Below are positions 1 to 36,098 of a DNA stretch of 36,098 bases, piece by piece. A program made the position numbers and the translations under genes. The DNA is taken from positions 1 to 36,098 of the forward strand of contig QHZE01000195.1 of assembly GCA_003225335.1 (NCBI GenBank). The letters run 5' to 3'. The notes beneath the pieces are model-generated. The model ran no database searches, was not told the origin of the DNA, and saw nothing but the letters and a program-made list of their open reading frames with translations. Every line of letters begins with the position of its first letter. The first letter of the stretch is position 1. Source of the stretch: Acidobacteriota bacterium (GTDB lineage Bacteria > Acidobacteriota > UBA6911).

Positions 1-1299
1 TGGTACGCCCGCGCCACTGAAGACCTGCTTCCTGCGAACACCGTGTGCGCCAAGTGCGGCGGGAAAGAGTTTCGCAAGGAGTTCGACATCCTCGACGTCT
101 GGTTTGACTCGGGGAGCAGCCATTTCGCGACTCTGGGTCGCCGGCCGGACCTTCCCTGGCCTTCCGACCTGTACATCGAGGGGGGAGACCAGTACCGCGG
201 CTGGTTTCAGAGTTCGCTTCTTGTCGGCGTTGCGCTGCGAGAGGCTGCGCCGTACAAATGTTCGATAACCCATGGCTGGACTCTGGACGAGCAAGGGCGT
301 GCCATGTCCAAATCCAAGGGGATAGGCATCGACCCCAATGACCTGGTTCAGGAGCGTGGCGCCGAGATAACCCGCCTCCTGGTCAGCTCCGTAAATTACG
401 TCGAGGACCTTCGGATTTTCGATGAGCTCCTGGACAGGATGGGAGAGGCCTATCGAAAGATCCGAAACACCTGCCGGTTCATGCTCGGGAATCTGAGCAA
501 CTCGCAGAATCCGAAGCACCCGCATTTCGATCCCGCTGTGGATACGGTGCCCTACGAGCAGATGCCGGAGATCGCTCGGTGGGCGCTGGCGCGCACCTCC
601 CGTTTGATTGGGAAGTGCCTGAAGGGATACGAAGATTACCAGTTCCATCAGGTCTACAGCGCCTTGTACAACTTCTGCACCGTGGACCTGTCATCTTTCT
701 ATCTGGATATTCTAAAGGACCGTCTCTATACACACGGCACGCGCTCCCTCACCCGGCGCTCGGCTCAAACCGTGTTGTGGCACATCCTGGACTCTTTCAC
801 GCGCCTCATGGCTCCGATCCTGCCATTTACCATGGAAGAGGTTTGGAAGGCGATGCACGAAGGCAAGGATAAAATCGAATCCGTTCACGTGGAAATGTTT
901 CCGGTTTACCAGGAAAAGTACGATCTGGCAGGCGGCCTCGAAGAATGGGATCAAATCATCGGCGTGCGCGAAATGGTCTCCAAAGCGCTCGAGGAGCTCC
1001 GTCAATCCCGAACGATCGGGAACTCCCTGGAGGCGAAAGTAGTCCTGCGCGCCGGACCCGCGGTGTTCGCTCTGCTAAAACGGCGCGAAGAGGATTTGCG
1101 CTATATTTTTATGGTTTCCCAAGCCGAGCTTGTGGAAGATCGATCCCTGGAAGCGCCGGATGAGGTCCGGGTGGAGGTGGGGCGAGCCCTGGGGGAGAAA
1201 TGTGAGAGATGCTGGAATTATTCCCCGAAGGTGGGCCGGGATGCTCAGTTCCCCACTTTGTGCGAGCGCTGCGCCCCGGTCGTCCGCGAAATCCTATGA
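1..1299 (+). CDS. ileS: Isoleucyl-tRNA synthetase, C-terminal part (5' end outside window)
   Basis: Charges tRNA-Ile with isoleucine in the cytoplasm. The open frame runs from base 1 without a start, so the gene is cut by the window edge and the N-terminal part of the Rossmann and editing domains is missing. Visible are the class I catalytic region with DVWFDSGSSH and GGDQYRGWFQSS, the KMSKS-type loop AMSKSKG (about 301-321), the all-alpha anticodon-binding domain, and a C-terminal zinc finger with two CERC pairs (near 1200 and 1261), as in the bacterial IleS1 type. The stop is TGA at 1297-1299. An ileS-lspA neighbourhood is common in bacteria and supports naming the next, damaged gene. The visible part is intact. 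Confidence 0.97.
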   Translation, partial: WYARATEDLLPANTVCAKCGGKEFRKEFDILDVWFDSGSSHFATLGRRPDLPWPSDLYIEGGDQYRGWFQSSLLVGVALREAAPYKCSITHGWTLDEQGRAMSKSKGIGIDPNDLVQERGAEITRLLVSSVNYVEDLRIFDELLDRMGEAYRKIRNTCRFMLGNLSNSQNPKHPHFDPAVDTVPYEQMPEIARWALARTSRLIGKCLKGYEDYQFHQVYSALYNFCTVDLSSFYLDILKDRLYTHGTRSLTRRSAQTVLWHILDSFTRLMAPILPFTMEEVWKAMHEGKDKIESVHVEMFPVYQEKYDLAGGLEEWDQIIGVREMVSKALEELRQSRTIGNSLEAKVVLRAGPAVFALLKRREEDLRYIFMVSQAELVEDRSLEAPDEVRVEVGRALGEKCERCWNYSPKVGRDAQFPTLCERCAPVVREIL

Positions 1300-1305
1300 A
1301 AAGAA

Positions 1306-1570
1306 GGGCAAAGGGGTCGAGGGGCAAAGGGTCGAGAAGATCAAGCGATCCTTCCAGCTGGATAGGGGTTTCGGCAACGATAGCAATTTCTCGAAAATGA
1401 CAAATGACAAATGACAAATGACCAATGACAAATCCGGGGGGGTAAAACCGCCCCCAGTCATTTATCACTGGTCATTGATCATTTCAGTTCGGGAGGGGTC
1501 CGGTGGTCGATCTTTAGCAGAACGAATGCGTCTCCTGACGATCAGTTCCCCTTTGCCCCTTGACCCCTTG
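1306..1570. repeat. Outer inverted repeat, GGGGCAAAGGGTC family
   Basis: The left arm, about 1306-1336, repeats GGGCAAAGGGGTCGA-like units. The right arm, about 1548-1570, is close to its reverse complement. The arms enclose a second, unrelated inverted repeat (1395-1486), so two families are nested in one gap. Confidence 0.75.
1395..1486. repeat. Inner inverted repeat, AAATGACA / TGTCATTT family
   Basis: The left arm (1395-1432) is a run of AAATGAC-type heptamers. The right arm (1456-1486) carries CATTT/GGTCATTG units of reverse-complement sense. Other copies lie at 6115-6194 and 14592-14682, and a half copy at 27426-27462. Confidence 0.8.
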
Positions 1571-1599
1571 AAGTTGGCGAGCTAAGTTCGAGTTAGACG

Positions 1600-1994
1600 A
1601 TGCGATACCGGTTTTACCTGCTCAGCGTGTTTGTTTTCATACTGGACCACCTCACCAAGTGGCTCATCAACTCCCTGAATGGAAGCCGTATGTTCTGGCG
1701 GGCATGGCGGTGGTTGCCGTGATCGTCATTTTGATCTACAGCGCGCGCATGCCTTCGGATCGTACCCTGTTGCAGGCTGCTCTGGCGGTCACCCTGGGTG
1801 GAATTCTCGGCAATTTTACGGACCGGGTCGTGCATGGGTATGTTGTCGACTTCATAGAGCTTCACATCCAGGACACGTTTCACTGGCCGACCTTCAATAT
1901 CGCAGACAGCGCCATCACGATCGGGATTGCCATGCTCCTTTTGGACACGATTAGAAATCCAGAGTCGCACCGGCAGCAGAAGGAGATGGCTTGA
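1600..1994 (+). pseudogene. lspA: Lipoprotein signal peptidase (signal peptidase II), internally deleted and frameshifted
   Basis: LspA is the inner-membrane aspartic peptidase that removes signal peptides from prolipoproteins. Starting at ATG 1600, frame 1 encodes the usual first membrane segment and the LDHLTKWLI block, then runs to a stop after about 40 residues. From about 1660 a different frame resumes the family pattern with a membrane segment, GNFTDRVVHGYVVDF and FNIADSAITIG; both catalytic Asp residues lie in these two blocks. Compared with E. coli LspA, about 34 residues are missing between the halves, including the conserved Asn/Gly-Ala-Ala-Phe segment. The lesion is thus a deletion of roughly 100 bases plus a frame change. 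Position after ileS supports the identity. It may be a true pseudogene or an assembly error; a shortened product starting near 1656 is unlikely to work. Confidence 0.85.
1980..1985 (+). promoter_or_regulatory. Ribosome binding site deciding the lolA TTG start
   Basis: AAGGAG lies five bases upstream of TTG 1991. That TTG overlaps the lspA TGA (1992-1994), pointing to translational coupling. Confidence 0.65.
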
Positions 1995-2641
1995 CCCGGG
2001 TGCTGTTGTCTCTTCTGTTTTTCAATGGCCCCGCCCTGGCCGCCCCTCAGGACGTCGGTGCCCTGGTTGCCGGTCTGCAGCGGCGTTATGCCTCGGTTGG
2101 TTCCATCTCGGCTCATTTCACCCAAATATATCGCGCTCCGGGTATTGAGCAAACCGAATCGGGAATCCTTTTCATGAAAAAACCTGGCCTGATGCGGTGG
2201 GAATACCGCCAGCCGGAGACGAAGCTCTTCGTCGCCGACGGGCGAAACACATATCTTTACACCCCGGGGGACCGCCAGGTGATCATCCGCCCCCTCAGCG
2301 CGAGCGAGTTGCGGAGCACGCCCCTGCACTTTCTCCTCGGACAGGGGGACATCGAAAAGGACTTCAAGGTGTTGCGCGAAACAGAATTCACGCCCAGAGT
2401 CGAGGCGACTTTTCTGCTGCGGTTTGTTCCGCGCTCTCCACAACCGGATTACGAGTTTCTGGTTGCGGAGTGCGATGAGAAAACATTTGACCTGAGACGA
2501 ATCGCGATCCGCGAGAGTACAGGAAATCTCTCGTAATTCCTTCTTACAGATCTGGAGACGAACATAAAGGTTGGCGACAGCCGGTTCCAGTTCAAGATAC
2601 CGAGAGGTGTCGAGGTCATTCACCTTGCGGACCAGGAATAG
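1991..2641 (+). pseudogene. lolA: Outer-membrane lipoprotein carrier protein LolA, interrupted by an in-frame TAA
   Basis: LolA is the periplasmic chaperone that carries lipoproteins from the inner to the outer membrane. The frame opens with a signal peptide (MTRVLLSLLFFNGPALAA) and reads through LolA blocks such as SISAHFTQ, GILFMKKPGLMRWEY and LYTPGDRQVI. It stops at TAA 2534-2536 after ESTGNLS, at residue 181. The same frame continues past the stop with FLLTDLETNIKVGDSRF and a typical LolA ending with F.FKIPRGVEVI, terminating at TAG 2639-2641. A single change (GAA to TAA would fit) explains the break; no frameshift is needed. The start overlaps lspA. The 181-residue product would lack the last strands of the barrel. 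Confidence 0.88.
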
Positions 2642-2675
2642 CGGGTGAGCCCCAGTCATTCACGGGCGAGACGGA

Positions 2676-2748
2676 CCGTCGTGGCATGGGCCTCTCGGCC
2701 ATAAGATCCTCACTTCCCACGTGCGAGACGCCCGTGCCACGAAGTGGG
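2676..2748. repeat. Inverted repeat upstream of the IMPase-family gene
   Basis: The left arm (about 2676-2698, CGTCGTGGCATGGGCCTCTC) and right arm (about 2721-2748) are reverse complements at most positions. The right arm ends shortly before the next gene. Confidence 0.6.
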
Positions 2749-2761
2749 ACGAGTGGGGGAA

Positions 2762-3559
2762 ATGAGCGGCATCGGTGAGTTTGCGCGGGTCGGCACCAAG
2801 GCGGCGCTGGAAGCGGGGAGATTGTTAATGAAACACGTCCGCACGGATTTTGCCGTTGCCCACAAAGGCGACGTCAATCTGGTTACGGAAATCGACATTG
2901 CCGCTGAAGAGCTCATTGTGGGCCGCATCCTGGAGGCCTTTCCGTCTCACACGATCCTGGCGGAGGAGAGCAGCCCCGAAGCAAGAAGGGGGTCGCATAC
3001 ATGGATCATAGATCCCCTGGATGGGACGACAAACTATGCGCATGGCTTCCCTTTCTTCTGCGTCTCGATAGGGCTGGAAATCGAAGGAGAGCTCGAGTGG
3101 GGAGTCGTCTACAACCCGAATCTCGACGAGCTCTTTGCGGCACATCGCGGCCATGGCGCGTTGCTCAATGACGAGCCGATTCGGGTTTCAAAAGTCTCCT
3201 CCCTCAACTCCAGCCTTCTTGCCACAGGGTTCCCATATGACATTCGGACCAGCGAGCAAAACAACCTGGATTATTTTCGCGAATTCGCCCTGCGCGCGCA
3301 GGCGGTGCGGAGAGCGGGTTCGGCGGCGCTGGACCTGTGCTACGTCTCCTCGGGTCGCTTCGACGGATTCTGGGAGCTGAAACTCAGCCCTTGGGATTGC
3401 GCGGCCGGATATCTGATGGTCAGGGAGGCGGCCGGCCGCGTCACAGACTTCAAAGGTGAGCCTGGAACCATCTACGGCAAGGAATGCATAGCCAGCAACG
3501 GTCTCATTCATCACGAAATGCTGGATGTGTTCCGCGAGATGGCTTCCGTGACAACTTGA
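2762..3559 (+). CDS. suhB: Inositol monophosphatase family protein (SuhB-like)
   Basis: A cytoplasmic Mg2+-dependent, Li+-sensitive sugar-phosphate phosphatase family. Sequence signs are the metal-site Glu in ILAEES, the motif WIIDPLDGTTNYAHG that supplies metal-binding Asp residues, and the C-terminal motif LSPWDCAAG with the third metal Asp. At 265 residues it has the usual length. ATG 2762 follows a GTGGGGGAA purine stretch; GTG 2744 would add six unconserved residues. The natural substrate (inositol-1-phosphate, histidinol phosphate or another) cannot be read from sequence, so the symbol is a family label. It lies downstream of lolA on the same strand with its own leader. Confidence 0.9.
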   Translation: MSGIGEFARVGTKAALEAGRLLMKHVRTDFAVAHKGDVNLVTEIDIAAEELIVGRILEAFPSHTILAEESSPEARRGSHTWIIDPLDGTTNYAHGFPFFCVSIGLEIEGELEWGVVYNPNLDELFAAHRGHGALLNDEPIRVSKVSSLNSSLLATGFPYDIRTSEQNNLDYFREFALRAQAVRRAGSAALDLCYVSSGRFDGFWELKLSPWDCAAGYLMVREAAGRVTDFKGEPGTIYGKECIASNGLIHHEMLDVFREMASVTT

Positions 3560-3705
3560 GGGAGCGAAAAAAATCGGCGTCCGCATGGGGGCGACATTTT
3601 GAGGTTGCCCTCGCGGCCAATAACAGCGCAGCCGCGCAGGGCCACCCCTTTCGGAATGTGTGATTTTTCCCACCCATAATATCCGCGAAAAAGACGGGAA
3701 GAACC

Positions 3706-4161
3706 ATGAAGCTACGCGACAGGATCAATCAGGATCTGACTTCGGCGATGAAAGCTCGTGACGCAGACAGCCTCCGAGTTTTGAGGATGATGAAGACGGC
3801 CGTGAAGAACAAGGAAATCGAGGTGCGCGGCGAGCTTGACGACCCGCAGGTGGTTGAGGTCTTGTCCGCGCTCGTAAAACAGCGAAGGGACTCCATCGAA
3901 CAGTTCAGCCGTGGCGGGCGCCCTGAGCTGGCCGCGCAGGAGGCGGCGGAAATAAAGGTTATCGAAGGGTATCTTCCTGCGGCGTTGGGGGAGGAAGAGA
4001 TCATCGCCGCGGTGGAAGAAGCGATCCGCGCGACCGGGGCATCTTCTCCGAAAGACATGGGCAAGGTGATGAAAGAATGCATGCTTCGCTTTTCAGGCAA
4101 ACCTGTGGACGGCAAGCAGGTAAGCGCGCTGGTGAAGCAACGTCTTGAATCCTCTTCGTGA
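3706..4161 (+). CDS. yqeY: GatB/YqeY domain protein
   Basis: A 151-residue stand-alone YqeY protein, related to the tail domain of the GatB amidotransferase subunit. YqeY proteins may bind tRNA or act in translation, but the role is not settled. Seen are the N-terminal helical block KLRDRINQDLTSAMKARD, the VLRMMKTAVKNKEIE segment, EIKVIEGYLP and a final DMGKVMKE...GKQVSALVK block, all typical and in order. The length is normal. GGGAAG precedes ATG 3706. In many bacteria yqeY follows rpsU; no rpsU is present here, and the 146 bases upstream hold no gene I can recognise. Confidence 0.93.
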   Translation: MKLRDRINQDLTSAMKARDADSLRVLRMMKTAVKNKEIEVRGELDDPQVVEVLSALVKQRRDSIEQFSRGGRPELAAQEAAEIKVIEGYLPAALGEEEIIAAVEEAIRATGASSPKDMGKVMKECMLRFSGKPVDGKQVSALVKQRLESSS

Positions 4162-4174
4162 ACGAGCCCTTCTT

Positions 4175-4234
4175 TTCGCCACAAAGACGCGCAGGCGCGA
4201 AGAATTTTTGCCGTCTTCGCGTCTTTGCGGTGAA
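4175..4234. repeat. Inverted repeat, CACAAAGACGCGAAG family
   Basis: The left arm (GCCACAAAGACGCGCAGGCG) and right arm (CTTCGCGTCTTTGCGGTGAA, 4215-4234) pair closely. It begins 14 bases after the yqeY stop. Related copies occur at 7370, 9645, 18055, 27718 and 29341. Confidence 0.8.
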
Positions 4235-4248
4235 TGCGGCGTGGGTGA

Positions 4249-6084
4249 ATGACGATGGGGGAGCTGGAGAAAAAGCTGGAGAATCTGCCCGCTTCGCCCG
4301 GGGTATACATCTATAAGAACGACCGGGGCAAAGTCATTTATGTCGGCAAAGCCCGCTCCCTGCGGAGCCGGGTTCGGTCGTACTTCCAGGAATCCCGCCC
4401 GCTGGATCCAAAAACGGAGCGCCTGGTTTCCGAAATCGCCGGCCTGGAATACATCCTTACCGACAACGAAGTGGAAGCGCTGATCCTCGAGTCCACGCTG
4501 GTCAAGCAGCACCAGCCGCGCTACAACGTCCATCTCAAGGATGACAAGAGTTTCCCTTATCTGAAGCTCACGGTGAACGAGCCTTATCCGCGAATCTTCA
4601 TCACGAGGCGCATCAAGAAAGACGGCGCTCTGTATTTCGGCCCTTTCCTTCCGGCGAGCTATGCGCGGCGGACGATCAAACTGGTCAACAAGTATTTCAA
4701 GTTGCGCACATGCAACCTGGAAATCGACGGAACGCTTCCGCGGCCCTGCCTCGACTACCAGATGAAGCGCTGTCTCGGGCCCTGCGTTTCCGGTCTTTGC
4801 AGCAAAGCGGAATACGACCGCGCCGTCGAGGACGTCAAACTGCTTCTCTCTGGGAAGACGGACCAGTTGATCCGCGAGCTGGAGCTCCGGATGGCGGAAG
4901 CGGCAGAGAGACTGAACTACGAAGCAGCGGCCATTTACCGGGATTGGATCACGATGGTCCAGGATATGTCCGAACGGCAGAAAATGATACTTGCCGGCCA
5001 GGACGATGCCGATCTGTTCGGTTATTTTCAGGACCAGAGTCGTCTTGCTCTCGCGGTGTTCGCCATGAGGGGCGAGCGGGTTGTCGGCCGCCGGGAGTTC
5101 TACTGGGAGGACCTGCTCTCCTTCGATCCCGGCGAATTCTTTTCCTCGGCCCTGAAACAGTATTATCTGCAGGACACATTCACTCCAAAGGAAATCTACA
5201 TTCCTGTGGACATTGAAGAGGCGGACGTGCTGGAGGCCTGGCTCACCGAGCGCAGGGGCAGCCGGGTTTACATCCGTTCTCCGAAACGAGGGTCGAAGGC
5301 CGGCCTGCTGGATCTGGTAATGCGTAATGCGCAGATGTGCTTCGACATGCGTTTCAGGGTCTTGAAGCCCAGGGGCGAGCAGGTGCTCAAGCCGCTTCAG
5401 GAAATCCTGTGTCTGAGCTCTCTTCCCCGAAGAATCGAGACTTTCGACATATCCCACATCCAGGGGAGTGACACGGTGGCAAGCATGGTTGTATGCGAGA
5501 ACGGTGACATGAAGAAGAGCGATTACAGGAAGTTCATCGTGGAGAGCGTAAAGGGCCCGGATGATTTTGCTTCCATGCGCGAGGTGGTCCACCGCCATTA
5601 TGAAAACGTCCTCGAGGAAGATGAGGGCAAACTCCCCGACCTGATCCTGATTGACGGAGGCAAAGGACAGCTCGCGGCGGCGGTGGCCGCGCTGGAAGAT
5701 CTCGGGCTGGAAAGCCAGCCCGTGGCGGCGATCGCGAAGAAAGAGGAGGTGCTGTTCGTGAAGGGAAGGGAAGATCTCCCTATCCGTCTGCCCATGGAAT
5801 CGCCGGTGCTGCACTTGGTCCAGACCATGCGTGACGAGGCGCATCGGTTTGCCGTGACCTATCATCGCAAGCGGCGCGACCTGCGCGACTACCATTCGGA
5901 GCTGGACGAAATTCCCGGCATCGGTGAGGTGCGGAAGAAGGTACTGCTCCGCGCCTTTGGGAGTCTCGAAAGAGTCCGTCAGGCCGGGTATGAGGAGCTG
6001 GCGCCTTATGTCGGGCCTCGAGCTGCGGCGAGAATTCTCGAATACTTCGAGGGCCAGCAAAACCCACCCCTCAAGAACGGGTGA
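4249..6084 (+). CDS. uvrC: Excinuclease ABC subunit C
   Basis: UvrC makes both incisions around a DNA lesion after UvrA/UvrB recognition. Domains in order are a GIY-YIG nuclease (residues about 13-90, with PGVYIYKN and VIYVGKARSLRSRV), a UVR/UvrB-binding motif near 220 (LNYEAAAIYRDWI), an RNase H-like second nuclease (FDISHIQGSDTVAS and LILIDGGKGQL), and a C-terminal helix-hairpin-helix pair (IPGIGEVRKKVLLRAFGS). At 611 residues it matches the family length and is intact. ATG 4249 is two codons ahead of a second ATG (4255); either could start. After the stop, AACGGGT/ACCCGTTTTA (about 6076-6104) could form a weak terminator. Confidence 0.97.
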   Translation: MTMGELEKKLENLPASPGVYIYKNDRGKVIYVGKARSLRSRVRSYFQESRPLDPKTERLVSEIAGLEYILTDNEVEALILESTLVKQHQPRYNVHLKDDKSFPYLKLTVNEPYPRIFITRRIKKDGALYFGPFLPASYARRTIKLVNKYFKLRTCNLEIDGTLPRPCLDYQMKRCLGPCVSGLCSKAEYDRAVEDVKLLLSGKTDQLIRELELRMAEAAERLNYEAAAIYRDWITMVQDMSERQKMILAGQDDADLFGYFQDQSRLALAVFAMRGERVVGRREFYWEDLLSFDPGEFFSSALKQYYLQDTFTPKEIYIPVDIEEADVLEAWLTERRGSRVYIRSPKRGSKAGLLDLVMRNAQMCFDMRFRVLKPRGEQVLKPLQEILCLSSLPRRIETFDISHIQGSDTVASMVVCENGDMKKSDYRKFIVESVKGPDDFASMREVVHRHYENVLEEDEGKLPDLILIDGGKGQLAAAVAALEDLGLESQPVAAIAKKEEVLFVKGREDLPIRLPMESPVLHLVQTMRDEAHRFAVTYHRKRRDLRDYHSELDEIPGIGEVRKKVLLRAFGSLERVRQAGYEELAPYVGPRAAARILEYFEGQQNPPLKNG

Positions 6085-6114
6085 GTGGTAGTTTGACCCG
6101 TTTTATCTGTCGTT

Positions 6115-6194
6115 AAATGACAAATGAGAAATGACCAATGACAAATTGCATGTGCGAGCTGGCACCGAAATTTGCCATTGGTCATTGGTCGTTT
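6115..6194. repeat. Inverted repeat, AAATGACA family
   Basis: The left arm (6115-6146) has repeated AAATGA(C/G) units; the right arm (6170-6194, CATTGGTCATTGGTC) is the reverse-complement sense. It fills the gap between convergent uvrC and the pyrophosphorylase gene. Confidence 0.8.
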
Positions 6195-6197
6195 GAG

Positions 6198-7238
6198 CTA
6201 GACGATACTATAGTCGCAGACGAGGGTTTTATCTCCCAGCACGCTGCCGGGGCGGATGCGAGCGCCTTCGCCAATATGGCACTGGCGGCCGATGATGGCG
6301 CGTTCGACGCGGGCGTTCGACCGGACTCGCGTGCCGCTCCAGATCACGGAGTCCTTTATGAGGGCCCCCTCTTCTATCCGGCACTCCTCCCCCAGAACCG
6401 AATTCTCGATTGTCACCCCCGGTTTGATCACGCACTTGCTCTCCAGCATTGAATAAGAATCAATCTGAACCTCATTCTTATTCCACCGAATAGGAGCGCT
6501 GGCCCGGTGAGGATAGGCAGGGAGCTTCATGCGGCCGGATATGATCCCATAATGAGCTTCCAGGTATTTTGAGGGGCTGCCGATGTCCTGCCAGTAGCCC
6601 CGGTTGAGATAGGCATAGAAACGCGCGCCATCCTGGAGCAGTTGGGGAAATACGTCTCGTTCGAAACTCTGAGGCCCGTCCGGGGAGATCCTGTTCAGGA
6701 TCGATCGTTCCAGGACATAAATACCCGCGTTTATCGTGTCTCCGGTGACCTCGTCCTCGGCGGGCTTCTCGGTGAACCGCACTACTCGTCCGTGCGAATC
6801 GGCCTCGACAAGCCCGTATCCGGTAGGATTCATGACCCTGGCAAGGACAATCGTGGCCTCGGCCTTGTTGCTCTTGTGGTATTGAATGACTTCGCGCAAG
6901 TCGGTATCCGTGAGAACATCGCCGTTCATCGCCACTGTTGTATCGTCGATCAGATGTTCCCCTCCTTTCAAGGCTCCAGCCGTGCCTCTGGGGAGATCCT
7001 CGTGCGTGTAACGCATGGTCACGCCGTAGTTCATGCCGTCGCCGAAGATGTCTTTGATCTTCCGTGGCTGATAGGAGAGGCTCAGGATGATCTCCGTAAT
7101 TTTGGCGCGCTTTATTCGATCAATCTGGAAGAAGAGAAAAGGGATATTAGCCAGAGGCACTATGGGTTTGGGCGTGTGGAGCGTCAGAGGACGCAGTCGC
7201 GCGCCCTTTCCTCCCGCGAGTATGAATGCCTTAATCAC
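6198..7238 (-). CDS. Sugar-phosphate nucleotidyltransferase (NDP-sugar pyrophosphorylase, GlmU/GMP type)
   Basis: Transfers a nucleotidyl group from an NTP to a sugar-1-phosphate, giving an activated sugar for envelope polysaccharide. The N-terminus shows the signature LAGGKGARLRPLT (residues about 7-19), then PKPIVPLAN, the metal-binding region MNGDVLTDTDL and the FTEKP lysine motif. From about residue 255 there is a left-handed beta-helix with hexapeptide repeats (VIKPGVTIENSVLGEECRIE). This layout fits mannose-1-phosphate guanylyltransferase or glucose-1-phosphate uridylyl/thymidylyl relatives; sequence alone does not choose. I place the start at GTG 7238 because GGAGG lies seven bases upstream and the family starts at this point; an earlier GTG at 7262 has no such site. 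Confidence 0.92.
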   Translation of the reverse strand: MIKAFILAGGKGARLRPLTLHTPKPIVPLANIPFLFFQIDRIKRAKITEIILSLSYQPRKIKDIFGDGMNYGVTMRYTHEDLPRGTAGALKGGEHLIDDTTVAMNGDVLTDTDLREVIQYHKSNKAEATIVLARVMNPTGYGLVEADSHGRVVRFTEKPAEDEVTGDTINAGIYVLERSILNRISPDGPQSFERDVFPQLLQDGARFYAYLNRGYWQDIGSPSKYLEAHYGIISGRMKLPAYPHRASAPIRWNKNEVQIDSYSMLESKCVIKPGVTIENSVLGEECRIEEGALIKDSVIWSGTRVRSNARVERAIIGRQCHIGEGARIRPGSVLGDKTLVCDYSIV

Positions 7239-7245
7239 GCCTGTC

Positions 7246-7250
7246 CCTCC
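7246..7250 (-). promoter_or_regulatory. Ribosome binding site deciding a GTG start
   Basis: GGAGG on the minus strand, seven bases from GTG 7238 of the sugar nucleotidyltransferase. Confidence 0.65.
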
Positions 7251-7369
7251 ATGTGAAAACACAGGATTCTAGCACAGCGGCCCCCTCCGTCCCATGCCCG
7301 CCAAACCCCGTGTAAAACCCGTGCCGTGTTCTTTCAGTTAAATGGGGCTCGCAAGAAGAATCATGCCTC

Positions 7370-7434
7370 TTTTCACCACAAAGACGCGAAAGATCCAGCA
7401 GAATCTTCGTGTCTTCGCGTGTTTGTGGTGAAAA
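7370..7434. repeat. Inverted repeat, CACAAAGACGCGAAG family
   Basis: The left arm (TTTTCACCACAAAGACGCG) and right arm (CGCGTGTTTGTGGTGAAAA, ending 7434) are nearly perfect reverse complements with a short centre. It lies between divergent genes, 49 bases ahead of the site-2 protease start. Confidence 0.85.
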
Positions 7435-7482
7435 GGACGGGTTTTTTGTTACCTCTGATCGTGCGTGGTATATGATTATCCG

Positions 7483-8619
7483 ATGAAGGTTCGGGGTCTC
7501 AGTCTTCTGCGAGTCGGCGGTATCCAGATCATCATCGACTATTCGTGGTTTGTCATCTTTTTTCTCGTCATTTACTCGATGACAGAGGTCTACTTCCTGC
7601 AGACCCAAGGCCGTTATTCGACTCCAGAGTACTGGATTATGGGACTGGCGGCAGCGACACTACTCTTCGTCTCCGTTCTGGTTCACGAATTGGCGCACTC
7701 CTTCGTCGCATTAAGACACGGTGTTGAGGTAGTCAGCATCCGCCTGTTCATTTTTGGGGGTGTGGCTCAGATAGCCTCGGAGCCCAAGTCTGGCCGCCAC
7801 GAGTTCCTCATAGCGCTTGCCGGACCGGTCGCGAGCATGATCCTAGCCTGCTTTTTTGGGGGGATCTACTATCTCTTCTCCCTCCTCTGGTCTCCTTCCA
7901 GCGCATTGGGGGTAATAGCCGGGTGCCTGGCTTTAGCCAATGCCGGCCTTGCGCTTTTCAACCTGATTCCAGGGTTTCCTCTCGACGGGGGCAGGATCCT
8001 GAGGGCCATTCTTTGGGATCGCTGGAACGACACCGGTCGCGCTACGAAGGTGGTGAGTCAGATCGGCAATGTCTTTGCGTTGCTGCTCATTGCTCTCGGC
8101 GTCGTGCAGTTCCTGCTCGCCAAAAATCTGATTTCAGGACTCTGGTTCATTTTTATCGGGCTGTTCATGAAGCAGTCCGCGCTGGGGAGTTACCAGGCTG
8201 TAGTCCTTCGGGAAGCCCTCGCGGGTGTAAAAGTTCGCCAGATCATGACCGAGAACGTGGTTGCGGTGGACTGGCTGGCCTCTTTGGAGGAATTGGTTCG
8301 GGACTACATCTACAGGCACCAGTTCACCCACTTTCCGGTCTTCAATCGGGACGAGTTGCTGGGAATGGTTTCGCTGGCACAGGTCAAGGACGTCCCGAAG
8401 GATCTCTGGCCCTTCAAGCAGGTTCGGGACATCATGGCTCCTATCGACGATGTTCCCAGCCTCAAACCCAATGACGACGCAACGGAAGCGCTAAGCCGCA
8501 TGGTCTCAGATGACCTGGGCAGAATGCCGGTGATCGAGGACGGGCGGCTGGTGGGGATCGTATCGCGCCGCGATATTCTCAATCTGTTCAAAATCAAATC
8601 GGACCTCGGTCTTGCCTGA
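7483..8619 (+). CDS. Site-2 protease family zinc metalloprotease with CBS domains (Rip-type, M50)
   Basis: An integral membrane protease that cleaves substrates within the bilayer, often in regulated signalling. Six or so hydrophobic segments span the first 230 residues. The zinc motif HELAH is at residues 68-72 and the second motif NLIPGFPLDGGR at about 160-171 supplies the metal-binding Asp. Two CBS domains follow (about 240-378), which in other proteins bind adenosine nucleotides; VRQIMTENVVAVD and VRDIMAPIDDVPS open each one. At 378 residues it is the usual Rip3-like form, which lacks a PDZ domain. ATG 7483 matches the family start; upstream in-frame GTG adds six residues. The substrate is unknown. 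The UspA gene downstream is also a possible adenylate sensor. Confidence 0.94.
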   Translation: MKVRGLSLLRVGGIQIIIDYSWFVIFFLVIYSMTEVYFLQTQGRYSTPEYWIMGLAAATLLFVSVLVHELAHSFVALRHGVEVVSIRLFIFGGVAQIASEPKSGRHEFLIALAGPVASMILACFFGGIYYLFSLLWSPSSALGVIAGCLALANAGLALFNLIPGFPLDGGRILRAILWDRWNDTGRATKVVSQIGNVFALLLIALGVVQFLLAKNLISGLWFIFIGLFMKQSALGSYQAVVLREALAGVKVRQIMTENVVAVDWLASLEELVRDYIYRHQFTHFPVFNRDELLGMVSLAQVKDVPKDLWPFKQVRDIMAPIDDVPSLKPNDDATEALSRMVSDDLGRMPVIEDGRLVGIVSRRDILNLFKIKSDLGLA

Positions 8620-8697
8620 TTGCGGATTTGCGATTTCGGATTGCGGATTGACAGGCGTCCGCCGCAGTTTTCAATCCGCAATCCGCAATCCGCAATC
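8618..8697. repeat. Inverted repeat, GATTGCGGATT family
   Basis: The left arm (8618-8651) repeats GATTGCGGATT units and already overlaps the stop codon of the protease gene. The right arm (8671-8697) holds three tandem AATCCGC units. This family occurs once in the window. Confidence 0.85.
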
Positions 8698-8758
8698 ACT
8701 TTAATCGGATACCGGTTGATGTTTTCCGGGCAGGGATCTAGAGTGGTAATCGGCTAAT

Positions 8759-9604
8759 ATGATCCAGTCAATCCTGCTTCCCCTGGTGGAAGGCCCTCTG
8801 GCCGAGACGGCGAAGTCGTATGCCTTCTGGCTTGCCAGGAAGGAGTCCGGGCATATTCACGGATTGGCCGTTGTCGATCTGAAGTCCTTTGAAATTCCTG
8901 TGCTGGGGACCCCGGATGGCTTCATGCCCTCTGTTGTTTTTCCACCTCAACAGGAGAGTCAATCGTTGCTTGCAGAGATGACCGCGCTTGCGCGGGAGCG
9001 TCTGCACCGATTTGCTGCGGAATGTGCGGCGCAGGGCATTTCGTGCAGCACCAATAGCGAGACCGGCATTCCCGGTGAGATAATCGCGCGCGAGGCTATC
9101 GCCCACGACATAGTGGTCATGGCTCGGGAAGGTTACCCTCAAGGAGGCGAGGGGCACAATCTGGATCCTTTGATCTCTTCCGTAATCCGCGGTTCGATCC
9201 GGCCGGTGCTGGTGGCGGGAAAAGAATTTCGTGAAGCGCATCGCATACTGGTTGCGTACGACGGAAGCATTCACGCCGCCCGCGCCCTTGTCGTGGCGGC
9301 AGTGCTTGGATCCGGGCGGGAGATGCAGTGTACACTGGCGAATGTGTCGAGCTCCCGGGAGAGCGGAGAGGAAATCCTCGCTCCGGCCGAGATCTATCTG
9401 TATCACCACGGCGTGACGCCGCGAAGACAAGTGATTATCGGCTCCAGGGCCTCGGATTTGATCTGCGAGCTCATGACCAGCACTGGCTCAGACCTTCTCA
9501 TCATGGGCGCCTACGGACACAGTCCGATTCGAGAAATGTTGTTCGGGAGCACTACCGAGCGCGTGCTCTCCCATTGCGGTTCCACTGTCATCCTTCAGTC
9601 TTGA
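8759..9604 (+). CDS. Universal stress protein, two tandem UspA domains
   Basis: A cytoplasmic stress-associated protein; family members bind ATP or act as scaffolds, with no fixed enzymatic role. Two Usp domains are visible: residues about 1-155 (SILLPLVEG opening strand) and about 160-281 (RILVAYDGSIHAARAL opening). The second keeps the ATP-binding pattern G-x2-G-x9-G-S/T (GAYGHSPIREMLFGST). The first is more diverged (MAREGYPQGG...SVIRGS), so only the second is likely to bind ATP well. The length of 281 residues fits a tandem member. The start at ATG 8759 has only a weak upstream purine stretch. Confidence 0.93.
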   Translation: MIQSILLPLVEGPLAETAKSYAFWLARKESGHIHGLAVVDLKSFEIPVLGTPDGFMPSVVFPPQQESQSLLAEMTALARERLHRFAAECAAQGISCSTNSETGIPGEIIAREAIAHDIVVMAREGYPQGGEGHNLDPLISSVIRGSIRPVLVAGKEFREAHRILVAYDGSIHAARALVVAAVLGSGREMQCTLANVSSSRESGEEILAPAEIYLYHHGVTPRRQVIIGSRASDLICELMTSTGSDLLIMGAYGHSPIREMLFGSTTERVLSHCGSTVILQS

Positions 9605-9644
9605 CTCTGATCGCCCCTGACGATCGAGCTGTCTTGGCCGATTT

Positions 9645-9717
9645 CCTTTGCGTACTTAGCGGCTTCGCGGTAAAGACTGACCCGGAATTCACCGCAAAGA
9701 CGCGAAGAACGCAAAGA
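9645..9717. repeat. Inverted repeat, TTTGCGTACTTAGCGGC / ACGCGAAGAACGCAAAG subfamily
   Basis: The left arm 9645-9673 and right arm 9689-9717 pair imperfectly. The element shares its distinctive left arm CCTTTGCGTACTTAGCG with the copy at 29341-29434, defining a subfamily of the ACGCGAAG elements. Confidence 0.8.
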
Positions 9718-9783
9718 ACGAGGGTTACCCTTGGGCTCTTTTATTGATTCGCTCGCTGGGCTGTTTATGGTAAAAGTTTGTTT

Positions 9784-10482
9784 ATGAACCTCCCCAATTC
9801 TCTCACCATTGCCCGCATTTTTCTTGTTCCTTTCGTCGTGGTTATACTGTTGACGACACAGATTCGCCACTGGGAATTCTGGGGCGTAACGGTTTTCTTG
9901 GGCGCTGCGGTTACGGACCTTCTGGACGGCTATCTGGCGCGCCGCCGAAAGCAGGTTACCACGTTAGGCCGGCTTCTGGACCCGATTGCCGACAAGCTGT
10001 TAATTTCTTCCGCTCTTGTATCTCTCGTGCAGCTCGGGATCGTTCCTGCCTGGATGGTGGCGATCATTATCGGGCGCGAATTTGCTGTGAGCGGGCTGCG
10101 CAACATTGCCGCGACCGAAGGATTCACGATCGAGGCTTCCCGCCTTGGCAAAGGGAAAATGGCTCTTCAGGTCGCTGCCGTCGCAGGTCTGATTCTCGGC
10201 CGGGTACGCGGGGGTTGGGTCTTGCAAACAGCCAACATTCTCCTGTGGGCCGTGGTGTTCTTCGCCCTGGTCTCGATGGTGCAATACTTCAGCGAGTTCT
10301 GGTCGAAGATTGACAGCAGCATAAAGTACCGTGAGCGCCGCCGCCTGCGAATCCGAGAGCGTCGTCAGATGATTCTGGCTGAATTGCGGGAGTTGCGGCG
10401 TTTGCACAGGCTGGAGCGACTGAAACGCAAAGCGGCGGACTCCGGCACGCCGTCGGTCGGGTCTGTCCAGCGCCCCGGGTAA
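9784..10482 (+). CDS. pgsA: CDP-diacylglycerol-glycerol-3-phosphate 3-phosphatidyltransferase
   Basis: Makes phosphatidylglycerophosphate from CDP-diacylglycerol and glycerol-3-phosphate at the inner membrane. The CDP-alcohol phosphotransferase signature D-x2-DG-x2-AR-x8-G-x3-D-x3-D is complete (D45, D48, G49, A52-R53, G62, D66, D70). Four to six hydrophobic segments fit the fold. After the usual end near residue 185 there is a highly basic, Arg-rich tail of about 45 residues (YRERRRLRIRERRQ and onward), which is unusual and may bind membrane or nucleic acid. I use ATG 9784, where family similarity begins; TTG 9778 adds two residues. The acceptor is inferred from the similarity of the N-terminus LPNSLTIARI to PgsA. 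Confidence 0.92.
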   Translation: MNLPNSLTIARIFLVPFVVVILLTTQIRHWEFWGVTVFLGAAVTDLLDGYLARRRKQVTTLGRLLDPIADKLLISSALVSLVQLGIVPAWMVAIIIGREFAVSGLRNIAATEGFTIEASRLGKGKMALQVAAVAGLILGRVRGGWVLQTANILLWAVVFFALVSMVQYFSEFWSKIDSSIKYRERRRLRIRERRQMILAELRELRRLHRLERLKRKAADSGTPSVGSVQRPG

Positions 10483-10512
10483 GTCTTCGTTGTGCGGGTC
10501 TGAAGACGCAGA

Positions 10513-11097
10513 ATGACTCTCGAAGCACCGCTCCTTGACGATTCAACTAAGCAGGAGCTTCTGACGCTGGCCCGCTTCACCCTGGAGACGTATCTCTCAA
10601 CACGTCAAAGGCCAGACTACGCAACCGGGCGCCCTGAGCTGCAATCGCGCGCCGGGGCTTTCGTCACGCTGCGCCGAGGCGAGGAACTGCGCGGTTGTAT
10701 CGGCCATGTTGCCCCCGACACTCTGCTGTACCACACCATTCAGAACTGTGCGATCAGCGCCGCCGTGGAGGACACCCGTTTTGCACCCGTGACCTATCCG
10801 GAGTTGCCGCAGTTGAGGATCGAGATTTCAGTCCTTTCCCCGCTGGAACGGGTCCAGGATCTATCCGGCATTACAGTCGGTCAGTACGGGCTGGTTGTTT
10901 CACGCGGGCACCGTCGCGGCCTACTGCTTCCCCAAGTGGCGACCGAAAACGGGTGGGACCGGGATACCTTCCTCGCGTACACGTGCAGGAAAGCCGGCCT
11001 CCTGCCAGACGCATGGCGAGATCCTCAGACCATTATAGAGGCTTTCAGAGCTCAGGTTTTTTCAGAAGAGAAGGCTCGAACGCAGGCAGACACTTAG
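10513..11097 (+). CDS. AMMECR1 domain protein (AmmeMemoRadiSam system protein A type)
   Basis: A conserved family found in all domains of life. In many prokaryotes it is encoded with a MEMO1-like protein and a radical SAM enzyme, and the biochemical role is unknown. The most conserved motif LRGCIGH is present (residues about 59-65), as are AVEDTRFAPV, the EISVLSPLE block and a C-terminal W-R-D-P segment. At 194 residues it is of usual size. No MEMO or radical SAM partner lies within the window, so it appears solitary here. The stop TAG (11095-11097) overlaps the stop of the convergent next gene. Confidence 0.93.
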   Translation: MTLEAPLLDDSTKQELLTLARFTLETYLSTRQRPDYATGRPELQSRAGAFVTLRRGEELRGCIGHVAPDTLLYHTIQNCAISAAVEDTRFAPVTYPELPQLRIEISVLSPLERVQDLSGITVGQYGLVVSRGHRRGLLLPQVATENGWDRDTFLAYTCRKAGLLPDAWRDPQTIIEAFRAQVFSEEKARTQADT

Positions 11098-12059
11098 CGT
11101 CGGACGACGATGTCGCCGATGTGGATCTCCGACCGGCTATTGATGATTTTGGCCGCGGACGTAGTTTCGCCCACCTCAAGCACGACCAGATCGCCAAGCA
11201 CTCGATGGGGAATCTGACGTTCCGACAGTTTTTGAATAAGCTCTCCGCTGTATCTGCCGGACATGGTCGGTTGGTAATCTGTCGAGCTCTGGACGGCCCC
11301 GGTCCGAGCTCCCCCGATGCTCATTCCTTCAACACTACTGCGAACATGGGCCGTATTGACAATGAGGTCCTTCGCGTCGAAAGGTGGCTGCAAACGGTAT
11401 ATTGTAAAACGATCGCCTGGCTTCACCCCCTCGCGCGCGCCCACAGGTAGAAAGCAGACGGTCCCCTCTGCCATTTCCCGCGCGTCATCTTTTGCCAGAA
11501 CGATGGAGGTCGCCAACCCCCCCTCGGGATAGGGTGTCATGCGGGTCGATTTGTCTCCCGTAAATTTGACCAGGGCTTTGCTTGCCAGAGGGAGGAGCAG
11601 GTCGCCTTTGAACATGAGGTTGCAGCCCAAGACCACGCTTCCCGTCGCCCCACCTGGACGGAGCTCTTCGATGCGCACGGTGCCCAGTTCCTTGTAATAG
11701 TGGCCTATAAGCTGCTGTGTGAGCCGGTCTCGTATCTTTGCTTCGGGACGAACTACCCTGAACACATCGCCGACCTTGGCGTTCTTCAAGCCCGGGCCGT
11801 TCAGGTACACCATGGAGTTTTCCATGACGAACGTGGCCAGCCCTTCCTCCTCGACTCCGGAGACGTAGAGGTCCATGGGGAGCATAGACGCCTGAATGAA
11901 ACCCAGGCATTTCATCTCGTCGGGCATCCCCATCGTCCCTTTCAGCTCCTGCTGCTTGGTGAGGGGAACATCTCCGATCTTCTGAGCGTACACAGCGCCA
12001 TGGGTAAGGCTGAACAGCAACAACGAAGCAAACGGGGAAAGCAGCTTTGCGTGGTTCAT
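11094..12059 (-). CDS. Exported protein of unknown function with a FlgT-like C-terminal motif
   Basis: I do not recognise a named family. From ATG 12059 the product is 321 residues and opens with a good Sec signal peptide (MNHAKLLSPF...GAVYAQ). Earlier in-frame starts (ATG 12080, TTG 12083) only lengthen the leader. The body has repeated small beta-type modules around the phrases KVGDVFRVVRP, GTVRIEELRPG and VKPGDRFTIYR. It ends with LVVLEVGETTSAAKIINSR followed by IHIGDIVVRR. That closing pattern (V-x-E-V-G-x-x-x-S-x-A-x-I and GD-x-V) resembles C-terminal modules of envelope proteins such as FlgT; this is a weak analogy. It is divergent from the HlyD-type adaptor gene and overlaps AMMECR1 tail to tail. 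Confidence 0.8.
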   Translation of the reverse strand: MNHAKLLSPFASLLLFSLTHGAVYAQKIGDVPLTKQQELKGTMGMPDEMKCLGFIQASMLPMDLYVSGVEEEGLATFVMENSMVYLNGPGLKNAKVGDVFRVVRPEAKIRDRLTQQLIGHYYKELGTVRIEELRPGGATGSVVLGCNLMFKGDLLLPLASKALVKFTGDKSTRMTPYPEGGLATSIVLAKDDAREMAEGTVCFLPVGAREGVKPGDRFTIYRLQPPFDAKDLIVNTAHVRSSVEGMSIGGARTGAVQSSTDYQPTMSGRYSGELIQKLSERQIPHRVLGDLVVLEVGETTSAAKIINSRSEIHIGDIVVRR

Positions 12060-12139
12060 AGAGTTTAAATCGGTCAGCATCAATCTAAGCTTTAGTTTTT
12101 TTGACGTCCTTCTTGCTGCGAAGAATTATCTCCGTTTCT

Positions 12140-12197
12140 CCTCTTGCTTGCAAGTCAAACAAGCAAGAGGCAGCAGGCAGTGGGCAGCAGGCAGCAG
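12140..12197. repeat. 11-bp-arm hairpin followed by GGCAGCAGGCAG direct repeats
   Basis: CCTCTTGCTTG (12140-12150) and CAAGCAAGAGG (12160-12170) form perfect arms around nine bases. Directly after come tandem GGCAGCAGGCAGTGG-type units to 12197. It lies in the 261-base divergent gap between the exported unknown and the HlyD-type gene. No clear promoter pair could be picked out. Confidence 0.75.
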
Positions 12198-12320
12198 CTT
12201 CATTCCGCCTTCTGCCTTCTCTTCCGGTCCGGGACGTGTGCCTGCGATTGGTGATTGCTGGATCCAAACCTAACCATGAGACCTTGATGTTGGGGTGCCA
12301 GCCCGATAATATCAGGGATC

Positions 12321-13685
12321 ATGACGGACAGGCTGAGCGAGGATTTGAAGTCTTTAAGGATTGATAGAAGCAAAAGGACAGTCGAGACAGGCCGGAAAAG
12401 GTGGGTGCTCGCCGCCCTCCTCGTTCTCCTCATCGTTCTGGTTGCGGGCGCCGTCGCCTTCTTTCCCGAACGAGCCGGACTTTCCAGTCTCGGCGCCAAG
12501 CCCAGGGAAGTGGAGGTGGCAACGGTGGTCCGCCAATCCGGTGGATCTGATCAGGTGGTCCTGACTGCGTCAGGATACATAGTTCCCCGGCGCCGGCTGG
12601 ACCTGGCTCCAAAGGTCGGCGGTCGCGTGGCGGAAATCTATTTCGAAAAAGGAGATTCAGTCCGCAAAGGGCAGGTTCTGGTCCGGCTGGAAGATCAAGA
12701 TGTTCAGGCTCAGCTGGCGCAGGCGCGCGCGAACCGCGAGGGTGCGGAAGCCAGGCTGAGTGAGCTTCTTGCCGGCTCCCGGCCGCAGGAAGTCGAACGA
12801 GCGCGAGCAGCGCTCGATCAGGCTGAGGCCAACCTTCGCACAACAGAGATCAATCTGAATCGAGTCAAGCAGCTCAATCGCAGTGGGGTATTTTCCAGGC
12901 AGGCCCTGGACGAAGCGCAGAACAACTATGATTCAGCTGCTGCCCAACTGAAGTCGGCTCGGGAAAACTACGATCTCGTCCGCATCGGGCCTCGGAGGGA
13001 GCAGATTGACCTTGCTCGGGCTCAGTTGCGAGAGGCCGAGGCGGCCGTGCACCTGTGGCAAACGCAGCTCGAGAACATGGTGGTTCGCGCTCCCATTGAC
13101 GGCACCATTCTCGATCGGCTCGTGGAGAAGGGCGAAATGGTCACCACCATGTTCCTGGGCGGAGGGCGTGGCGCGAGACCTGGACTAGGCGGCATGGCGA
13201 ATCTGAAGGAACTGGAAGTAGAGTTAGACATAAACGAGGCAGATATTCCTCGCGTTCGCCTGGGCCAGGAGTGCACCGTCTCACCCGATTCCTATCCGGA
13301 CCGCAAATACAAAGGAAAGGTTCGCGAGATAGCGCCCGAAGCGAACCGACAGAAGGCGACGATACAGGTCAAAGTCTCCATCCTGGATCCCGACCAGTAT
13401 CTGCGTCCTGAAACCAACGCAAAGGTGAACTTCCTGGAGTCCGCCCGAGAGCTTTCCGCGGAAAGCAGGATCCTAGTCCCCAAAAATGCAGTAGTCACTA
13501 CCCCGGCGGGACCATCGGTCTTTGTATTCAAAGACGGCAAGGCAGCCTGCCGGCCGGTGAAGGTCGGCAGAGAGCTCTGGGGACAAGCGGAGGTGGTCTC
13601 CGGTTTGTCGGGAGGAGAGCGGATCATCGTTAAAGGCTTGGAAGGCATCGCCGAGGGCGAAAGAGTCACGCTTAAGCAGCCCTAG
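12321..13685 (+). CDS. HlyD/MacA-type membrane fusion (periplasmic adaptor) protein
   Basis: A periplasmic adaptor of a tripartite exporter that links an inner-membrane pump to an outer-membrane channel. Residues about 26-48 form one membrane anchor (WVLAALLVLLIVLVAGAVAFF). Then come the first half of a lipoyl/barrel-sandwich domain (VGGRVAEIYFEKGDSVRKGQVL), a long alpha-helical hairpin (about 130-245, rich in Ala, Gln and Glu), the second lipoyl half (VVRAPIDGTILDRLVEKGEMV), and a beta-barrel plus membrane-proximal domain to residue 454. An ABC ATPase gene follows 171 bases downstream on the same strand, as in MacAB-like operons, but the permease is absent. The substrate is unknown. Confidence 0.93.
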   Translation: MTDRLSEDLKSLRIDRSKRTVETGRKRWVLAALLVLLIVLVAGAVAFFPERAGLSSLGAKPREVEVATVVRQSGGSDQVVLTASGYIVPRRRLDLAPKVGGRVAEIYFEKGDSVRKGQVLVRLEDQDVQAQLAQARANREGAEARLSELLAGSRPQEVERARAALDQAEANLRTTEINLNRVKQLNRSGVFSRQALDEAQNNYDSAAAQLKSARENYDLVRIGPRREQIDLARAQLREAEAAVHLWQTQLENMVVRAPIDGTILDRLVEKGEMVTTMFLGGGRGARPGLGGMANLKELEVELDINEADIPRVRLGQECTVSPDSYPDRKYKGKVREIAPEANRQKATIQVKVSILDPDQYLRPETNAKVNFLESARELSAESRILVPKNAVVTTPAGPSVFVFKDGKAACRPVKVGRELWGQAEVVSGLSGGERIIVKGLEGIAEGERVTLKQP

Positions 13686-13710
13686 TGGCCGTTCTCACGG
13701 GCGCCTTATA

Positions 13711-13796
13711 GGACACGGATTTACACGGATCTCACGAATCTTTACGGATGGATCGAGTCCGTGTTAATCCGTCGAATCCGTGAGAATCCGTGTCCC
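13711..13796. repeat. Inverted repeat, ACACGGATTTACACGGAT family
   Basis: The left arm (13711-13749) and right arm (13757-13796) are composed of CACGGAT and ATCCGTG units and pair over most of their length. A second member lies at 35944-36030. Confidence 0.85.
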
Positions 13797-13856
13797 ATCG
13801 CCTTGGTGGTTTTCGTGTCTGCGTGTTGACTCCCAGTCCATGAGAGAGGAAGCGGA

Positions 13857-14555
13857 ATGGCAGAAACGCTGGTACGCATTTCGAATTTGAGCAAGGTTTA
13901 CAAGCGTGACAATCAACAGGTGGTGGCTCTGCAAGACTGCTCCCTCGACATCCCGCGGAGAGAATTCCTTGCTCTCATGGGCCCTTCGGGATCCGGAAAG
14001 ACGACGCTGCTGAACCTCATCGCCGGGATCGATCGTCCGACCTCGGGAGAGCTGGAGGTCGACGGGGTGAACATCGAAACCATGGCCGACCGGCAGCTCG
14101 CCAACTGGCGCAACCAGCACATTGGGTTCGTGTTTCAGTCGTTCAACCTGATTCCCGTTTTGACGGCGTTTGAAAACGTGGAGCTTCCCCTGCTCTTGAC
14201 CAAACTGAGCAAACGGGAGCGCCGGGAGCACGTGGAGACAGCGCTGCGCTTGGTCGGGCTTCAGGATCGGATGAGTCACTACCCACGCCAGCTCTCCGGC
14301 GGCCAGGAACAGAGAGTGGCCATTGCGCGTGCCATCGTCACGGATCCGACACTTCTCCTGGCTGACGAACCCACCGGCGACCTCGATGCGCATTCCGCGG
14401 AGGAAATCATGAACCTCCTCTCGCGGCTGAATAAGGAGTTTGGAAAATCTATCGTCATGGTCACGCACGATCCCCGGGCGGCGCACCACGCGACCAGGAT
14501 CCGGCACCTCGATAAGGGTGTCCTTTTACGGGAAGGGAGCCTCCCGGTGGCCTAA
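13857..14555 (+). CDS. ABC transporter ATP-binding protein, LolD/MacB type
   Basis: A cytoplasmic ATPase that powers a membrane exporter. Walker A GPSGSGKT is at residues 42-49, the Q-loop is in [10 protein letters not shown], the signature LSGGQ at 146-150 (followed by EQRVAIARA), Walker B LLLADEP at about 166-172, and the switch His in MVTHDP. The 232-residue size and motif wording place it with LolD/FtsE/MacB-like ATPases, which couple to FtsX-fold permeases. GAGGAAG precedes ATG 13857. It follows the adaptor gene, but the next gene is a protease, not a permease. The ADOP permease at 22568-24899 is 8 kb away on the other strand and is a poor partner candidate. Confidence 0.94.
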
Positions 14556-14591
14556 AACCAACCTGGCCCAAGCGCGGAGAAGGATTTTTAG

Positions 14592-14682
14592 GCAAATGAA
14601 AAATGAAAAATGAAAAATGACAAATTGCACGCGAGGAAACCATTTGTCATTTCTCATTGATCATTTGTCATTGGTCATTTGC
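14592..14682. repeat. Inverted repeat, AAATGAAAAATGAC family
   Basis: The left arm (14592-14627) has tandem AAATGAA/AAATGAC units. The right arm (14641-14682) mixes CATTTGTCATTTCTCATT-like units. The outermost GCAAATGA and TCATTTGC are exact complements. Confidence 0.85.
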
Positions 14683-14756
14683 GAAGACACTCTCAGCGTA
14701 CTCTGCGTCTCTGTCCCATAGAGCATCAAGGAGTTCATCATCAGTGGTGAAAACCG

Positions 14757-15470
14757 ATGAAGCACGCCTTTGACTTCTGTCCGAACAGAACGGGCAAAGC
14801 GGTCCACATTGCCATCGTTGACAGCGGCGTGCATGCGGAACATCCTCACGTCGCCGGGGTCGCCGGCGGGATCTTCATCCGTGCCGATGGAGCTCTTTCG
14901 GATGACTATGTGGATCGGCTCGGACACGGGACGGCAGTTGCAGCGGCCATCCGCGAGAAAGCGCCCGCAGCCGGCCTGTATGCAGTCAAAATCTTTTCGG
15001 ACTCTCTTGCCGTCCCCATAGAGGCTCTGATCCGCGCGATCGATTGGGCGGCGGAGGCGGGAGCCCGGCTGATCAACCTCAGTCTGGGGACGTCCAGAGC
15101 CAAACATGAGGCAGTGTTGCTGGAGGCTGTCGAACGCGCCCGGGAGCGAAAGGCCATTCTTGTTGCCGCCTGCGAGGACTCAGGCGTGCGCTGGCTGCCC
15201 GGCAGCCTGCCAGGCGTCCTGCCTGTTCGTCTCGATTGGTCTTTGTCTCGCCACGAATACCACGTCGAGCAGGATGAGAGAGTCGTTTTCCGCGCGTCGG
15301 GATATCCGCGTCCCATCCCCGGCGTTCCAGCGGAGCGCAACCTCAGAGGCATCAGCTTCGCGGTGGCGAACATGACGGGCTTCTGTGCAAGAGCGCTCGA
15401 AGCGTATCCCGAGGCAGATCTCGATGAACTGATCGACCTCCTGGCCGAGCGGAAACCGACTGAGGGGTGA
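14757..15470 (+). CDS. Compact subtilisin-like serine protease (S8) without leader or prodomain
   Basis: A 237-residue subtilase core. The catalytic triad is visible: Asp22 in AIVDSGVH, His57 in GHGTAVAA and Ser200 in RGISFAVANMTG. There is no signal peptide, prodomain or C-terminal extension, so it is probably cytoplasmic. The usual oxyanion-hole motif AAGN is replaced by AACED (residues 137-141), putting Glu or Asp where subtilisin has Asn155. This is reminiscent of proprotein convertase 2, which has Asp there. The core is also shorter than typical 270-residue domains. It follows the ABC ATPase after a repeat element, and a functional link is possible but unproved. ATG 14757 has GGTGA eight bases upstream. 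Confidence 0.88.
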   Translation: MKHAFDFCPNRTGKAVHIAIVDSGVHAEHPHVAGVAGGIFIRADGALSDDYVDRLGHGTAVAAAIREKAPAAGLYAVKIFSDSLAVPIEALIRAIDWAAEAGARLINLSLGTSRAKHEAVLLEAVERARERKAILVAACEDSGVRWLPGSLPGVLPVRLDWSLSRHEYHVEQDERVVFRASGYPRPIPGVPAERNLRGISFAVANMTGFCARALEAYPEADLDELIDLLAERKPTEG

Positions 15471-15482
15471 ACTGTAAAAAGT

Positions 15483-15595
15483 CCTCAGACCTCAGACTTC
15501 GACTTCAGACCTCAGACTTCGACTTCAGACCTCAGATTTTTGAGATCAAGTCTCAGGTCTGACTCCTGAGGTCTGATCCCTGAGGTCGGAGGTCT
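15483..15595. repeat. Inverted repeat, CAGACCTCAGACTTC family, copy 1
   Basis: The left arm (15483-15535) has three near-identical 19-base units built on CTTCAGACCTCAGACTTCGA. The right arm (15551-15595) has CTGAGGTCTGA units. It begins 13 bases after the protease stop. Confidence 0.85.
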
Positions 15596-15646
15596 CTGTT
15601 TTGTCGTGGCGTCCCGCCGGATAGCGGGATTAGAATCTCGCGCACC

Positions 15647-15805
15647 ATGAAGCTCCGGTTGGCGGCGGCTCTGGCTGGCTACTTGATTCTGGCCCTGGTC
15701 GGCACCTTCATACTCGAGGGGGCCCTGCGAATCGCGCTCTGGATCTTCTTTGCCGGCCTGGCTGTCAAAACGCTGATTCACTCTAAAGACCCAGACATGG
15801 AATGA
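15647..15805 (+). CDS. Small two-helix membrane protein, 52 residues, unknown function
   Basis: ATG 15647 to TGA 15803-15805. The product has two hydrophobic segments (residues about 5-23, rich in Ala, Leu, Val; about 26-44, LRIALWIFFAGLAVKTLI) separated by a short EGA turn, with basic residues at the N-terminus and a charged HSKDPDME tail. That composition is far from random translation of the surrounding repeat DNA and suggests a real gene. No good ribosome binding site is seen. It is bracketed by two copies of the CAGACCTCAG element (15483-15595 and 15809-15907), and truA follows. No family is recognised. Confidence 0.55.
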   Translation: MKLRLAAALAGYLILALVGTFILEGALRIALWIFFAGLAVKTLIHSKDPDME

Positions 15806-15808
15806 CAT

Positions 15809-15907
15809 TTCAGACCTCAGACCTCCAGACTCGCATCAGAGCACTTCGGGCTTGTGTCAGAGTTTCGGGTCTGAAGTCGGAGGTCTGATGTCTGAGGTCT
15901 GAAGTCT
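15809..15907. repeat. Inverted repeat, CAGACCTCAGACTTC family, copy 2
   Basis: The left arm (15809-15830, TTCAGACCTCAGACCTCCAG) begins three bases after the small membrane gene. The right arm (15869-15907) ends ten bases before truA. Confidence 0.85.
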
Positions 15908-15916
15908 TGATCAGAA

Positions 15917-16699
15917 ATGACGCGATTGAAACTCTATCTGGAGTATCAAGGGACGCGCTATAGCGGATGGCAGATCCAAAAGAACGCGCGCACCGTGCAG
16001 GGAGAGATCTGCGAGGCAATCCGCAAAGTCACAGGCCTCGCCGGCTTCGAATTTCACGGCGCCGGCCGGACCGACGCCGGCGTGCACGCATTGCGGCAAG
16101 TGGCGCACCTGGAGCTGACGACTTCCCCGGAGTCCGAAGTCTTGAGAAGGCGAGTCAACGAGCAGCTCCCTTCGGATATTCATATTCTGAAGATTGAAAG
16201 AGCCAACCCGAGGTTTCATGCGCGCCACCACGCCGTCTCCCGCAGCTATTTGTATCAGATCTCTCGAAGAAGAACGGCTTTCGGCAAGAGACTGGTCTGG
16301 TGGATCAAGGAAGACCTCGACCTCGAGCGCATGCGCAGAGCCGCAACGCTATTCGCCGGCATGAAAGACTATCGATCGTTTGCCGCGGATGCGCCAGATG
16401 AAAAATCCACGAAGGTGCTTATCGAACGAATCGTCCTGAAGGAGGCGGGCGGCTTAGTCTTGATCCGGATCGAAGGGTCGCACTTTCTCTGGAAAATGGT
16501 CCGCCGGATCGTTGGAGTCCTGACGGAAGCAGGCAAGGGGAGGCTCCCCATCGAGGAGATCGCGCGCTTCTTTGACACCACGTCCGACCAACCCGCTCGC
16601 CTGGCGGCTCCCGCTTCCGGGCTGTTTCTGGAACGCGTCTATTATGAAGGCGATCCCAGACTGGAACGGCTCGAACCCGTCATTCGGATTGACGATTGA
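15917..16699 (+). CDS. truA: tRNA pseudouridine(38-40) synthase
   Basis: Converts uridines 38-40 in the tRNA anticodon arm to pseudouridine. The catalytic Asp is D53 in GAGRTDAGVHA. Other family blocks are LEYQGTRYSGWQIQ at the N-terminus, RFHARHHAVSRSYLYQI near 97-113, and FLWKMVRRIVGVLTEAGKG near 192-210. At 260 residues it has standard length and is intact. No strong ribosome site precedes ATG 15917, which begins just beyond a repeat element. The last codons run into another inverted repeat shared with the convergent oxidoreductase gene. Confidence 0.96.
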   Translation: MTRLKLYLEYQGTRYSGWQIQKNARTVQGEICEAIRKVTGLAGFEFHGAGRTDAGVHALRQVAHLELTTSPESEVLRRRVNEQLPSDIHILKIERANPRFHARHHAVSRSYLYQISRRRTAFGKRLVWWIKEDLDLERMRRAATLFAGMKDYRSFAADAPDEKSTKVLIERIVLKEAGGLVLIRIEGSHFLWKMVRRIVGVLTEAGKGRLPIEEIARFFDTTSDQPARLAAPASGLFLERVYYEGDPRLERLEPVIRIDD

Positions 16700-16742
16700 C
16701 GAATGAAAAGGCGAGCGCGGTAGTTGACTTCAATCGTCAATC
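16687..16742. repeat. Short inverted repeat, GATTGACGATTGA family
   Basis: The left arm (16687-16700) overlaps the truA stop; the right arm (16730-16742, TCAATCGTCAATC) reaches almost to the next gene. It spans the whole 45-base convergent gap. A longer relative is at 22427-22506. Confidence 0.75.
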
Positions 16743-16744
16743 GG

Positions 16745-17982
16745 CTAGTTGCCGGTGGTCAGTGAACGGTACGCGGGGATGCCGCCCTCGCCCGGCACCG
16801 GAATCACGGCTTTGATGTCGACCGGACCCATTGCATATTCCGTGGGACCGAGCCTGACGGCGGACTGCATCAGGTCGCCCCAGGTCACTTCCTTGCCGGA
16901 ATAGGCCGAGTCTCGCCCCATGATCGCAACCAAAGTGGAAATCGCGGTCTCTTCAGCCGTGTTGACCGGCTTGTTTGTGCGAATGGCTGTGACCAGATCC
17001 ACGTGCTCCTGGACAATGGGATTGTTTCGCGCGCCCTCGTAATTCCAGACCACTTTGCCCGCCCGGTCAAAAATCGTCCCTTCCAGCTTGCAGGATCCTT
17101 TGGTGCCCACGAGGATTTCCTCGTGAATATTCGCGCAGCCGTTGATCTGGCGTATCGTGCTGTGCATGTGCACGCCATTTTCAAACTGATAATCGACGCT
17201 GAAACCTGGTCGAGATGGTGGATGTGCTGTTCCACGATGTGATCGCCGGAGAGCCAGATCCAGTTCACCCAGTCGCGAATCATATACTCCATGTCGGACC
17301 AGCCGGGCTCCCGCTCCCGGAACCAGAGCGCCCCTTGATTGCGGAAAGCGCGCACCGCCAAAACCTCGCCGATGGCTCCGTCGAGAATGCGCTTGCGCGT
17401 CTCGATGCGAGCCTTGTCATGCCGCATCTGTGTCCCAGTCATCACAGAGAGTCCCTGCGCCTTGGCCTTCCTGGCAGTCTCCATTACCGAGCGCGACCCG
17501 ACCGGATCGACTGCGACGGGCTTTTCCAGAAAGCAATGTTTCTTCGCGGCGACGGCGGCTGCAAAGTGCTCGGCGCGGAAGTGCGGCGGGGTCGCATTCA
17601 ACATGATGTCCACGCCGGAATCGAGGAGTTTCTTGTAAGCATCGAAACCGACAAAGCAATTCGACGCGGGAATCTCCTGTTTGTGTTTCCCGTTTAGGAC
17701 AGCCCTCGCCTCGTCGACGCGGTCCTGAAAGACATCCGCCAGCGCGGTGACCTCTAGATTTGGACCGGCTTCCAGGAAATTGCCCGCGGCCCCACGGCCA
17801 CGCCCCCCGCAGCCTACCAGTCCCGCTTTCAGCACGGGACCATCCGGAGCTTTTTCCGTCACCGCCGGTTCCCCTTGTCTCTGGGAGAAGACCGCCCTGC
17901 GCGAGGTGACAAAGGTCGCGCCGGCAGCAGCCAGCGTGCCTATGAAACTCCGTCGATCGAGGTCCGAAAACTTGATTTTCAT
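16745..17982 (-). pseudogene. Gfo/Idh/MocA family oxidoreductase with twin-arginine leader, frameshifted
   Basis: The family uses NAD(P) to oxidise or reduce sugars, sugar acids and inositols; the Zymomonas glucose-fructose oxidoreductase is a periplasmic, Tat-exported member. The N-terminus has a Tat-type leader (DRRSFIGTLAAAGATFV), then a Rossmann fold (AGLVGCGGRGRG, residues 53-64), the EKP motif at 153-155 and the conserved HIHHLDQ at 253-259. Just after HLDQ the frame breaks: the correct protein continues in another frame as FSVDYQFENGVHMHSTIRQ to a stop at 16745. A single missing base near 17201-17208 explains it, and the repaired product is about 412 residues. It may be real or a consensus error. 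It is downstream of lctP on the same strand. Confidence 0.85.
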
Positions 17983-18054
17983 GGCTCGTCCTCCCTTTGT
18001 CGATTAATTTCGCAAGTGTAAGCCACTGCAGCCGAATTGTTAACAAAATCTTAG

Positions 18055-18131
18055 CGATTCTTCGAGCTTCGCGTCTTCGTGGTGGATCCTGTGCGCGGGA
18101 TCCACCACGAAGACGCGAAGACGCAAAGAAT
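18055..18131. repeat. Long perfect hairpin, CTTCGCGTCTTCGTGGTGGATCC
   Basis: Arms 18067-18089 and 18098-18120 are perfect 23-base reverse complements around an eight-base loop; outer bases extend the pairing imperfectly. It starts at the stop codon of lctP, between lctP and the oxidoreductase gene. It is a member of the ACGCGAAG family and could end or attenuate transcription from lctP. Confidence 0.9.
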
Positions 18132-19783
18132 CAGAAAGGGATGGCTCCGGGAAAGACGAAAGCGTAAAGCATGACAATCAAACCCACCAGCGAGGCCAGG
18201 ACGATGCTGTGCACGAACACCGCTTTGAAAATTGCCGCCTCCTTTCCGACCTGTTGCGTGGCAGTGCTCGAAACGACGATGGATTGGGCGTCGATCATTT
18301 TCCCCATGACGCCGCCGCAGGAGTTCGCAGCGGCCATCAGAACGGCGCTGTAGCCGAGCTGTTCGGCAGTCACCTTCTGCAGGTTCCCGAAAAGCGCGTT
18401 CGATCCCGCATCGGTGCCGGTCAGCGCAACGCCCAGCCATCCCAGAAGCGTGCCGAAGAACGGAAAGGCGGGCCCGGTCCGCGTAAGGCTGAGGCCCAGC
18501 ACCGTGTCCATGCTCGAATAGCGCGTGACGAAAGCAAGGCCAACCATGAAGCTGATGGCCAGCAGCGAGGGAACCAGCCGGGCCACGGTCTGGCCAAAAA
18601 TCCTGAGCGTCCTGTTCAGAGGCAGACCGAGCAGCAGGGCAGAAAGGACTGTCCCGAAGGAAATCGCTGTGCCGGGAAGGGCTACAAAGTTCAGGTCCGC
18701 GATCGCAGCTTCCCGCGCAGGCTGTGGAACCACAGGCGGCACCCGCAGCACCAGATTATGCAGACTGGGCATAGGCTGCTTCAGGATCGAGTAGCTCAGG
18801 GCCTTGTTGGCGTCCGGCAGCCCCGCAAGAAAGATGAAAAGGGAGCTCAAGATGAAAGGGGACCAACCTTTCATAACTGCCACAGTGGAATGCCGGCGCA
18901 GCTCGATAGCCACAGCCGACTGCCCGATCCTGCCGGTTCCCATGCCACCCTCGTTCTCAATCACCCTCGCGGGCCTCCACACCTTGAGGAAAGCGACCAT
19001 TACGAGAAGAGAGAAGATCGCCGCTACGATATCGACCAGTCCGGTCTCCTGGAAGTTCGACCAGTAGAACTGCATGCCCGCGAACGAGAGGCCGCTCACA
19101 GCAAGCGCCGGCCAGACGTCGCGCGTCTCACGCCAGCCCACCATGCTGCGCGTCAGCCACAGAGGCAGAATAGCGGATAGAGGCGGCAGGATCCTTCCTG
19201 CCATCATGTTCAGGGAATGCTCCGGCAGTCCGGTGACGCCTGCGAGCACGCGGATCGGGTTCCCCACGCCTCCCCACGCCACCGGAGCGGTGTTCGCCAG
19301 CAGGCAGAGGGTTGCGGCCTGGAACGGCGGGAATCCAAGCCCGATCAAAAAGGAACCGGCAATAGCCACGGGAGCGCCGCCGCCGCCGGTTCCTTCCAGA
19401 AACGCGCCAAAGCAAAATGCGATCAGAACCAGCTGCAGGCGCTTGTCCGAAGAAAGGCCCGCGATGGATTCCTTCATCACCTGAAACTGTCCCGTTTCCA
19501 CAGCCACGTTGTATAGGAAAATCGATGCGACAATGATCCACGCGATCCGCAGGAGGCCGAAGACGAACCCAAGCAACGAAGAGCTCAGGATCATCAACGC
19601 CGGCATCCGAAAGACGACAAGCGCCAGAAGGACCGCCACGATCATCCCGCTCAGAGCCGCAACCCAAACGCGCTTCTTCAACACAAGCAGGACGAAGAAG
19701 AGCGTCAGCACGGGCAATGCGGAGACCAGGGTCGAGAGGGGCCAGTAGCCCAGCGGATCGTAATTCTGGTACCACGAACCCAA
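18131..19783 (-). CDS. lctP: L-lactate permease family transporter (LctP/LldP)
   Basis: An inner-membrane proton-linked permease family that imports lactate and other 2-hydroxy-acids such as glycolate. The 550-residue product has about 13 hydrophobic segments. It carries family blocks FCFGAFLEGTGGGGAPVAI, LLANTAPVAWGGVGNPI, GWLGVALTGTDAGSNALFG and AAANSCGGVMGKMIDAQSI. Translation starts at TTG 19783, with GAGGAG about nine bases upstream. It sits among exported sugar-acid enzymes, so its cargo may be a carboxylate made by them; that is inference. It has an intact frame. Confidence 0.94.
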   Translation of the reverse strand: MGSWYQNYDPLGYWPLSTLVSALPVLTLFFVLLVLKKRVWVAALSGMIVAVLLALVVFRMPALMILSSSLLGFVFGLLRIAWIIVASIFLYNVAVETGQFQVMKESIAGLSSDKRLQLVLIAFCFGAFLEGTGGGGAPVAIAGSFLIGLGFPPFQAATLCLLANTAPVAWGGVGNPIRVLAGVTGLPEHSLNMMAGRILPPLSAILPLWLTRSMVGWRETRDVWPALAVSGLSFAGMQFYWSNFQETGLVDIVAAIFSLLVMVAFLKVWRPARVIENEGGMGTGRIGQSAVAIELRRHSTVAVMKGWSPFILSSLFIFLAGLPDANKALSYSILKQPMPSLHNLVLRVPPVVPQPAREAAIADLNFVALPGTAISFGTVLSALLLGLPLNRTLRIFGQTVARLVPSLLAISFMVGLAFVTRYSSMDTVLGLSLTRTGPAFPFFGTLLGWLGVALTGTDAGSNALFGNLQKVTAEQLGYSAVLMAAANSCGGVMGKMIDAQSIVVSSTATQQVGKEAAIFKAVFVHSIVLASLVGLIVMLYAFVFPGAIPF

Positions 19784-19789
19784 TGTGTT

Positions 19790-19798
19790 AACTCCTCG
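19790..19798 (-). promoter_or_regulatory. Ribosome binding site supporting the lctP TTG start
   Basis: GCGAGGAGT on the minus strand lies about nine bases upstream of TTG 19783; no ATG is near the family start. Confidence 0.5.
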
Positions 19799-19811
19799 CC
19801 CGAAGTGAAAC

Positions 19812-19918
19812 AGGAATCCAGAATTCAGAATCCAGAATCCAGAATTTGCATTCCGAGAACGGCCCGCGAATTCGGAACGTTACTCTTCTGGATTCTGGAT
19901 TCTGGATTCTTGGTTCCT
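19812..19918. repeat. Inverted repeat, AATCCAGAATCCAGA family
   Basis: The left arm (19812-19845) has tandem AATCCAGA units, and the right arm (19886-19918) has TCTGGATTCTGGATT units. It lies between the manD-like and lctP genes on the same strand. Confidence 0.85.
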
Positions 19919-19945
19919 CTTGTCACTTGTCATTAAGTACTCAAA

Positions 19946-21328
19946 TCAGGGGCGGATCACTGTGCCGTCGCGACGCCGTGTCGTTCCCCAGCTATGATCG
20001 AAAGTCCGGCCGGGGGGAAACGGGAACTTCGCCGCCAGCTTCTCATCGACGTCAATGCCGAACCCGGGGGCTTCCGTGGCGTACATATAACCATTCCGGA
20101 CCTCGGGGCATCCCTGAAAGACTTCGCGCGTCTCGGGCGGGAAAACATACCCCTCGTGGATGCCGAAGTTGTAGCTCGCCAGCTCGAGAGCGAGTCCGGC
20201 TGCGTGTCCCACGGGGGAGACGTCTCCCGGACCATGCCACGCCGTTTTGACGCCGAAAAATTCGCAGAGCGCCGCCACCTTTCGCGCCATCGACAGGCCG
20301 CCGACCTGAGAGATGTGAATCCGGATAAAGTCGATCAGGCGGTTTGCGATCAGGGGCACATACTCATGCTGCGTGTTGAAAAGCTCCCCCATCGCCAGCG
20401 GGATGCTGGTCTGCTGCCGCAGAATGCGAAAGTGGTCGTTTTCTTCCGGAGGCAAGGGATCCTCCAGGAAAAAGAGGCGGTATTTTTCCAGTTCTTTACA
20501 TAGATTGACCGCCTGGTTAAGGGTCACGCGTTCGTGAACGTCGTGCAGCAGCTCCACCTCGTCTCCCAGCTTCACGCGCAGGTATTCGAACAACTTCGGC
20601 AGCATGCGAACATAGGGAGCGGATTCCCAGATGGACCGGGGATTAGCCGGGCCGGCCACGTCGGCATCCGGCGCCCCTCCCGCTCCCGGAGCCCCCGTTA
20701 CGCCCCGCGCGCCGTACGAAGCCAGTCCCGGGACCGCTGCCTGAACGCGCACGTGTCGATATCCGCCTTCCATCGCTTTGCGGGCATTCTCTTCCACCTC
20801 CTGGAAGTCGCGCCCGCTCGCATGGAAATACAGGTCCGCCGCAAAGCGGCACTTTCCTCCCAGTAACTGATAGACCGGCATGTTGGCCCGTTTTCCCTTG
20901 ATGTCCCATAAAGCCATGTCGATGCCGCTCATCGCATTGAACAGCACCGGGCCGTTACGCCAGTAGGAACTGACGTACGAGGACTGCCAGATATCTTCGA
21001 TTTCGTCCGGATTCCTTCCTATCAAGAACGGCTTCAGATACTGCTCCACCGCAGTCTCGACCGCGTAAGCTCTCTGAGTAAATGTGGCGCAGCCCAGCCC
21101 ATACAGCCCCGGTTCGTTGGTGACTACTTTGACAACCACGAGGCGGATCCCGTTAGGCGCCGTGAGGATTGTCTTGATATCGGCGATCTTCAGGAGCGGG
21201 AGGCCTTTCGTCGCAACCGGCTTCTGCGGCGCCCATGCGAAAGCAAGCGGGCTTTCTTGAGAGAATGAGCCGGAGCCTCCGGCAGCAGCACCGATCGATA
21301 GCCAGCGCAAAACGTCGCGTCGATCCAT
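19946..21328 (-). CDS. Tat-leader enolase-superfamily sugar-acid dehydratase (ManD/RspA type)
   Basis: The ManD subgroup dehydrates D-mannonate and/or D-gluconate to 2-keto-3-deoxygluconate. The N-terminus is twin-arginine-like (MDRRDVLRWLSIGAAAGGSG), so it is predicted to be exported. Active-site residues known for ManD can be placed: Arg194 (HVRVQ), Tyr205 (PGLASYG), metal ligands Asp263, Glu289 and Glu315, catalytic His265 (LLHDVHER), and His365 (WHGPGD). This is a complete set, unlike many paralogues. The C-terminal blocks SPVGHAAG and NFGIHEG also match. Length is 460 residues, including about 40 leader residues. GGGGG lies just upstream of ATG 21328. Substrate assignment to mannonate versus gluconate cannot be made from sequence. 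Confidence 0.9.
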   Translation of the reverse strand: MDRRDVLRWLSIGAAAGGSGSFSQESPLAFAWAPQKPVATKGLPLLKIADIKTILTAPNGIRLVVVKVVTNEPGLYGLGCATFTQRAYAVETAVEQYLKPFLIGRNPDEIEDIWQSSYVSSYWRNGPVLFNAMSGIDMALWDIKGKRANMPVYQLLGGKCRFAADLYFHASGRDFQEVEENARKAMEGGYRHVRVQAAVPGLASYGARGVTGAPGAGGAPDADVAGPANPRSIWESAPYVRMLPKLFEYLRVKLGDEVELLHDVHERVTLNQAVNLCKELEKYRLFFLEDPLPPEENDHFRILRQQTSIPLAMGELFNTQHEYVPLIANRLIDFIRIHISQVGGLSMARKVAALCEFFGVKTAWHGPGDVSPVGHAAGLALELASYNFGIHEGYVFPPETREVFQGCPEVRNGYMYATEAPGFGIDVDEKLAAKFPFPPGRTFDHSWGTTRRRDGTVIRP

Positions 21329-21393
21329 AGTGGCCCCCTTTTTAAAGATGTACTGCGATTCTAGTCCGGAATCGCACAGATCAAAGCAGAAAT

Positions 21394-21493
21394 GCAGTGG
21401 GCAGTGGCCAGTGGTCAGTGGTCAGTGGTCAGTGGTCAGTAGGCAGGACTCTTGGCGCCCGCTGGCCACTGGTCACTGGCCACTGCCCACTGC
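21394..21493. repeat. Inverted repeat, CAGTGGTCAGTGG family
   Basis: The left arm (21394-21440) has six tandem (G)TCAGTG/GCCAGTG units, and the right arm (21462-21493) has GGCCACTGGTCACTGG units. It lies between the divergent manD-like and RraA-like genes. Confidence 0.87.
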
Positions 21494-21540
21494 AGTCGAG
21501 TTTGGCGGTGAGCGAAAAAAATCGTGGTAGGATCTGGATT

Positions 21541-22419
21541 ATGAAAACCATAACGACGATGGGAGCGGTACTTTTCCTGGCCATGGTTGCTCCTTCCAGG
21601 GCCCAGGTATTTACCTTTACTCGGGAGCAGATGATCAAGTACACCGCGAAGAATCCCTACGACCGTTTCGAGGACGGAAGACCGAAGGTGCCGGACAGCC
21701 TGCTGGAGAAGGCTCGAGAACTGACTGCGGAGGAAGTCTTCGCGGTTCTGCCCAAGGCCAACTTCCCCAATCAGTTTGAAGGGAACTGGAAGTTGCTGCA
21801 TCCCGGCAAGAAACTCGTGGGGAGGGCGGTAACGGCCCAGTTCATGCCCCATCGGCCGGATGTCGCGGACGTGAGCGAAGGCGAAGCCAAGACGAAAGGA
21901 CTCGCCCCGAATGCCAACCAGCGCGTCCTGGATATGCTCGAACCCGGCGATGTTCTGGTTGTCGATCTGTTCGGCAAGATCGAAAACGGAACGATGGTGG
22001 GCGACAATCTCGCCACGTACATCTACGCCAGGGCGAAGACCGGCTTTGTCTTCGACGGCGCAGTCCGCGATCTGGAAGGGATCTATCCGCTGGAAATGGC
22101 CGGTTACTTCCGCGGCGTGCACCCCTCCGCAATAGGCAACGTAATGCTGACTGCCGTTAACACTCCCGTACGGATAGGCAACGCGACGGTCATGCCCGGG
22201 GACGTTGTGTTTGGAGACAGAGAAGGCGTCTACTTCATTCCACCCCACCTCCTCCAGGAGATTCTCGACAAGGCGGAAATCACCCACATCCACGACGAAT
22301 GGACCAAAGCGAAACTTCTCACGGGCCGGTACAAGTCCAGCGAGATCTATCCCACACCGAAGAGCCCCGAACTGAAGCAAGAATACGAGGATTACTTGAA
22401 GAAGAAACGCGGCAAGTGA
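21541..22419 (+). CDS. Sec-exported RraA-like aldolase-family protein
   Basis: The RraA fold includes 4-hydroxy-4-methyl-2-oxoglutarate aldolase (which releases pyruvate) and the RNase E inhibitor RraA. This 292-residue protein starts at ATG 21541 with a signal peptide (MKTITTMGAVLFLAMVAPSRA, predicted cut before Gln22). The RraA core spans about 90-250, with the loop VGDNLATYIYARA (153-165) and the catalytic-type motif DGAVRD (172-177) holding Arg176-Asp177. Export argues against RNase E regulation and for an extracytoplasmic aldolase or decarboxylase. It is divergent from the manD-like gene, and both may be read from the same gap. The exact substrate is unknown. Confidence 0.88.
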   Translation: MKTITTMGAVLFLAMVAPSRAQVFTFTREQMIKYTAKNPYDRFEDGRPKVPDSLLEKARELTAEEVFAVLPKANFPNQFEGNWKLLHPGKKLVGRAVTAQFMPHRPDVADVSEGEAKTKGLAPNANQRVLDMLEPGDVLVVDLFGKIENGTMVGDNLATYIYARAKTGFVFDGAVRDLEGIYPLEMAGYFRGVHPSAIGNVMLTAVNTPVRIGNATVMPGDVVFGDREGVYFIPPHLLQEILDKAEITHIHDEWTKAKLLTGRYKSSEIYPTPKSPELKQEYEDYLKKKRGK

Positions 22420-22426
22420 GCCCTAT

Positions 22427-22506
22427 CCGATTGACGAATGACGAATGAACCGAGAAGGACTTGGCGGATCTCATCGTTCATTCGTCAATCGTAAATCGTC
22501 AATCGG
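22427..22506. repeat. Inverted repeat, GATTGACGAATGACGAATG family
   Basis: The left arm (22427-22450) and right arm (22476-22506) pair well, with CCGATTGACGA and TCGTCAATCGG at the ends. It begins eight bases after the RraA-like stop, between convergent genes. Confidence 0.85.
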
Positions 22507-22567
22507 AACCGCGAAAGGGCAGCCCCTGCGGACCGCGATTGGCCCGACTTAGACAAATGGGCATCGG

Positions 22568-24899
22568 TCATTCGTACCGGAGCGCGACCATAGGATCCAC
22601 TTTCGTCGCCCGCCGCGCCGGGATGTAGTTGGCCGCGAGCGTCACTGCCAGAAGAAACGCGGATACACCGGCGAAGGTTAAACGATCCGTCGGTCGAATT
22701 CCGTAAAGCAGGCTCGACAGAACGCGAGTCAGAACAAGCGCTCCAATGACTCCCATTGCGAGTCCCAGGACTGTCGCGGCCACCCCTTCGCGGAGCACCA
22801 GTCTTATCAGATCAGCTCGTTGTGCTCCCAGGGCGAGACGCACGCCGAATTCCCGGGTACGCTGACTCACGGAATATGAGACTGCGCCGTACAAACCAAC
22901 CAGGGCGAGGAGCAGGGCCAGCGCTCCGAAGGCGCTCAGCAGGATCCCGGTCGCGCGCGCCGTGAAGAGGGGCACGGCCATATACTCCTCCAGTGTTTCG
23001 GTGTGCACCAGGGGCAAAAAAAGGCAGGTACATGAAAGCCTGGCCCTCCTCTCGCAGGCTTTGATATTTGCCGGTCTTGACTACGCCGACAATTTCGCAG
23101 CTCTGTGCCTTGCCGGAATCCAGGGACAGGCGCCGCCCGATCGGATCTTCGCCTGGCCAGAAACGGCGGGCCATGGCGTTGTTGATGATGACCACAGGCG
23201 CGGCACTGGCGTTGTCCTGCGGGCCAAACTCGCGCCCGCGCAATACGGGGATTCCCATCGTTTGAAAGTACCCGGGTCCTACCGCCGCAGTGCCAATCAG
23301 GTAGGCGCTCTCGCCGGGCGGAGGCTGATGGCCCTCGATGGTGACGCCCATAACCAGCCTGTTAAATCCCAAAGGCAGAGGTTTGGCCAGGCTCGCCGAT
23401 GTTACGCCGGGCACACCCTGGACGCGATCCAGCAATTCCCGGTAGAAGCGCTCCCCGCGGGTTTTCGAGTAGCCCAGAATCTGCAAATCGAAGGACATTC
23501 CCAGCCGGTTCTCGACCTTGAACCCCGGGTCGATGGAATGCGCGTTGAAGAGACTCTGCAGACACAGGCCCGCGCCAATGAGCAGAATCAAGCAAACCGC
23601 GATCTGGGTTGTCACGAGGGCGCTTCGCAAGCGCGATCTGCGATAGGCGCCATCGCCTCCGTCTTTCAAGCCCGTAATCACGTCGAGCCTGGAGCTGCGC
23701 AAGGCCGGCGCCAGGCCGAAGATGAATCCGGTGAGCAGCGAAACCAGCAATGTGAATCCCAGGACTCGCCAATCCAGAGAAAGATCCAGCGTGATGAAGG
23801 AAAGCAGGGCCGGTTTCAGGTTGAGGAGAAGCGGCGCTGCCCAGGCCACAAACAGCAGACCGGCCCCGCCGGCCAGGCACGCAAGCACGATGCTTTCTGT
23901 CAGGATCTGCCGGATGAGGCGGCGGCGGCTGGCGCCGATAGCGGAACGAACAGCCATTTCGCGCGAGCGCCCGGCCGTTCGAGCCAGGACGAGATTGGCC
24001 GAGTTCGCGCAGGCGATGAGCAGGACCAGACCAACAACAGCCATGAGGAGGGCCGTAAAGGGAACGACGAAAATCCGGAACTCCGGCGGAATTCCCGTCG
24101 CGGGCAGGACGGCAGCGGTCCATCCTTTGTTGCTCTTGGGGTACGCCCTCGCGAGCTGTTCCGCCAGGACGCTCAGGTCCGCCTGCGCCTGCGAACGCGT
24201 GACGCCGGGCTTCAGGCGCCCGACTGCGAAAATCCAGTAGCCCGTCCGGTTGCCGAGCCAGTCGTTACCGGGAATGATCTGGCGCAGCATCATCATCGGG
24301 ACCCAGAAGTCCGGCGCAAATCCGGTCTCGGCGCCGGTGAATCCCGCAGGCGCAACCCCGACAACAACGAAGCTGTGGCCATTCAGTGTCATCGTCCTGC
24401 CCACCACACCCGGGTCGGAGCCCAGCCGCTGCCGCCAGAACGCATCTGCAAGCACCACAACCGGATTTTTGTCGGGTGTCCGATCTTCCTCGGGGAGGAA
24501 GGCGCGTCCAAGTCTCGGCGTGACTCCCAGCACCGAAAAGAAATTCCCGGAAACGACCTGGCCGTTGATGATCTCATTCTGCCCTGGCCTGCTCCAGCTC
24601 ACACGGGTCGGGTCGCTGCTGTAGGCAAGCAGGCCTGAGAACACCTGATTGTGGTCCCGGTAATACACGTAATCGGGATAGCACTGCTGCAAGTACCCGC
24701 CGTTGGGGAGCCGGTTCCAGACGGCCATCAATCCGTCCGGCGCTTCGACACCCGCCGGCGGCCGAAGCAGCAGGGCGTTGATGAAGGTGAAAATCGTGGT
24801 GTTTGCGCCGACGCCGAGCCCCAGGGTCAGCACGGCAACGGCGGTGAAGCCCGGATTTTTCAAGAGCGTTCGAAAGGTGTAGCGAAGATCTTTGATCAT
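22568..24899 (-). pseudogene. ADOP-type ABC permease (MacB/FtsX fold), internally deleted and frameshifted
   Basis: Acidobacterial duplicated orphan permeases are about 800-residue proteins with two MacB-periplasmic/FtsX units and no ATPase gene beside them; their role is unclear. ATG 24899 opens the typical MIKDLRYTFRTLLKNPGFTAVA. Seen next are the first TM, a periplasmic MacB-core domain, an FtsX domain (LVLLIACANSANLVLAR, EMAVRSAIGASRRRL), and a second unit up to [10 protein letters not shown]. Near 23017 a T7/A7 run marks a break. The correct sequence resumes in another frame as [13 protein letters not shown] and ends with the second FtsX domain ([19 protein letters not shown]). By comparison with the family about 35-40 residues are missing at the join. 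This is a pseudogene or an assembly error. Confidence 0.87.
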
Positions 24900-24944
24900 G
24901 TCGAGTGCCCGGTGGAAAAGAGTGCAATTAGGGTGCGAGTCCAT

Positions 24945-25411
24945 TTCTGCTGCGGGGATGCGCGCAACAGACGCACAATGATGAATCCCATACGGCGTGC
25001 GGCGACTTGCCGCCGCTATCGTCCGAGCGCCAAAAGGAAAGCGGCGACAAGTCGCCGCACGCCAAAAGAGCTGTGATAATCTATCTGCTTCTCATCAAAG
25101 CGCTACGCGAGGCGACTCGCACTTTTAGTGGCACCCGGTGGCAAAGGGATTGTTAGACGACGAATGAGAAAATGCCGCGTGTCATTTCCCCAATCAGTAA
25201 TCATCGTGTTGTTCATTGGACATACCCGCCGCCCTCCTGGCAGTCGTGGATGCAATGCCCATGCCATGGGTTCTGCCGTTATAAGTAAGCTGCTTTGGAA
25301 AGTTTACGCCAGAGTTGGGGCCGGCAACATCGATGGCGTGTCCGGTTCTGGGACTGGTCTGTCCCGAAACGCACAGCGCGGCCAGTCTAGCCTGCCCGGG
25401 GCCAGTGCGCA
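24945..25411. other. Intergenic region of about 470 bases with one hairpin and no gene
   Basis: It separates the ADOP permease start from the end of the double-SIS gene. It contains the GCGGCGACTTGCCGC inverted repeat (24994-25063). The rest (25070-25411) shows no convincing coding sequence on either strand, and I recognise no RNA gene. Confidence 0.6.
24994..25063. repeat. Inverted repeat, GGCGTGCGGCGACTTG
   Basis: Arms 24994-25017 and 25040-25063 match as reverse complements at 23 of 24 positions around a 22-base centre. It occurs once in the window and has no tandem units, unlike most of the other elements. Confidence 0.9.
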
Positions 25412-27406
25412 TTATGTCCTAAGTCGCCAATCTCGGATTGTGCCGCGCGAGGTAGCCGGCTGGAAGGCTTCAAGCATTCGAATAATGCTCAGGGCGACCT
25501 CGGCTGTCTGTCCCATCTCGTGCGAGCGCACATACTCCATCGCGTCGAAGAGGACAGCGTTCGCTTCGGCGAAAGTCACCGCATCGGCAAAACCATGGGC
25601 TGCGACCCAATCCCGCTGGGCCAGCGTGTCGTTCACGTGGGTCATGATCAGGTAGGTTGCCCTTCCGATAAGCTTCAGGTTGGTGGGGCTGACGTTGGTC
25701 ATCGTGTTACCGACCACGCGCCCGACGGCGGCCATGACCCCTGTGGAATGCGCGTTCAGGATCATCTTGAGAGCGATCTGGCGGCGGAGGGTAAGCGGGT
25801 CGTCCTCCGCCTCCAGGACCGCCTTGACCAGGACGTCGCCTTCCCTGAGCCGTCGCTTCAAGCCATCCGCGGCATCGGCCAGGTTGCGCCGCGCCACGAC
25901 GAGCGCCGCCAGGTTTGCGCCGCGCTCCTGGCAGACGTTTATGAATTTGTTGAAGCTGGAGTCCGGTCGATCGAGCTCGACCAACTCCTCGTCCAGCAGG
26001 ACGAGTACGCCCAGGTCCCCCGGCCGGGGTCCCTTGCTTGCGACGTTGGATGGGGAAAACGAAAAATCGTACGAGAGTTCCTGGTCGTCCCCCGCACTGG
26101 TGAGGCTGCGCAAGGCCGCTTCCCTGAGATACGGGTCCGGTACTTGCCGCTCGAAGGCATTCCTGTAAGAAGACTCGCGCAGGCCCTTGAAAGGCCTGCC
26201 AAGGAAGTTGCGCCACGCCTCCCTGAGGTCCGCTGCTTCCGTCCAGACCTGGACCCAGCTGCGGCGTTCCGTTTCCTGCGCCCGGTCGAGCGGGTACAGC
26301 CGGAACGTGGGACTCCGCTCGGTGTTGTCGATGAAGACCGTGATGAGCGCAGCCTTGGCGAAGTATGTCGAGAAGCCTCCGCGCCGGTACGTGTCGGCCT
26401 CCAGTTCGGTGAAGCGCGCCATGTCGGGCACGCAGGCATCGACCGCGCTCTTGATGCGGTCGAAGGCGGCGATCCTTTCGACCAGCGAGACGGGCGCGCC
26501 GTAACCCAGCGCCTTCAGCTCGCCGCGCGCGAGATGCTCGCGCAGCACACGGGCGAGGGCCTCCTCCAGGATGGCCCCGACCACGAAGGTCTCGCTGGTC
26601 GTGGCCTGAAGCCGGGTCGAACCCGTGATAGCCTGCGGGCCCGTGGTGAGATTGATTTTCGTGATGGCGGGATTCTCCAGCACCGAGGAGCTGCGCTCGA
26701 AGGGGCGCAGCACGTTGTCGGGATTGTTGTAAACGAAGTAGAGGTGATTGCGGGCCTCTCCGCGAAGCGCTTCGTCGGGATCGCCGTACTGTCGAAGGGC
26801 GGCCAGAACCGTACCGATCACGGAAGAGGTCTCGCCCCCCTCCGTGACACAGATGACGACATCGCCTCTGGTCACACCATGATCTTCGAGTTGGAGCTTG
26901 CCGATCAGCTGGAGGTCCTCGAATCCTTCCAGCGAGCTGACCAGCGCGCGATCGGCTCCGGTCATCTCCCCGATCAGCCGATTCTCAATATCGGCGGGCA
27001 GGTGCGGCTGCAGCTTCTTCCATGAATCGTGCCGTCTTACCATCTTCCAGAAGGGACGCCAGAAGTTGCTCTCCATCTGCTTCGCCAGACGCCCCGTCGC
27101 GCCGCAGCCGTAAACGTAGATTTTGTGACCCGACATAGCGGCACTCGCCACGGCGCGGACCGCCTGTTCCGGCGCCTCCGGGTTCTCGACGAGCCACTTG
27201 AGCTTCTGCGAGATATCCCGGTCGACCGACAGAAGCATTCTGAGGCCCGCCTCAATGTTGGATTGGATGGCGAAGCTCAGGTTCCAGGTGTTGGGGTGGC
27301 GCTGCTCGGTGAGCAGGTTGAAGAGATGAAACTGCGTCTTGTTTCCGACGTAGTCCACCGATTGCGGCGATGGATTCAGGCCGAGCCACTGCAAGACCTC
27401 CGACAT
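25412..27406 (-). CDS. Large MurQ/GKRP-like double-SIS protein
   Basis: A 664-residue protein with SIS (sugar isomerase) folds. The N-terminal SIS domain shows VYGCGATGRLAKQMESN (residues 98-114), aligning with the GAGTSGRL...E block of MurQ, the N-acetylmuramic acid 6-phosphate etherase. GFEDLQ (Glu163) aligns with the second MurQ catalytic Glu region, and VTEGGETSSVIG (187-198) with its phosphosugar loop. A MurQ-like closing block (ILNAHSTGVMAAVGRVVGN and NLKLIGRA, about 548-583) occurs in the C-terminal half, which probably forms a second SIS domain. MurQ is about 300 residues; two SIS domains in about 620 residues is the plan of animal glucokinase regulatory protein. It is either an etherase/isomerase or a phosphosugar sensor. 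An AGGGAG site precedes ATG 27406. The frame is intact. Confidence 0.78.
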   Translation of the reverse strand: MSEVLQWLGLNPSPQSVDYVGNKTQFHLFNLLTEQRHPNTWNLSFAIQSNIEAGLRMLLSVDRDISQKLKWLVENPEAPEQAVRAVASAAMSGHKIYVYGCGATGRLAKQMESNFWRPFWKMVRRHDSWKKLQPHLPADIENRLIGEMTGADRALVSSLEGFEDLQLIGKLQLEDHGVTRGDVVICVTEGGETSSVIGTVLAALRQYGDPDEALRGEARNHLYFVYNNPDNVLRPFERSSSVLENPAITKINLTTGPQAITGSTRLQATTSETFVVGAILEEALARVLREHLARGELKALGYGAPVSLVERIAAFDRIKSAVDACVPDMARFTELEADTYRRGGFSTYFAKAALITVFIDNTERSPTFRLYPLDRAQETERRSWVQVWTEAADLREAWRNFLGRPFKGLRESSYRNAFERQVPDPYLREAALRSLTSAGDDQELSYDFSFSPSNVASKGPRPGDLGVLVLLDEELVELDRPDSSFNKFINVCQERGANLAALVVARRNLADAADGLKRRLREGDVLVKAVLEAEDDPLTLRRQIALKMILNAHSTGVMAAVGRVVGNTMTNVSPTNLKLIGRATYLIMTHVNDTLAQRDWVAAHGFADAVTFAEANAVLFDAMEYVRSHEMGQTAEVALSIIRMLEAFQPATSRGTIRDWRLRT

Positions 27407-27425
27407 ACCCGCTCCCTGGCGCGGT

Positions 27426-27462
27426 CAAATGACAAATGACCAATGAAAAATGACAAATGCCA
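27426..27462. repeat. Half element, AAATGACAAATG units only
   Basis: A left-type arm of the AAATGACA family (five units) without any reverse-complement arm nearby. It sits 19 bases upstream of the double-SIS start codon and 24 bases beyond the stop of a short membrane ORF. Confidence 0.75.
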
Positions 27463-27486
27463 GTTCGTTGTCTGGACTTCCGACAT

Positions 27487-27693
27487 CTATTTGTCGAGGA
27501 CGAAGAGCGCCACCGCAGCGTAGGAAATCACGGGCATCCCAGTCGGCGGACTCAACCCTTTACCTCTTTGCTGCACCAGGAAGACGGCGATACCCGCAAA
27601 GATGAGCACGCCGTTCAGCAGCGCCGCGGCGACGATCTGGGCAGTGCGCACGCGGGCGCTGGTGATTTCGTCGCCGGCATCAGTTTCGTGCAT
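27487..27693 (-). CDS. Small membrane protein of 68 residues, possibly truncated
   Basis: ATG 27693 to TAG 27487. The product has one strong hydrophobic segment (residues about 18-40, AQIVAAALLNGVLIFAGIAVFLV) and a second that starts near the end (ISYAAVALFVLDK) and is cut by the stop just as it should cross the membrane. This suggests a longer original protein whose 3' part was lost; the half repeat element follows directly. I recognise no family. No strong ribosome site is seen. It lies between two same-strand genes of the sugar-acid island. Confidence 0.5.
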   Translation of the reverse strand: MHETDAGDEITSARVRTAQIVAAALLNGVLIFAGIAVFLVQQRGKGLSPPTGMPVISYAAVALFVLDK

Positions 27694-27717
27694 GCCTACA
27701 TGGCGTGACAGGTTGCC

Positions 27718-27786
27718 GTTCTTGGCGCCTTCGCGTCTTTGTGGTGAAGGAAAGCCGGGCTCCTTTCACTGCCAAGACGCAAAGAA
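27718..27786. repeat. Inverted repeat, CTTCGCGTCTTTGTGGTGAAGG family
   Basis: The left arm (about 27718-27752) and right arm (27760-27786, CTTTCACTGCCAAGACGCAAAGAA) pair imperfectly. The element ends just beyond the stop of the enolase-superfamily gene. Confidence 0.75.
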
Positions 27787-27796
27787 TCGGCAAGTC

Positions 27797-29161
27797 TCAG
27801 GACCACAAGCGGTCGTTGGAACGCTCTTTGTCCCATTCTGGTGTGGGATCGAAGTACCCGGGCTCCCGAAGGTGCTGCTTGATGATTTCTTCGTCGATCT
27901 CTATGCCGAGTCCGGGCCTTTCGGGCACGGCCGCAAACCCGTCTTTCACAATCGGCTTGGGAATACCCGTGACCATATCCTCCCACCATGGGACCTCCAG
28001 CGAATGGTGCTCCAGGCAGAGGAAATTCTCCGTTGCCGCCGCGCAATGCACGTTAGCCATAAAGGACACGGGCGTACCGGCAAAGTGCATCGCCATCGGG
28101 ACTCCGCCTTCCATGGCCAGGTCTCCGATCTTCTTGGTTTCGAGAATGCCGCCCGCGCTTGCCAGATCCGGGTGGATCATGTCCACGGCTTTCGCGTTGA
28201 CGAGCTTCGCGAACTCTTCTTTCAGATAAATATCCTCACCCGTCAGAATCGGAACCTCCACGGCATCGGTGATCTTCTTGAGCAGATCCGTGTACTGCCA
28301 GGGAATCATGTCTTCCATCCAGGCCAGTTGGTGCTTCTCCATGGCCCGGGCCAGGCGGATGCAGCTGTTGACGCCTATGTGGCCGAAGTGGTCCGATGCC
28401 AGCGGGACTTCCATCCCGATGACTTCCCGAATCGCAGCGACGTAATCCGAGAGAAGCGCGATCCCTTTATCCGTGATTTCCACGCCGGTAAACGGATGCG
28501 GCACCCGGTCGCCGGCGCTGTATTCAAGCCGGAGCGGCATGCTCAGAGTGCCGGGCTTGCCTTTTAGCAGGTTGATGCCAATGTCCACCTTGAGGAACGT
28601 CAGACCTCGTTCCATCCGCGCCTTCAGGCGCTTTCCCTGCTCCGTTCCGTCGGGGCTCTCCGTTGTGTCCGCGTACAGCCGTATCCTGTCACGGAATTTT
28701 CCTCCGAGCATCTGATACACCGGGACCCCATAGGCCTTGCCGGCGAGGTCCCAGCAGGCCATTTCCACGGCGCAAACCCCGCCGGCCTGCCGGGCGTGGT
28801 GGCCAAACTGTTTGATCTTGCGGAAGATTTTGTCCACGTTGCACGGATTCTCTCCGAGGATGCGGCTCTTGAGGATCAGCGCGTAAGTCTTGCTGGCGCC
28901 GTCGCGCACCTCGCCATATCCGGAGATCCCCTGGTTGGTGTCAATGCGGATGATAGGACAGGTCATGGGAGCTTCTTTCACAACCGCGACACGCAGGTCA
29001 CTGATCTTGAGCTGCGACGGTACAGAATTCCTGTTGACGTTCTGGACCGCCGCCTCCACGCCGGGCTCGGAGAGCAGACCCGCGGCGCCTGTGCCCGCCG
29101 CCATGCTGAATGATCTGAAAAACGAGCGCCGTCCTATCAATTCCCGCACCATTGTTTTCAT
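27797..29161 (-). CDS. Tat-leader mandelate racemase/muconate lactonizing enzyme family protein
   Basis: A second enolase-superfamily enzyme that abstracts an alpha-proton of a carboxylate; subgroup members are racemases or sugar-acid dehydratases. The leader has IGRRSFFRSFSMAAGTGAAG, a twin-arginine pattern. In the barrel domain Lys191-x-Asp193 (LKVDIG) and metal ligands Asp257 (LASDHFG), Glu283 (WMEDMIP) and Glu309 (LTGEDIY) are visible, plus His359 (MHFAGTP). The N-terminal capping domain spans about 52-170. I choose ATG 29161 because GGGAGA lies six bases upstream; ATG 29167 would be one base from that site. It differs from the ManD-like paralogue at 19946 in the active-site loop. The substrate is unknown. 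Confidence 0.9.
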   Translation of the reverse strand: MKTMVRELIGRRSFFRSFSMAAGTGAAGLLSEPGVEAAVQNVNRNSVPSQLKISDLRVAVVKEAPMTCPIIRIDTNQGISGYGEVRDGASKTYALILKSRILGENPCNVDKIFRKIKQFGHHARQAGGVCAVEMACWDLAGKAYGVPVYQMLGGKFRDRIRLYADTTESPDGTEQGKRLKARMERGLTFLKVDIGINLLKGKPGTLSMPLRLEYSAGDRVPHPFTGVEITDKGIALLSDYVAAIREVIGMEVPLASDHFGHIGVNSCIRLARAMEKHQLAWMEDMIPWQYTDLLKKITDAVEVPILTGEDIYLKEEFAKLVNAKAVDMIHPDLASAGGILETKKIGDLAMEGGVPMAMHFAGTPVSFMANVHCAAATENFLCLEHHSLEVPWWEDMVTGIPKPIVKDGFAAVPERPGLGIEIDEEIIKQHLREPGYFDPTPEWDKERSNDRLWS

Positions 29162-29167
29162 CGGCAT

Positions 29168-29173
29168 TCTCCC
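29168..29173 (-). promoter_or_regulatory. Ribosome binding site favouring ATG 29161
   Basis: GGGAGA on the minus strand, six bases upstream of ATG 29161 and directly next to the alternative ATG 29167. Confidence 0.5.
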
Positions 29174-29340
29174 GCAGAGTCAACCCCTGGCGTTCAGGGG
29201 ATCTCGCGCGCTATCTCCTTCCGCTTCTCGAGTTGGGCGTGCTTTGATCCAGAGGTTGAGGGCCGGCGGGGAGCATACTAAATTACAACACCCCGAATCA
29301 ACGCCGAAAAAAAGGCCGCGATTCAGGGCCCACGAAAAAA

Positions 29341-29434
29341 CCCTTCGCGGTTCCTTTGCGTACTTAGCGCCTTTGCGGTGAAACGGAGTCCGAACTGACC
29401 GCGAAGACGCGAAGAGCGCAAAGGGTCGCGAGGA
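29341..29434. repeat. Inverted repeat, CCTTTGCGTACTTAGCG subfamily
   Basis: The left arm (from 29341, CCCTTCGCGGTTCCTTTGCG) and right arm (29395-29434) pair over much of their length. Shares its left arm with 9645-9717. It lies between the stop of the ABC-2/CPBP fusion and the start of the enolase-superfamily gene. Confidence 0.8.
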
Positions 29435-29459
29435 ATCTTGTGTCTCGCTGATGGGTTCT

Positions 29460-31571
29460 CTATCGACGGGGGGCACGGAGGCCGGGGTAAGGGGTGCGGT
29501 TCCGGTAGACGATGTAGAAACTCAATGCGAAGACGATTCCTGCCGCCACATAAATCCACCAATCCAGGCGGCCCAAAGGGAATTCCTGAAGGCCCGCCCA
29601 CACCCCAAAAGCGTTGTTGCCGGCATGGACCACCATTCCCGGGAAAATCGAACCCGTGAGCAGCGCGATGGCCGTGAGGATCACTCCCAGGAAGCCCGTG
29701 GGAATGATCCGGAACAACGCGACGTGAAACAGCCCGAAAACAGTTCCGACGACGAGCGCGAGGGCCGCCGGTCGGAACTTGCGCCGCAGCCCGTAAAGAA
29801 GCGTCCCTCGAAAGCCGATTTCCTCACAGACGGCGGGAAGGACACTGAGGAAAAAGAACAGCTGCCACAGCGGAACGTCGCCGGGAAGGATCGAGCGGCT
29901 GAACTGTTCGAGCACTCGTTCGGACACCGGCACGAAAATATTGGCGAGCCGGAACACCCCGATTCCCACAAGGTGACCTGACGGAATCGACAGGAGCACT
30001 CCGATCCAGGCCATCGGATTCACCCCGCGCAGTGCCAGGGCGTCCCGCCAGTTCAGTCTGTATTTCCAGATCATGAGCGCCGGGGCGCCGAGGAAAATCA
30101 CGATCTCGTTGAAGAGGAGCTGCCGGCGAAAGGTGGCCAGTTGAGGTATGTTTGCGGCCACCGCAAACATGACGGCCCACAGCAGCGCATACCAGCGCAA
30201 GACGTGCTTCGAAAACAGCGACGCTCCTCCTTCCAGATCCGCCACATCCGATTCGCTCGCGGTGATCAGCCGTTCCTTGGAGAGCATCCTTGTCGACGCA
30301 CGGGCGATCCCGAAGGAAGTCAGTGCCATCACCAGAAAGGTCAACGCAATCATCGGCCAGTCGTATTTTCCCACCATAACCTCGCGGACCGCGACGCTGA
30401 CATTTGCGAGGGGCACGACCGCAATGGCCGAGCGCAAGGACACGCCGGGAAGCACGGACGCAAGCGCGAACACCAGGCAGACGAGATTCACCGGAAAGAA
30501 ATAGAACTGCGCTTCCTTGTAGGTCTTTGCGTAGGCCGAGACCATCAAGAGAACGGAAGCGACCAGAACGGCCACCGGAGTATACAGCAGCAAGAGTGTG
30601 AGGACCGCGGCGGGGGGAATCTCGATGACAAAATCTTTCGGGAGCTCTATCACCTTGAACGTAAGGTACACCAGAATGTTCGCCACTTGGATGAAGGTGA
30701 TCCCAAGAGCGACGGCGAGGATGCTCAACTGCTTGGCCGCCACGATCTCGGCACGGCGGGCTGCCGTGGTGAGAAGTGTCTCCAGCGAGCCCCGCTCCTT
30801 CTCGCCTGCAATGCTGTCCATCGCCACGACCGAGCCCCCACTGAGCATCAACATGAACAAAAAGAAAGTAAGAAAACGGCCGACAAAGGATCCGCTTACC
30901 TGTCCCGGAGTCGCCAGGCTTCTGGATTCGACCTCGACTATCTGTTTGGGCTCCGCCGGAAAGCCGCGTCCGCGCAAAATCTCTTCGCTCCGGACGCGGC
31001 GCACTCCTGCCAGCAACCGCTGGACTCTGCCGCGGCCGGCATTCGACTCATCCTGGTCCCCCTGGAAATGAATCCTGATCAGAGGCACGCCCGCGACGCG
31101 CACAGGCCGGAGCGGGTCTGGCCGTTCGCCCTCCTGCTCCTCTGCTTGCTGTTTCCGGGCCTCCTCGTGCGCCAGGGCATCCGCTTCCTCACCGCTCAGA
31201 GCCTCCAGGTAAAAGTGAATTTTCTTTGCCTTCAGGTCGCCTTCGGGGTCATCCGTTCGCACCTCTTCAAATTTGAAATCGGCGAGGTCCGATTTTCTGT
31301 CTCCGTCACCCTCCTCCGGGAGTTGAGAGGCGATCTCGCGCGCTTTCTCCACGAGCGCCCTGGCCTTTTTTGCCTCTGCTCCGGCGATGCTGTATTTGTA
31401 GGTGACTCTCCGGAGGCTGTCCGCGCGGCGTTCTTGAACGAACCTGGTTCCCAAGAGCATCAGTGGCATTATGAAAACCGGCAGGACAATCGAAACCACC
31501 ACCGTGCGCCGATCGCGCACCAGCATCTTCAATTCGTTGGCCAGAAGCAGCCGGACGATTCTCCAGTTCAT
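29460..31571 (-). CDS. ABC-2 type permease fused to a CPBP intramembrane protease domain
   Basis: A 703-residue membrane protein. The N-terminal half is an ABC-2/NatB-like permease: a first membrane segment (VVSIVLPVFIMPLMLL), a charged extracytoplasmic domain (about 50-225), then five or six segments including the hallmark IAGEKERGSLETLLTTAARR. The C-terminal third is a CPBP (Abi) domain with EEIGFR (about 583-588), GLFHVALFR (His near 616) and HAGNN (His near 649), the residues expected for a glutamic-type intramembrane protease. It is the last gene of an operon with a partner permease and an ATPase. NatAB-type pumps export Na+ or drugs; here the cargo is unknown. ATG 31571 is the first plausible start. 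Confidence 0.92.
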   Translation of the reverse strand: MNWRIVRLLLANELKMLVRDRRTVVVSIVLPVFIMPLMLLGTRFVQERRADSLRRVTYKYSIAGAEAKKARALVEKAREIASQLPEEGDGDRKSDLADFKFEEVRTDDPEGDLKAKKIHFYLEALSGEEADALAHEEARKQQAEEQEGERPDPLRPVRVAGVPLIRIHFQGDQDESNAGRGRVQRLLAGVRRVRSEEILRGRGFPAEPKQIVEVESRSLATPGQVSGSFVGRFLTFFLFMLMLSGGSVVAMDSIAGEKERGSLETLLTTAARRAEIVAAKQLSILAVALGITFIQVANILVYLTFKVIELPKDFVIEIPPAAVLTLLLLYTPVAVLVASVLLMVSAYAKTYKEAQFYFFPVNLVCLVFALASVLPGVSLRSAIAVVPLANVSVAVREVMVGKYDWPMIALTFLVMALTSFGIARASTRMLSKERLITASESDVADLEGGASLFSKHVLRWYALLWAVMFAVAANIPQLATFRRQLLFNEIVIFLGAPALMIWKYRLNWRDALALRGVNPMAWIGVLLSIPSGHLVGIGVFRLANIFVPVSERVLEQFSRSILPGDVPLWQLFFFLSVLPAVCEEIGFRGTLLYGLRRKFRPAALALVVGTVFGLFHVALFRIIPTGFLGVILTAIALLTGSIFPGMVVHAGNNAFGVWAGLQEFPLGRLDWWIYVAAGIVFALSFYIVYRNRTPYPGLRAPRR

Positions 31572-31587
31572 TCCTGTTCCAAGAACT

Positions 31588-31682
31588 GGAATTCAAGAAT
31601 CCAAGAATTCAAGAATCCAAGAATAACGATCCATTGGGATGTCCCATTCTTGAATTCTTGGATTCTTGAATTCTTGAATTCC
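31588..31682. repeat. Inverted repeat, CAAGAATCCAAGAATTCAAG family
   Basis: The left arm (31588-31625) has AATTCAAGAATCCAAG units, and the right arm (31647-31682) has CTTGAATTCTTGGATT units. It lies inside the presumed ABC operon, between the ATPase gene and the fused permease gene, so it should be part of the same transcript. Confidence 0.87.
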
Positions 31683-31709
31683 ATCAACCAAAGCCTGAAC
31701 TCAAAGCAC

Positions 31710-32453
31710 TCATAGACTCTTGACGTAGTGGACAAAAATATCCTCCAGGTAACGCGCGCCTGTAGCCTGCCGCAGTTTCTCCAAAGTGTCGCAGGCAAGT
31801 ATGCGCCCGCCGTGGATGATGGCGATACGATCGCAGAGCTTTTCGGCTTCGCTCATGATGTGAGTCGAAAACACAATGGTTTTTCCCTGATTGCGAAACT
31901 CCTTGATGACCTCCTGCATCTCGAGCGCGTTCAGCACGTCGAGGCCGACCGTGGGCTCATCGAAGATCAACAGCGGAGGATCGTGGGCCACGGTCCTGGC
32001 GATTGACACCTTCTGCTTCATTCCCGTCGACAGTTTCTCGATCCGAGCATCCGCATAGCTGGCGAGCCCGAACCGCTCGACAAGATAACCCACGCGCTTC
32101 AGCACCTGATCGGAAGGATACTGGTTGATCCGGGCGAAGAACTCGATCGTCTCGCGCGCCGTGAGCCGGGGATAGAGAGCCGTGGAGGCGGAGAAGAATC
32201 CCAGTTTGCGCCGGACCGCGGCAGGCTCGGCGGTGACGTCGTGGCCCAGGATGGTCGCCGAGCCTGCCGTAGGCGCCAGAATGGTTGCGAGCATGCGTAA
32301 CGTCGTGGTTTTCCCCGCACCGTTGGCGCCCAGCAGCCCGAAAATCTCCCCCTCGCGGCATTCGAAGTCCACCGCTTTTACGGCCTGGATCTCTCCCCTG
32401 TTCTCATCGTAAAACGTCTTCGCCAGACCGCGTACCTCCACCGGCTCGCTCAC
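31710..32453 (-). CDS. ABC transporter ATP-binding protein, NatA/CcmA type
   Basis: The ATPase of the ABC-2 exporter encoded on either side. Walker A GANGAGKT is at residues about 42-49, followed by [10 protein letters not shown]. The signature is LSTGMKQ in place of LSGGQ, as usual for the NatA group. Walker B is [12 protein letters not shown] and the switch His is in [10 protein letters not shown]. The product is 247 residues from GTG 32453, whose GTG overlaps the TGA of the upstream permease (32450-32452) by four bases, a sign of coupled translation. The longer open frame (to 32573) lies within the permease gene and is not conserved. It probably serves a heterodimer of the two permeases. 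Confidence 0.94.
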
Positions 32454-33727
32454 GCGCGGCCTCCTCGCTTGCCCCTTCCTGGCAGCAAGCGTTCCTTGAA
32501 AAATTTGCCGAAGCTTCCCCCGTAGCTTCCCAGGATGAAATCCTCGTATTTGAGAATGGTCGCAGCCAGCCACAGGGAAAAGAAGATGCAGCCCGTTTCT
32601 ACCGCGAGCGTTATCGCGATCATCGGCCAGTGATAGACCCCTGCCACCGCTTCGCGAAACACCATGCAGATGTTGACTACCGGGATTGCCGCCAGCGCAG
32701 GAGTGAACTCCAGGCCCGGAACCTGCAGGAACATTACCGGCATCATGATGGCAAAGTAAAACGGCATTACCGTGGCCTGCCCTTCCTTGTAAGTCCTGGC
32801 AAAAGAGGCGAGAATCATCATGCCCGCGGAGATAAAGAAAGCGAGCAGCACCGTCACCGCGATGATGAGAGGAATGGAGCGCAGCGGAATCCCAAAGGAA
32901 AACGTGGAGATGCGCTCTCCCAGGAGCGGCGCAAGTACCGACTTCATAGAAAACATCATCGCCGCGAGGTTCAGAATTCCAGCCACCGCCGCCATTGTGG
33001 AAACATACAGGTATTTCGCCGCAACGATATTGACCCGGGAGGTCGCCACCGTCATCAGCGTTTCCCAGGTGGACTTCTCGCGCTCGCCGGCCGTGCAGTC
33101 AATCGCCGGATGCATGCTCCCGACGGCCACCATGATGATCAGGAAGATGGGAATCATGAGGCCCAGAATGAACTGCCCCATCTGCCTTTCGGTGGCGATA
33201 TTGTTCGTCTCGACCCAGAATTGCTGAAGCTGCGCCGGTGTCAGACCCAGCTTGCCCGCTTCCTGTTCCAGGTAGCGGTCCCTGTAAAGCCGCAGCCTCT
33301 CCGCAATGCGGTCGCGCGCCATCCGGCTGCGGTCTTTTGAATTGTCATAAGTCAACCGGACGCGGAAGTTGCCGGTCAATCGCGCAGCTTCCCCCGCCGG
33401 GGGGAGGATCTCGACCATGAGGTCCAGATCTCCGTTCCGAATGTCCGCGAGGGGGTCGTTGGAAGTTTTCACTTCGAGGCGCGGGTCACGCTCCAGATCT
33501 ATCTTGAAGACACGCTGCTCATTGGAAAACGCCAGAAGCGCCACGCGCGAAGCGAATCCTTCCGTCTGGCCCGCCACAAAAGACATTCCCGTGTAGACCA
33601 GCCACAAAAGTACAGGGTAGAGAAAGATCGGCAGGAAGATGCTGTTCATGACGATGCTCCGTTCCCGCAGCGCGGAACGAAGCTCGTTCAGGTAGAGGAT
33701 GCGAACGTCCGAGAGCCGAATGGTCAT
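32450..33727 (-). CDS. ABC-2 type permease (NatB-like)
   Basis: The first gene of the three-gene exporter operon. It has 425 residues, with a first membrane segment at about 27-50 (IFLPIFLYPVLLWLVYTG), a long extracytoplasmic domain (about 52-185) and five or six more segments. The hallmark AGEREKSTWETLMTVATSR follows the second segment, matching the motif in the fused permease at 29460, so the two are paralogues and likely form a heterodimer. There is no CPBP domain here. ATG 33727 overlaps the divergent Uma2 reading frame by 29 bases and lacks a clear ribosome site. It stops in a four-base overlap with the ATPase gene. Confidence 0.92.
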   Translation of the reverse strand: MTIRLSDVRILYLNELRSALRERSIVMNSIFLPIFLYPVLLWLVYTGMSFVAGQTEGFASRVALLAFSNEQRVFKIDLERDPRLEVKTSNDPLADIRNGDLDLMVEILPPAGEAARLTGNFRVRLTYDNSKDRSRMARDRIAERLRLYRDRYLEQEAGKLGLTPAQLQQFWVETNNIATERQMGQFILGLMIPIFLIIMVAVGSMHPAIDCTAGEREKSTWETLMTVATSRVNIVAAKYLYVSTMAAVAGILNLAAMMFSMKSVLAPLLGERISTFSFGIPLRSIPLIIAVTVLLAFFISAGMMILASFARTYKEGQATVMPFYFAIMMPVMFLQVPGLEFTPALAAIPVVNICMVFREAVAGVYHWPMIAITLAVETGCIFFSLWLAATILKYEDFILGSYGGSFGKFFKERLLPGRGKRGGRA

Positions 33728-34211
33728 AAATGGCCAGATATTTGCGATGGCTGGCGCATCGCTTCAGCACAACCGTATCACGGCGAATCTCTTGAGCTTT
33801 ATCGCACCGGCCCTGCGAGACCGTGGATGCGAGGCGTTTGGAAGCGACTTTCGAATACAAACGCCTGGAGGTCTTTTCACGCACCCCGACCTGAGCGTCG
33901 TCCGTGGCGCAACCTTGCTCATCCAGGCCAGGCCGGACACCCTGACCAACCCCATTGTGCTCGTGGAAGTATTCTCGGACGCGACTCGCGAATACGATCG
34001 GGGTCAGAAATTTACCCTTTACAAAGAAATCCCTGCCTTCCGTGAATACGTGCTCGTCGAACAAGAACAGGTTCTGGTGGAAACGTTCCGATGGGCGGCC
34101 AGCGGCTCCTGGGAGCCTCGAACTTGTGAGAACCTCGACGCCGCCATTCTTCTGGAATCCGTGAACGTATCAATTCCGCTCCGCGACATCTACCGCCTTG
34201 TTTTCGATTAG
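33699..34211 (+). CDS. Uma2 family (PD-(D/E)XK-fold) protein, N-terminally short
   Basis: Uma2 proteins have a nuclease-like fold and are abundant in cyanobacteria and other multicellular or soil bacteria; their role is unknown. Seen are INGQIFAMAGAS, HNRITANLLSFI, the putative catalytic Asp in HPDLSVV, Glu in LVEVFSDAT and Lys in KFTLYKEIPAFREYVLV. Length is 170 residues against a usual 185-195. The N-terminal helix before the GQIFAMAG block is missing, because an in-frame TAG (33693-33695) sits right before the first ATG 33699. The frame overlaps the start of the divergent permease gene by 29 bases. It may be a truncated remnant or use an internal start. Confidence 0.82.
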   Translation: MRTSESRMVINGQIFAMAGASLQHNRITANLLSFIAPALRDRGCEAFGSDFRIQTPGGLFTHPDLSVVRGATLLIQARPDTLTNPIVLVEVFSDATREYDRGQKFTLYKEIPAFREYVLVEQEQVLVETFRWAASGSWEPRTCENLDAAILLESVNVSIPLRDIYRLVFD

Positions 34212-34326
34212 CCGAGAATTACTCAGAGATCAGAAGCCATGAAATCCGAAAACGCCAATGTAAGAGGGAAGTCACCACAATACCCAAATTGATCGAGCAT
34301 AAATCGAAGCCGGTTGAGGAATGGAT

Positions 34327-34815
34327 TTAGGAATTTGGGTGACTGTCCCCCTTTTTCGTTTTCGAGCGCGATTGCGGTAATGATGGCGACTCTGAAATGG
34401 TTTCGTACGAGCGGAAATCGGCGACATGCCGGCGGAAGTCGGATTGATCTGCCGGCCTCCCGAGGTGCTGCCGCCAGAACCTGCGCTCGACGAGGCCGAG
34501 GACGACGTAGTCGTTGCCAACGACCTCGGGCGCGGCGTCGGCGAAGAGCTTGGCGAGAAGGTCTTCGAGCTCATCCTGGTGCGCGATAATCACATCGCAG
34601 TCCGGGCAATAGCGGCAATCCTTGCCCATCGCGACGATATGACCGGGCACGACGCCGATGGACAGCACGAACTTGCGCCGACGGGTCGGCCTGGCGCAGC
34701 CCGGGCAGCGACTCGCCCGGTAATCGACATGTGGGTTGAGGGCGAAACGGTGCCGGGCCGCAAGCTCGCCGAATCGGCCGGTCGTGGTTTTTTGTTTCGT
34801 CATGGGGTCTCGCAT
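34327..34815 (-). CDS. Conserved-looking Cys-rich protein, probable zinc ribbon, unknown function
   Basis: I do not recognise a family. The product is 162 residues from ATG 34815 (GGAG directly upstream) or 158 from ATG 34803. Two Cys pairs, CPGC (near residue 38) and CRYCPDC (near 67), form a likely zinc site. The segment between holds basic residues (RPTRRRKFVLSIG), and the middle has an acidic helix HQDELEDLLAKLF. The last 25 residues look unlike a folded tail (SKTKKGDSHPNS) and come from DNA that resembles repeat-type filler, so the original stop may have been lost. It lies next to the OsmC gene on the same strand; no functional link can be stated. Confidence 0.65.
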   Translation of the reverse strand: MRDPMTKQKTTTGRFGELAARHRFALNPHVDYRASRCPGCARPTRRRKFVLSIGVVPGHIVAMGKDCRYCPDCDVIIAHQDELEDLLAKLFADAAPEVVGNDYVVLGLVERRFWRQHLGRPADQSDFRRHVADFRSYETISESPSLPQSRSKTKKGDSHPNS

Positions 34816-34845
34816 GTCTCCAATAATGGCGGGGCGCGGTTATAT

Positions 34846-35310
34846 TTATATGATCCGCGTCCGGATATTAATTTCGGAAGTAAGCGTACGGTGCACCGGG
34901 CACTTGTTGGCGATCTCGAGCAGGCGGGCGCGTTGTTCCGCGGTCAAAGGGCCGTCAAGGCGCACATCCCGCTCGATCCGGTCGAGCATGCCTTCCTTCG
35001 TTTCGCACTCCGCGCAGTCGGCAGCATGTATCTTCGAATGTCGAAGCGCGACCGTAACGCGCTCGAGCGGCCAGCCCTTGCGGCGCGCGTACATCGCCAC
35101 CGTCATCGATGTGCATGAACCGAGGGCCGCCAGCAGAAAATCATAAGGCGATGGTCCGGTTCCCGTGCCGCCCACGCTTTCCGGTTCATCGGCCGCCAAC
35201 CGATGTGGGCCCGCAACAATCTGTTGTGCGAACCCGCCAGCTTCACCCCAGACAATTACGTTCGCCGCTTCAATCCCTTCCGGAATCTCTCTGACCTGTG
35301 CGCCACTCAT
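34846..35310 (-). CDS. OsmC family peroxiredoxin-like protein
   Basis: OsmC/Ohr proteins reduce organic hydroperoxides with a pair of Cys residues. Here Cys66 ([15 protein letters not shown]) and Cys137 (NKCPVHRTL) match the two reactive positions. The [16 protein letters not shown] segment before the first Cys is also typical. At 154 residues it has standard length. I start at ATG 35310 because a strong GGAGGAG lies three bases upstream; ATG 35331 would add seven residues. It may protect against peroxide stress; electron donors cannot be deduced. Confidence 0.93.
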
Positions 35311-35313
35311 ACT

Positions 35314-35320
35314 CTCCTCC
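35314..35320 (-). promoter_or_regulatory. Ribosome binding site deciding the OsmC start
   Basis: GGAGGAG on the minus strand, three bases ahead of ATG 35310. The site is strong but unusually close, so the core pairing is probably its upstream GGAGG part. Confidence 0.6.
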
Positions 35321-35345
35321 CGCTTTTTCAAGCAGTCCCAGCGGA

Positions 35346-35460
35346 TCAGACTTCAGACCTCAGGGATCAGACTTCAGACTGCGCCCGGCACGAAGAGAAA
35401 AGCGCGCAGCAAGCGTTGCAGGTCTGAGGTCGAGATCTGAACCCTGCACGCTGAGGTCTG
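35346..35460. repeat. Inverted repeat, CAGACTTCAGACCTCAG family, copy 3
   Basis: The left arm (35346-35380) and right arm (35419-35460) match the two copies at 15483 and 15809. Located upstream of the OsmC gene, not after a stop. Confidence 0.82.
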
Positions 35461-36098
35461 CCAAGCCTGGACAACAACAGTCATGAAGGCAAGCAAGGCA
35501 CGCCGCCTTCCACGCCTAAAGCCAATAGCATCCACCGCCCCCACGGCCAATTACAAGAGGCACAGGGCGCCCGGGCAGGGATGCTACCAGGAGAGCCCAG
35601 AAAAATGCTGTTTTTCAATTTTGCGCAGTTTACGCGGACGAAAGAATTCTTTCAGCACTCGTCAAAAAACCGTGAGATGAGTGTTGACTAGGGACGTTGT
35701 CCTGGGTGAAACTCAGGCGGTTGCCGAGTAACGACAACCGGCTGTTTGGTCAGAATAAGGGCGGTGGAGCACTAGAGGTGAGTTCAGCATTGATGATCGA
35801 GTACAGACCCGCAGGGAAATTGCCCGTCGCACCTACATGATTTGTGAACCGGCCGCCGGGCCGAGCAGTGGTGGCGCGCCGAACAGCAACTTGGTACCCC
35901 TTTTCGCAGACCAGTAACGTATTTTTTCTAGAAAACGGCCTGTGGGACACGCAACCTCACGGATCTGACGGATGAACATGGAGCCGATCTATCCGTGAAG
36001 TTCCTCCAGATCGGTGTTGATCCGTGTCCCCACAAAGCCCCAAGGATCATCGTCGCCTGCGAGCATAGGCTTATAAGGCGCAGCGCCAGGCCGATGTA
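35461..36098. other. Terminal 640 bases without a recognisable gene
   Basis: Short open frames here (35483-35680 plus, 35750-35950 minus) have no family pattern, no good ribosome site and filler-like composition, so I do not call them. I see no tRNA or structured RNA. Only the repeat at 35944-36030 stands out. Confidence 0.6.
35944..36030. repeat. Inverted repeat, CACGGATCTGACGGAT family
   Basis: The left arm starts GGGACACGCAACCTCACGGA and the right arm ends GTTGATCCGTGTCCC. It is a second copy of the family at 13711-13796, more diverged in its middle. Confidence 0.8.

Follow-up and report, generated by a model that had tools for sequence, protein, structure and literature searches.

The window, a stretch of 36,098 nucleotides from an Acidobacteriota bacterium (contig QHZE01000195.1), encodes a 664-residue protein with two SIS domains and a helical lid, and the GKRP-type fold and sugar site of this protein are firm. 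It represents a bacterial and widespread family that is apparently uncharacterised. We propose, with a probability of roughly 35%, that its members are lactyl etherases working independently of a kinase, which would cleave D-lactate from unphosphorylated MurNAc or from reducing-end muramyl fragments.

The two-SIS gene and its genome

The whole two-SIS GKRP/MurQ-like gene spans positions 25412..27406 on the minus strand and is supported by open reading frame, profile, fold-prediction and structure-comparison evidence. The reading frame predicted originally is confirmed. It starts with ATG, and upstream of it the frame is open for just six more codons (to 670). The gene is single-copy in the source genome (7.5 Mb, 96.7% complete). 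Profile searches of this genome detected no MurQ over the cut-off, no AnmK and no PF01869 kinase over the cut-off, and NamZ is found at two places, on contigs other than that of the window.

Within the window, an enolase-superfamily dehydratase (27797-29167, minus strand) is located immediately upstream of the two-SIS gene, and its twin-arginine-like N-terminus (GRRSFFRSF) suggests an exported sugar-acid enzyme. Positions 29460-31571 on the same strand encode a fusion of an ABC permease with a CPBP intramembrane protease (NF041647, 410.7 bits vs a cut-off of 435). The ADOP-family permease at 22812-24944 (minus strand) covers profile positions 2-624 of 803 and continues with unrelated residues; its C-terminal region looks frameshifted or truncated. 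The enolase-superfamily enzyme and the ADOP permease next to the window gene form no conserved neighbourhood in related loci. An LctP-type lactate permease (18131-19783, minus strand) is encoded ~6 kb downstream of the two-SIS gene and shares no operon with it. Lactate, the cargo of this permease type, is the expected product of an etherase.

Overall structure of the two-SIS protein

The AlphaFold2 model of the window protein, built on the 76-member family alignment, contains two predicted Rossmann/SIS folds and a helical lid (pLDDT 94.2, pTM 0.94). SIS-1, SIS-2 and the lid are all located in one chain, as in GKRP. The SIS-1 domain (~residues 78-266; 26609..27175, minus strand) is defined by the Pfam domain GKRP_SIS_N at residues 82-199, by the predicted strands (96-100, 144-148, 183-187, 222-226 and 249-252) and by the MurQ alignment. 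The SIS-2 domain (~residues 306-536; 25799..26491, minus strand), in which the glycine loop is absent, is assigned from its predicted strands (346-350, 385-389, 465-470, 498-506 and 525-531) and from hhalign, and its profile found no meaningful match among PDB sequences. The C-terminal lid, corresponding to the MurQ closing block (~residues 540-656; 25439..25789, minus strand), is assigned from sequence and profile matches, including GKRP-like_C.

Structure comparison with VIA-align identified GKRP (4bb9) as the best match of the model, with a Z score of 36.8 over 509 residues (model residues 19-663). The top five matches are all GKRP entries (Z 33.6-36.8, 478-512 residues, 18-20% identity), followed by two-SIS isomerases (Z 20-23), whereas MurQ (Z 22.2-22.6) aligns over 219-223 residues and covers one half of the model only. 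Foldseek concurs, giving E values of 1e-16 to 7e-14 for GKRP and of 1e-6 and weaker for MurQ. The two-SIS plan of GKRP, proposed earlier from the letters alone, is therefore borne out by the comparison with GKRP and MurQ, with two SIS domains predicted rather than one.

At the sequence level, the single window sequence matches MurQ 4s12 in the PDB (E=2e-14), and the family profile matches both MurQ (8.1e-36) and GKRP (2.4e-17). On the window protein, GKRP_SIS_N scores 27.4 bits (cut-off 27). This domain is matched at E<=0.01 in 76/76 family members and GKRP-like_C at the same threshold in 26/76, so the N-half and, in part, the lid are already called GKRP-like by Pfam and the fold is not categorically new. 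The curated MurQ models all score under their cut-offs on the window protein (99.1/168, 90.1/255 and 75.1/302 bits). In agreement with the original prediction that bacterial MurQ is half this size, the 14 canonical MurQ rows measure ~298-352 aa.

The composite sugar site

According to the GKRP report PMC4109836, fructose-phosphate is contacted by G107, T109, S110, E153, L178-S183, G256, S258 and R259 of SIS-1, by E348 and H351 of SIS-2, and by N512, K514, L515 and R518 of the lid. These residues were mapped onto the window protein through sequence and profile alignments, with a chain offset of 11 for 4mqu. In SIS-1, the GCGATGR loop (residues 100-106; 27089..27109, minus strand) corresponds in the family alignment to the T109/S110 region of GKRP, and G100, C101, G102, T104, G105 and R106 are each kept in 76/76 members. 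E163 (26918..26920, minus strand) is the counterpart of MurQ E114 and GKRP E153, as judged by the alignments and the GKRP site list of PMC4109836. The TEGGET loop (residues 188-193; 26828..26845, minus strand), a phosphate-type loop according to the family and MurQ/GKRP alignments, takes the place of ASGRT in E. coli MurQ and SVGLSA in GKRP, with E189, G190, G191, E192 and T193 each present in 76/76 members and T188 in 75/76. In SIS-2, hhalign and the alignments place E363, within the segment IDNTERSPTF (residues 359-368; 26303..26332, minus strand), at MurQ E83 (DASECPPTY) and GKRP E348 (DGVECIHTF); D360, E363, R364, P366 and T367 are each found in 76/76 members. The lid contributes N576-x-K578-L579-x-x-R582 (25661..25681, minus strand), matching GKRP N512, K514, L515 and R518 in the alignments and the PMC4109836 site list. 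E163, E363, N576, K578, L579 and R582 are each invariant in the 76 aligned members.

MurQ E83 and E114, which we take to be the catalytic Glu pair, are both invariant in the 14 canonical MurQ rows. E114 aligns with E163 in SIS-1. In the SIS-1 alignment E83 falls on F115, a position that is I/F/V/L/M in 76/76 members and Glu in none, and in SIS-2 it aligns with E363 (hhalign profile-profile E=9.4e-5, probability 58.8). The alignment of the 76 members thus reveals no MurQ Glu pair within a single SIS domain of the window protein. Each half retains one MurQ Glu and has lost the complementary one, so the two halves would jointly form one site. Judged from these alignments, the split Glu pair together with the lid is the composite sugar site of GKRP. 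Of the MurQ-like blocks described originally, one in each half, the MurQ similarity is real and the closing block does lie in the C-terminal part (~540-592), but the placement of both Glu in the N-half is not upheld.

Compared with MurQ, the whole family has TEGGET in place of ASGxT and Q267 in place of K196 (76/76). The replacement of MurQ R143 by E192 was considered as a sign that the loop excludes phosphate. This idea was dropped, because R143 is R, D, M or A among the MurQ rows and the GKRP loop deviates too; the changes of K196 to Q267 and A140 to E189 alone stand. The hydroxyls of T104, T188, T193 and T264, together with phosphate binding by GKRP without the canonical serine, make a phosphosugar compatible with the loop.

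Family extent and phylogeny

The contig collection yielded 145 pattern matches, 110 of them encoding relatives, and 80 loci were retained. Family members are ~30-63% identical to the window protein, with one partial sequence at 72%. Group A (L014-L052), which includes this partial sequence, shows 49-57% identity and comprises, by record title, Aminicenantes/Saccharicenans, Acidobacteriota, Chlamydiae, Bacteroidota and others, and group B (L053-L093) shows 30-35% identity and comprises Verrucomicrobia, Armatimonadetes and others. In the relatives panel, G003 and G019 encode proteins 63% and 57% identical to the window protein.

A tree was calculated from SIS-1 and the lid (55 rows, 286 columns), including 14 MurQ sequences and human GKRP. 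The two-SIS family is split from the 14 MurQ rows with 100/100 support and a long branch, not inside the MurQ clade; the phylogeny with MurQ and GKRP therefore does not place it within a known isomerase family. The branch of human GKRP is very long (4.81). The free tree groups GKRP with MurQ (84/29), and a clade of GKRP with the two-SIS family is not rejected (p-AU 0.499), a value obtained with this very long branch.

Signal-like N-termini were recognised by a rule of our own (not SignalP), which combines a start codon, a hydrophobic core and a small-residue cleavage motif. Such N-termini are present in 24 of the 36 group-A loci (counting L004 and L050 as the single contig that they are), 11 others having none and one being truncated, and are found in 0/41 loci of group B and 0/1 of group C. 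The hydrophobic stretch is conserved among relatives (as with IPTILV in L019, L021, L022 and L051), and in 8/9 typed examples, L036 being the exception, the charge is positive before the core and neutral or negative after it. On the tree, the signal label requires two changes. Some relatives thus appear, from their N-terminal sequences, to be exported from the cell. By the same rule the window protein has no signal peptide, and no signal-like stretch was found upstream in any frame. To our knowledge, SIS proteins are cytosolic, and signal-bearing members would be unusual.

Gene neighbourhoods of related loci

The gene context points to muramic-acid use, as seen in the namZ, murQ and symporter neighbours. 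The muramidase gene namZ adjoins the two-SIS gene in three unrelated loci (L014, L036 and L137; Poisson p 1.5e-4 against our own rough estimate of 0.1 expected cases per 50 genomes). In L014, namZ lies on the same strand and overlaps the two-SIS gene by ~13-16 bp, and in L036 the two genes are convergent with a 10 bp gap. In L137, from the Phycisphaerales genome G354, namZ (4853-6109, plus strand) and a second two-SIS gene (6778-8547, minus strand) run towards each other, with a short 161-aa ORF between them. A fourth locus, L041, carries namZ ~7.3 kb from the two-SIS gene, along with NlpC/P60, MR_MLE and APH genes.

Two of these loci show further features. In L137, a PF09992 protein (phosphodiester glycosidase) with an N-terminal hydrophobic stretch is encoded at 8556-9758 (minus strand), 9 bp upstream of the two-SIS gene. 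In L041, the genes for the NlpC/P60 peptidase, the MR_MLE enzyme and the APH-family kinase (10988-15699) separate namZ from the two-SIS gene and its symporter, and the region looks like one for muropeptide use.

Canonical MurQ is encoded at most ~4 kb from the two-SIS gene in five loci (L056, L063, L068, L069 and L072). An SSF symporter gene lies within ~4 kb downstream in L034, L035, L039 and L041, vs 0/22 signal-group loci that have 4 kb or more of downstream sequence (Fisher p 0.0015). Further SSF matches occur in L091 (at 4.65 kb) and, weakly, in L075 (3.2 kb), and the surroundings of the window gene, L100 and L101 yielded none. The closest SSFs of L034, L035, L039 and L041 share 36-41% identity with the symporter encoded in the canonical L134 cluster. 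According to PMC5790795, the Tannerella MurNAc transporter MurT belongs to the sodium symporter superfamily. L134 itself (845-10000) is a compact candidate MurNAc-use cluster with a namZ-fusion, a LysR-type regulator, a BadF-type kinase, murQ and SSF; the LysR and kinase names were read from the sequence, and phmmer backs the kinase.

A BadF-type kinase accompanies canonical MurQ in 10/21 loci (L010, L056, L068, L069, L072, L105, L127, L131, L134 and L136), mostly with only ~2 kb of flank, and occurs in 4/80 two-SIS loci (L056, L068, L069 and L072), where it is always inside or adjoining the canonical MurQ ORF. Among the 80 loci, no kinase partner was found next to the two-SIS gene where canonical MurQ is lacking, and no conserved regulator or kinase partner gene was found in related two-SIS loci. 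In Verrucomicrobia, MurQ-kinase fusions, seen as canonical MurQ ORFs with an additional match to the BadF-type kinase, occur at a distance of a few kb from the two-SIS gene (L056 11940-13601, L068 11646-13658 and L072 9008-10822).

Muramic-acid genes are missing nearby in most two-SIS loci; the conserved neighbours are housekeeping genes in group A (Tat, SHMT, PurD) and RRF/MnmE in group B. Two candidate partners were discarded. The FAD-oxidase neighbour of group B, considered as a lactate dehydrogenase, is a true upstream gene in ~6 loci and was set aside because many of its matches are antisense overlaps with the two-SIS gene itself. The CoaE/AAA-like kinase and dCMP-deaminase-like genes upstream in group A are read instead as Aminicenantes synteny.

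Phyletic pattern

In a panel of 297 Acidobacteriota-type genomes, the two-SIS gene was detected in 29 (E<1e-60). NamZ is present in 29/29 carriers vs 212/268 others (Fisher p 0.002), AnmK over the cut-off in 0/29 vs 95/268 (p 1e-5) and a MurQ-like match apart from the two-SIS gene in no more than 1/29 vs 122/268 (p 2e-6), p-values that overstate the evidence because the carriers cluster in ~12 families and the counts are phylogenetically non-independent. NamZ is widespread in the panel regardless (241/297 genomes), and the single possible carrier with a further MurQ-like match is, by its match count, G241. In the 50 genomes behind the loci, canonical MurQ (>300 bits) occurs in 0/28 of group A and 5/22 of group B, and NamZ in 39/50. 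PF01869 kinases over the cut-off are encoded in 23/29 carrier genomes, which leaves room for a kinase elsewhere in the genome; as evidence these counts were rejected, the family being too broad to discriminate.

Proposed function and alternative explanations

The conserved MurQ Glu pair and the gene context suggest that the two-SIS protein is a lactyl-etherase-like enzyme, a sequence-based prediction to which we give slightly less than an even chance. Action on a muramic sugar, phosphorylated or not, is an even bet, based on the neighbours in a minority of loci. The etherase with a new substrate, one of two roles suggested originally, agrees better than any other reading with the gene context and the conserved residues of the site, with the activity itself predicted. 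The protein would be a covalent MurQ pseudo-dimer, in which the sugar loop and E163, as the MurQ-type base, come from SIS-1, E363, as the MurQ-type acid, from SIS-2, and N576/K578/R582 from the lid, together forming one composite site. By elimination/hydration, this site would free a muramic-acid sugar of its 3-O-lactyl group or of a closely similar ether, and the protein would probably serve the utilisation of MurNAc from peptidoglycan. Cytosolic forms, the window protein among them, would act on sugar imported by a transporter, for example through symporter uptake, and the signal-bearing relatives would act outside the cytoplasm. The exported-looking relatives and the lack of an accompanying kinase make unphosphorylated MurNAc or a reducing-end muramyl fragment somewhat likelier than MurNAc-6-phosphate.

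One alternative is a plain MurNAc-6-phosphate etherase, a fused MurQ pseudo-dimer with one working site that would act in the cytosol after a putative kinase. It draws on the complementarity of the two-SIS gene to MurQ in the 297-genome panel, on the retention of both presumed catalytic Glu and of the phosphate-loop hydroxyls (T104, T188, T193 and T264), and on the PF01869 kinases somewhere in 23/29 carrier genomes. Nevertheless, many relatives sharing the site have signal-peptide-like N-termini, no kinase adjoins the gene where MurQ is absent, the source genome has neither a PF01869 kinase over the cut-off nor AnmK, and MurQ K196 is Q267 in 76/76 members, all of which render this function unlikely. 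Moreover, four loci contain canonical MurQ-kinase genes beside the two-SIS gene, so in some Verrucomicrobia the protein is no simple MurQ substitute. Similarly improbable is an enzyme on a different sugar, either an isomerase or an enzyme of elimination on another 3-O-substituted aldose, for which the muramic neighbours would be incidental. SIS folds do serve many phosphosugars (GlmS and NagB-II at Z 20-23), the TEGGET loop is unlike that of MurQ, the window neighbours are sugar-acid enzymes and most loci have no muramic genes; against this stand namZ adjoining in three unrelated loci, murQ nearby in five, and in four an SSF that resembles the symporter of a canonical murQ cluster.

A non-catalytic sugar sensor of the GKRP type, controlling a partner enzyme or serving as a receptor when exported, is more doubtful still. 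The GKRP fold over the full length, the ligand residues shared with GKRP and the coexistence of canonical MurQ in some genomes are in line with such a role, and GKRP keeps both Glu and yet is a regulator, so that Glu conservation alone is no proof of catalysis. However, no conserved kinase or regulator partner gene accompanies the family, the site residues are invariant with both MurQ Glu among them, and GKRP, on a very long branch, can be joined in the tree to MurQ or to the family (AU p 0.499 for GKRP with the family). The phosphosugar sensor of a sugar island that had been suggested for the window protein finds nothing in its favour beyond the GKRP likeness: no kinase partner is present without MurQ, the window neighbours are not conserved in related loci, and related proteins carry predicted export signals. 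Our preferred reading remains a lactyl-etherase-like enzyme, whose substrate may be unphosphorylated MurNAc.

Comparison with known systems

Our literature search found no bacterial family with the GKRP plan and no functional description of one, within a coverage that excludes the 2009 work on GKRP evolution, and it found no periplasmic etherase for unphosphorylated MurNAc. In PMC6572805 and PMC13041923, MurQ is described as the sole known lactyl etherase, and an enzyme for free MurNAc is sought in mycobacteria. The two-SIS family is a concrete candidate for free-MurNAc chemistry in phyla other than that of the mycobacteria. If the proposal is true, lactyl etherases would be of two kinds, MurQ and the two-SIS family, and the enzymes of the latter would share the architecture of vertebrate GKRP.

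The GlmS isomerase domain and the NagB-II deaminases also have two SIS folds per chain (Z 20-23), but they share ~10% identity with the window protein and leave the MurQ closing block and the Glu pair unmatched. MurQ (TIGR00274, PRK05441) is clearly homologous in SIS-1 and the closing block, and its two catalytic Glu positions are kept. Unlike MurQ, the window protein is twice as long, splits the Glu pair over two domains, and has E189, E192 and Q267 where MurQ has A140, R143 (variable) and K196.

Vertebrate GKRP (PDB 4bb9, 3w0l and 4ly9) contains two SIS domains and a lid in the same order as the window protein, with the SIS-1 Glu, the SIS-2 Glu and the lid N/K/L/R at matching places. The two proteins differ in that they share 19% identity, GKRP H351 and S183 correspond to P366 and E192 of the window protein, the family is bacterial with some members that look exported, and no glucokinase partner is seen near the gene. 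GKRP is the glucokinase regulator of liver and is known as a regulator, not as an etherase. A bacterial protein with the full GKRP plan and both MurQ Glu bears on a possible cell-wall-enzyme origin of the liver regulator.
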